Below are positions 1-46,034 of a stretch of 46,034 nucleotides of DNA, piece after piece. Position 1 is the stretch's first letter, and each line of letters begins with the position of its first letter. Position numbers and translations under genes: made by a program. Source of the stretch: Deltaproteobacteria bacterium. Its GTDB lineage: Bacteria; Myxococcota; Myxococcia; Myxococcales; 40CM-4-68-19. Location: assembly GCA_005888115.1 (NCBI GenBank), contig VBKO01000343.1, forward strand, positions 1-46,034. Direction: 5' to 3'. The notes under the pieces are model-generated. The model was given only the letters and a program-made list of their open reading frames with translations, did no database searches and was not told the DNA's origin.

Positions 1-147
1 GGCGTTCCACCGGAGCATTTCGTGAGCGTTTCGCGCGTGCGCAACGCGTCGTCACAGCGCCATGTCCACCGCTAGCGACTCATCGAGCAGAAGCAGCGAG
101 GTGGGGGAGCGCCGCGCGCGAGCACGCCAGCAAGCTATGCGAAGTGC

Positions 148-1437
148 TCAATGGCGCCGGACGTTTCGTTCGGGACGCGGTCCCCGCGCGCGACCCGGCG
201 GTCTGACCCGCTGCCCGTCGCCGGCGATCTGTATCTCGACCAGGAACTCCGCCCCACCCGCGCGCCGATTGCGCGCGGTGATCGCGCCGCCGATCCGGCG
301 CATCGTGCTCTGGGCGAGCCAGAGTCCCAGCCCGGTACCCGCCTTGCCCTTGGTGGTGAAGAACGGCTGGAAGAGCCGCGGCAGGTGTTCCGGCCCGATT
401 CCCGTCCCTTCGTCGGCGATGGTCACCCGCACGCGGTCGCGGGCCCGCTCGGCGCTGACGTGCACCGTTCCCCCGTCCGGCATCGCATCGCGTGCGTTGA
501 AGAGCAGGGTGACGAAGAGGTGGGACAGCTCGGCACCGCTGCCGAGGACCAGTGGGAGATCGGGGACGTCCGTGCGCACCTCGACGGGCGCCGCGCCGGG
601 CGGCTGGCGAAGGTGCAGGACCCCGATCGCCTGCCGCAGCACTTCCCCCAGGTCCACCGGTCCGGGCTCGAGTCGGCCGGATCGCGCCACGTCGTGCAGC
701 TTGCGCACCGACTCGAGGGCAGCCTCGATGCTCTCCTGGAGCCCCACCACGAGTGGCCCGTACTCCGCCATCACGCGCGTGTCGCGGGTGAGCACCGCCG
801 TGCGCGTCGTCACTCCGCGCAGCGTGTTTCCCAGCTCGTGCGCGATCGAGGAGGCCAGCTCGCCGAGGATGCTCATGTGCTCGCTCTGGAAGAGCGCTTC
901 GCGCATGTGCGACAGCTCTTTTTCTGCCCGGGCTTGCTCGGTCACGTCCTGCGCGAGGACGACGACCGGCGAGGCGACCGCGTCGATCCGCTCCAACCGG
1001 AGCTCCACCACCTGTTCCCCGTGCATGCTGCGGTACCGCCGCACCACCACCGAGGGCGCCCGCTCGGGCAACTGTCTGGCCTCGGCCACCGCGGCCTGCG
1101 ACAGGCGCATCCAGGTGGTGCTCGGAACCTTGCCCTCGCGCATCCATCCGCCGCGCGCAATGTCCAGCTCGTGCCAGCGGGCGTTGCGGGTGGTGATGGC
1201 GCCGTCCTTCACCAGCGCGAGACCGCTCGCAGTGACGTTCAGCGCCCAGAAGCCGAGCCGGTAGACGGCGCTGCCGCCGCCCGAACGTTGCTGCACGAGC
1301 TCGCTGGTCCGCACCTCGAGCCGGCGCACCAGCGCGGCGTACTTGCGCGAGAGATCCAGGTATTTCGCGCGGAGGTCCACCAGGACGTCCGGCTCGGCGC
1401 TCTCGGCGGCATCAGCGATGTTGCGCTGGTCGCGCAT
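148..1437 (-). CDS. PAS-containing sensor histidine kinase
   Basis: 429-aa ORF; H-box-like region '[19 protein letters not shown]', HATPase motifs '[13 protein letters not shown]', '[33 protein letters not shown]'. Confidence 0.9.
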
Positions 1438-3415
1438 CGTTCTCCCTCAACCTGGCAATCTCCGCCTGGAGCGCGGCCATCCGGCTCATGTCCTCCAACA
1501 TGAGGACCGCCCCGAGAGGCGCGCCACCGTCCACGATCGGCACTGCCGCGAGCGTCGCCTTCCCGAGCCCGCCGTTGGGCAGCTCGTAGTCGAGCTCCTC
1601 CGAGCGGGTCCCGAGGTTCTGCGCCAGTGCCTTGCTCACCTTCGCCAGCACGCCGCGGTTCAGCGCCGGAATGTGAAGCGTCCACAAGACCTGCCCGACC
1701 GCCTCGCCCTCGGTGAGCCCGAGCAGTCGCTCGGCTGCGAGGTTCCACACGATGATCTTGCCCGACCCGTCGAGGACGATCAGCGCCGCGGACAGGCTGC
1801 GGATGATCACCCGCTGGTTGAATGCCAGCTTGTTCATCTCCTCGGTACGATGCGCCAGCTCGCGGTTGGTCGCGTCCAACTCGGCGTTGGTGGACTGCAG
1901 CTCCTCGTTGGTAGTCTCGAGCTCCTCGTTCGTCGACTGCAGCTCCTCGTTGGTCGTCTGCAGCTCCTCGTTGGCGGATTGCAGCTCCTCGTTGGTGGTC
2001 TCCAGCTCCTCGTTCGAGGACTGCATCTCTTCGTTCACGGTCTGCAGCTCTTCGTAGGCCGTCTGACGTTCCTGATTCGCCTGCCGCAGCTCCGATTCCA
2101 TGCGGCGCACGGAGGTCACGTCGTGGACGAGATAGACGAGCCCGGCGTTCTCGCCGGTGGCGTCGCGTAGCGGCGACACCTCGACCGAGAGATGGATCCC
2201 GTTCGGCTCGGAGGCCCGCGCCAACACGCCGTCGCCGCGCTCCCGTTCCGACCGCCCCTCGCGGACCGCCGCAGTCTTTTCGATCAGCAGGTCGCCCGCC
2301 AGTCCCGGGAGGCTCAGCGCGGCCAGCTTCTTGCCGGTCGTTTCGGTCTCCCTGCGATTCCACAGCCTGGCGGCAGCGCCGTTCCAAAGCATGACGGAGC
2401 CATCCAGCGTGGTCGCGATCACCGGCAGCGGGAGCGATTGCAGCACCTCGCGGTGGAATTGATCGATGCTCCCGACCTTCTCCGTCTCCTGGTCGATCTC
2501 GCGCGCGACGCTCTCCTGCTCGAGCAGCCCCACGAGCCGTTCCTGCGAGACCGCGCTGTCGCGCCGCCCATCCTTCCGATAGATGCGGCGCGCCAGATCG
2601 ATCGGCTCGTAGATGCGAGCGGCGAAGGGGATCAGCTCGGACTTTCCGAGCATCAAGATTCCGTGCTGCCGCAGCGCATAGTGGAAGCGCGACAGCACCC
2701 GCTTCTGCAGCGCGGCGTCCAGGTAGATGAAGACGTTGCGGCAGATGAGGAGGTCGAGCCGCGAGATGGGCGCATCGCTGACCAGGTTGTTGATGCCGAA
2801 GATGACGGACCGGCGCAGCTCCTTGCGCACGGCATAGCCGTCGCCCTCTTCGATGAACCACTCCGCCAAGGCCTTCTTGGAAACCGATTCCACCTGGTCG
2901 CGGGCGTACTGGCCTTTGCGCGCGTGCGCGATCGCCTTCTCGTCGACGTCGGTCCCGAAGATTTTCACGTCCTGGTTGCCGAACGAGGGACCCATCGCTT
3001 CGGCGAGCACGATCGCGGCGGAGAACGCCTCCTCCCCGGTCGCGCATCCCGCGCTCCAGACGCGGATCTCCTCTCCTGGCCGCTTTTCCGAGAGCATCTG
3101 CGGGATGGCCTTGGAGGAGAGCTCCTGCCACACTTCCGGGTCACGGAAGAACGAGGTCACCTTGATGAACATCGAGCCGAGCAGGGCGTCGAACTCGGCC
3201 GCATCGCGGTCGAGCAGCGCCCCGTACTCGCGCACGGTGCGCTTGCCCCGATCCTGCATCCGCCGCTGGATGCGCCGGAGCAGCGTCGGACGCTTGTAGT
3301 TGCGGAAATCGAAGTTCCGCGTTTCGCGGATCTTGCGGAGGATCTCCTCGAGGTCGCCGCCAGACGCCGCTTCCTTGCGGGGCTTCTGCTTGGTCGCGCC
3401 CGCGCTCCTCGCCAT
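1412..3415 (-). CDS. CheR-type methyltransferase fused to PAS domains and a TNEELQ coiled coil
   Basis: 667-aa ORF; '[22 protein letters not shown]', '[10 protein letters not shown]' CheR motifs; long '(T/S)NEELQ' heptad-like stretch followed by PAS domain. Confidence 0.92.
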
Positions 3416-3479
3416 GAAAGCCTCCGCCCCGGAACTGCGCTTCTACACCCGCGCTGCCAGTGAACGGTAGCCATGCTCG

Positions 3480-3555
3480 CGGTCTCAGGCCGTTTCCAGC
3501 GCGATCCGCAGGGCGTCGAGCAAGTCGTATCGTCGACGACGAGAACGGTAGGCAT
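3480..3555 (-). pseudogene. Truncated and frameshifted response-regulator receiver remnant
   Basis: MPTVLVVDD in one frame continues as YDLLDALRIALETA* in another frame (a one-base gain would restore VVDDEYDLLDALRIALETA); no room for the rest of a receiver domain before the CheR start at 3415. Confidence 0.6.
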
Positions 3556-3748
3556 GACGGCCCTCGCGCAACGCGATAACCGGTAATGCAGCCGAATCGG
3601 GTGTCAACCTGCCGCCGCGCACAGGTCGGCGATGCGCGGTTGTGCACAGAGCGACCGCGCCGGCGTGTCCTCCGCGCGACATGCGCAGGCCTTGTGGCCT
3701 GTCGCAACGGCCGCCTGTCCCTCTAGGGTCGCGTGCCGGAGGGAGCGC

Positions 3749-4687
3749 GTGGTCCGGAACATCGCAACCGCCGCGGCGCTGCTTTGCGCCTGCGGCGCCG
3801 AGTTCATCGAGCCGAATCCACCCCGGCTGGTCCGGAGGCGGGTGGATTACCAGGCCTCTTCGGTGCCCGAGCCCGCCGTCTGGTTGGTGGTCTCGGATCT
3901 ATTCCTCGAGCACGACGAGGACTGCGCCGCCACCGTGGCGTGGCTCGGCGCCTCCATCCGCGGGGCGGTCCCGGCCTCCGTCCCGGGCAGGCTCGAGCTG
4001 CCGGTGGTCCAGACCTCTCCCTGCACGCAGCCGAACTCGCGCGCGATCGACCCGTCGGCGATCGACGCTGCGCTTCGCGGTGCCGAGGCCGCGTTCCCGG
4101 GCCGCTCGGTGCGCGCGGTGATCGTCTACGCAAACAACGTGCTCGCCACCGTGCCGGGACAGATCGCCTCGGCGCTGGACGCGGCGCGAAAGCTCGCGGT
4201 CGCTCGCGGCGCGCTGGAGCCGCGGATGTGGGCGCTTCTTCCCGGCGGTCTCGCCACGGGCGTCCGGGCGGATCGCACCGTGACGTGGACGTACGCCGGG
4301 GATCCGGCCCTCGCGCGCCAGCTCGCCGACGTCGCGGCCCAGGAGCTGCCCTTCACCTCGGATGCCGCGCTGGTCACTCCGCCGCTGACGCTGTTCGCTA
4401 GCGGCCCGGATGGCGTCCGCGTCTTCAAGGTGTGCAAAGTCGACCCCGCCGTCCAGCTCCTCGGGTTCGCGGGAGACGGGACCTCGGTGGCCGTCGACTC
4501 CGCGGATCCGCCGGAGTACCGCGTCACGCTCGCGCCCCGATTCGCGCTGCCGCGCTCGGAATTCCAGGTGCAGCACGCCGGCCTCGAGGTGGAGGCCTGC
4601 ATCGATCATTGCGACCGGTACCACGGCGACGATCGGGTGCGGTGGCTGACGAGGCCAGGCTGCGTGTTGCCGGGAGCGTCCTCATGA
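3749..4687 (+). CDS. Predicted lipoprotein, first gene of MotAB/FliFG-like cluster
   Basis: GTG start with GGAGGG upstream; signal peptide and lipobox 'ALLCAC|GAEF'; rest of ORF supported by high-GC coding pattern. Confidence 0.75.
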   Translation: MVRNIATAAALLCACGAEFIEPNPPRLVRRRVDYQASSVPEPAVWLVVSDLFLEHDEDCAATVAWLGASIRGAVPASVPGRLELPVVQTSPCTQPNSRAIDPSAIDAALRGAEAAFPGRSVRAVIVYANNVLATVPGQIASALDAARKLAVARGALEPRMWALLPGGLATGVRADRTVTWTYAGDPALARQLADVAAQELPFTSDAALVTPPLTLFASGPDGVRVFKVCKVDPAVQLLGFAGDGTSVAVDSADPPEYRVTLAPRFALPRSEFQVQHAGLEVEACIDHCDRYHGDDRVRWLTRPGCVLPGASS

Positions 4688-5262
4688 GGATCTTCCTCCT
4701 CCTCCTCTTCTGCTCGCTCGGCGCGCGCGCCCAGGCCTTCCGGGTCGAGCCGCGGTCGTTCGTGAAGCAAGGGCATTTCTTCACCTCCTTGGGCGGCACC
4801 TGGCTGGAGCGCGGGGACTACTGGCTCAATCCGGGCTTGTCGTTGTCGGCGGCGTACTACCCGACCGAGAGCGGCGGCGCCGAGGTTCGCGTGCTGTGGT
4901 TCTTCTCCTCGCTGAGCGAATCGGCCCGGCAGATCAGCGCGGCCACCGGGTTCGTGCCCGACGCGCGGAGGCCAGAGGCCCTCGCGCTCGCCGGATGGCG
5001 GCAATCGCTCACCTACGGAAAAGTCGCGCTCGCAGGCGGCGCCGTGCATTTCGATCTCCAAGGGGCGTTGCACGGCGGCGGCCTCTTCACCGACCGGGGA
5101 TTCGCGCCTGCCGTCTCCGCCTCGGCGGGGATCCTGGCCCGGCTGAACCGGTGGGTATTCCTCCAGCTCGACCTCGGTCTCCTCCTGTCCTTCGAGCAGC
5201 GCCAGCGCAGCGGCGCGGCGCTGGGCCTCTTTCCCCTCCTCTCCGCGGGAGCCGAGCTGTGA
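4684..5262 (+). CDS. Outer-membrane beta-barrel protein (OMP_myx_plus-like)
   Basis: ATGA overlap with previous gene; signal peptide 'MRIFLLLLFCSLGARAQA'; alternating barrel-like strands 'GLSLSAAYYPTESGGAEVRVLWFFSSL'. Confidence 0.7.
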   Translation: MRIFLLLLFCSLGARAQAFRVEPRSFVKQGHFFTSLGGTWLERGDYWLNPGLSLSAAYYPTESGGAEVRVLWFFSSLSESARQISAATGFVPDARRPEALALAGWRQSLTYGKVALAGGAVHFDLQGALHGGGLFTDRGFAPAVSASAGILARLNRWVFLQLDLGLLLSFEQRQRSGAALGLFPLLSAGAEL

Positions 5263-6779
5263 TCGCGCTCCTCTTGGCGGTCGCTGCCGCGCCCTTCGCG
5301 GACGCCTTCTGGGACCGCGATCTCGGTGCCCTCGCCCGCGAGCTTCTGGAACACCGCGGGGCGGCGCAGGCGGCGCTCTTCGAGGATCTCGTCCGCCTCT
5401 GCGACTGCGAGACGCTCGCGCCGCTGGAGACGCCGGACCCCCTCCGGCAACTGGTGCGCATCGAGGCTGCCCGCGGGGCGCGGCTCGGCGCGAAAGGGGG
5501 CGCTTCGGAGACGCTCTGGCGTGACCTGCTCCGCAAGGACTTCTTCCGCCGCGACCCGCGCAATCCACCGCTCGAGAACGCATTGGCCTGGCCGGACGAG
5601 GAGGAGCTCTGGACCGGCGAGATCCGCGTCGTGGAGGCGCCCCGCTGGCGTTGCGACCAGCCGGCGCCCCCGCCTGCCGCCCAGGACGACACGGGTCTCG
5701 CCGGCGCGCTGCGCACGGCGGGGTATCGCGAGGCGGCCTCCCGGTTCGCGTACCACCGCGCCTCGCGGCTCCTGGCCCGCGGCGAGAAGACCGCGGCGGC
5801 CGAGCAGGCGCGCGGCATCGATCCGGCGGCGCTCGGCGAGCTCGGGCATTGGGCCGCCCTGCTGCGCATCCAGCTGGGCGCCGACGGACCCGGGGAAGCC
5901 GTGGCGCTGGCGCGCGCCTGGTCGGGCCCGCAGTCGCTGCCGGCGCGCGCGCTGGCTGCCGACCATCTCGCCCGCCAGGGCCGCTGGCCGGAGGTGGCCG
6001 AGCTCGCCGAGGGAGCCGAAGGATCCGATCGCGCGCTGCTCGACCACGTCCGACTCCTCCGGGTCCGTGCGCTGGTCGAGCTCTCCCGGCGCGAGGAAGC
6101 GGTAGCGGCGGTCCCTCGCGACACGCGCTCCGAGCTGGCGCGCGACCTGGCGCTGGAAGCGGTGGCGGGCCGGCCGCTGGATGCCGCATCGATCGAGCTG
6201 CTGTCGGCGCTGTGGCCCGATCCCGCGGACGCGTTCGCCAAGGTGGCCGAGCGCGCGCTGTTCGCCGGAGCGCTCGAGGTGGCGCGCTCCGCGGCGGCGG
6301 CGATTCCGGGATCGGGAATGCGGGCGCGCATCGTCGAGGCGGAGCTGGCGTTCGCGGCCGGCGACCGCGCGGCGTTCCAGGCGTCGCTCGCGCGCCTCAC
6401 CACTGCGCAGGGCCCGCGCATCTCCGAGCGGCTTGCCCGCGGCCGCGCGGCAGCCGAGCTGGCCGGCGCATTGGCTTCGCTCGCGCCGACGGCCCCCGCG
6501 CTCCGCCGGGAAGCCGCCGCCGCCATCGATTCGCTCGCGGAGCAGTACGGCGGAAGCATCGGCCGCGAGCTCGCAACCGCCGTCGCCGCCCTGCGGACGC
6601 GCAACGCTGCCTCCGCCGGCGTGGTGCGAATCGCAGCTCCGTTGCCGGTTCCGGACCTGCCACAGGTCCTGGTGAGCTGGCCCGAGCCGCGCTCCTTGCT
6701 CGCCATCCCGGACGGCGAAGGCGGCTTGCGCGACTGGTTCCCCGCGCAGGCGGCGTTCGCCGGAGGTCCTTCGCCATGA
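5259..6779 (+). CDS. Exported alpha-helical repeat (TPR-like solenoid) protein
   Basis: GTGA overlap with previous gene; signal peptide 'VIALLLAVAAAPFADA'; Ala/Leu/Arg-rich helical repeats through the ORF. Confidence 0.7.
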   Translation: MIALLLAVAAAPFADAFWDRDLGALARELLEHRGAAQAALFEDLVRLCDCETLAPLETPDPLRQLVRIEAARGARLGAKGGASETLWRDLLRKDFFRRDPRNPPLENALAWPDEEELWTGEIRVVEAPRWRCDQPAPPPAAQDDTGLAGALRTAGYREAASRFAYHRASRLLARGEKTAAAEQARGIDPAALGELGHWAALLRIQLGADGPGEAVALARAWSGPQSLPARALAADHLARQGRWPEVAELAEGAEGSDRALLDHVRLLRVRALVELSRREEAVAAVPRDTRSELARDLALEAVAGRPLDAASIELLSALWPDPADAFAKVAERALFAGALEVARSAAAAIPGSGMRARIVEAELAFAAGDRAAFQASLARLTTAQGPRISERLARGRAAAELAGALASLAPTAPALRREAAAAIDSLAEQYGGSIGRELATAVAALRTRNAASAGVVRIAAPLPVPDLPQVLVSWPEPRSLLAIPDGEGGLRDWFPAQAAFAGGPSP

Positions 6780-7963
6780 CGGTCGTGCCCCTCCTCGCCA
6801 CAGCGCTCGTGGCGCAGGCCGTTCCTCCGGACTTCAAGGGCGACGATCCGCGCTCGACGGGGTCCGCCCAGGCCGCCCCCGCGGCGGCGCCGAAAACGCC
6901 GGGGCAGCCGCCCCCGGACGTCCCCGAGGGTTCCGACATCCAGTCTCGCAAACGCCCCGAAGCCCCTGGCGCGGCCACGGAGAAATACCTCGCGCCGAGC
7001 GGCGCGGCGATCGACGCCAACGACATCCTGGACGAGATGCTCGACCAGCTGGCAGCGGACGTCGCGCGGCTGGGACCTTTGCGCATCGGCCCCATCCTGC
7101 TCGAGCGGGTCCGGCTGTCCGACAACCTGAACCCCGACTTCGCCCCGGTGCTGGAAGCGCGGCTCGCGGCGTCGGTCGCGCGGACGACCGAAGTCGCGTT
7201 GCTTCGCTGCGCCGAGTGCTGGGCGACCCGCGGAAGGCTCGAGAACGGCGCCTGGGTGGTGAGCCGCGGCGTCAACCGGAAGGAGGAGATCGCAGCCGTC
7301 GCGCAGAAGTACGCGGCGCGAACGCTCCTCACCGTGGCGCTCACGCTCCTCGACGAGCCCAGCACCTTGGCGATGGACGTGGAGCTGGTGCACGCGGACG
7401 ATTCGTCGATCGCCTTCGCGGAGCAGTACCGCATGAACCCGGAGACCGCGCTGCTCTATCGAGGCGTCGACCGCACCCAGTCGCGGTTCAAACGGCTCAA
7501 GGAGCTGCAGGACCGCATCGACCAGCGGCCGCGGTTCAGCCACGAAATCGATTTCGGGACGATGGGCCTGTCCGCCTCGGGTTCGCTGAACTGGGGCGCC
7601 CTCGCACGCTACGCGCTGACCGAGCAGTTCGGCGAGAACGGCGCCGGCGACGCGGGCATCGAGGCCGGCGGATACGTGAACACCTCCCTCTTCTCGACCG
7701 GCCTGGTCGGCGGCGTGTTGCGGCTCCGCCTCGGCGGAGCGCAGGTCTTCTCCTCCGAGGTGCGGCTCGTTACGCACGCCGGCGCGCTGCTCACCGCCGG
7801 CGCGACCAGTTTCTACGGGGGTGCGGGCCTGCGGCTCAAGCCCGCCATCCGGGTCACGATCTTCGCCATGCTCGACTACGTGGCGCCGTTCCAGGTCCGC
7901 AAGGACGGACCCAAGTACGGCGAATTCGCTCCGCAGCTGGGGCTGGGGTTCACATGGCCATGA
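6776..7963 (+). CDS. Exported protein with FlgO/CsgG-like N-terminal domain and C-terminal beta-barrel
   Basis: ATGA overlap; N-terminal region 'LAADVARLGPLRIGPILLERVRLSDNLNPDFAPVLEARLAASVARTTEV...' followed by barrel-like C-terminus ending 'FAPQLGLGFTWP'. Confidence 0.6.
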   Translation: MTVVPLLATALVAQAVPPDFKGDDPRSTGSAQAAPAAAPKTPGQPPPDVPEGSDIQSRKRPEAPGAATEKYLAPSGAAIDANDILDEMLDQLAADVARLGPLRIGPILLERVRLSDNLNPDFAPVLEARLAASVARTTEVALLRCAECWATRGRLENGAWVVSRGVNRKEEIAAVAQKYAARTLLTVALTLLDEPSTLAMDVELVHADDSSIAFAEQYRMNPETALLYRGVDRTQSRFKRLKELQDRIDQRPRFSHEIDFGTMGLSASGSLNWGALARYALTEQFGENGAGDAGIEAGGYVNTSLFSTGLVGGVLRLRLGGAQVFSSEVRLVTHAGALLTAGATSFYGGAGLRLKPAIRVTIFAMLDYVAPFQVRKDGPKYGEFAPQLGLGFTWP

Positions 7964-8588
7964 ACAGAGGCTGGGTCCTCTTCGTCCTCTGCGCCTGCTC
8001 GGCGGTGCAGCCGAGGCGGATGGTGGTGCCGGAAGGAATGCGCAGGGAGGCGCAGCCGCTGCCGCGGCCGGAGAACAAGCCCCCCACGCCGGCATTGCAG
8101 GGCGCGCTGCAACCGGCCGCGGCCACCCGGGCGCAGGACGGCCGGTACGTGCTGCGGCTCGCCGAGCACAACCGCGTCTGGGAGCTGGAGCTGCCCGAGT
8201 CGGCCGGCGGGTACGAGATGCGAATCCCCTTGGACGGCCCCCTCGAATCGCCGACCGCGGCCGACGCCGAGCTGCTCGCGGCCGCGCCGGAGGTCCGGGC
8301 CGCCCCGAACACCGCGGCGGATGCGAAGCCGGACGGCGCCGCCAAGCCGCCCGCCACCGGCACGAAAGCCGACGCTGCCGCGAGGATCCTGGGCAAGAGC
8401 TACTGGTGGAGCTGGTCGATCTGGAGGCTTCGCACCCGAAGGACGCCCGGCTGCAAGCGATGAAGGGCTCCGTCTACCTGAAGCTGGGCAAGGCGCAGCT
8501 CGCGCGCGAGTCGTGGCAGAAGGCGCTCGCGCTCGATCCCGAGGACCCCGCCGTGGCCGAGGCGCTGCGGACGCTCAAGGAGGAGTAG
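7960..8588 (+). pseudogene. TPR lipoprotein whose reading frame is interrupted (frameshift near 8370-8410)
   Basis: ORF from 7960 has lipobox 'LFVLCAC|SAVQ' and ends at 8463 in atypical 'YWWSWSIWRLRTRR'; the TPR 'ELVDLEASHPKDARLQAMKGSVYLKLGKAQLARESWQKALALDPEDPAVAEALRTLKEE' is in another frame to 8588. Confidence 0.6.
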
Positions 8589-8590
8589 GC

Positions 8591-9370
8591 ATGCACGTCG
8601 TCATCGGCCTGTTGGGCCTCGTCGCGGTGCTCGCGGCGACGGTCACCACCGAGGGCTCGCATACTTTCACGGGCTTCCTCCACCGGCCCGCGCTGCTGCT
8701 CCTCATGCTGGCGCCGCCGTTCGTGGCGCTCACCTCGTACCGACCGGAGGAGCTGTGGGAGACCGGGCGGGCCGTGCTCCGCGCCATCCGGCGAGCGCCC
8801 TCGCGCGCGCGGGCGGCGCTCTACGAGGACCTGTCGCGATTCGCCGCCGAGCACCGCCGTGGGCGTCCGGCCGAGGCGCTCGCGGTGGCGGAGTCGTCCG
8901 AACATCCGCTCTTCCGCCAGCTGGCCCCGCTGGTCGTGCGGCAGTACGCGGCCGGCGAGATCGAGCGGACCGCGGGAGCGGCGGCGTACTGCCTCTCCTC
9001 GTCGCTCAAGCGCAGCGAGGACGTGCTCACCTCTCTCGCCCGCGTGGCGCCGGCGATGGGCCTGGTGGGGACCACGCTGGGGCTGATCGGGTTGCTCCGC
9101 GATCTCTCGAACTTCACGCAGCTGGGCCCCTCCATGGCCCTGGCGCTGCTCTGCACGCTGTACGGACTGGTGCTGGCGAACGGCCTCTACCAGCCGCTCG
9201 CGCGCATGGTGCACGCGCACTCGCTGACCTGCGCCGAGGACGCGCGCCTGTTGACCCGGGCGCTGGCCCTGCTCGCGGAGGGGAAGCCCGTCGCCGACGT
9301 GCGCAACCTGTTCGAGGCCACGGCGGGACAGGCGGAGCTGCGGATCGAGACCGGCGGAGCTGTGGGCTAG
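8591..9370 (+). CDS. MotA-like stator protein (proton channel)
   Basis: 'PAMGLVGTTLGLIGLLRDLSNFTQLGPSMALALLCTLYGLVLANGLYQPLARM' matches MotA TM3/TM4 pattern; early 'FLHRPALLLLMLAPPF'. Confidence 0.88.
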   Translation: MHVVIGLLGLVAVLAATVTTEGSHTFTGFLHRPALLLLMLAPPFVALTSYRPEELWETGRAVLRAIRRAPSRARAALYEDLSRFAAEHRRGRPAEALAVAESSEHPLFRQLAPLVVRQYAAGEIERTAGAAAYCLSSSLKRSEDVLTSLARVAPAMGLVGTTLGLIGLLRDLSNFTQLGPSMALALLCTLYGLVLANGLYQPLARMVHAHSLTCAEDARLLTRALALLAEGKPVADVRNLFEATAGQAELRIETGGAVG

Positions 9371-9372
9371 CC

Positions 9373-9993
9373 ATGGACGATCTCACTGCGCCGGCCGAAC
9401 CGCAGCAGGACGAGCTCTGGCTGATCAGCTACGCCGACCTGCTCAGCCTGCTGGTCGGGTTCTTCATCATGATCATCGCGGCGGTCCCGATGCGTCAGGC
9501 GACCTTCGAGCGCATCGCGGCGGCCATCTCCGGGAGCAAGTCGGCGCCGCTGCAGCAGCTGCGCGAGCGCGTGGAGGATCTGGTGGCGAAGAGCCCCGAG
9601 CTGCGCGACCGCGTGATCGCCCGCGACGACGCGGAAGGCCTGGGCATCGAGTTCAAGGACGCGCTGCTCTTTGATTCGGGATCCGCGGACGTGCGCCCGG
9701 AGGGGCGGCGGGCGATCGGCGAGGTGGCGCGGCTCTTGGGGACGTTGCCCGCGCGTCCGGTGCTGGTCGAGGGACACACCGACGAGGTGCCCATCCGCAC
9801 CGCGCATTTCCATTCCAACTGGGAGCTGTCCTCGCAGCGCGCGATCAACGTGCTGGCGGCGCTGGAGGGGAGCGGCATCCCCCGCGAACGGTTGTCCGCA
9901 CGCGCGTTCGCGGACACGCGGCCGCGCGACGTACAGGGAACGATCGAGGAGCGGCGCCTCGCCAACCGGCGGGTCGTCGTCCGTGTGGAGTAG
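9373..9993 (+). CDS. MotB-like stator protein with OmpA peptidoglycan-binding domain
   Basis: 'ELWLISYADLLSLLVGFFIMII' (MotB plug/TM with conserved Asp) plus OmpA-like 'VEGHTDEVPIRTAHFHSNWELSSQRAINVL'. Confidence 0.92.
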   Translation: MDDLTAPAEPQQDELWLISYADLLSLLVGFFIMIIAAVPMRQATFERIAAAISGSKSAPLQQLRERVEDLVAKSPELRDRVIARDDAEGLGIEFKDALLFDSGSADVRPEGRRAIGEVARLLGTLPARPVLVEGHTDEVPIRTAHFHSNWELSSQRAINVLAALEGSGIPRERLSARAFADTRPRDVQGTIEERRLANRRVVVRVE

Positions 9994-9995
9994 CC

Positions 9996-11630
9996 ATGCT
10001 CATCCTTCTGGCAGCGGCGGTTGCGCTCACGCCCGCTTCGCGCCTGCAGCGCGACGCTGAGGACAAGGCCCGGGCCGAGATGACCGATCTCTTCCGCGCG
10101 CTCTGCCCCGAGCAGTGCGTGCTGCTTTCCATCCAAGCGCGGGTCGAGGAGGAAGCGGTGGGGACGGCCGACCCGGGATTCGACGCTCCGGGTGACTTGA
10201 AGGCGCCCGTCCTCAAAGGAGCGACGGCCGGAGTGCTGCTCGACGCAAAGCTGCCGCCCGCCTTCCGCGGCAAGGTGCGGGACCTGGTGGCGCAGCGCCT
10301 GCGCGCGTTGGGGGTCCCGGCGCAGGTCGCGATCCAGGCGGTGCCCTTCCCTGTGCGCAACCCGACGCACCTGGAGGCGCCGCCGCCCGCGCCCCAGATG
10401 CCGCCGCCGGCCGTTCCGCCGGCACAGGCGGCGCAGCCGGAGGCAAAACCGATCAGCGCACGAGACCGCCTTCTCGAGGAGGCGCCTGCGCTCGCCGCCG
10501 CGGCGCTCTTCGCCATCGTGGCGCTGGCGCTCGGCGCTTTGCTGTACCTCGCCACGCGCCGCGCGCAGGAGCCTGCCTGGGAGCTGGAGCCCGCGGCTCC
10601 GCCGGATGCGGCGGGCGCGGGCCGGCCGGCTACGTTCTCCGAGTCGCGGCGGCGCAAGCTGGAGAAGGCGCTCGCCGACGAGCGCGCGGTGCGCAACTCC
10701 GTCGTCCGCGAAGCGCTGACCCGCGGCGAGATCGATCTCGTGGCACGCTGGGTGCGCGAGCTGGGCGAGTTCCTGCTCCAGGACCTCGGCTCGGACGGCG
10801 CCATCGCGCAGGCGGTATCGGCGGTGGCCGCGCAGGTGGGCCGCGTGGCTCCCGATCCGTCCGCCCTCACCGAGCTGGAAGGCAGGTTGATCGGCGCGAG
10901 GCTCGCCCGCGCCGCCGAGAACGCCGACGGCGCATTCGCGTTCCTGGAAGGAGTGCGGCCCGACGCCTTCGCCGCGGCTTGCCGGGACCTCTCGCCGGGC
11001 GCACTCGACGCCGTGGTCCGGTTCGCGCCGTCGAGGCTCCGCGCAGCGGCCTTGCAGGAGCTGTCCACCGAGCAACGGCGCGAGCTCGCGCTCGCCTGGG
11101 CGCGGCGCCCCGAGGTGCCCGCGTCCTACGCGCTCGCCGCCGCCGACGAGCTGCGCGAGCGGCTGGAGCGGATGGGCGGCGGTCCGCGGCAAGCCGAGAG
11201 CGCGATGAGCGACCTGCTCGACTCGCTGGGGCGCGACGAGCAGGACGTCCTGCTCGAGCGGCTGCGGCGCGAGGGCGACGGCCGATCCGCGCGCGCCTTG
11301 GTCACCGAGTCTGCGCTGGGCGGCGTCCCCGCTGACGTGCTCGCTTCGGTGCTCCTCCGCGTCGATCCGGCGCGGGTCGTCGCCTACCTGGCCGGGGCCG
11401 ACCCGGGTCTGCGGCAGAAAGTGCTCGGCGGTTGCCCGGCGCGGCTCCGTCGCGAGCTGGAGGAGGAGCTGCAGCTGCGCGGATCCTCGACGCCGGCGGA
11501 GTTCCTCGACGCGCGCCGGGAGATCCTCGCGCGGCTGCGTGACGAGACGGCGCGCCGCAACATCTCATCCGCCGAAGTTCGTGGCTGGTCGAACGGCGCC
11601 GCCGAGCGCGCGCGCCTGGCGGCGGAGTGA
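9996..11630 (+). CDS. FliF C-terminal-like / FliG-like fusion protein
   Basis: Signal-like N-terminus, single central TM 'LAAAALFAIVALALGALLYLATRR', then FliG-like 'SAMSDLLDSLGRDEQDVLLERLRREGDGRSARAL' and 'LASVLLRVDPARVVAYLAGADPGLRQKVLGGCPARLRRELEEELQLRGSSTPAEFLDARREILARLRDE'. Confidence 0.68.
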   Translation: MLILLAAAVALTPASRLQRDAEDKARAEMTDLFRALCPEQCVLLSIQARVEEEAVGTADPGFDAPGDLKAPVLKGATAGVLLDAKLPPAFRGKVRDLVAQRLRALGVPAQVAIQAVPFPVRNPTHLEAPPPAPQMPPPAVPPAQAAQPEAKPISARDRLLEEAPALAAAALFAIVALALGALLYLATRRAQEPAWELEPAAPPDAAGAGRPATFSESRRRKLEKALADERAVRNSVVREALTRGEIDLVARWVRELGEFLLQDLGSDGAIAQAVSAVAAQVGRVAPDPSALTELEGRLIGARLARAAENADGAFAFLEGVRPDAFAAACRDLSPGALDAVVRFAPSRLRAAALQELSTEQRRELALAWARRPEVPASYALAAADELRERLERMGGGPRQAESAMSDLLDSLGRDEQDVLLERLRREGDGRSARALVTESALGGVPADVLASVLLRVDPARVVAYLAGADPGLRQKVLGGCPARLRRELEEELQLRGSSTPAEFLDARREILARLRDETARRNISSAEVRGWSNGAAERARLAAE

Positions 11631-11632
11631 CC

Positions 11633-12601
11633 ATGCGCGCCTTTCTCGTAGCGCTCTGCGTCGCGGTCCTCTCCGGGTGCCTCGCCCCCCCGCCCGAGGA
11701 TCCGCCGGTCACGATCGCCCCTCCTCCGCCACCTCCGCCGCCGCCGCCTCCGATCGGTCCACCGCCGCCTCCTCCTTTCCTGGTGTGCGGACGAACGAAG
11801 ATCCTCGATACGGGCGGCCATGGCGGCTTCCCCGGCAGCGGGCTCGGGCAGGACGGCGGGACGGGCCAGCTCTGGCTGGTGCGCATCGATCGCGGCACCG
11901 CGAATCTGGCGCAGTCGATCCAGACACTGATCCAGCGCACCACCGGCGCTCTTCGCGACGCGCGGCTGTCGCCGCGCGGCATCGCAGTGGTGTCGCTCTA
12001 CGACGGAGCCGTGGTCTGGTCGACGTCGAACGCGAGCCGGGACCCCCTGAGCAACATCGCGACCTTGCTGAGCGCCCGCGCCGCGTTCGACAACCCGGCG
12101 CCAGCGGGGTGCCCAACGTTCCAGCTCCTGGACGTCGGACGGCGGCTCTCGGAGATCGGACCGCCGGCGAACCCGTTCGCCATCCGCCCGGGAGCGCTGC
12201 TGGTCGGCATGGTCGACCACGGCGCGCGGCCGGCGCCGCTCGCGAGCTGTGGAGATCCAGCGGGGGCGCTCTCCGCGGACATCGCCTGCTGGGCGTCGTT
12301 CGGCTCCGTCGTCCTGCAGCGGGCCGACTTCCGCTTCGGCTTCTTCGCCACGCCTGAAACCGGAACGACCCAACAGATGAAGACCAGCTGTCTCGCCGTG
12401 CCGGGTCTACCTTCGACGACCATCGACTCGTTCGAGGCGTCGGACTTCGCCTTCTACGACCCGCTCGCGCAGCAGATGGAGCAGCGCCAGCCGGGCCTCG
12501 CCGCCCGATTCGACCTGTGCCGCGCGTTCGGGTCGGACGCGCCCGTGCAGCTCGCCACGTTCGCGAATACCTGGGCCCAGCTGCTGGCCGCACAACCGTG
12601 A
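11633..12601 (+). CDS. Proline-rich lipoprotein
   Basis: Lipobox 'VAVLSGC|LAPP'; 'APPPPPPPPPPPIGPPPPPP' tract; WLVRIDRG...-type domain. Confidence 0.75.
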   Translation: MRAFLVALCVAVLSGCLAPPPEDPPVTIAPPPPPPPPPPPIGPPPPPPFLVCGRTKILDTGGHGGFPGSGLGQDGGTGQLWLVRIDRGTANLAQSIQTLIQRTTGALRDARLSPRGIAVVSLYDGAVVWSTSNASRDPLSNIATLLSARAAFDNPAPAGCPTFQLLDVGRRLSEIGPPANPFAIRPGALLVGMVDHGARPAPLASCGDPAGALSADIACWASFGSVVLQRADFRFGFFATPETGTTQQMKTSCLAVPGLPSTTIDSFEASDFAFYDPLAQQMEQRQPGLAARFDLCRAFGSDAPVQLATFANTWAQLLAAQP

Positions 12602-13197
12602 AACGGGCGCTGCCACAGCTCGCCCGACGTGCGCCGGCCCGGCGGCGACTGCCGGCCGGCGCGCGCCGGACGATCGGCGCGCGTCGCATCGCCCCGCCGG
12701 GGCGCTTTGCACCTCCACGGCGGAAGCGAAGTCGCTCAGGCATCGCAGCTGCCGCGGTGCTGGGCCTCGCGCTGCTCGCGTGGATCTTCTGGCCCTCGCC
12801 GTCGCCGCCACCCGGCGCTCCTCCTCCCGCGCCCGCCCGGGCCGCCGACGTCATGACCCCGAAGGAGCCGCGCAAGGTCCGCGCCCGCCGGCCGCTGCCG
12901 CCGCCGCCCGCCGCGCCGGCGCAACCCGACGTCGACGAGGCGCGCGTCCGCGCTGCCGTCCTCGCCCGGGCCGCGAGTCTCCGCGCCTGCGCCGTCCCCG
13001 CGGGCGCGCCCAGCCAGATCCCGGTCCGGCTGCGGGTGCCGGCGTCCGGAGAAGTGCGCTCGGTCCAACTCGGCGGACCCGAGCCGCTCCCGGCGGCGCT
13101 CTCCGGATGCCTGCGCGAGAAGCTCCTGCTCTGGCGATTCGACGACCTGCACCTGTCGTCCGATGTAGACGTGTTCGCTACATTCGCGCTTCGCTGA
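12598..13197 (+). CDS. Single-pass TonB/AgmX-like protein
   Basis: GTGA overlap; TM 'SGIAAAAVLGLALLAWIFW', Pro-rich linker, C-terminal 'IPVRLRVPASGEVRSVQLGGPEPLPAALSGCLREKLLLWRF' resembling TonB/AgmX C-terminal domains. Confidence 0.65.
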   Translation: MKRALPQLARRAPARRRLPAGARRTIGARRIAPPGRFAPPRRKRSRSGIAAAAVLGLALLAWIFWPSPSPPPGAPPPAPARAADVMTPKEPRKVRARRPLPPPPAAPAQPDVDEARVRAAVLARAASLRACAVPAGAPSQIPVRLRVPASGEVRSVQLGGPEPLPAALSGCLREKLLLWRFDDLHLSSDVDVFATFALR

Positions 13198-13243
13198 CGG
13201 ACGCGCGGGGAATCGATCCGCGCCGCCGGTTCGTTTTCTGGCA

Positions 13244-14245
13244 ATGACGAACGCGAGCATGTTGCGCAAGGGCTTGCTTGCCGCATCGATGGTGGCATTC
13301 GCCACCTGCGGCGGAGCGGCGACTTCGACAGATCCCGCGGGGCCGACGGTGAACACACCTCCGCCGACACCACCAGCCGATCCGGGCCCCACCCCGGTCA
13401 CTCCCCCGGTCGACAAGGGCATCGGGCACGTCTTCGTGATCCTGATGGAGAACCACAACTGGGCCGACATCAAGGGCAGCGCGTCGGCGCCGTACATCAA
13501 CGGCACGCTGCTGCCTCTCGGGTCTCGCGCGGAGAACTACATGAACCCGACGGGACTCCACCCGAGCCTGCCGAACTACCTCTGGCTGGAAGCGGGCACC
13601 AACTTCGGCATCCGCAACGACAGCGGCCCGAGCACGAACCACCAGTCGACCACGAACCATCTGGTGACGCTCCTGGAAGCTGCGGGCATCTCCTGGAAGT
13701 CGTACCAGGAGGACATCTCCGGTACGGCGTGCCCGGTCAACTCCACGGGCAAGTACGCCCCCAAGCACAACCCGATGGTCTACTTCGACGACGTGATCAA
13801 TTCGTCCAGCTACTGCATCGAGCACGTCCGGCCGTACCCCGAGCTCGCGCGCGACCTCGAGGTGGACACCGTGCCGGGCTACAGCTTCATCACGCCGAAC
13901 CTGTGCAACGACATGCACGACAGCAGCGGGTGCGCCTCGAGCGACTCGATCCGCAACGGGGACGCCTGGCTCGCCCGCGAAGTGCCGAAGATCCTCGGCT
14001 CGCCGGCGTTCAAGCGGGACGGCGTGCTCTTCATCACTTTCGACGAGGGACAGGGCAGCAACGACGGGCCCATCGGTTTCATCGCTCTGTCGCGCTACGC
14101 GAAGGGCGGCGGGTACTCGAACACGATCCGCTACACGCACAGCTCGCTCCTGCGGACCGTGCAGCACATCTTCAAGGTGACGCCCCTCCTCGGCGACGCG
14201 GCCAACGCAACCGATCTGGGCGACCTCTTCACCGACTGGCGGTAA
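13244..14245 (+). CDS. Secreted phosphoesterase-family protein (PF04185-like)
   Basis: 'HVFVILMENHNWADIKG', 'NPMVYFDDV', 'FITFDEGQGSNDGP' motifs; lipoprotein-like N-terminus. Confidence 0.85.
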   Translation: MTNASMLRKGLLAASMVAFATCGGAATSTDPAGPTVNTPPPTPPADPGPTPVTPPVDKGIGHVFVILMENHNWADIKGSASAPYINGTLLPLGSRAENYMNPTGLHPSLPNYLWLEAGTNFGIRNDSGPSTNHQSTTNHLVTLLEAAGISWKSYQEDISGTACPVNSTGKYAPKHNPMVYFDDVINSSSYCIEHVRPYPELARDLEVDTVPGYSFITPNLCNDMHDSSGCASSDSIRNGDAWLAREVPKILGSPAFKRDGVLFITFDEGQGSNDGPIGFIALSRYAKGGGYSNTIRYTHSSLLRTVQHIFKVTPLLGDAANATDLGDLFTDWR

Positions 14246-14351
14246 TCCGGGCGCCGTACCGGCGAGCGTCGGAGGTTGACAATCCGGGCGATCGGCACCT
14301 GCCGCCCGCCCGCCTGGATGCCTAGCTTGCCCCTCTGCTGGGGGGCACGCG

Positions 14352-16136
14352 TTGCGGAGGCCGAAGCCGCCGAAGGTCGATTCCCGGGAGGTCGATGTCT
14401 CCTCCTCGACGGTCCGCCGGATCGCGCGGCACCTGCGGCCGCACGCCGGCCTTGCCGCGGCCGTCTTCGCTCTGCTGGTCGCGGGCGCCCTGCTGAACCT
14501 CCTGCCGCCGGTGCTGGTCAAGCGGGTGGTGGACGAGGCGATTCCGCGGAAAGACCTCCATCAGCTCGCCTTGCTCAGCACGCTGATGATCGCGGGGCCC
14601 CTTGCGGCGGGATTCCTCGGCGTCCTGCAGAAGTACCTGTCGGCGCTGATCGGCGAGCGGGTGACCTTCGAGCTCCGCGTCCGGCTCTTCAAGCACCTCC
14701 ACCGGCAGCCGCTGGGATACTTCGCGTCCGCACGCCCGGGTGAGCCGCTCTCCCGCGTACTCAACGACGTGGAGGGCGTCGGCCAGGCGGTCTCCAAGAC
14801 GCTCACCGCGGTGCTGAAGAACGCGGTGGTGCTCGTCTCGGCGGCCGCGACGGTGATCTGGCTCGACTGGCGGCTGGCCGTGGTCTCGCTGTGCTTGTTG
14901 CCGCTCTTCGTCGCGCCGACCCGGCGCGTGGGGAAGAAGCGCAAGGCGCTCAAGCGGCTCGCCCAGGAGAGGATGGCCGAGCTGACCGGGATCCTCTCGG
15001 AGACGCTGTCCATCTCGGGCGTCCTCCTGGTCAAGACGTTCGGCGCCGAGAAGCTCGAGCGGCGGCGGGTGAAGCGGAAGTGCCGCGAGCTGATGCGCCT
15101 CTCGCTCGACCAGACCCTGGTGGGGCGGTGGTTCTCGATGCTCCTCGGGCTGTTCGAAAGCGTGGGCCCCGCGCTCATCTTCCTCATCGGCGGCTGGCTG
15201 GTGATCGGCGGCGACGCGCGCCTCGGCACGCTGGTCGCTTTCGTCACGCTGCTGCGGCGGCTGTACGGGCCCGCCTCGGAGCTCGCCTCGGTGCACGTGG
15301 ACCTGGTGACGAGCTACGCGTACTTCGAGCGCGTGTACGCGGTGCTCGATCTCACGCCCGCGATCCGGAACGCGCCGGACGCGGTGAAGCTCGCCGAGGT
15401 GCGCGGCGAGATCGAGATCCGGAACGTCACCTTCGAGTACCGCCCCGGCGTCGCGGCGCTCGAGGGCGTGAGCCTCCACATCCCGGCCGGGTCCACGCTC
15501 GCGCTGGTCGGCCCCTCCGGATCCGGCAAGAGCACGCTGGCGGCGCTTCTCGCCCGCCTGTGGGAGCCGACGCGGGGCGCGATCCTGCTCGACGGACAGG
15601 ACTTGCGCCGGCTCGAGCTGAAGAGCCTGCGCGCGCGGATCGGCGTGGTGACGCAGGAGACGTACCTGTTCCACGCCACCGTCGCCGAGAACCTGCGCTA
15701 CGGACGGCCGGATGCGACCGACGCCGAGGTGATCGCCGCCGCGCGGGCCGCGCAGATCCACGAGCTGATCGCCGCGCTGCCGCAGGGATACGACACGCTG
15801 GTCGGCGAGCGCGGACTCCGGCTCTCGGGAGGGGAGCGGCAACGCATCGCCATCGCGCGCGCACTGCTCAAGGACCCGCGCATCCTCGTGCTCGACGAGG
15901 CGACCAGTTCGCTCGATGCCGTGAATGAGGCGTTGGTGCAGGCTGCGCTCGTGCCGCTCATGAAGGGTCGCACCACGCTGATCATCGCGCACCGGCTCTC
16001 CACCATCCGCAACGCCGACGCGATCGCCGTGCTGGAGAAGGGCCGGCTCCGCGAGCTGGGCAGCTTCGACGAGCTGATGGGCAAGCCGGGCCTGTTTGCC
16101 GACCTGTGGCACCAGCAGTTCCGGCAGGCCGCCTGA
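14352..16136 (+). CDS. ABC transporter, fused permease/ATP-binding (exporter)
   Basis: Walker A 'GPSGSGKSTLAALL', signature 'LSGGERQRIAIARALL', Walker B 'ILVLDEATSSLD'. Confidence 0.96.
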   Translation: MRRPKPPKVDSREVDVSSSTVRRIARHLRPHAGLAAAVFALLVAGALLNLLPPVLVKRVVDEAIPRKDLHQLALLSTLMIAGPLAAGFLGVLQKYLSALIGERVTFELRVRLFKHLHRQPLGYFASARPGEPLSRVLNDVEGVGQAVSKTLTAVLKNAVVLVSAAATVIWLDWRLAVVSLCLLPLFVAPTRRVGKKRKALKRLAQERMAELTGILSETLSISGVLLVKTFGAEKLERRRVKRKCRELMRLSLDQTLVGRWFSMLLGLFESVGPALIFLIGGWLVIGGDARLGTLVAFVTLLRRLYGPASELASVHVDLVTSYAYFERVYAVLDLTPAIRNAPDAVKLAEVRGEIEIRNVTFEYRPGVAALEGVSLHIPAGSTLALVGPSGSGKSTLAALLARLWEPTRGAILLDGQDLRRLELKSLRARIGVVTQETYLFHATVAENLRYGRPDATDAEVIAAARAAQIHELIAALPQGYDTLVGERGLRLSGGERQRIAIARALLKDPRILVLDEATSSLDAVNEALVQAALVPLMKGRTTLIIAHRLSTIRNADAIAVLEKGRLRELGSFDELMGKPGLFADLWHQQFRQAA

Positions 16137-16157
16137 GGCCGGTCCCGTTGATCGTGA

Positions 16158-17030
16158 TCAAATCTCCTGCTTGAGATCGGGCCGGTACGTATAGGGGTCG
16201 CTGGGAGTGCGCTGCTCGAGGATGTCGCGGAAGCGCAGCTCGACCGTGGCCAGGAGCTTGCGGTGGGTGATCACGTAGAAGCGCCCCTCGCGAATCGCCT
16301 CGAAGGTGATCCGCGCCACGTCCGGGGCGCCAAGCTTGCCCGAGGCGACCGCCTTGTCCGAGCGCTGCCGCGCCGCGATCTGCGAGCTCGTCGGCGGATC
16401 GTCGTCGGCCAGCTCCGCCGGGCGATTGCGCTCCGATCGCGAGATGCCGGTCGGCACGTACGCCGGGCAGAGCACCGAGACCCCGATGCGGGCGTTCGCG
16501 AGCCGCAGCTCGTGGTGGAGCGTCTCGCTGAGCGTCACCACGGCGTGCTTGCTCGCGTTGTATGCGCCCATCAGCGGGCTGGAGACGAGCCCGGCCGCCG
16601 ACGCGGTATTCACCACGTGGCCCTCGCCGCCGTGCGCGAGCATGAGCGGGACGAAGCTGCGGATGCCGTGGACGACTCCCATCAAGTTGACGCCGAGGAT
16701 CCACTTCCAGTCCTTGAGGCGGCTCTCCCAGAGGTAGCCCCCTCCCCCGGCGACGCCCGCGTTGTTGAACAGCAGGTGCACCGCGCCGAACGCCGACTTC
16801 GCCTGGGCCGCGGCCCGGTCGACGTCCTCCGCCTTCGATACGTCGGCGCGCACGCCGACCGCCTCGGCGCCCCGCGAGCGCGCGTCCGCCACCGCCGCGT
16901 CGAGCGCGTCCTGCTGCACGTCGGCGAGAAAGAGCCTCATTCCCTCGCGAGCGCCGAGACGGGCGAACTCGAGGCCGAATCCGCTCCCCGCCCCGGTGAT
17001 GACGGCGACCTTGCCGGCGAAGTCCTTCAT
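16158..17030 (-). CDS. SDR-family oxidoreductase
   Basis: 'VAVITGAGSGFG', 'LFNNAGVAGGGG', 'GAYNASKHAVV' motifs. Confidence 0.95.
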   Translation of the reverse strand: MKDFAGKVAVITGAGSGFGLEFARLGAREGMRLFLADVQQDALDAAVADARSRGAEAVGVRADVSKAEDVDRAAAQAKSAFGAVHLLFNNAGVAGGGGYLWESRLKDWKWILGVNLMGVVHGIRSFVPLMLAHGGEGHVVNTASAAGLVSSPLMGAYNASKHAVVTLSETLHHELRLANARIGVSVLCPAYVPTGISRSERNRPAELADDDPPTSSQIAARQRSDKAVASGKLGAPDVARITFEAIREGRFYVITHRKLLATVELRFRDILEQRTPSDPYTYRPDLKQEI

Positions 17031-17094
17031 GCGTGCGCTCCAGTCGTGGCGGGAAACCTACCGCGCCGGCGCCGAAGGCGCGAGCGCAAGCGCA

Positions 17095-17715
17095 TCAACT
17101 GCGCCGCTTGCCCGAAGGTTCCCGAGGCCCCAGACCGAGGTAGAGCCTGTCCACCACGGCGTCGATCAGCGCCCGCTTCGATCTTCCCATCGCCTGGCCG
17201 TCGATGAGGAGGACCGCGCAGCCGTGCACCATCGACCAGGCGGCGAAGGACAGCTCGTCCGGATCGCCTGGGGCGACCGAGCCCTGCCTCTGACCGTTCG
17301 CAATCTGCTCGACCAGCGTTCCGTGGACCGCCTGCGCCGCCGCGGCCAGCTCGGGGTGGCGGGACTTGTCCGCCACCTCGGGCGAGAACATCACCCGCAG
17401 GTGGGCGGGATGAGCGAGCGCATACTCGACGTACGCGACGCCGAGCGCGCGAAGCCGCTGGGCCGGTGTGCGCGCGGAGCCGCGCACCGCCGCGACGTGA
17501 GCCGCGAGGCCGCGGAATCCCTGCTCGGCCACGGCGGCGACCAGGGCGGCGCGGTCGGCGAAGTGGCGCTGGGGCGCCGCGTGGGTGACGCCCACCTGCC
17601 GCGCGACCTCGCGGAGGGTGAGGGCCGAAACGCCCCGCTCCTCGATGAGCTCCAGGGCCGCGTCGATCAGCGCCTGGCGGAGGTTCCCGTGGTGGTACGG
17701 GCGTTTTTTTCCCAT
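17095..17715 (-). CDS. TetR-family transcriptional regulator
   Basis: 'YHHGNLRQALIDAALELIEERGVSALTLREVARQVGVTHAAPQRHFADRAALVAAV' HTH. Confidence 0.95.
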   Translation of the reverse strand: MGKKRPYHHGNLRQALIDAALELIEERGVSALTLREVARQVGVTHAAPQRHFADRAALVAAVAEQGFRGLAAHVAAVRGSARTPAQRLRALGVAYVEYALAHPAHLRVMFSPEVADKSRHPELAAAAQAVHGTLVEQIANGQRQGSVAPGDPDELSFAAWSMVHGCAVLLIDGQAMGRSKRALIDAVVDRLYLGLGPREPSGKRRS

Positions 17716-17735
17716 GACCCTTCCATACCACGATC

Positions 17736-17786
17736 ATGTTGACATCGGCCACATGAAGCGCTAGCCAATGTGGTCGATGTCAACAT
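17736..17786. promoter_or_regulatory. Large inverted repeat, likely TetR operator / divergent promoter
   Basis: ATGTTGACATCGGCCACAT (17736-17754) vs ATGTGGTCGATGTCAACAT (17768-17786): 18/19 complementary; TTGACA in each arm. Confidence 0.72.
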
Positions 17787-17863
17787 CGCACCGTTTCCGC
17801 GGCGCGAGAATCGAAGGAGGCACCGTGAGCATCCCACGGATGGATCGGAAGATCGGAGAAGCC

Positions 17864-18253
17864 ATGCGAATCCCACTGCTGATCGGAAGCATCCTATTGC
17901 TCGCAGCGTGCGCGGGCGCGTCGCCACGCCCCTACAGCGACGAGGGCGTCGCCGGCCGCTGGCAAGGCGTGCTCTTGCGCAACGGGCTGCGGGCGCCGAT
18001 GGCCGTCGAGCTGTCGGCGCAGGACCGCGACTGGCGCGGTCGCTTCAGCGCCGGTGACAATTCCGTCCCGCTGCAAGACCTTCGCGTGACGACGAACAGC
18101 GTCCATTTCGAGCTGCCCGGCGAGGGCACCTTCGAGGGCGCGGTCGCGGGCGACTCGATGGCCGGCTCGATCTCCGGCGGTGCCACCGGCTCGTTCGCGC
18201 TCAAGCGCGATCCTGGCGAGGCGCCCTGGACGATCTACTTGTTCGGGCCGTGA
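17864..18253 (+). CDS. Small lipoprotein of unknown function
   Basis: 'MRIPLLIGSILLLAAC|AGAS' lipobox; Shine-Dalgarno-like GGAGAA upstream. Confidence 0.75.
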   Translation: MRIPLLIGSILLLAACAGASPRPYSDEGVAGRWQGVLLRNGLRAPMAVELSAQDRDWRGRFSAGDNSVPLQDLRVTTNSVHFELPGEGTFEGAVAGDSMAGSISGGATGSFALKRDPGEAPWTIYLFGP

Positions 18254-18275
18254 GCGTCCGCCCGGTGCGGCTACC

Positions 18276-18306
18276 AGGGCGCCGGCGCCGATCCGGCTCC
18301 GGCGCC
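18276..18306. terminator. GC-rich hairpin between convergent genes (possible bidirectional terminator)
   Basis: GGGCGCCGGCGCCG-atc-CGGCTCCGGCGCCC: 14-bp stem with one mismatch and 3-nt loop; no clear U-tract. Confidence 0.45.
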
Positions 18307-18317
18307 CGCCCCGTGCA

Positions 18318-18776
18318 TCAGGCCAGAGCGCGCCGCACGAGGAAGCCGAGGATGGCGACGGGCAGCGCGACGGGCAGGATGCGACGCGCGCGCGTCCCCC
18401 AGGATTCGATCCGGTCGCCGAGCAGCAGCAGGAGCCAGTGGGTCGGGTAATGGTCGGGAAGGCCGTACGCCACGCTGCGGATGGCCCCGGAGAGGCCGCG
18501 CGGCGGGCACGAGGTGCCGAACACCGGCGGGAACGGCTTGTTGGGCCGGCCGTGCTTGAACACGGCAGGGGTGCCCGGCTGGCGCTCGGGCGGGAACCGC
18601 GTGTTGGGCCACGGCTGGGGCTGGCGCATCCTCGGAACTCCCGGGCGGCGCGCGGGATCGCGATCGATGCCCCACCAAGGCGGCCTCTTCGGCGGCCCCA
18701 CCGATTGGTAGCCGGACTTCCGCTGCACCTCGTCGGGGGTAATCACTCTCGGCGTCGGATCCATCGGCGTCCTCAT
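18318..18776 (-). CDS. Small conserved-looking membrane-tail protein
   Basis: 152-aa ORF 'MRTPMDPTPRVITPDEVQRKSGYQ...' with C-terminal TM 'ILPVALPVAILGFLVRRALA'; immediately downstream of ADH. Confidence 0.55.
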   Translation of the reverse strand: MRTPMDPTPRVITPDEVQRKSGYQSVGPPKRPPWWGIDRDPARRPGVPRMRQPQPWPNTRFPPERQPGTPAVFKHGRPNKPFPPVFGTSCPPRGLSGAIRSVAYGLPDHYPTHWLLLLLGDRIESWGTRARRILPVALPVAILGFLVRRALA

Positions 18777-18811
18777 CTGAAAAAAGCGTAGCGCCGCCGC
18801 ATTTGCGGCGA

Positions 18812-19969
18812 CTAGTGAAGCGTCGCGCTCCCGTCGGGCAGGAGCGCCACCTTGACGCAACCGTCGCGCTTCTGCGCGAACATGCGGTAGCCCTCGGGCG
18901 CGCGGTCGAGCGGCAGGCGATGTGTGAACACCTGCTGCGGCCGGATGCGCCCCGCCTGCACATGCTCGAGCAGGCGCGGCATGTAGCGCTTCACGCTCGC
19001 CTGTCCGGTGTTCATCCTCTGCGCCTTGTTCATGTAGGTGCCGATGTCGACGCCGTTGTAGGGAGGGCCATAGGCGCCGATCACCGAGATCGTCCCGCCC
19101 TTCCGGGTCGCGTGGATGGCGAAGTTGAGCGCCTGCGGCGAGCCCGCCTCCAGCTTGAGGTAGATGCCGAGCGCGCGGTGCACGGGCGATCCTGCCGCCT
19201 CGAGGCCGACGGCATCGACGGTCGCGTCCGCGCCGCGGTCGTCGGTCATCCCCTTGATGGTGGTCACCAGGTCGATGTCCCTGAAGTTGAGCGTCTCGAC
19301 GCCCAGCCAGTTCCGCGCGAATTCCAGGCGATAGTCCACGTGATCCACCGCGATCACGCGTTCCGCGCCCATCGCCCACGCTGACCACATGGAGAACAGG
19401 CCCACCGGACCGCAGCCGAGGACCAGGACGGTCTCTCCTCCTTTGAGCTCGCACATCTCGGCCGCTTGATAGCCGGTCGCGAACGCGTCGGTGATCGGCA
19501 GCGCGTCCAGGTCCTCGACGTCGTCGGGGATCTTCTCCGCGTCGACGCCGATGAACGGGACGCGCACGTACTCGGCCTGGCCACCGTCGTAGCCGCCCAT
19601 CGTGTGCGAGTAGCCGTAGATGCCGGTACCCGCGTCGGTCGCGGGGTTGGTGCTCTCGCAGCAGGAGGTGAGTCCCCGCGTGCAGAAGTAGCAGCCGCCG
19701 CAGAAGATCTGGAACGGCAGCATCACCCGGTCGCCCTTGCGTACGCCCTGCGCCTCGGGGCCCAGCTCCTCGACGACTCCGGTGAACTCGTGCCCGAAGG
19801 TGAATCCGATGCGGGTGTCGGGGATGAGCCCGTGGAGCAGGTGGAGATCGGACCCGCAGATCGCCGCGGCGGTGACCCGGACGATGCCATCCTGCGGATG
19901 CTCGATGCGGGGCTCGGGCTTGTTGCGTACCTTGACTCGGTAGGGGCCGTCGTAGGTGAGTGCTTTCAT
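18812..19969 (-). CDS. Zinc-dependent alcohol dehydrogenase
   Basis: 'GHEFTGVVEELG', 'CGGCYFCTRGLTSCCE', 'VLVLGCGPVGLFSMW'. Confidence 0.94.
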   Translation of the reverse strand: MKALTYDGPYRVKVRNKPEPRIEHPQDGIVRVTAAAICGSDLHLLHGLIPDTRIGFTFGHEFTGVVEELGPEAQGVRKGDRVMLPFQIFCGGCYFCTRGLTSCCESTNPATDAGTGIYGYSHTMGGYDGGQAEYVRVPFIGVDAEKIPDDVEDLDALPITDAFATGYQAAEMCELKGGETVLVLGCGPVGLFSMWSAWAMGAERVIAVDHVDYRLEFARNWLGVETLNFRDIDLVTTIKGMTDDRGADATVDAVGLEAAGSPVHRALGIYLKLEAGSPQALNFAIHATRKGGTISVIGAYGPPYNGVDIGTYMNKAQRMNTGQASVKRYMPRLLEHVQAGRIRPQQVFTHRLPLDRAPEGYRMFAQKRDGCVKVALLPDGSATLH

Positions 19970-20072
19970 GCGCCGAGGGTGGGGACTTCCGGCGGCGATC
20001 GCAACCGTCTCGCGCGCGGACCCGGTCAGACGACCGGCGGGAGGCTTCCGTCCCGGCATGGCCGGGCGCCGC

Positions 20073-21341
20073 TCACTCGACGGCGGCGCGGGCGAGCCCC
20101 ACCCGAGGAGCGCGACGCCCGATCCGCAGGACGACGACCGCGGCAACCAGGCAGACCGCGCCAGCCGCGACCCAGGCGGGCGTGTACGTCGTCAGCGAAG
20201 AGCGGATCACGCCCGCGCCCAGGGCGCCGACGCCCGCTCCGATCTGGTGCGAGGCGACGATCCATCCGAACGCGATCGGGGCGTCGCGAACGCCGACCGC
20301 CTCGGTGGTGAGCCGGACCGTAGGCGGAACCGTGGCGATCCAATCCAGGCCGTAGAAGACCGCGAACACGGGCAACCCGAGCACCTGCGCGTCGAAGGCG
20401 TGAGGCAGCCACAGCAGCGAGAGCCCGCGCAGCCCGTAGTACCAGAAGAGGAGCTTGCGCGAATCGAATCGGTCCGAGAGCCAGCCGCTGGCCGTCGTGC
20501 CGACGAGATCGAAGATGCCCATCACCGCGAGCAAGCCGGCCGCTCGCACCTCGGGGATGCCATGATCCATGCACGCCGGCACGAGGTGCGTGCCGACCAG
20601 CCCGTTCGTGGAAGCGCCGCAGACGAAGAAGCTGCCCGCGAGGAGCCAGAAATCTCCCTTGCGCGCGCTCTCCCGCAGGACGCGGAGCGCATTGGCGAGC
20701 GGGTTCTGGCGCGAGGGCACGAGCGGCGGCGTGTCCGGGGATGCGCCGTAAGGCAAGATGCCCACGTCGGCCGGCCGGTCGCGCACGAGGAACGCCACCA
20801 AGGGCAAGAGCAGCGCGATGACTGACGCGACCAGCAGCGTCACAGCGCGCCAGCCGTGCTGCTCGACGATGTGGGCTTCGAAGGGGAGGAAGAGCATCTG
20901 TCCGGTGGCGGTGCTCGCGGTCAGCACGCCCATCACCGCGCCCCGGCGCGAGACGAACCAGCGGTTCACCACGGTGGCGCCTAGCACCATCGCCGTGGTG
21001 CCGGTGCCCAGACCGACGAGGATCCCCCAGGTGAGCACGAGCTGCCAGCTCGAGCGCATCTGGGAGGTGAGCGCGACGCCCGCGCAGATCAGCGCCAGCG
21101 AGACGAGCACGGTGCGGCGGATCCCGAATCGCTCCATCAGCGCGGCGGCGAACGGTCCGACGAGCCCATAGAGCACGAGGTTCACCGACACCGCCGAGGA
21201 GAGCAGCGCACGGCTCCAGCCGAACTCGCGCTCGAGCGGGACCATGAGGATCGACGGAGTCGCGCGCACCGCCGCGGCGCAGAGGAGCACGACGAACACC
21301 GCGCCGGCGACCACGAAGGCGGGATGGATCTTCCGGCTCAC
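20073..21341 (-). CDS. MFS transporter
   Basis: 12-TM-like hydrophobic pattern; 'GILVGLGTGTTAMVLGATVVNRWFVSRRGAVMGVLTASTATGQ'. Confidence 0.9.
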   Translation of the reverse strand: MSRKIHPAFVVAGAVFVVLLCAAAVRATPSILMVPLEREFGWSRALLSSAVSVNLVLYGLVGPFAAALMERFGIRRTVLVSLALICAGVALTSQMRSSWQLVLTWGILVGLGTGTTAMVLGATVVNRWFVSRRGAVMGVLTASTATGQMLFLPFEAHIVEQHGWRAVTLLVASVIALLLPLVAFLVRDRPADVGILPYGASPDTPPLVPSRQNPLANALRVLRESARKGDFWLLAGSFFVCGASTNGLVGTHLVPACMDHGIPEVRAAGLLAVMGIFDLVGTTASGWLSDRFDSRKLLFWYYGLRGLSLLWLPHAFDAQVLGLPVFAVFYGLDWIATVPPTVRLTTEAVGVRDAPIAFGWIVASHQIGAGVGALGAGVIRSSLTTYTPAWVAAGAVCLVAAVVVLRIGRRAPRVGLARAAVE

Positions 21342-22414
21342 GAAGCGAGCTCCTTGCTCGCCGAGAAGCGGGCGCGGTAGGCGGAAGGCGTCACGTGCAG
21401 CGCGCGGAGGAAGGCGCGGCGCAGCACCTCGGCGCTGCCGAACCCGCAGCGCGCGGCGACCTCCTCGAGGCTCACCGGCGACTGCTGCAAAGCACGGCGC
21501 GCCGCCTCGAGGCGGATCTGCTCGACCGCCTCCGCCGGAGCGACGCCCAGCTCCTTGCGGAACACGCGCGTCAGGTGCCGCGGGCTCTTGCCCACGCGCT
21601 TGGCGAGCGCCGGCACCGAGAGATCCCTTTCGGGGTGCTCGGCCGCCCAGGCGACCAGCTCGCGGACCGCGGGCGTTCCGGCGGCCTGCAACCGCAGCGG
21701 GGCGCTGTACTGGCTCTGATCGCCGGGTCGCCGCAGGTACATGACCATCGCCCGCGCCACCGCCAGCGCCATCTCGGCGCCCAGGTCTTCTTCTATGAGC
21801 GCCAGCGCCAGGTCCATGCCGGCGCTCACGCCGGCCGAGGTGTAGACGTTTCCGTCGCGCACCCAGATGCGGTCTTCCTCGACACGTACCCGAGGGTAGC
21901 GGCGCTTGAGCTCAGCGGCGCGCGACCAGTGGGTCGTCGCGGCGCGGCCGTCGAGGAGACCCGCCTCGGCGAGAAGGAACGCGCCGGTGCACACCGAGCC
22001 GATGCGCCGCACCCGGCCTGCCATCTGCCGCAGCCAGCGGAGGATGGCCGCCTCTCCCAGCAGCGCGTCGATACCGACACCGCCGACGACGAGCAGCGTG
22101 TCCACCTCGCCGCGCAGCGAACGGAAGGTCGCGTCGGCGAGGAACCGGAACCCGGACGAAGCGGCGATCGGGTCCCCGTCGGTGCCGACCACGGTCAGGG
22201 CATATCCGGGGTGAGGGCGCCCTTCGTCGCGCAGGATGCGCGTCGTCCGCGCGAACAGCTCGAGGGGACCGGAGAGATCCAGCGCCTGCACCCCGGGGTA
22301 GACGAACAGCGCGATGCGCAGGGGCCTGGAGGACGCCGCGGAGCGTTCCATGGCCAGCATGGTGCGCCGAAGCCCCGATGTCCGCAAGGACATTGTTCCC
22401 ACGATTCGGGACAT
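21338..22414 (-). CDS. GlxA-type AraC regulator with DJ-1/PfpI-like domain
   Basis: 'IALFVYPGVQALDLSGPLELF', 'IGSVCTGAFLLAEAGLLDGRAATTHW', C-terminal 'VGKSPRHLTRVFRKELG' HTH; overlaps MFS gene start. Confidence 0.92.
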   Translation of the reverse strand: MSRIVGTMSLRTSGLRRTMLAMERSAASSRPLRIALFVYPGVQALDLSGPLELFARTTRILRDEGRPHPGYALTVVGTDGDPIAASSGFRFLADATFRSLRGEVDTLLVVGGVGIDALLGEAAILRWLRQMAGRVRRIGSVCTGAFLLAEAGLLDGRAATTHWSRAAELKRRYPRVRVEEDRIWVRDGNVYTSAGVSAGMDLALALIEEDLGAEMALAVARAMVMYLRRPGDQSQYSAPLRLQAAGTPAVRELVAWAAEHPERDLSVPALAKRVGKSPRHLTRVFRKELGVAPAEAVEQIRLEAARRALQQSPVSLEEVAARCGFGSAEVLRRAFLRALHVTPSAYRARFSASKELAS

Positions 22415-22487
22415 CCGTGCGAACGGGTGTAAGCGGCGCCGGGTCTGCCTTTCCGAGGCTGCGGCATTCGGCTTCCCGGGTAATCCC

Positions 22488-24896
22488 TCACTCCGCGCTC
22501 AGCGCCGCCATCGGGTCGATCCGCGCGGCGCGCAGCGCCGGAATGCCGCTCGCGGCGAGCGCCACGACCGCCAGCAGCGCGGCGATGGCTGCGAGGGTGA
22601 GCGGGTCGCGGGCGCTCACGCCGTAGAGTTGGGAGGCGATCAGACGTCCTCCGGCGAGCGCTGCGACGGTGCCCAGGCACAGGCCGAGGCCCACGGTGCG
22701 CAGCGCGCTCGCCAGCACCAGCCGGATCACCGCGCCCGCGGACGCACCAATCGCCATGCGCACGCCGATCTCGCGGGTCCGCTGCGTGACCGCGTACGCC
22801 GTGACGCCGTAGATGCCGACCGCCGACAGCGCCAGCGCGAGCGCGGCGAAGACTCCGAGCAGCTGCAGCGGAAACCGGCGCGGCGCGAGCGATGCCGCGA
22901 GCACGTCCTCGAGCGGCAGGACGCGATCGAGAGGCCGCGCGGGATCGATGCGCGACAGCTCGCTGCGCAGCGCGGCCGGCGTGAGCTGGCCGCGCACCAC
23001 CAGCGTCATCCAGTCCGGGGGCTCCTGGGCGGCGGCGAGGTAGAAGACGGGTGGCACCGGCTGGTCGAGACCGTGCTCGCGCGCGTCGGCCACGACCCCG
23101 ACGATCGTGCGCCACCCGTTCCGGGCGCGATCGGTGTCGATCTGGAGGCGCCGCCCGACCACGTCGCGCCCGGGGAGGTAGCGCCGCACCCACGCCTCGT
23201 TGACCAGCACGACCGGGGGCGCCTTGGCGTCATCGGCCATGGAGAAGTCCCGTCCCGCCACCACGCCCTGGCGCATGGCGCTGAAGTAGCCGGGCAGTAC
23301 GCAGCGGAACTCGTCGGTCGGAGGAGCCTCGCCGGGGCGCAGCTCGTATCCCTCGATGAAATACGTCTGTCCGAACTTGCCGCGGGTCGGGAGCAGGTTG
23401 ATCCCGCCGGCGGCGGTCACGCCGGGGACCTCCGAGGCGACCCGGAGCGCCCGTTCGAAGTAACGCTCGCGCGCGTCAGGATCCGCGTACGAAGGTCCCG
23501 CGGGCGCAAGCTCGGCGGCGATGGCGCCTTGGGGCTCGAATCCCGGCGAGACGTGCAGGAGCCGCCCGAAGCTGCGCAGCAGCAGACCGGCGCCGGTCAA
23601 GAGGAAGAGGCACACCGCGACCTGCGCGACCACCAGCACGGCGCGCAGCCGGGCAGCGGGCGCGCCCGCGGTGCCCCGCCCGCCGTCCTTGAGCGAGGCG
23701 GCCAGACCCACCCGGCTGGCGCGGAGCGCCGGCATCAGCGCGAAGATCAACGTGGTCGCGATCGTCAGTCCCGTCGAGAAGGCGAGCACGGCGCGATCGA
23801 GGCGCACGTTCGCCAGCTCGCGGATCTGCCGCGGCGCCGCCGCGAGCAGCGCGTCGAGGCCCCACCCCGCGAGCAGCACCCCGAGCGCCGCGCCGATCGC
23901 GGCGAGCAGAAACCCTTCCGTCAGCAACTGGCGGACGATCCGCGACCGTTCCGCTCCCAGCGCGGCGCGCAGCGCGAACTCGCGCTCCCGCGCCGCCGAT
24001 CGCGCGAGCAACAGATTCGCCACGTTGCCGCAGGCGATCAGCAACACCAGCAGCACCGCTCCGAACAGCACCAGGATGGGCTGGCGGCTGGATGCCACGA
24101 AACGTTCTCGCAGCGGCTCGAGCTTGAGCGTCGCCTGCAGCTCGGCGGGATAGTCCCTTGGGTGCGCTTCGCTCATCCGTCCCACGTGCTCCTCGAGCGC
24201 CTTGCTTGCGGCCTGAAGGCTGACCCCGGGCCGGAGCTTCGCGACGACGTCGAGGTAATGGGCCCCGGGCTCGTCGAAACGCTGCGTCTGCGTGAAGCCG
24301 TACGGAATGAAGAAATCGTGCGCGCCGCCGTAGCTGAAACCTTCCGGCAGGACGCCGATGACGGCGTAGCTCCGGCCGTCCAGCACGACCGACCGGCCGA
24401 CGGAGGTAGGATCGCCACCGAAGCGCCGGCGGAATGCCGGAGCGCTCACCAGCGCGACACCGTCGTTGCCCTTCATCTCCTCGTCCGGGCCGAACACGCG
24501 CCCGAACTGCGGGCGCACGTCCAGCACGCTGAAGAACCCGGACGTCACGCGCGCGACCGGCAACCGCTCTGCGCCATCGGCACGCTGCAGCGCTGCCGTC
24601 GCGCCGTTGAAGGAACCGACGCTCTCGAAGAAGCGCGCTTCGCGAAGATCGTACAATTCAGCGATGGAGAGCCTGCCCTTGCCGGTGCCGATCCCCGCGA
24701 ACAGGCGGTAGACGGAGACGAGCCGGGTCTCCTCGCCCCAGCCGAACGAGCGCAACAGCACCGCGTGCACGACGCTGAAGATGGCGGTGGTCGCGCCGAT
24801 CCCCAGCGCCAGCGCGAGCACCGCCGCGGCAGTGAACCCGGGCGTGCGGAGCAGGCCGCGGAGCGCAAAGCGGAGATCGCGAAGCAGTCCGTCCAT
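22488..24896 (-). CDS. MacB/ADOP-like ABC transporter permease
   Basis: '[48 protein letters not shown]' and two FtsX-like permease blocks. Confidence 0.9.
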
Positions 24897-25039
24897 GAAG
24901 TCTCTCCGTTCGCAGGGCAGTCCTCGCCTGCCGCGCCGTCCGTAGAGCGAAGTTCGTGCCAACCATTGCCCGAGAGCGCGCCCGCACACGTCTGACCGGG
25001 CCGGGGAAAGCCCGTCCCATTTTCGAACACTGCTGAGCG

Positions 25040-25960
25040 CTATCCAGTCAGGTGCTCGAGGTGCGCCGCGACGCTGCGGGCCAGCGCACCCAGGTCGTAG
25101 CCTCCCTCGAGCATGGAGACGATGCGCCCGGCGCTGTATCGCGCCGCCACCGTCCGCACCTGCTGCGTCACCCAGGCGTAATCGGCCTCGACCAGGCGCA
25201 GCATGGCCATGCCGTCGTCGCGGTGCGCATCGAATCCGGCGGAGACGAAGATCATCTCCGGCTGGAAGCGTCCGAGGGCCGGCAGCCACTCCCTGGTGAC
25301 GGCGGCGCGGAACTCGTCGCTCGCGGCGCCGGCCGGGAGAGGGACGTTCACCATGCGCTCCGACCGGCCCTCGACGCCGCTCCCCGGATAGAACGGATGC
25401 TGGAAGGTCGACACCATCAGCACGCGCGAGTCGTCGCGGAAGATGTCCTCCGTGCCGTTGCCGTGGTGCACGTCGAAATCCACGATCGCCACCCGGCGCA
25501 GGCGGTGGTGCTCAAGCGCGTGCGCCGCGGCGACCGCCACGTTGTTGAAGAAGCAGAAGCCCATCGCGCGCGCCCGCTCGGCGTGGTGCCCGGGCGGGCG
25601 CACGCTGCAGAACGCCGCCTCCGCCTTCCGGGCGATCACCAGATCGGTGGCGAGGATCCCGGCGCCCGCGGCGCGCAGCGCCGCTCGCAGCGTGCCCGGA
25701 CACATCGCGGTGTCCGGATCGATCCAGGTCAGCCCCTCAGCAGGCGAGAGCCGCTCCAGCTGGTCGATGTATGCCGCGTCATGCACGCGCAGGAGCTGCT
25801 GTCGCGTCGCCTCCGGCGCGTCCGCGCGGACAACGGAGCGGTCGAGCCTCGAGGCGAGCAGCGTCTCCTCGATCGCCGACAACCGTTCCGGCCGCTCCGG
25901 GTGCCCCTCGCCCATCTGGTGCCGCAGGCATGCGGGATGGCTGATGAACGCGATGGACAC
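25040..25960 (-). CDS. Histone deacetylase-family (acetoin-utilisation-like) protein
   Basis: '[25 protein letters not shown]', '[16 protein letters not shown]', '[10 protein letters not shown]'. Confidence 0.95.
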
Positions 25961-26057
25961 GCTCGGTGCACCTCAGGCGTCACGTCATCATATCGCGGCG
26001 GCACAGGCCCGGCGCGGAGAGTCGATTGCTGCTATCCATGCGGTGAAGGGAGGCGCC

Positions 26058-26612
26058 ATGGCGAAATGGTTCCTCGAGCCCGGGCATACCTCGGCGGAGT
26101 TCTGCGCGCGGCACATGATGGTCACGTACGTTCGTGGCCATTTCAAGAACGTCCGCGGCAGCCTCGTTTTCGACGAGAAGAATCCCGCTTCGGCATCCGT
26201 CGAAGCCGTCATCGATGCGAGGGGACTGTGGACCGGCGAGCCGGACCGCGACGCTCACCTCCGCAGCGCCGACTTCCTCGACGTCGAACGTCATCCGGAG
26301 ATCCGCTTCCACGGAAGCGTCGCCGAGCGACCCGGCGCGCTGGATTTCAGGGTCAAAGGGGACCTGACCATCCGCGGCGTCACCCGCCCGGCGGTGCTCG
26401 ACGTCCACTATCTCGGGCGCTGGACGACTCCCTGGTGGGAGGGCGGCGTCGACAAGGGACCGAAGGTCCGCGCGGGATTCGTCGCCGAGACCACCATCAA
26501 CCGCCACGATTTCGGCGTGAGCTGGAACAACCCGCTCGATCTCGGCGGTGTGGTAGTGGGCGACGACGTCCGGATCACCATCGACGCCGAGGCGATCCTC
26601 GAACAGGAGTGA
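26058..26612 (+). CDS. YceI-family protein
   Basis: 'WFLEPGHTSAEFCARHMMVTYVRGHF', 'LRSADFLDVERHPEIRF', 'GDLTIRGVTRPAVLDV'. Confidence 0.93.
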   Translation: MAKWFLEPGHTSAEFCARHMMVTYVRGHFKNVRGSLVFDEKNPASASVEAVIDARGLWTGEPDRDAHLRSADFLDVERHPEIRFHGSVAERPGALDFRVKGDLTIRGVTRPAVLDVHYLGRWTTPWWEGGVDKGPKVRAGFVAETTINRHDFGVSWNNPLDLGGVVVGDDVRITIDAEAILEQE

Positions 26613-26732
26613 CGGAAGCCTCGTCGCGGCATCTCAGACACGTAGCGCGGTGGCGCGGCGCTTCGTCCAGCACAAGACGGCTGGGTCCCACGCTGGATTC
26701 CGCTTCGGCCCGCCGCGTGGCTTCTGCGCATC

Positions 26733-27326
26733 ATGAACGACAATCACAGTGACGACGGCCTGGGCCGTCGCGAGTTCCTCGTCGGTGGCGCGGTGATCGT
26801 GGTCGCGGCGTGCGCCGGCAGTCAGGCGCGGCGCGAGGGCACGGGACCCTCTGCTCCGGGAGAACCGATTGAGATCATGCTGCTGGTGAACGGCGAGCGG
26901 CGCGCGCTGCGCGTCGATCCACGGACCACGCTGCTCGATCTGTTGCGCGAGAACCTCGGCCTCACCGGCACCAAGAAGGGCTGCGACATGGGCCAGTGCG
27001 GCGCATGCACCGTGCTGGCCGACGGCGTGCGGATCGACTCCTGCCTCGCGCTGGCGGCGCAGTACGACGGCCGATCCATCACCACCATCGAGGGCCTGAT
27101 CAAGGACGGAACCCTGCATCCCGCGCAGGAGGCGTTCCTCCAGGAGGACGCGTTCCAGTGCGGGTACTGCACGCCGGGGCAGATCCTCTCCTGCATCGGG
27201 TTCCTGCATGAGGGTGGCGGCGCGACGGAGATGGAAATCCGCGAGGGAATGAGCGGCAACATCTGCCGCTGCGGCGCGTACCCGAACATCGTCTCCGCGG
27301 TGCGCAGCCTGCGCGGGAGGGCGTGA
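26733..27326 (+). CDS. paoA: PaoA-like 2Fe-2S subunit of periplasmic aldehyde oxidoreductase with Tat signal
   Basis: 'GRREFLVGGAVIVVAACAG' Tat plus lipobox-like; 'GCDMGQCGACTVL', 'QCGYCTPGQILS', 'NICRCGAYPNI'. Confidence 0.85.
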   Translation: MNDNHSDDGLGRREFLVGGAVIVVAACAGSQARREGTGPSAPGEPIEIMLLVNGERRALRVDPRTTLLDLLRENLGLTGTKKGCDMGQCGACTVLADGVRIDSCLALAAQYDGRSITTIEGLIKDGTLHPAQEAFLQEDAFQCGYCTPGQILSCIGFLHEGGGATEMEIREGMSGNICRCGAYPNIVSAVRSLRGRA

Positions 27327-28306
27327 TGCGCCAGATCGCATACCAGCGTGCTGGCAGCGTGGACGAGGCGGTGCAAGCAGCCGCGCAGCCAGAGGCGGCG
27401 TTCCTCGCGGGCGGGACCTCCCTGGTCGATCTGATGAAGCTGGAGGTGCTCAATCCCGCGCGAGTCGTGGACGTGACGCGGCTCGATCTCTCACGCATCG
27501 AGCCGAGGGCGGACGGCATCCGGCTCGGCGCCACCGCGACGAACAGCGCCGTGGCGGCGCACCCGGAAGTGAAGCGGCGCTTTCCGGCGCTGTCCCAGGC
27601 GCTGCTCTCCGGCGCGTCGCCGCAGCTCCGCAACGTCGCCACCGTGGCGGGCAACCTGATGCAGAGGACCCGCTGCGCGTACTACCGGGACCTCGCGACC
27701 AGGTGCAACAAGCGCAGCCCCGGCGCCGGCTGTGACGCAATCGAGGGTTGGACGCGGATGCACGCCATCCTCGGCGGGAGCGAGCAGTGCATCGCGCTGC
27801 ACCCTTCCGACATGTGCGTCGCCCTCGCGGCCCTGGAGGCGACCATCCACGTCCGCGGGCAGCGCGGCGAGCGCGACATTCCGTTCGGGGATTTCCACCT
27901 GCTACCGGGCGATCACCCCGAGCGCGAGTTCGCGCTCGAGCCAGGCGAGCTGGTCACCTGGGTGTTCGTGCCGGCCACGGCCGCCGCCGCCCGCTCGCGC
28001 TACGTGAAGGTCCGCGATCGCATCTCGTACGCTTTTGCGCTCGCTTCCTGCGCGACGGCGCTGGAGGTGGCGAACGGAAGGATCCGGGTGGCGCGCATGG
28101 CGCTGGGCGGCGTCGGGACCAAGCCATGGCGCTCCCTGGAAGCGGAGCGCATGCTGGTCGGAGCGACGCCGCGGGCGGAAACGTTCCGCCGGGCGGCCGA
28201 CGTGGCGTTGCGCGACGCCCGCCCGCGGCGCGACAACGCCTTCAAGGTCGAGCTGGCGAAGCGCACCATGATCCGGGCGCTCACCCTTTCCGCGGAGGGC
28301 GCATGA
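27326..28306 (+). CDS. paoB: PaoB-like FAD/4Fe-4S subunit
   Basis: 'FLAGGTSLVDLMKL', Cys cluster 'RCAYYRDLATRCNKRSPGAGCDAIEG'. Confidence 0.85.
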   Translation: MRQIAYQRAGSVDEAVQAAAQPEAAFLAGGTSLVDLMKLEVLNPARVVDVTRLDLSRIEPRADGIRLGATATNSAVAAHPEVKRRFPALSQALLSGASPQLRNVATVAGNLMQRTRCAYYRDLATRCNKRSPGAGCDAIEGWTRMHAILGGSEQCIALHPSDMCVALAALEATIHVRGQRGERDIPFGDFHLLPGDHPEREFALEPGELVTWVFVPATAAAARSRYVKVRDRISYAFALASCATALEVANGRIRVARMALGGVGTKPWRSLEAERMLVGATPRAETFRRAADVALRDARPRRDNAFKVELAKRTMIRALTLSAEGA

Positions 28307-30504
28307 AGAGCGTCGGAAAGCCCCTGGTGCGGATAGACGGCCGCGCGAAGGTGACCGGGGAGGCGCGTTATTCGTACGAGGTGCAGGTGCCCGGCGCGGC
28401 CTACGCGGTCCTGGTCACGAGCGGCGTGGCGAGGGGGCGCCTCGTCGAGATCGATACCAGTGCGGCCGAGCGCGAGCCGGGCGTGCTGGCGATCATCACG
28501 CCGCGCAACGCAATTCGTCTGCCGGGCAAGTTGCACGGCGAACCGCCCGACCGCGTGGTGCAGGCGCTCCAAGACGATCGGATCCTTTTCAGCAATCAGC
28601 CGGTGGCCGTCGCGGTGGCCGATACGCTGGAGCGCGCCACTCACGCCGCCCTGCTCGTGCGCGTGCGCGCGGAGGCGGAACCGCCGTCGATCCGGGTACA
28701 GGACGCCCTCGATCGGGCTTTTCCCCACGACATCGTCGCCGGGGGACGCAAGCAGGAGCCCGATTCCGCGCACGGCGATGCCGCCCGGGGAATGCGCGAG
28801 GCGGACGCGCGCATCGAGCAGGCGTACGAAGTGCCGCCCGAGACGCACAGCCCGATGGAGCCGCACGCGACCATCGCCCTCTGGAACGCGCCCGATCGCG
28901 TGACGCTCTATGACTCTTCGCAGTGGGTGTTCGCGGTACGCAACAAGATTGCCAACGCGTTCGCGATTCCGAAAGAGAACGTGCACGTCATGACGAAGTT
29001 CGTGGGCGGCGCGTTCGGGTGCAAGGGGTCGCCCTGGTCGCACGTGATCATCGCCGCGCTGGCAGCGAAGCAAGTCGGGCGTCCGGTCAAGCTGGTGCTC
29101 ACGCGGCAGCAGATGTTCGGCATGGTCGGCGGACGGCCACAGACGGTGCAGGCGGTGGCGCTCGGAGCGAAGAAGGACGGCCAGCTCGCGGCGCTCCGAC
29201 ACGAAAGCACTTCCGCCACCTCGCGCTTCGACGTGTTCGTCGAGGCGGCGGCGTTGCAGGCGCGCCACATCTATGCCTGTCCGAACATCGAGACGAAGCA
29301 CCGCGTCGTACGGCTCGACATCGGAACGCCCACCTTCATGCGCGCGCCGGGCGAGTCGAGCGGGAGCTTCGCGCTGGAATCGGCGATGGACGAGCTGGCG
29401 CATGCGTTGGCGCTCGACCCACTCGCGCTGCGCCTGAAGAACTACGCGGAGATCGATCCGAGCGAGGGGAAGCCTTTCTCCAGCAAGTCGCTGCGCCAGT
29501 GCTACACGGAAGGAGCGCGGCGATTCGGCTGGGACAAGCGTCCGGCGAAGCCGCGCTCCCAGACGCGCGAGGGGCTGCTCCTCGGGATGGGCATGGCCAC
29601 CGCGTCGTATCCCGCGAACTTCTCGCCGGCCAGCGCGGTTGCGCGGATGCTCCCCGACGGCAGCGCGCAGGTGGAGAGCGGCACCATCGATCTCGGCACC
29701 GGCACCTACACGGTCATGGCGCAGGTGGCAGCCGACGCGCTGGGGCTGCCGTACGAGAAGGTGCGCTTCGACCTCGGTGACAGCGAGATGCCGGAGGCGC
29801 CCATCTCCGCCGGCTCGATGACCGCTGCGAGCGTGGGGTCGGCCGTGCTGCTCACCTGCGGCGCGCTGCGGGAGAAGCTGGTGCAACTGGCCGTCGCCGA
29901 TCCAGCCTCGCCGCTGCACGGCGCGCGCACCGAGGAGGTGCGCGTCGAGGAAGGGCGCCTCGCCGCGCAGGGCCGTTCCGACACCTATGCGGACGTCGTC
30001 CGGCGCGCGGGAGAAAAGCCCATCGAGGTCCGCAGCAAGGCGGCTCCCGGCGAGGAGCGGAAGAAGTACACGAACCTGGCCTTCGGTGCGCAATTCGCCG
30101 AGGTGCTGGTCGATCCGGACCTGGGCAGCGTCCGCGTCTCGCGGATGGTGGGCGTCTTCGCGCCGGGCCGCGTCCTCAACGCCCGCACCGCGCGCAGCCA
30201 ATTGATGGGCGGCATGGTGTGGGGCATCGGCATGGCCCTGCTCGAGCACTCAGTCTACGACGAGAAGCTGGGCCGCATCATGAGCCGCGACCTGGCCGAC
30301 TACCACGTGCCTGGCAATGCCGATGTCGGAGTCGTCGAGCCGTACTTCATCGAGGAGCAGGACGAGCACGTCAACCCGGCCGGCGTGAAGGGCGTCGGCG
30401 AGCTCGGTCTCTGCGGTGCGGCGGCCGCGATCGCAAACGCTGTGTTCAATGCGACGGGCAGACGGATTCGCACCCTGCCGATCACGCCCGACAAGCTTCT
30501 TTAG
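28303..30504 (+). CDS. paoC: PaoC-like molybdopterin-binding subunit
   Basis: 'VKSVGKPLVRIDGRAKVTGEARYSYE', 'GGAFGCKGSPWSH', 'MRAPGESSGSFALESAMDELA', 'GVKGVGELGL'; overlaps paoB. Confidence 0.88.
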   Translation: MKSVGKPLVRIDGRAKVTGEARYSYEVQVPGAAYAVLVTSGVARGRLVEIDTSAAEREPGVLAIITPRNAIRLPGKLHGEPPDRVVQALQDDRILFSNQPVAVAVADTLERATHAALLVRVRAEAEPPSIRVQDALDRAFPHDIVAGGRKQEPDSAHGDAARGMREADARIEQAYEVPPETHSPMEPHATIALWNAPDRVTLYDSSQWVFAVRNKIANAFAIPKENVHVMTKFVGGAFGCKGSPWSHVIIAALAAKQVGRPVKLVLTRQQMFGMVGGRPQTVQAVALGAKKDGQLAALRHESTSATSRFDVFVEAAALQARHIYACPNIETKHRVVRLDIGTPTFMRAPGESSGSFALESAMDELAHALALDPLALRLKNYAEIDPSEGKPFSSKSLRQCYTEGARRFGWDKRPAKPRSQTREGLLLGMGMATASYPANFSPASAVARMLPDGSAQVESGTIDLGTGTYTVMAQVAADALGLPYEKVRFDLGDSEMPEAPISAGSMTAASVGSAVLLTCGALREKLVQLAVADPASPLHGARTEEVRVEEGRLAAQGRSDTYADVVRRAGEKPIEVRSKAAPGEERKKYTNLAFGAQFAEVLVDPDLGSVRVSRMVGVFAPGRVLNARTARSQLMGGMVWGIGMALLEHSVYDEKLGRIMSRDLADYHVPGNADVGVVEPYFIEEQDEHVNPAGVKGVGELGLCGAAAAIANAVFNATGRRIRTLPITPDKLL

Positions 30505-30622
30505 CGCTCGCCTGCGCAGCCCTCGGCGGTTCGGCTCCGGTGCCGGCGGGCAGACGGGCGCCCAGACGTTGTGAAGAGGCGCGGGCGTCTACAACTTTGG
30601 TCTCCCTACAAGGAGGCGACCA

Positions 30623-30949
30623 ATGAAGCGGATCATATTCGCGCTCGCGGGACTTTCACTGATGGCGTCGGGCCTGAAAGCCGAGGAGAAGGAGAAGGTC
30701 GAGGTCAAGAAAGACAAGAACGACGTCCAGATCGAGAAGAAGCGGACCACGGGCACTACGTCCCGCAAGACCAAGGTCCACTCGAAGGCGCGCGCCCGCG
30801 CCGGTGGTGGGACGGTGGCCAAGACGGAGACGACGGTCGAGCGCGATCGGCCGGGCGTCGGAAACGATACGAAGACGAAGACCACCGAGACCAAGGAGAA
30901 GGACGCCAAGGGCGACGTGGTGCGCGAGGAAAAGAAGGTCACGCGCTAG
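30623..30949 (+). CDS. Small exported Lys/Glu/Thr-rich hypothetical protein
   Basis: Signal peptide 'MKRIIFALAGLSLMASGLKA', RBS AAGGAGG upstream. Confidence 0.65.
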   Translation: MKRIIFALAGLSLMASGLKAEEKEKVEVKKDKNDVQIEKKRTTGTTSRKTKVHSKARARAGGGTVAKTETTVERDRPGVGNDTKTKTTETKEKDAKGDVVREEKKVTR

Positions 30950-30983
30950 TTCCACGCGGCGCGACGCTCTTCCAGCGCCGATC

Positions 30984-31748
30984 TCAGCGCGCCGGGGACG
31001 GCGCAGCGACGGCCGCGTCGCGCTGGCCGCTTTTTTCCAGCGAGCTGGCGACGAAGCCCGACGCCTTCATCTCCTCGACGAACGGACGAAGGTAGCTCGC
31101 GGCACGTTCGCGAGCTCGGGGCATGCCCATCGCCTGTTCGATCGCCATGAACCGGCCTTCGATGACGCGCACGCCTGGGTCGCTCTTCGCGAGCTGGACC
31201 AACGGCTGTTTCACCCCGGCGACCGCTTCGAGCTTCTCCCTTTGGAACAGGTCGATCGCGCCCGGCGATGTCGGCGCGCGCAGCAATCGGGCGTGCTTCA
31301 GCGTGCGAGTCAGGTACAGGTCGTATGCGCTCTTCGCGCCGACGGCGATGCGCACCCCGTCGCGATCGACGTCCTCGATGGCGCGCAACGGCGATTCCGC
31401 GGGGACCGCATAGGTGCCTTCGATCACCACGTACGGCGCCGTGAAGGCGATCTCGGTGGCGCGTTCCGGATCGACCGCAAGAAACGCGACGTCCCACGCG
31501 TTCGTCTTGACCGCGTCCACCACCTTGCCGGCGGCGTCGTATGCGATCAGTTCGACAGGGAGCTCCAGCCGCCGCCCCAACTCGCGCGCCAGGTCCACCG
31601 ACAGGCCACGCGGCTCGCCGGTCGCCGGGTCCTTTTGCGCCAACACGGGATTCCCGAGGTTGATCGCGGCGCGCAGCCGGCCGGTGGGCGCGAAATCCTT
31701 GGCAACGTCGGGCCGGACGTTCCCTGCGGCGGTGCAAGCGCCGAGCAA
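30984..31748 (-). CDS. Family-3 solute-binding-like lipoprotein
   Basis: 'FAPTGRLRAAINLGNPVL', 'GLSVDLARELGRRL', 'WDVAFLAVDPERATEIAFTAPYVVIEGTY'. Confidence 0.85.
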   Translation of the reverse strand: MLGACTAAGNVRPDVAKDFAPTGRLRAAINLGNPVLAQKDPATGEPRGLSVDLARELGRRLELPVELIAYDAAGKVVDAVKTNAWDVAFLAVDPERATEIAFTAPYVVIEGTYAVPAESPLRAIEDVDRDGVRIAVGAKSAYDLYLTRTLKHARLLRAPTSPGAIDLFQREKLEAVAGVKQPLVQLAKSDPGVRVIEGRFMAIEQAMGMPRARERAASYLRPFVEEMKASGFVASSLEKSGQRDAAVAAPSPAR

Positions 31749-31807
31749 AGCGAGCCACAGGGGCGAGACTCGCAGTTTCCGCAGCTTGTCCGGTTTGAGG
31801 AGTGTCG

Positions 31808-33217
31808 ATGCGTTTCCTGAGCGTACCGTTTGCAGCCGCAGCCCTGATTGGCTCCCTCGCAGCGGGGCCCGCGCGCGCGCTCGACGATGCTGCTGCCGCG
31901 CATGTGGTCCAGTTCTCGAACCAGCAGATGGCGGCGACTGCCGCGCACCTGTCCACGGTGTCTTCGCCGGAGACGACTCGCGCAGACGGAAGCTGGAACA
32001 CGGTTTCCAACACCAACGAGGTCGCGTGGACGCAGGGATTCTTCCCTGGCTCCAACTGGTACCTGTACGACCTCACGGGCGACGCGCAAGCGAAGGGGCG
32101 CGCGGAACAATGGACCCGGGCACTCGAGGGACAGACACGGGCGACGCCTACTACAAGAACGTGCTGCTGACGGCTGCAAGCTCGCTGGCCTCGCGCTTCG
32201 ACTCGACCGTCGGCGCCGTCATCTGCTGCGACTGGAACCCGGACTGGCATCGCCCCGTGGTCACCGACACCATGATGAACCTGGAGCTGCTCGTCTGGGG
32301 CGCGGCGAACGGCGGACCGCAGACCTGGAGCGACATGGCGGTGAGTCACGCGCTCAAGACGCTCGCCGACATGGTCCGCCCCGACGGCAGCACGTACCAC
32401 GTCGTGGACTACTCGAGCTCGGGCGCGATCCTCTTCCGCGGCACGTTCCAGGGATACTCGAATTCCTCGACGTGGACCCGCGGACAGGCCTGGGCCATCT
32501 ACGGGTATACGATGCTGTACCGGTATACGGCCGATCCGCGCATGCTCGCCGCCGCCCGCAAGGTGACTGATTACTACCTGTCGCGGCTCGGCAATGACCC
32601 GGTGCCGAACTGGGACTTCGATGCCCCGAGCCAATACAAGGACTCGTCCGCCGCGGCGGCGGTCGCCTCCGCGTTGTTCGAGCTGAGCGGATTCGTCAGC
32701 GATCCCGATCGACAGCGATACCTGGATGCAGCCACGCACATGCTCGACGCGCTCGCTTCGCCTGCGTATCTGGCGGAGGGATCGTCCAGCCAGGCCATTC
32801 TTCTCCACGGCGTCGCGAACCTCCCGGAAGGTCACGGCGTGGATGTCGGACTCGCTTACGGCGACCACTACTTCCTCGAGGCGCTCGCGCGGCGGCCAGC
32901 TTCCAGTCCCGACGCCGGCGTTCCCGACGCTGGAGTTCCCGACGCTGGAGTTCCCGACGCTGGAGTTCCCGACGCTGGGGTTCCCGATGCTGGAGTTCCC
33001 GACGCTGGAGTTCCCGACGCTGGAGTTCCCGACGCTGGCGTTCCCGACGCTGGGGTTCCCGACGCTCGCGCTCCTGATGCTAAGTACGCCAGCTCCCTCG
33101 TCCTCTCCGGCCCGAGGCTGTGCAACCGGAGGAGACGCGGCGATCGGTGCGATCGCCCTACTCGCCTGCGCGATCATTCGGCGGCGGAAACGCGACTACC
33201 TGGATAGGAGCTCGTAG
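31808..33217 (+). pseudogene. Decayed GH88-like unsaturated glucuronyl hydrolase with PDAGV linker and MYXO-CTERM-like tail
   Basis: N-terminus in one frame (MRFLSVPFAAAALIG...WTRALEGQ), core in another (TGDAYYKNVLLTAASSLASRFDSTVGAVICCDW...), C-terminal 'GCATGGDAAIGAIALLACAIIRRRKR' back in the first frame; gap at about 32130. Confidence 0.75.
32908..33087 (+). repeat. 15-bp tandem repeat (CCCGACGCTGGAGTT, about 11-12 units) encoding PDAGV
   Basis: Direct reading of units at 32908, 32923, 32938 ... 33073. Confidence 0.95.
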
Positions 33218-34437
33218 TAGCCCACCTCGTCCGTCGTGTTCCGAACGAAATGGTCTCGCCACAGGGAAGCGATCGGCCATTGGTACGACCAGAAGGCATT
33301 GCCGTTCGCCATCAGGCCGGTCAAGCGCGCTCTCTTCTTGCCAACGACCTCGATCGCTTCAGCGTCTCCGCGCAATCGGGCTCCTTTCATCTGCAGCGAC
33401 AAACCGATCATCCGCTCGAGGAGCGTCGCGCCCGCTTCCAGGCGAGAGCCGGCGACAGCGAGCACGGCCGCCGCACGGTCACGTAGCGCCGAGTCGCTAG
33501 TTGCGGCAACCCTTTGCGAAAGGACCACATGGATATCGAGAGGGAGCGCGCGAGCGGTCTCGGAGAAGGCTCGCGAGTGCGCCTGACCGGGGTCTACTTG
33601 CGCGTAGGCAGCCCTGAACGCGTCGAAGAGAGGACGAACGGGAAGCGCGAAACTGTTCCGCTCGAGCGCTTCCTCCAAGCTGGCGAGATCTGCCACGGTG
33701 AGCGGCGCCTGAGCACCTGCCCGGAGGAGGACAGCGCCGCTGGCAAGATAGCCGTCGTCCGGATGGGAGCGCGCCATTGCGTCGAGGAGGTCGAGCGCGG
33801 CGCTCCGCGCGCGCGTGCGTTTCTTCTCCGGCATCTTTTCATGCAGGAGAACATGCATGGCCACGAGGTGGACGCCGAGGGAGCGTTCCACCCCGTCTGC
33901 CTCGGCGAAGGCGGCCTCGATGAGACCTGCGGATCCCGCCGGAGCCCTGCCGAACTCGAGTAGCAGCCTGTCGCCGCGTCCCTGCACATGTGCGATTGCC
34001 GTCGGATCGATCGGCCGCTGAACGTCGATCGCACCAAGGAGCTGCTTCGTCGCTCGCATCGGCCGTCCGGAGGCGCTCCATGCGCGAGCGGCGACGTCCG
34101 TCCATCGATCCTCCGGAGCGCGCTTCCTTTCTTCGATCAACCTGGCGAGGACGACCACTTCGGGCGCGCCGGACCTCGATGATGCCAATTGCTCCGCGAA
34201 CCGTGACGCCGCCGCCAAGTTGCTTTCCTCGAGAGCGATACAGGCCCTTACGAACAGCGCACCCGGATTCGAGGACGCCACAAGGGGTTCCAGGAGCTGA
34301 CCCGCTACGGCTAGCTCGCCTCGCGCAGCGAGTACCGCGGCGCGATCCACGACACGCGCCTTGCCGGCGCCGGCGATGAGAAACAACACCGTGAGCGCGA
34401 CTGCGGCCATTGCCGCTCCGATTACGACGAGTGACAC
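33196..34437 (-). CDS. Membrane-anchored helical-repeat hypothetical protein
   Basis: 413-aa ORF with N-terminal TM 'VVIGAAMAAVALTVLFLIAGAG' and Ala-rich helical repeats. Confidence 0.65.
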   Translation of the reverse strand: MSLVVIGAAMAAVALTVLFLIAGAGKARVVDRAAVLAARGELAVAGQLLEPLVASSNPGALFVRACIALEESNLAAASRFAEQLASSRSGAPEVVVLARLIEERKRAPEDRWTDVAARAWSASGRPMRATKQLLGAIDVQRPIDPTAIAHVQGRGDRLLLEFGRAPAGSAGLIEAAFAEADGVERSLGVHLVAMHVLLHEKMPEKKRTRARSAALDLLDAMARSHPDDGYLASGAVLLRAGAQAPLTVADLASLEEALERNSFALPVRPLFDAFRAAYAQVDPGQAHSRAFSETARALPLDIHVVLSQRVAATSDSALRDRAAAVLAVAGSRLEAGATLLERMIGLSLQMKGARLRGDAEAIEVVGKKRARLTGLMANGNAFWSYQWPIASLWRDHFVRNTTDEVGYYELLSR

Positions 34438-34482
34438 GCGAATCTACCTCGGGGTCCGCAATGGTCGCGATCTACGGCCTTG

Positions 34483-36309
34483 TCACGCGCGTCCGGGGAC
34501 GCGCAGGGTGAACCAGAAGCGGCTGCCTTGCTCCGGCGTGGTATCGACGCCCATGTCGCCGCCGTGCGCGGAGACGATCTCGTGCGAGATGTACAGGCCC
34601 AGCCCGATGCCCTCTCCCTTGGTGCCGGGCACCCGGAAGAACTTCTCGAAGACGCGCTGCCGGTACTCGGCAGGAATGCCCGGGCCTTGATCCTGCACCT
34701 CGAACCGGACGCGCTCGTCGTCGGGCCGCGCCCGGATCTCGATCCTTCCGCCCGGGGGACTATGCCGGATCGCGTTGCCGATGAGGTTGTCGAAGACCAG
34801 CCCGATCCGCTCGGGATCGACCAGCACCGGCAACACGGGTTCACCGAGCTTCTCCTCCAGGCGGACGCCCGCGTCGCGAGCCGCATCCGCTTTGGCGGCG
34901 ACGGCGGCGTCGACGACCGACTTCGCGGATATCGAGGTCAGCGAGACCTCCACCCTGCCCGCCTGGATTCGAGACAAGTCGAGGAGATCGTCGACGATTC
35001 CCTGCAGCCGCTCGCAATCCTCTCGCGCGGCGTACAGCAGATCCGCCTGCCGCTCCGTGAGCGAGCCTACCGTCCCTTCGATGAGGATGTGGATCGCCAT
35101 GCGCAGCGAGGTGAGCGGCGTCCGGAACTCGTGCGCAACGGTCGCCACCAGATCGTTCTTCAGCTCGTCGAAACGCAGAAGCCGGGTCACGTCCTGGAAC
35201 ACGATGGTCGCCCCGACCACGCCTCCTTGCTCGGAATAGAGGGGCGTGGCGCGGGGCAAGAGGGCGCGATCGCCTCCCTCCGCGCGCACGCGCACCGCCT
35301 CCTCCAGGCCGCGTGGGGCGTACGCGCCTTTGCCGCTCACGACGTGGGTGCGAACCTTCTCCACCGCCTCGCGCATCTCCGGCGGCATGCGCGCGAGGGG
35401 CTCGGCGCCGGCCGAGATCTGGAGCAACGTCTCGGCCGCCTGGTTCACGTTCAGCACGCGCCCCTCGACCGAGAGGACGAGCACGGGGTCCGGCAAGCTG
35501 TCGATGGCCGCCTGCGACGCCTGCTGGGCCTGGAGCAGCTCGCCGAGCGAGCTGCTGCGGTACTCGCGAAGCTTGTCCGCCATCATGTCCAGCTCGCGAC
35601 CGACTTGCGCGATCTCGTCCTCGCCGCGCAGCCGTGCGCGCGCATCGAGGTTCCCTTCGCCGATGCTGCGGACGGCGAGCGTGAGCAGCTGGAGCGGGCG
35701 CAAGGCACGCCTGGTGAGCCATACCGAAGCGAACAGCGCCAGCCCGAAAGCGCAGATGGTGGAGAGCACCAGCAGTGAGCGATTGCGCTCGCCCATCCGG
35801 CGCGCCTCGTCGCTCTTGTGCACGATCGCGTCCTGGTTCAGCTCGAGGATCCGTTCGGCCGCCGCCCTCGCGCGGGAGAAGCCCGGCTCCATCTCCGCGA
35901 AGTACCGTCGCCGCAGCGCGCTCTCGTCCTGGAGCGTGCGGTACCGCGCATGTCTCGCGAGGTATTCATCCCAGGCCGCACGCAGCGCGTGCGTCGCCTC
36001 CCCCTCGCCCGGCTCGGTGATGTTGTGCTCCTGCACCGAGAGCTCCTCGTTGAACTTCCCGATGTTCGCCGCCGCCTGGGCGTCGGCCTTCTCGGGCTGC
36101 CCCGCGGCCCGGAAGAGCGCGGCGCTGTCCACCCGCTCGAGCGCGTCTTTCATCCGCTGAGCGGCGAGGACGCTGCGGTAGTTGTCCTGCAGGATGCGCT
36201 GCGAGCTCCGGCCGAGAGCGTCCACCGTGCTCAGCGCCACGAATCCGAGCAGCGCAAGCCCCGCGGCAAGCGGCAGCTGTGCCAGGAGCAGCCTGGTCCG
36301 CAGCGTCAC
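34483..36309 (-). CDS. HAMP-PAS histidine kinase (kinase half of a split Kdp sensor system)
   Basis: 'LLRFDELKNDLVATVAHEFRTPLTSLRMAIHIL', 'FDNLIGNAIRHSPPGG', 'GEGIGLGLYISHEIV'; GTG start overlapping KdpD-N gene. Confidence 0.92.
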   Translation of the reverse strand: MTLRTRLLLAQLPLAAGLALLGFVALSTVDALGRSSQRILQDNYRSVLAAQRMKDALERVDSAALFRAAGQPEKADAQAAANIGKFNEELSVQEHNITEPGEGEATHALRAAWDEYLARHARYRTLQDESALRRRYFAEMEPGFSRARAAAERILELNQDAIVHKSDEARRMGERNRSLLVLSTICAFGLALFASVWLTRRALRPLQLLTLAVRSIGEGNLDARARLRGEDEIAQVGRELDMMADKLREYRSSSLGELLQAQQASQAAIDSLPDPVLVLSVEGRVLNVNQAAETLLQISAGAEPLARMPPEMREAVEKVRTHVVSGKGAYAPRGLEEAVRVRAEGGDRALLPRATPLYSEQGGVVGATIVFQDVTRLLRFDELKNDLVATVAHEFRTPLTSLRMAIHILIEGTVGSLTERQADLLYAAREDCERLQGIVDDLLDLSRIQAGRVEVSLTSISAKSVVDAAVAAKADAARDAGVRLEEKLGEPVLPVLVDPERIGLVFDNLIGNAIRHSPPGGRIEIRARPDDERVRFEVQDQGPGIPAEYRQRVFEKFFRVPGTKGEGIGLGLYISHEIVSAHGGDMGVDTTPEQGSRFWFTLRVPGRA

Positions 36310-37463
36310 GCGCGGCCCTCCTGGTCGAGGAAGGACACCACGTGCAGGTCGAACTCCTCGGCCTCGCGCAACAGGCGGGTCACCACCGATCCGCGTAGGA
36401 TCTGCCTCCACCAGGGATGGAGCGACCGTCCCACGATGACGTGCGCCACTCCGTGCGTGCGGGCGAAATCCAGCAACGCTTGCGCGGGGTCGGCCGCCTT
36501 GAGGCGCACGACCTCCGCGCCCAGCTCCTTGGCCTTGTCGATGTTGGCGAGCAGGTGCCGCTGCGCCTCGGCATCGATCAGATGCGGCGCCTCCTCCGGC
36601 GTTTCGACGTACACGACGTACCAGTCCGTATTCAGCCGGCCGGCCATGCGCGAGCCGCGCGCCAGGAGCGTTTTCGCGCGCGGCGGGTTGGAGGCGAGGC
36701 AAACCATCACGCGGCCCGCGGCTTTCAGCTCCGGGTCGCGCCTGGCCGCCCCGGCGCGGTCGAGGCTCTCGGCCACCTCGCGCAGCGCGAGCTCGCGCAG
36801 CGTGGCCAGGTTGTGGTCCTTGAAGAAGTTCTCGAGCGCCCAGGGGATCTTCTCGGTGGCGTAGATCTTCCCGGAGCGCAGCCGCTCTTGCAGGTCCTCG
36901 ACGGCGAGATCGAGGTTCACCACCTGGTCCGCCTGCTTGAGGAAGCTGTCCGGCACCGTCTCGCGGACGGCCACGCTCGTCGCGCGCTCGATGAGGTCGT
37001 TCAGCGATTCGAGATGCTGCACGTTGAGCGCACCGATCACGTTGATGCCGGCGTCCAGCAGCGCGAGCACGTCCTGGTAGCGCTTGCGGTTGCGGGAGCC
37101 CGGCGCATTGGTGTGCGGGATCTCGTCGACGAGGGCCACCTGCGGCTTGCGGCGCAGCACCGCGTCCAGGTCCATCTCCTCGACCGCCACGCCCCGGTAC
37201 TCGATGCGCAGGCGTGGAACGACTTCGAGCCCGTCGATGAGCACCTCCGTCTCCGCCCGGGCGTGCGGCTCGACGAAAGCGACCACCACGTCGACCCCGC
37301 GGCGCCGCAGGTCGTGGGCTTCCTCGAGCATGCGATAGGTCTTGCCCACGCCGGCCGCGAAACCGACGTAGAGCTTGAGCCGCCCGCGGCGGGCGCGTTC
37401 GACCAGCTCGAGGAAGTCTTCTGGCCGCCGAGACGCGCTGGCCTCGCGCTCCGGGAGGTCCAT
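36306..37463 (-). CDS. KdpD N-terminal sensor domain plus universal stress domain, no kinase domain
   Basis: 'GRLKLYVGFAAGVGKTYRMLEEAHDLRRRGVDVVVAFVEPHARAETE', 'VALVDEIPHTNAPGSRNRKRYQDVLALLDAGINVIGALNVQHLESLND'. Confidence 0.93.
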   Translation of the reverse strand: MDLPEREASASRRPEDFLELVERARRGRLKLYVGFAAGVGKTYRMLEEAHDLRRRGVDVVVAFVEPHARAETEVLIDGLEVVPRLRIEYRGVAVEEMDLDAVLRRKPQVALVDEIPHTNAPGSRNRKRYQDVLALLDAGINVIGALNVQHLESLNDLIERATSVAVRETVPDSFLKQADQVVNLDLAVEDLQERLRSGKIYATEKIPWALENFFKDHNLATLRELALREVAESLDRAGAARRDPELKAAGRVMVCLASNPPRAKTLLARGSRMAGRLNTDWYVVYVETPEEAPHLIDAEAQRHLLANIDKAKELGAEVVRLKAADPAQALLDFARTHGVAHVIVGRSLHPWWRQILRGSVVTRLLREAEEFDLHVVSFLDQEGRA

Positions 37464-37468
37464 GCGAC

Positions 37469-38803
37469 CTATCCGTCCTCGTACTTCCGTCGCTTGCGCC
37501 ACAGCGTGGACGCGTCGAGGCCGAGGATCCGCGCCGCTTCCTCCTGCGTCTTGCTGCGGCTGAGCACGCGCAGGATGTGCTCCCGCTCGACCGATTCGAC
37601 GCTGAAGTCGCCGCCCAGGGCCGGCGCGTCGGTCCCGTGTTGCGCGATGCGCTCGGGAAACGCTTCGCGAGCGAGACGTTCACCGGGAGTGAGGATGACG
37701 GCCCTCTCGATCGCGTTGCGCAGCTCGCGGACGTTGCCGGGCCAGGGGTACTCGAGGAGCGCGCGCTCCGCTTCCGGCGACAGGTCGGGCGGCGCCCTCC
37801 GGGCAGCGCGCGAGAAGAAGGCAAGGAAGCGGCGCGCGAGCAGCAGGATCTCGTCGCGGCGATCGCGCAGCGGCGGCACGGTCACTTCGATCACGTTGAG
37901 CCGGAACAGCAGGTCTTCGCGGAACTGGCCCTGGCTGACGGCAGCGTCGAGGTCGCGATTCGTCGCTGCGACGATGCGCACGTCCGAGACACGGGTGCGC
38001 GTCTCGCCGACCCGCTCGAACTGCTTGTCCTGCAGGAAGCGCAGGAGCTTCGCCTGCATCGAGGGCGGGATCTCGCCCACCTCGTCGAGGAAGAGCGTGC
38101 CGCCCTCGGCTGCCTCTACGCGGCCGGCGCGGTCCCGCACCGCGCCGGTGAAGGCGCCCTTGGCGTGGCCGAACATCTCGCTTGCGAGCAGCTCCTCGGT
38201 GAGCGCCGGGCAGTTGACCACGCCGAACGGCCGATCGCGGCGGGGGCTCATCTGGTGCAAGGCGCGCGCGAGAACGCTCTTTCCGGTGCCGCTCTCTCCG
38301 CGCAGCAGGACCGGGACATCGTGGGACGCTGCGCGCGCGACGACTTCCATCACGCTCCGCATCGAGGCGCTCGACGTTTCCAGGCTGACTTCCGGCGCCG
38401 CGTCTGCCAGGCGCGCCTCGAGATCGAGCAGGCGTCGTTCCAGCTCGCGCCGCGCGCGGGCAGCCTCGATCACCTTGCGAATCTGCGCGGGTGTGAACGG
38501 CTTGGGCAGATAGTCCTTCGCACCACGCTTCATGGCCTCGACGGCGGAGTCGACCGCGGCGTAAGCGGTGATCATGATGACGTCCAGCCCCGGACGCTCT
38601 GCGAGAAGCTTCGGCAAGAGATCCAGGCCGTTCTCGCGGCCGAGCCGGAGGTCGACGAAAGCGACGTCGTACGGTGAGCGCGCGATCGCCTCCACCGCGG
38701 ACGTGGACGAACCGCTCTCCGTCACCTGGCAGCCCAGGCCCTGCAGGCAGACCGAGAGCGTCTTGCGGATGTTGCGCTCGTCATCGACGATGAGCACGCG
38801 CAT
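37469..38803 (-). CDS. NtrC-family sigma-54-dependent response regulator
   Basis: Receiver 'MRVLIVDDERN'; 'GESGTGKSVLARALH', 'GHAKGAFTGAV', 'GGTLFLDEVGEIP', Fis-type HTH 'TQEEAARILGLDASTLWRKRRKY'. Confidence 0.96.
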   Translation of the reverse strand: MRVLIVDDERNIRKTLSVCLQGLGCQVTESGSSTSAVEAIARSPYDVAFVDLRLGRENGLDLLPKLLAERPGLDVIMITAYAAVDSAVEAMKRGAKDYLPKPFTPAQIRKVIEAARARRELERRLLDLEARLADAAPEVSLETSSASMRSVMEVVARAASHDVPVLLRGESGTGKSVLARALHQMSPRRDRPFGVVNCPALTEELLASEMFGHAKGAFTGAVRDRAGRVEAAEGGTLFLDEVGEIPPSMQAKLLRFLQDKQFERVGETRTRVSDVRIVAATNRDLDAAVSQGQFREDLLFRLNVIEVTVPPLRDRRDEILLLARRFLAFFSRAARRAPPDLSPEAERALLEYPWPGNVRELRNAIERAVILTPGERLAREAFPERIAQHGTDAPALGGDFSVESVEREHILRVLSRSKTQEEAARILGLDASTLWRKRRKYEDG

Positions 38804-39185
38804 CGCTGGCTGCGTCTCCGCGCGCGTCCCCGCCGGCTGTGCGCTCCCGCCTTGGCTCACGTTCCTCCTCCTCCTCGCGACCCAGCATGGCCGTCATCCG
38901 GCATCGACGGCGCAACCACCGGTGCTCCATCATCCCAGCGAACGCCGCCGCGAGGAAGCACACGGCCCAGGCGGCGAGAACGGCGAGGCGCGGGGCATCG
39001 GGTAATCGGACGCCCAAGGCGAGCAGGAGCCACAAGCACACGGCTCCGCCGGCGGCCCCATGCACCAGGAGCAGCCGCAAAGCGCGGTAGCGCTCCCAGT
39101 GGAGCTGCGCGAGCAGGAACTGTCGGAGCAGCGGGTCTGCCGCCCTTCTCGGTGAAATGCGCGCCAGCTGGGAAGCGTCGCTCAT
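38781..39185 (-). CDS. Small two-TM hypothetical protein
   Basis: 134-aa ORF between kdpC and the response regulator; 'LLLVHGAAGGAVCLWLLLALGV', 'LAVLAAWAVCFLAAAFAGMM'. Confidence 0.55.
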   Translation of the reverse strand: MSDASQLARISPRRAADPLLRQFLLAQLHWERYRALRLLLVHGAAGGAVCLWLLLALGVRLPDAPRLAVLAAWAVCFLAAAFAGMMEHRWLRRRCRMTAMLGREEEEEREPRRERTAGGDARGDAASDARAHRR

Positions 39186-39784
39186 CGGTGGGCCAGGGGT
39201 GGTCGCCCGAACTGCCAGTCGAGCGCCAGGTTGACGAGCAAGACGTTCACCCGCGGCTCGCCAAGGACGAGCAACTCGCGGCCTTCGACGTTCGCCTCGA
39301 TGACGGCCCGGACGCGTTCCTCGCTCACTCCGCGAGCGCGCGCCATCCGGGGCGCCTGCCAGAGCGCAGCTTCGGGCGAGACGTGAGGGTCCAGACCGCT
39401 CCCCGAAGCAGTCACGAGCTCGGCCGGCAGGGGCCCGGTCGCGTCGGGATTCTCGGCGACGAGTCGCTGCAGCTCGGTCGCGGCGCGGTCGCGCAGCGCC
39501 TTCGACGTCGGACCGAGGTTCGACCCGCCGGACGACGTGGCGTCGTACCCCTTCTCGCCGGCCGCCGACGGTCGCGGCTGCAGGTAACCGGCGCTGGCGA
39601 ACGATTGCGCGATCAGCTCGGAACCGACGGTCCTCCCGTATTGGTCGGCGATCAGGCTCCCCCGTGCCCGCGCCGGGAAGAGCAGCAAGGCCAGGCCCGT
39701 CGTCGCGAGTGGGTAAGCCAACCCGGTCAGCACGAGCGTGACGACCGTGGCTCGGATCGAGATGCGCAGCTCGCGGCTGATCAT
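39182..39784 (-). CDS. kdpC: Potassium-transporting ATPase subunit C
   Basis: 'TLVLTGLAYPLATTGLALLLFPARARGSLI', 'SGSGLDPHVSPEAALWQAPRMARARG'. Confidence 0.95.
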   Translation of the reverse strand: MISRELRISIRATVVTLVLTGLAYPLATTGLALLLFPARARGSLIADQYGRTVGSELIAQSFASAGYLQPRPSAAGEKGYDATSSGGSNLGPTSKALRDRAATELQRLVAENPDATGPLPAELVTASGSGLDPHVSPEAALWQAPRMARARGVSEERVRAVIEANVEGRELLVLGEPRVNVLLVNLALDWQFGRPPLAHR

Positions 39785-39793
39785 TGGCAGCTC

Positions 39794-41866
39794 CTAGGTG
39801 ACGCCCGCCGCGGACAGGCCGAGGTCGATCGCCTTGATCCCGACGAACGGCGCGACGATGCCGCCCACGCCGTAGACGAATAGCGAGCGGCGCAGCAACG
39901 CCGCGGCGCCGAGCGGCCGATACCGCACGCCGCGCAGCGCCAGCGGGATGAGCAGGACGATGATGACGGCGTTGAAGATGACCGCGGACAGGATCGCGCT
40001 GTACGGGGAGGCGAGGTGCATGACGTCGAGCGGCGCCAGCTCGGGGAACGCGCCGACGAACAGCGCCGGCAAGATGGCGAAGTACTTGGCGACGTCGTTC
40101 GCGATCGAGAAGGTCGTCAGCGTTCCGCGCGTCATCAGAAGCTGCTTGCCCACCTCGACGACCTCCAGCAGCTTGGTGGGATCGGAGTCGAGGTCGACCA
40201 TGTTGCCGGCCTCTTTCGCCGCCTGCGTACCGGTGTTCATGGCGACGCCGACGTCCGCCTGCGCCAGCGCCGGCGCGTCGTTGGTGCCATCGCCGGTCAT
40301 GGCGACGAGCTTGCCCTTTTCCTGCTCTTCCTTGATGAGGCGCATCTTCGCCTCCGGCGTCGCCTCGGCGAGGTAGTCGTCGACGCCGGACTCCTTGGCG
40401 ATCGCGGCGGCGGTGCGCGGGTTGTCCCCCGTGATCATCACCGTGCGGATGCCCATTGCGCGAAAGCGCGAGAACCGCTCCGAGATCCCTCCCTTCACCA
40501 TGTCCTTGAGGTGGATCAGCCCGAGCAGGCGCGCTCCGTCGGATACCGCCAGCGGCGTCCCACCGCCATCGCCGATGCGCCAGGCGGCCTGGACCACATC
40601 GTCAGGCACGGAGCCGCCGAGCGACTGGACGTGCGCGGAGACGGCATCGACAGCGCCCTTGCGGACCCGCCGGTCCGCGAGATCGCACCCGCTCATGCGG
40701 GTGTGCGCAGAGAAGGGGATGAACGTCGCGATCCCCTTCGTCTCCCGTCCACGCAGGCCGTGACGTTCCTTGAGGAGCACCATGATCGAACGGCCTTCGG
40801 GCGTCTCGTCCGCCAGGCTCGCCAACTGCGCCGCGTCGGCCAGCTCGGAAACCGCGATGCCTCGGGCTGGAAGGAGCTCGGTGGCCATCCGGTTTCCCAG
40901 CGTGATCGTCCCGGTCTTGTCGAGGAGGAGCGTGTCGACGTCTCCGGCGGCCTCGACCGCGCGGCCGCTCATCGCCAGCACGTTCTTGCGCAGCAGCCGA
41001 TCCATCCCGGCGATGCCGATGGCCGAAAGGAGCCCGCCGATGGTGGTGGGGATGAGACAGACGAGCAGCGCCACGACGGCGGTCGCGCCGAGGCGGATTC
41101 CCGAATACAGCCCGAGAGGCACGAGCGTCACGCAGGCGAAGAGGAAGACGATGGTGAGGCCGACGAGCAGGATGTGCAGCGCGATCTCGTTCGGGGTCTT
41201 CTGCCGCGCGGCCCCTTCGACAAGCGCGATCATCCTGTCCAGGAACGATTCGCCGGGATTGGAAGTGATGCGCACGACGATGCGGTCCGAGAGCACCTTC
41301 GTGCCGCCGGTCACGGCGGAGCGGTCGCCGCCGCTCTCGCGGATCACCGGGGCGGACTCGCCGGTGATGGCCGATTCGTCGACGGAGGCGATTCCCTCGA
41401 TCACTTCCCCATCGCCCGGAATGAGCTGGTTTGCCTCGACCACCACCAGGTCGCCCTTCTTCAGGCGCGAGGCGGGGAACATCTCCTCGTTGGCGATGGG
41501 AATGACGTCCGGCGGCGGCGGCCAGGTGCGGATCTTCCTCGCGATCGTGTCCTGCCGCATCCTGCGCAGCGTGTCCGCTTGGGCCTTGCCTCGCCCTTCC
41601 GCAACCGCCTCGGCGAAATTCGCGAACAGGACCGTGAACCACAGCCAGAGCGATACCGTCAGGGTAAACCACCGCGGCGCCGCGCCGGGCGCGGGGGTGA
41701 GCACGTCACGTAGCCACACGGCGGTCGTGAGCGCGCTTCCAATTTCCACCACGAACATGACCGGGTTCTTGATCAGGTGCTGGGGAGCGAGCTTGCGGAA
41801 GCTCTCGACGACCGCGGAGCGCAAGATGGCCGCATCGAAGAGCGAGAGCTGCTTTGCCTTGGCCAT
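39794..41866 (-). CDS. kdpB: Potassium-transporting P-type ATPase subunit B
   Basis: '[14 protein letters not shown]', '[21 protein letters not shown]'. Confidence 0.98.
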
Positions 41867-43591
41867 CTAGAAGAGCCTCCCCGCGCGAGCTGCGAAGTGC
41901 TCGACGAGCGGACCGAGCGAGAGCGCCGGAAAGAACGTCAGCGCACCGACGATCACGATCACCGCGACGAGCAGCGCCGCGAAGAGCGCACCGTTCGTGG
42001 GGAAGGTGCCGGGTCCGGCCGGGACCACTTTCTTGCTCACCATGGACCCGGCGATCGCGAGCACCGGGACCATCATGAGGAAGCGTCCGGCGAGCATGTC
42101 GAATCCGAGAGCGAGGTTCCAGAAGCGCGTGTTGGCGTTGAGCCCCGCGAACGCAGACCCGTTGTTCCCCGCCCCGCTCGAGAACGCGTAGAGGATCTCC
42201 GACAGACTGTGCGGACCGGCGTTGGCGATCGACGAGGTGCCGTACGGAGCCACTGCGGCCCAGGCGCTGAACCCGAGGATGAGGAGGGGAAAGATGAGCA
42301 CGTACAGCATGGCGAGCTTCATCTCGCGCGCCTCGATCTTCTTTCCCAGGTATTCGGGCGTGCGCCCCACCATCAGCCCGGCGATGAAGACGGTGAGCAG
42401 CACGAACATCAGGATCCCGTAGAGCCCTGCCCCGACCCCGCCGAAGATGACCTCGCCGAGCTGCATGTTGACGAGCGCCACCAGGCCCCCGAGCGGCGTG
42501 AAGCTGTCGTGCATCGAGTTGACCGCGCCGCAGGAAGCGTCGGTGGTGACGGTCGCGAAGAGCGCGGAAGCGGCGAGGCCGAAACGCGTCTCCTTGCCCT
42601 CGAGGTTTCCCGCCGTCTGCTCCAGCCGCGACAGCCCGCGCAGGGCCGGGTTGCCGCGCGCCTCCGCCGCGTAGACGCAGAGCACGCCCGCAATGGACAA
42701 GGCAGCCATGCCCGAAAACAGCGCCCATCCCTGGCGCTGGTCGCGGGCCATGCGTCCATACGTGTAGGTGAGGCCCGCCGGGATGGCGAACATCGAGAGC
42801 ATCTGGACGAAGTTGGTGAGAGGCGTCGGGTTCTCGAAGGGATGCGCGCTGTTCGCGTTGAAGAAGCCGCCGCCGTTGATGCCGAGCATCTTGATCGCCT
42901 CTTGCGAGGCGACGGGCCCCATGGCGAGCACCTGCTTTGCGCCCTCCAGCGTCACCACCTCGCGGTACGGCGCGAGGTTCTGCAGGACGCCCTGCGAGAC
43001 GAGGAAAAGCGCGTAGACGACGCAGATCGGAAGGAGGACGTAGACGGTCGCGCGGACCAGGTCCACCCAGAAGCTGCCGATCGTGTTGACGCCCGTGCTC
43101 CCGACCTTTCGCGTGAACCCACGCGCAAGCGCGAGCGCAACGGCGAGGCCCACTGCGGCCGACGTGAAGTTGTGCCAGGCGAGGCCCGCCATCTGGGCCA
43201 GGTAGCTCATCGTGGTCTCGGGCGAGTACGCCTGCCAGTTCGTATTGGTGGTGAAGCTGGCGGCCGTGTTGAACGCAAGCGCAGGCTCGACCGGCCCGAG
43301 CTTCTGCGGATTGAGGGGCAACCAGTGCTGCGCCCGCTCGATCGCGTACGTGACGAGAAAACCAAAGAGGCTGAAGGCGAGCACCGAAAACGCGTACAGC
43401 GTCCAGGGCTGCTCGCGAGCCGGGTCGACGCCGCACAGACGGTAGAGGAATCGCTCGAGCCGGCCGAGCACCGCGGGGAGCGGCTGCCGATTTCCCTCGA
43501 AGACGCGGAACATGTACGCGCCGAGCGGCTTCGTCACCGCGAGCACTAGCAGGAAGTAAATGGAGATCTGCGCCCAGCCGACGGCCGTCAT
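41867..43591 (-). CDS. kdpA: Potassium-transporting ATPase subunit A
   Basis: '[37 protein letters not shown]', '[22 protein letters not shown]'. Confidence 0.98.
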
Positions 43592-43683
43592 GGCTGGAAC
43601 CGCTCCGGCGCCAGCAGCGCATAGGTGAGATAGGCGCCGAGCAGCACCGCGACAGCTAGACCGATGGCGTATTCGAGGCTCAC
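43588..43683 (-). CDS. kdpF: KdpF-like small subunit
   Basis: GTG start; 31 aa '[31 protein letters not shown]'; ATGA overlap with kdpA. Confidence 0.85.
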
Positions 43684-43775
43684 GGCGCACCGCCGAGCCG
43701 CTCGCAGAAGCGCACGTACGCCCAGCAGGCTGCGAAGAAGGCGACGGTCGCGAGGACGAGTAGAAGGTCGAGCAT
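43680..43775 (-). CDS. 31-aa transmembrane micro-ORF upstream of kdpF
   Basis: '[31 protein letters not shown]'; GTGA stop/start overlap with kdpF. Confidence 0.6.
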
Positions 43776-43786
43776 GGCCCCTCGCA

Positions 43787-43803
43787 ATGCATCGCGCGTG
43801 CCG
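43787..43803 (-). promoter_or_regulatory. Candidate sigma-54 (-24/-12) promoter for kdp operon
   Basis: Minus strand CGGCACGCGCGATGCAT: GGCACG-N4-ATGCA, GG to GC spacing of 10 nt, compared with consensus TGGCACGN4TTGCW. Confidence 0.5.
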
Positions 43804-43943
43804 CAGACGCTCCGAGGGATCCGGCTGGCGCGCATTGCAGCCTGCAAGATTCCGGCGGTTCCGCCGTGCGAATTGCACGAGTGCGGCGCGGTAACGAGCT
43901 TTCGCCACCGGCGCCACGGCCGACCTGTTACAAGCCGGCGCCG

Positions 43944-46004
43944 ATGGACCCCTCTGGACCCGCAGCTTCTCCGGGACCGGAGTCGCAGCCGCCGCTTCGT
44001 CCGACCGGCGTCCAGCGGCTGAAGCGGATCCTGCTCGGCAAGCCCAGGGACCTCGAGGACCCACAGCTGTTCCGCCACATCTCGCTGGCGGCATTCCTCG
44101 CCTGGGTCGGTCTCGGCGCGGACGGCCTCTCCTCCTCTGCGTACGGCCCACAGGAGGCGTTCAAGAACCTGGGCGAGCACACTTATCTCGCCGTCTTCCT
44201 GGCCGTGGCGACGGCCTTCACGGTGCTGATCATCGCGGCCTCGTACAGCCGCGTCATCGAGCACTTCCCGTTCGGCGGCGGCGGGTACGTGGTCGCAAGC
44301 CGCCTTCTCGGACCGCGGCTCGGAGTGGTGAGCGGCTCGGCGCTGCTCGTCGACTACGTTTTGACCATCTCCGTCTCGATCGCGGCCGGCGGCGATGCGC
44401 TGTTCAGCGTCCTGCCCAACGGCGATCGGTGGGCGAACCTGCAGGTAGCGGGGCTCCCGTTCAAGCTCCAGGTCGAGTTGTCCGCGTTCGTCATCCTCGT
44501 CCTCTTGAACCTGCGCGGCGTCAAGGAGTCGGTGAAGACCCTGACGCCCATCTTCCTCGTCTTCATCGCGACGCACGCGATCGTCATCGCCGCCGGCATC
44601 GGGCTCCATCTGGGACGCGCGCACGAGGTCGCGACGGAGATCTCGACCGGCCTCCACCGCGGGTTGAGCACGATGGGCTTCGGCGGGCTCGCGCTCCTCT
44701 TCCTCCGCGCGTACTCGCTGGGCGGCGGCACGTACACGGGCATCGAAGCAGTCTCGAACGGCTTGCAGATCATGCGCGAGCCGCGGGTGCAGACCGCCAA
44801 GCGGACGATGGCATACATGGCCATCAGCCTCGCGGTCACGGCGAGCGGCATCATCCTCTGCTACCTGCTCCTCGACGTCCGCTTCGTCGACGACAACCAC
44901 ACGATGAATTCGCTGCTGGCGGCGAAGCTGGCAGGGAACGTGCGCATCGCCAGCCTGCCCGTCGGCCAGTGGTTCGTCTTCATCACGCTGCTGTCGGAGG
45001 CGCTGCTCCTCTTCGTGGCGGCACAGGCTGGCTTCATCGACGGGCCGCGCGTGATGGCGAACATGGCGCACGATTCCTGGTTCCCGCACCGGTTCAGCGC
45101 GCTGAGCGACCGGCTCACGATGCAGAACGGGGTGCTGCTGATGGGCGGCGCCGGGTTCCTCATGCTGCTGCACACCAGAGGCAAGGTCGACGCGCTCGTC
45201 GTGCTCTACTCGATCAACGTCTTCCTGACGTTCTCGCTGACGCAAGCAGCGATGCTCCGCTACTGGCTCCGCATCGACACGCGCGAAAAGCATCCCGATT
45301 GGAGACACCACATCGGAATCCACGTGGTAGCGGGGATGATGTGCGTCACCATCCTGGTCATCACCGTGTTCGAGAAGTTCCGCGAGGGCGGCTGGCTCAC
45401 GGTGGTCGCGACCGGCTCGCTCGTCGTGCTGTGCTTCGCGATCAAGCACCACTACACGGGCGTCTCGCTCCGTCTCAAGCGTCTCGACCAGATCCTGGAG
45501 GCGCTCCCGAGGGGGCCGCCGCCAGCCCTTGCCGTCGATCGAAAGAAGCCGGCCGCCGTGCTGCTCGTCGGCAGCTACTCGGGACTGGGGATCCACTCCC
45601 TGCTCACGGTCGTGAAGCTGTTTCCCCGGTACTTCGCCAGCGTGGTCTTCATGACGGTCGGCGTCGTCGACAGCGCGACGTTCCAAGGTGTCGAGGAGGT
45701 GGACCGCGTCCGCGAACAAGCAGAGGAGGATTTGAAGAAGTACGTCGACCAGGCGCGGCGGATGGGGCTTCCCGCCGACTACCGCGTCGGCATGGGAACC
45801 GAGGCAGTGGCGGGCTGTGTGCGCCTGGCAGAAGAGATCGCACACGACTTCGACCGGCCCATCTTCTTCGCGGGAAAGCTCATCTTCGAACGCGAGCGCT
45901 GGTTCGACCGCTTCCTGCACAACGAGACCGCATTCGCTATCCAGCGCCGGCTCCAGTTCGCGGGACTGCCGATGGTGGTCCTCCCAGTCCGCGTGCTGGA
46001 GTGA
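43944..46004 (+). CDS. APC-family permease, KimA-like (possible potassium importer)
   Basis: 'GADGLSSSAYGPQEAFKNLGEHTYLAVFLAVATAFTVLIIAASYSRVIEHFPFGGGGYVVA'; hydrophobic multi-TM plus cytosolic C-terminal domain. Confidence 0.85.
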   Translation: MDPSGPAASPGPESQPPLRPTGVQRLKRILLGKPRDLEDPQLFRHISLAAFLAWVGLGADGLSSSAYGPQEAFKNLGEHTYLAVFLAVATAFTVLIIAASYSRVIEHFPFGGGGYVVASRLLGPRLGVVSGSALLVDYVLTISVSIAAGGDALFSVLPNGDRWANLQVAGLPFKLQVELSAFVILVLLNLRGVKESVKTLTPIFLVFIATHAIVIAAGIGLHLGRAHEVATEISTGLHRGLSTMGFGGLALLFLRAYSLGGGTYTGIEAVSNGLQIMREPRVQTAKRTMAYMAISLAVTASGIILCYLLLDVRFVDDNHTMNSLLAAKLAGNVRIASLPVGQWFVFITLLSEALLLFVAAQAGFIDGPRVMANMAHDSWFPHRFSALSDRLTMQNGVLLMGGAGFLMLLHTRGKVDALVVLYSINVFLTFSLTQAAMLRYWLRIDTREKHPDWRHHIGIHVVAGMMCVTILVITVFEKFREGGWLTVVATGSLVVLCFAIKHHYTGVSLRLKRLDQILEALPRGPPPALAVDRKKPAAVLLVGSYSGLGIHSLLTVVKLFPRYFASVVFMTVGVVDSATFQGVEEVDRVREQAEEDLKKYVDQARRMGLPADYRVGMGTEAVAGCVRLAEEIAHDFDRPIFFAGKLIFERERWFDRFLHNETAFAIQRRLQFAGLPMVVLPVRVLE

Positions 46005-46034
46005 TCGCGCTCAGAACTCCGCCACGGCGCTGGC

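Follow-up and report, generated by a model that had tools for sequence, protein, structure and literature searches.

Closest described systems

In published profiles FliG is treated as a flagellar-specific protein (PMC3459982), and MotAB of the flagellar type is regarded likewise: the stators of flagella form one clade (FIT), with a torque-generating interface of 4-5 short helices, and those of gliding, AglRS, fall in a generic clade (PMC12505986). Here we describe a locus of ten genes that encodes proteins related to MotA, MotB and FliG together with a set of predicted outer-membrane proteins, and we compare it with the systems that it most resembles.

With the core of the flagellar motor the locus shares a MotA, a MotB with plug, Asp and OmpA domain, the fold of the middle and C-terminal domains of FliG, and the order of a predicted ring motif, a transmembrane (TM) segment and a FliG-like region, which is that of RBM3-TM2-FliG in FliF and FliG. 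Unlike the flagellum, it carries its FliF-like and FliG-like parts in one gene, from which RBM1, RBM2 and the beta-collar are absent. The operon is without genes for FliM/N, the export gate, rod, hook or filament and holds outer-membrane lipoproteins and barrels instead; furthermore, its FliG-like part is without the EHPQ motif and without conserved charges in the torque helix.

The Agl-Glt gliding machinery of Myxococcus is an ion-driven motor of stator type coupled to trans-envelope barrels, lipoproteins and a protein with an AgmX tail (PMC13104615), and the cluster has putative counterparts of each; however, the Agl-Glt motor, AglRQS, belongs to the generic TolQ/ExbB-like class (PMC12505986), and a FliG-like rotor has not been described for it. 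We found no Glt family in the cluster other than the AgmX tail common to both and a single weak match to GltG (E 0.08). GldLM, the motor of the T9SS and of gliding, has the 5:2 stoichiometry that is expected in the cluster and drives outer-membrane-associated parts without a flagellum, but it is described as not homologous to MotAB (PMC13104615) and has no FliG. The Tol-Pal and Ton systems (TolQR-TolA and ExbBD-TonB) transmit force from an inner-membrane motor to the outer membrane, as the cluster may do, and have a TonB-type tail in common with it; they differ in the class of their stator (a 100/100 split in our trees) and use neither FliG nor a ring protein. Finally, the non-flagellar type III secretion system (T3SS) of myxobacteria occurs in the same phylum and would be, like the cluster, an exaptation of flagellar parts, but it keeps the export core and is without FliG and MotAB (Abby and Rocha 2012, PMC3459982), so that the cluster is the complementary half.

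From the gene content of the locus, its conservation as a unit, the kinship of its motor proteins to MotA, MotB and FliG and the lack of export-gate genes in the family of the source genome, we consider it likely that the ten genes encode an envelope-spanning machine with a flagellar-type motor core, outside any flagellum or type III system. We searched the literature for non-flagellar FliG or MotAB, for FliF-FliG fusions and for myxobacterial flagellar genes, most subscription papers lying outside the scope of the search, and found no description of the cluster. It is a real and conserved envelope machine, apparently undescribed within that literature.

Ten genes conserved as a unit

The locus occupies positions 3749-13197 of the window, by which we mean the whole 46,034-nt stretch of DNA that was analysed, from a genome of 4.73 Mb in 571 contigs. 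The ten genes (Table 1) lie consecutively on the plus strand, as the preliminary description had reported, and are tightly packed: neighbours overlap or are separated by a few bases. A Pfam scan gave nothing above cut-off in seven of them (all but genes 6, 7 and 8), and a family scan of the locus found no rod, hook or filament family among the ten.

Table 1. Genes of the cluster, with positions in the window and predicted products.
Gene	Position	Strand	Product
1	3749..4687	+	Cys-rich exported protein, probable lipoprotein; no known family
2	4684..5262	+	Small outer-membrane beta-barrel, TIGR04565-like
3	5262..6779	+	Exported, probably alpha-helical repeat protein; GTG start; no family
4	6776..7963	+	Signal peptide, conserved soluble domain, predicted C-terminal 8-strand outer-membrane barrel (model)
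5	7957..8588	+	Lipoprotein with C-terminal TPR; frame broken in the window
6	8591..9370	+	MotA-like stator subunit, flagellar type; full-length alignment with PomA/MotA
7	9373..9993	+	MotB-like: plug/TM, Asp22 in SYAD, OmpA-type peptidoglycan-binding domain
8	9996..11630	+	Fused rotor-like protein: exported domain with putative ring-building motif, Pro-rich linker, TM, FliG-like armadillo region
9	11633..12601	+	Lipoprotein with Pro- or Gly-rich linker and C-terminal domain; no family
10	12598..13197	+	Periplasmic, Pro-rich protein anchored in the inner membrane; TonB/AgmX-type tail

The block is more than a product of chance, because it recurs as a whole in genomes of other families and classes of Myxococcota. 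Wherever the contigs of relatives extend far enough, they show all ten genes in the order of the window, which is also that of Archangium lansinium and of genomes from a second genus of the Archangium family. More distant loci, at about 20-45% identity, occur in a genome of the same class (G165) and in two from elsewhere in the phylum (G069 and G076); where the contigs allow, their order is genes 4-10 followed by genes 1-3. The latter order is also that of G072, a genome left out of profile building, which has nine of the ten genes with gene 4 doubled, and a divergent set of genes 4-8 is kept in G187. The preliminary description had staked its reading on the neighbours being conserved together in different genomes, and across the phylum they are. 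Flanking genes differ between genera and are shared only by closely related species of one genus, and among the loci compared we found no conserved neighbour beyond the ten. The unit therefore consists of these ten genes, which have apparently been moved or lost as a block.

The presence of the cluster is patchy (17-19 of 197 genomes of the phylum). A search of 384 genomes of relatives, about half of them from outside Myxococcota, revealed no cluster beyond the phylum, other phyla being only sampled; a scan of named genomes gave seven loci, all in Myxococcota or Deltaproteobacteria records. The carriers include soil myxobacteria and their relatives, among them a cultured species, A. lansinium.

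Among the eight cluster genomes of the family to which the window belongs (f1), none has FlhA/SctV (FHIPEP, PF00771), and the two f1 genomes in which FHIPEP does occur, G004 and G006, are without the cluster. We found no FliM/FliN (FliMN_C, PF01052) in seven f1 cluster genomes (G000, the source genome, and G001, G002, G003, G005, G007 and G008). The only FliG_C above cut-off in G000, G003, G036 and G085 is that of the cluster itself, and the FliF domain (YscJ_FliF_C, PF08345) had no match in G000, G003 and G085. Since the assemblies of the f1 genomes are drafts, 61-100% complete, little weight attaches to any one absence, and the evidence lies in the agreement over eight genomes. The genomes of the Archangium group contain one or two FHIPEP proteins each. 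In G072, flagellar FliF and FlhA are encoded on contigs other than that of the cluster, from which we conclude that the two systems can coexist. The possibility, raised beforehand, that homologous loci always sit inside complete flagellar gene clusters is contradicted both by the unrelated flanks and by the eight f1 genomes without FlhA/SctV.

Motor core and envelope proteins

The two stator genes, which the preliminary description had called MotA-like and MotB-like, match the corresponding families above the Pfam cut-offs: gene 6 scores 60 bits with MotA_ExbB (cut-off 22.9), and gene 7 scores 36.9 bits with MotB_plug (cut-off 24) and 63.5 bits with OmpA (cut-off 27.2). In a comparison with the PDB, almost the full length of the MotA profile aligns with PomA/MotA structures (E ~1e-29); ExbB is matched at 1e-6 and TolQ at 1e-3. 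The ion-binding Asp22 of MotB and the peptidoglycan-binding motif of its OmpA domain are invariant in 12 of 12 homologues.

We placed cluster MotA in a first tree with paralogues from seven genomes and in an extended tree to which the MotA sequences of Aquifex, Vibrio, Clostridium, Paenibacillus and Bacillus were added, giving eight flagellar sequences in all. In two trees, cluster MotA and flagellar MotA are split from all TolQ/ExbB/Agl-type proteins at 100/100. In the best tree the eight sampled flagellar MotA form a clade (95/95) to which cluster MotA is the sister, a placement to be read with caution on account of the long branches. Nesting of cluster MotA with myxobacterial flagellar MotA was rejected by the AU test (p = 0.0015), so the flagellum found in its own phylum was not the source of the cluster; nesting with PomA was not rejected (p 0.13). 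These sequence comparisons support a stator of the flagellar rather than the TolQ/ExbB type, in agreement with the earlier claim of flagellar-type rather than Tol-type motor parts.

Sequence profiles and the predicted fold both place gene 8 with FliG. The FliG_C match reaches 41.8 bits (Pfam cut-off 23.3) and is found at E<=0.1 in 12 of 14 homologues. When the protein alone is searched against the PDB with phmmer, FliG ranks first (E 0.0027), and the family profile finds FliG with an E-value of 1.4e-8, the match (profile positions 325-532) spanning the middle and C-terminal domains of FliG. The AlphaFold2 model, built from eight sequences and of moderate confidence (pLDDT 68, pTM 0.41), begins with a helix (13-36), two strands (41-54 and 69-83), a helix (88-103) and a strand (109-116); a long TM helix (155-189) follows, and then all-helical armadillo repeats that are predicted to be cytoplasmic. 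With this model, the 13 best Foldseek matches in the PDB are all FliG (best E 4.3e-6), and the C-terminal domain of FliG, including that of the MotAB-FliG complex 8ucs, superposes with an rmsd of 1.8-1.9 and a TMt of 0.73-0.78.

Ranks 15 and 18 of the same search are FliF rings, which match the N-terminal domain (probability 1.00 and 0.99, E 0.05-0.08). RBM3 of FliF has an alpha-beta-beta-alpha-beta topology with an inserted beta-collar (PMC11481574); the modelled N-terminal domain of gene 8 has the same order without the insert. An hhalign comparison of the gene-8 profile with real FliF was not significant (probability 0.8%, E 0.066), although it aligned the start of RBM3 in the right register. 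The RBM-TM-FliG architecture is common to all full-length homologues that we examined. The preliminary description had proposed a fusion of FliF-C and FliG-like parts and had made a structural match to FliF or FliG its test; the FliG part is upheld by profile and predicted fold, whereas the FliF part is likely, as judged from predicted fold, order and topology.

The gene-8 family is without EHPQ, the motif by which FliG binds FliM, in keeping with the lack of FliM/FliN; nor do its members share the charged residues of the FliG torque helix. In FliG these charges have a role in MotA-FliG coupling (PMC12505986). The canonical electrostatic coupling can therefore not be assumed for gene 8, whose coupling surface differs.

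The lipoproteins, the two barrel-like proteins and the TonB/AgmX-like protein of the preliminary description can likewise be recognised among the remaining genes. Gene 1 has a lipobox that reads L-C-A-C in the window and V-L-G-C in Archangium, and six of the 12 columns that are invariant among its 11 homologues are Cys. A lipobox is also visible in gene 5, for which a TPR was matched in one homologue (L030, NCBIfam); the copies of relatives are intact, and the disruption of the frame in the window lies near position 8400. Gene 9 combines an LSGC lipobox with a low-complexity linker and a conserved C-terminal domain. Of the two putative barrels, gene 2 matches TIGR04565 (NCBIfam) with 46.9 bits, short of the curated cut-off of 60 (E 2.8e-12), and gene 4 is modelled with a C-terminal barrel (residues ~254-394, confident) that resembles NspA, Ail, OmpX and OprF. 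The soluble domain of gene 4 has an invariant Cys pair, and the N-terminal domain is modelled with low confidence; we rejected a CsgG/FlgO-like H-ring for the latter, given this model and the lack of a Pfam match in 11 homologues and of a PDB profile match. Gene 3 is conserved among its homologues at 23-49% identity and has no match in the family scan. Gene 10 has one TM, a Pro-rich stalk and two invariant Cys; its match to the AgmX/PglI tail (NCBIfam) is weak in the window copy (E 0.0023), and the tail is matched in 9 of 13 homologues (best 7e-6).

Proposed mechanism, alternatives and origin

In the machine that we propose, MotA and MotB, expected in a 5:2 ratio, would conduct ions at Asp22 of MotB, and the OmpA domain of MotB would hold the stator to the peptidoglycan while the stator acts on protein 8 at the FliG-like part in the cytoplasm. 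The periplasmic ring-building domain of protein 8 would probably assemble an inner-membrane ring, a single polypeptide doing the jobs of both FliF and FliG. Protein 10 and the exported protein 3 would bridge the periplasm. Lipoproteins 1, 5 and 9 and barrels 2 and 4 would form the outer-membrane end that receives the motion or force, presumably in place of rod and hook. We infer ring formation, rotation, force transfer and the biological role from these parts; that the cluster works as a force-transmitting motor of the envelope is plausible. The output would most likely be surface motility or active remodelling of the outer membrane, and secretion is disfavoured by the lack of an export gate.

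A specific version of this explanation, the confidence in which overlaps with that in the general one, is a machine for surface motility or adhesion equivalent to Agl-Glt, which would carry lipoproteins or adhesins of the outer membrane along the cell. We regard it as possible, though well short of probable. The cluster occurs in gliding lineages (A. lansinium), Agl-Glt has the corresponding architecture, and GltG above its curated cut-off is absent from the f1 genomes; but full-score GltG is present in the cluster genomes of the Archangium group, so the cluster is no replacement there, matches to Glt families are limited to the shared tail, and the distribution is patchy. Matches to GltG near the cluster in G002 and G085 are inconsistent across genomes, and we take them to be coincidence. 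Unlikely, in our view, is a transducer of the Tol/Ton kind, in which protein 10 and the lipoproteins would pass energy from MotAB to the outer membrane, for stabilisation or uptake, and the FliG-like part would be an unrotated adaptor or scaffold. Such an arrangement is consistent with the frequent AgmX/PglI-type tail of protein 10, with an operon dominated by lipoproteins and barrels and with the unconserved torque-helix charges, but the stator is of the flagellar and not the TolQ/ExbB type, and the fusion of ring motif and FliG, retained in all full-length homologues examined, would be without an obvious role.

We give very little credence to a decayed flagellum, in which leftover motAB, fliG and fliF pieces would stand beside unrelated envelope genes. 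In its favour are the homology of the core parts to those of flagella and the interrupted gene 5 of the window, but it is largely refuted by ten genes kept as a unit and strongly conserved across the phylum, by the rejected descent from myxobacterial flagellar MotA and by G072, with its separate FliF/FlhA set. Still less credible is a secretion system related to the secretin-less non-flagellar T3SS of myxobacteria: the phylum is the same and the ring motif is FliF-like, but the gene content refutes it, since the FlhA/SctV export gate is absent from the f1 cluster genomes and the myxobacterial system, described without FliG and MotAB, has the reverse of the cluster's set (PMC3459982). With the T3SS we also rejected 'hat-like' complexes (PMC9380563), export genes being absent from the f1 cluster genomes. 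Another rejected candidate was the anti-phage defence system Zorya, for which PADLOC gave only generic ZorB(MotB) matches to gene 7, with neither the long tail of ZorA nor ZorC/D/E.

If the envelope-spanning machine exists as proposed, it would be a new type of envelope motor driven by ions, in which the stator-rotor pair is kept, the ring and FliG parts are fused and outer-membrane proteins take the place of the export apparatus, and the study of flagellar evolution would gain the complement of the T3SS, a motor without an exporter. As to its origin, we put forward with reserve, as unlikely, that the cluster is a living descendant of a branch that left the line of the flagellar motor very early or before there was a flagellum, a MotAB-FliG pair that drives outer-membrane parts and was never joined to an export gate, rod or filament. 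This would mean that a torque core does not need the type III export machine in order to exist and may have had an origin separate from it. The proposed machine can be tested in a cultured species, A. lansinium.

Cysteine pairs of the exported domains

We observed that the exported domains of genes 8, 4, 1 and 10 contain cysteine pairs that are invariant or nearly so (alignments A1, A5, A9 and A12, respectively), the pair being CPEQC in the FliF/FliG-like gene 8 and Cys145/148 in the barrel-bearing gene 4. These pairs are likely to be metal sites or disulfides.

Variation in genes 4 and 5

At the cluster locus of the Myxococcota genome G072 (L127, 818-3152), gene 4 is present as two divergent copies in tandem, which suggests a hetero-oligomeric outer-membrane assembly in this lineage. 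The TPR lipoprotein reading frame of gene 5 is split into two frames in the window by a frame-breaking change at 8380-8420, while the frame is unbroken in relatives; the break could be a real mutation or an assembly error.

Genomic surroundings

In two genomes, paralogues resembling GltG, a Myxococcus gliding-machine protein, are encoded roughly 8-15 kb away from the cluster (G002:C176:31795-33711 and G085:C1:3143478-3145313); this proximity does not recur consistently in the other genomes. The minus-strand gene at 1412-3415 is not kept beside the cluster elsewhere.

Other genes of the window
Product	Position	Strand	Remark
CheR/PAS-type methyltransferase-sensor and histidine kinase	148-3415	-	Divergent, upstream of cluster
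MacB/FtsX-type permease	22491-25412	-	Ordinary gene
Molybdopterin-binding aldehyde/xanthine dehydrogenase-type large subunit	27787-30501	+	Ordinary neighbour
P-type ATPase	39797-41866	-	Ordinary gene
Amino-acid permease	43767-46001	+	Ordinary gene

Follow-up and report, generated by a model that had tools for sequence, protein, structure and literature searches.

The bacterial flagellar motor is usually viewed as inseparable from the larger machine to which it belongs, and the joining of this motor with the type III export part is an old question. In Escherichia coli, rotor and stator meet through two charged contacts, those of MotA R90 with FliG D288-D289 and of MotA E98 with FliG R281 (PMC12505986), while a Salmonella mutant carrying a FliF-FliG fusion-deletion still rotates (PMC9389320). 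FliG is counted among the parts that non-flagellar type III secretion systems (T3SS) lack (PMC3459982). The main text of a MotAB survey does not contain the string 'Myxococc' (PMC12505986), and no report of a motor system such as that described below was found in the literature, where only open-access papers were considered.

The 46,034 nucleotide stretch of DNA analysed here (the window), from a soil-dwelling relative of the myxobacteria, carries ten genes between 3749 and 13197, all on the same strand, which mostly overlap by 4 bases or are separated by 2-base gaps and of which the eighth encodes a fusion of FliF and FliG sequences (Table 1). As far as sequence comparison and predicted fold can establish it, flagellar-type MotA and MotB, a chain running from the third ring-building motif of FliF (RBM3) through a transmembrane (TM) helix to a whole FliG, and outer-membrane and lipoprotein partners are brought together in this one conserved operon. 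We consider it probable that the operon encodes a self-contained, ion-driven rotary motor which is not a flagellum, free of export apparatus and switch and delivering torque to the outer membrane, with ring formation, rotation and output being inferred. The first-pass annotation of this DNA had dealt with the fusion alone, and the upstream MotA and MotB genes, the operon of ten genes and the lack of flagellar genes in the rest of the genome are additions to it.

Table 1. Features of the ten-gene operon, its fusion protein and related loci. Positions are those of the window unless a locus handle precedes them.
Feature	Position	Strand	Basis
Gene 1, Cys-rich lipoprotein, 312 aa, lipobox LCAC then G (by eye)	3749..4687	+	Orthologues in every fuller locus, 26-46%
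Gene 2, outer-membrane beta-barrel, 192 aa	4684..5262	+	TIGR04565 OMP_myx_plus 2.8e-12; orthologues 46-64%
Gene 3, exported, TPR-like repeats (by eye), 506 aa	5259..6779	+	Orthologues in fuller loci
Gene 4, LpoB-like periplasmic domain then 8-stranded outer-membrane barrel, 395 aa	6776..7963	+	AlphaFold, Foldseek
Gene 5, lipoprotein with C-terminal TPR	7954..8588	+	Single ORF in relatives; Pfam TPR in an orthologue
Gene 6, MotA-type stator subunit, 259 aa	8591..9370	+	PF01618 2.5e-16; best NCBIfam PomA 3.1e-21
Gene 7, MotB-type stator subunit, 206 aa	9373..9993	+	MotB_plug 2.8e-9, OmpA 2.4e-17, both over cut-off
Gene 8, predicted FliF(RBM3)-FliG fusion, 544 aa	9996..11630	+	Pfam, profile alignment, AlphaFold, fold search
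Gene 8, signal peptide, residues 1-14	9996..10037	+	By eye; below TM threshold
Gene 8, RBM3-like periplasmic domain, residues 13-116	10032..10343	+	Predicted fold, fold search, profile match
Gene 8, TM helix, residues 165-183	10488..10544	+	TM prediction; spanned by helix 155-188 of the AlphaFold model
Gene 8, FliG-like part, residues 216-520; N, M and C domains by fold match	10641..11555	+	Profile alignment, model, fold search
Gene 8, torque-helix Arg483 (= E. coli Arg281) and Glu490/Glu491 (= Asp288/Asp289)	11442..11468	+	Alignment of type A family
Gene 9, lipoprotein (lipobox LSGC by eye), low-complexity linker and conserved domain of unknown fold	11627..12601	+	
Gene 10, inner-membrane protein, periplasmic tail like AgmX/PglI C-terminal domain	12517..13197	+	NF033768 E 0.003
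Type B loci	L054 8628-13102; L064 7083-11321; L065; L066; L067 5869-10094; L068 5488-9986; L069 6143-10498; L070		
FliG homologues of T3SS loci	L071 7607-9076; L072 8436-10760; L076 7199-8575; L074 7793-8812		

The open reading frame of the fusion, which opens with ATG, lies exactly where it had first been placed, and both the frame and the protein segments quoted from it are present in the sequence. It is a real gene, since orthologues of 50-60% identity occur in eight further genomes (close relatives) besides its own, since changes are rarest at codon position 2 and commonest at position 3, and since it holds a fixed place in the operon, where it either overlaps a neighbouring gene by 4 bases or lies 2 bases away from it. 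The orthologue alignment spans the whole length of the protein except the linker around the TM helix. In a scan for related loci, the single fusion sequence retrieved none and the alignment of its family (hereafter type A) retrieved seven.

Support for FliG in the fusion comes from several directions. Pfam FliG_C matched residues 440-520 (E 1.4e-10; 41.8 bits against a curated cut-off of 23.3) and also matched all eight aligned orthologues. The first-pass annotation had read the C-terminal block as FliG-like and had proposed comparison with FliG profiles; in that comparison the type A profile aligned colinearly with the M and C domains over 195 columns, equivalent to E. coli FliG 114-313 (96% probability, E 3.9e-9), where reversed and column-shuffled FliG controls reached only 0.1-0.2%, so that the reading is strongly supported. 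A PDB sequence search with the fusion alignment likewise returned FliG (E 8e-4). When the AlphaFold model of the fusion (19 sequences, mean pLDDT 81.9) was used in a fold search, the 13 best PDB matches were all FliG, with the C-domain of Thermotoga maritima FliG superposing at a TM-score of 0.84 and 2.0 A. Since fold alignments on several full-length FliG chains extend over 313-327 columns, the N, M and C domains are likely all present in the predicted structure; the full-chain rmsd is large, as expected for a hinged multi-domain protein. Weak MgtE_N matches were obtained too, and would be the ground for regarding the C-terminus as an unrelated helical-repeat protein (HEAT, TPR or MgtE-N-like) that resembles FliG by chance. 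That view is refuted by the FliG_C score, by the colinear profile match with its clean controls, by the uniformly FliG fold matches and by the adjoining MotAB genes. The profile and fold matches also exclude a HEAT/TPR fold without any FliG hit, the outcome which had been named in advance as fatal to the fusion. On both profile and model evidence, then, the cytoplasmic part is FliG. The FliM-binding EHPQR motif has gone from it, EHPQ aligning with LSPA or LSPG in the alignment and family consensus, in line with the absence of FliM reported below.

The periplasmic part required a more indirect case. Its first residues read by eye as a signal peptide (MLILLAAAVALTPA followed by SR) and only one strong TM helix is predicted, both as previously annotated. 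In the AlphaFold model the N-domain comprises a helix (13-36), two strands (41-54 and 69-83), a second helix (88-103) and a further strand (109-116); this alpha-beta-beta-alpha-beta order is the topology of a ring-building motif (RBM). After FliG, the next PDB fold matches are FliF MS-ring/RBM3 entries (E 0.02-0.06, probability 0.99-1.00), which we infer to concern the N-domain as the search gave no query coordinates, and OsmC-like folds come directly after them at a similar level. Pfam did not detect the FliF part in the single fusion sequence, YscJ_FliF remaining unmatched, and the isolated N-domain profile aligned with FliF at only 1.5% probability. With flanks included the probability rose to 36-50%, and the N-domain with the TM region matched exactly at the RBM3 end of FliF (36.5%, E 3.7e-4); the score of 33.9 compares with a maximum of 18.9 in the shuffle control, in which none of 150 shuffled FliF profiles performed as well. 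RBM1, RBM2, the first TM helix and the beta-collar insertion of FliF were not found in the fusion, which has a signal peptide where FliF has TM1 and a short loop (54-69) between its two strands.

Further evidence on the FliF part came from a second FliF(RBM3)-TM-FliG fusion family, type B, found in eight Myxococcota genomes in a cluster of the fusion, a TPR protein, MotA and two MotB genes. In one genome only (G031) is it accompanied by flagellar FliG, FlhA and FliM/FliN. Its N-part aligned with the FliF profile over 189 columns (97.2%, E 4.4e-11), Pfam YscJ_FliF_C fell just under the cut-off on one member (7e-4, 20.5 of 23.8 bits), and the type B profile also picked up short segments immediately preceding flagellar FliG in G145, G170 and G184. 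By sequence comparison, type B would link the type A fusion to FliF. Both families adjoin flagellar-clade MotA and MotB, but type B has the clearer FliF part and a second MotB gene, lacks barrel or lipoprotein genes in its cluster and occurs in other genomes. A tree built on the FliG part separates types A and B, as one group, from all flagellar FliG (98/90), although this tree is unrooted, has long branches and gives no age for the fusion. Since the direct sequence match is weak, the FliF assignment rests on the fold, the register of the match, the shuffle control and the bridging type B family, and supports with moderate strength that the periplasmic domain is a reduced FliF retaining RBM3 only. 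The FliF identity first claimed for this domain holds for the last ring-building motif, on fold and in-register profile match, and not beyond it; the accompanying claim that most ring-building domains and the first TM helix had been lost is borne out by the missing YscJ_FliF match and the signal peptide. The superposition of predicted structures suggested at that stage was clear for FliG and left RBM3 level with OsmC-like folds.

The stator genes immediately upstream point in the same direction as the FliG part. In the MotA tree, the operon's MotA groups with flagellar MotA, apart from all ExbB/TolQ-type proteins that these genomes encode (100/99), the genome's other MotA/ExbB-family proteins falling on the opposite side of this branch; E. 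coli MotA forms a long branch in the tree, whereas the myxobacterial flagellar MotAs do not. The nearest NCBIfam families are PomA/MotP. MotB contains the plug segment, an invariant Asp22 in a SYAD motif and an OmpA peptidoglycan domain. We have little doubt that the fusion and MotAB are true homologues of the flagellar rotor and stator.

Conservation of the torque-helix charges, proposed as a check by the first-pass annotation, proved to be partial. The positions of FliG Asp288 and Asp289 are acidic (Glu/Asp) in 13 of 15 and 15 of 15 sequences, respectively, and are Glu-Glu in this fusion; that of Arg281 is Arg or Lys in 10 of 15, while Arg297 and Lys264 are not kept in type A. On the stator side, all type A members compared have Arg at the position of E. 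coli MotA Arg90, and MotA Glu98, the partner of FliG Arg281, is mostly Leu. As judged from these alignments, one of the two classic rotor-stator charge pairs is therefore kept and the other lost. The lost pair, together with the AgmX-like tail protein and two barrels in the operon, could be taken to indicate a Ton/Tol-like energiser, in which MotAB pulls or rotates and energises the barrels through the AgmX/TonB-like product of gene 10, with the fusion serving as a docking or regulatory adaptor and not as a rotating ring. We regard this as unlikely, given that MotA belongs to the flagellar clade and not to ExbB/TolQ, that the plug and OmpA peptidoglycan anchor of MotB fit a fixed stator, and that a role as a mere adaptor would hardly account for a whole FliG with its acid pair. 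It is likely instead that the fusion is a rotor driven by the operon's MotAB, for which no experiment is available.

Among the remaining genes, the TIGR04565 match of gene 2 lies under the family cut-off (46.9 of 60 bits). For gene 4 the AlphaFold model (pLDDT 76) has eight C-terminal strands, and Foldseek returned Ail/NspA/OmpX (1e-5 to 3e-4) and LpoB (7.7e-5, TM-score 0.64); its LpoB-like domain contains two invariant cysteines, C145 and C148, on the same chain as the barrel. The frame of gene 5 is broken near 8390-8400 in this contig, one frame covering 7954-8463 and a second ending at 8588; compared with relatives, the gene lacks about 19 residues in addition to the frame shift, which may reflect an assembly error or a real loss. 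Gene 1 represents a family without known relative, for which a PDB search gave no match, and neither Pfam nor NCBIfam matched gene 3. Gene 9 gave no Pfam match and has orthologues of 34-39% identity, or 21-22% in far loci; its PDB matches were discarded as artefacts of the low-complexity linker, and a VWA/CglB-like reading of genes 1 and 9 made by eye is unsupported by any database match. The position of gene 10 is conserved, its start is uncertain (12517 to 12757) and its NF033768 match is under the cut-off.

Two further regions of the window were noted by eye. A histidine kinase gene and a CheR-PAS chemotaxis-type gene lie divergent to the operon (148-3415, - strand) and are not conserved beside it elsewhere, while an ordinary kdp-like potassium ATPase cluster with two 31-residue ORFs occupies 39182-43775 (- strand).

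Partners of this kind recall myxobacterial gliding, in which MotA-family motors travel with outer-membrane partners (PMC3169522, PMC9120999), and gene 2 resembles a myxobacterial barrel family as gene 10 does the AgmX tail. By analogy with Agl-Glt, the fusion could be a linear or scattered track element along which stators travel without any closed rotor. This is very unlikely, as the OmpA domain of MotB anchors it to peptidoglycan, unlike the ExbD/TolR-type AglQ and AglS (PMC3169522), as the fusion retains a ring-building motif, and as the GltJ equivalog model gave only below-cut-off matches in those family genomes that were tested. Myxococcaceae-type carriers G036, G067 and G089 do possess GltJ, and this occurrence of the operon both with the GltJ equivalog and without an above-cut-off match to it suggests that it is independent of Glt. 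A rotor turned by fixed stators remains the preferred reading.

The ten-gene order is common to L011, L012, L014, L016, L017, L023 (Archangium lansinium) and L048-L051, in unrelated flanks; in a few loci single end genes were missed by gene calling, and L013, L015 and L018 are short contigs. The operon is carried by 14 of the 145 genomes of the order, including A. lansinium, and 18 of 195 genomes were positive in the phylum sample, among them G163, which is type B. A diverged operon with rotor, MotA/MotB and several other partners occurs in three other Myxococcota lineages (L053, L055+L056 and L057+L058, each pair being separate contigs of one genome).

In the operon's own genome (93.5% complete), no FliG_C besides the fusion and no YscJ_FliF, FlhA or FliM/FliN was found, nor were the non-flagellar T3SS markers SctV/FlhA and SctJ; FliF, FlhA and FliM/FliN were likewise not found in the other family carriers tested. 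Carriers G036, G067 and G087-G090 have FlhA-family matches and, where tested, FliM/N-family matches without a strong flagellar FliG, a pattern which, from such matches, would fit a non-flagellar T3SS. One genome, G161, has both the operon and flagellar FliG, and two family members with flagellar genes (G004 and G006) lack the operon. Within the order, flagella accompany the operon in 0 of 14 genomes and occur in 29 of 131 others (one-sided p 0.037), a statistically weak comparison of related genomes. Mutual exclusion of operon and flagella is not claimed, given the weak statistics, the relatedness of the genomes and the presence of both in G161.

Family carriers without flagellar genes, and the broken frame of gene 5 in this contig, might be read as signs of a decaying remnant of a lost flagellum. 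This reading is disfavoured and barely tenable: the ten-gene order is kept across families and partly across classes under purifying selection, most partners have no flagellar counterpart, and in G161 the operon coexists with flagellar FliG.

As a separate observation, myxobacterial non-flagellar T3SS loci contain a FliG homologue directly after the SctJ gene (FliG_C 2.1e-10 in L071; FliG_M 4.4e-6 in L074). In L071 and L072 it is followed by the SctL and ATPase genes and takes the position expected for SctK.

The machine that we propose would contain MotA5B2 units anchored on peptidoglycan through the OmpA domain of MotB and turning on ion flow, which would push the FliG torque helix through the contact of MotA Arg90 with the FliG acid pair. 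The fusion would form an inner-membrane ring through its RBM3 domain and would rotate one way only, without a CheY-controlled switch, as inferred from the missing FliM-binding motif and FliM/FliN. From the periplasmic side of the ring, torque may reach the two outer-membrane barrels and the surface lipoproteins, with the TPR lipoprotein, the repeat protein and the AgmX-like protein as intermediates. Whether torque is delivered to the outer membrane at all is evenly balanced, the argument resting only on operon membership and predicted location. The motor might drive motility on surfaces, move a surface polymer or supply the outer membrane with energy, and surface gliding in particular is a tentative suggestion on which we would not rely.

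If this reading is true, types A and B in Myxococcota would indicate that the flagellar motor is able to exist, and to evolve, as a module of its own, and an operon with stator, torque ring and minimal membrane ring and without an export system would make the motor testable alone. The fusion would be a natural counterpart to the FliF-FliG fusions of laboratory strains, and the operon would extend the range of MotAB-driven machines by one whose role in the cell envelope is unknown. As A. lansinium is a named isolate carrying the operon, laboratory testing may be feasible.

Among described systems, the 5:2 motors of Tol, Ton and Zorya share with the operon ion-driven units of the MotA superfamily, but the operon's MotA lies outside the ExbB/TolQ-type clade and has a FliG partner. 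The Agl-Glt machinery of Myxococcus and its Nfs variant share an ion-driven MotA-family motor with outer-membrane, TPR, lipoprotein and AgmX-type partners (PMC3169522, PMC3858216); in Agl, AglR is paired with two ExbD/TolR-type proteins and neither FliG nor an RBM protein is present, whereas the operon has FliG and a predicted RBM3 and its MotA falls outside the TolQ/ExbB clade to which AglR-type motor proteins belong. The Salmonella FliF-FliG fusions similarly join the FliF tail to FliG on one chain, but are mutants within a complete flagellum, while the fusion described here is natural and conserved, has lost most of FliF and stands outside a flagellum. With the flagellar motor itself the operon shares flagellar-clade MotA, the plug, Asp and OmpA domain of MotB, the FliG N-M-C fold, one RBM-type domain and rotor-stator gene linkage. 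It differs in having FliF and FliG in one polypeptide without RBM1, RBM2, the long beta-collar insertion or the first TM helix, and in having barrels and lipoproteins in the operon in place of the EHPQR motif and, in family carriers, of FliM/FliN and an export gate. On balance we slightly favour an undescribed class of trans-envelope rotary machine, in which a flagellar torque unit would act at the outer membrane in the absence of an export gate, switch, rod and filament, and a single polypeptide would provide both the membrane ring and the torque ring. Its torque unit clearly belongs to the flagellar type, and the machine as a whole may represent a new class.
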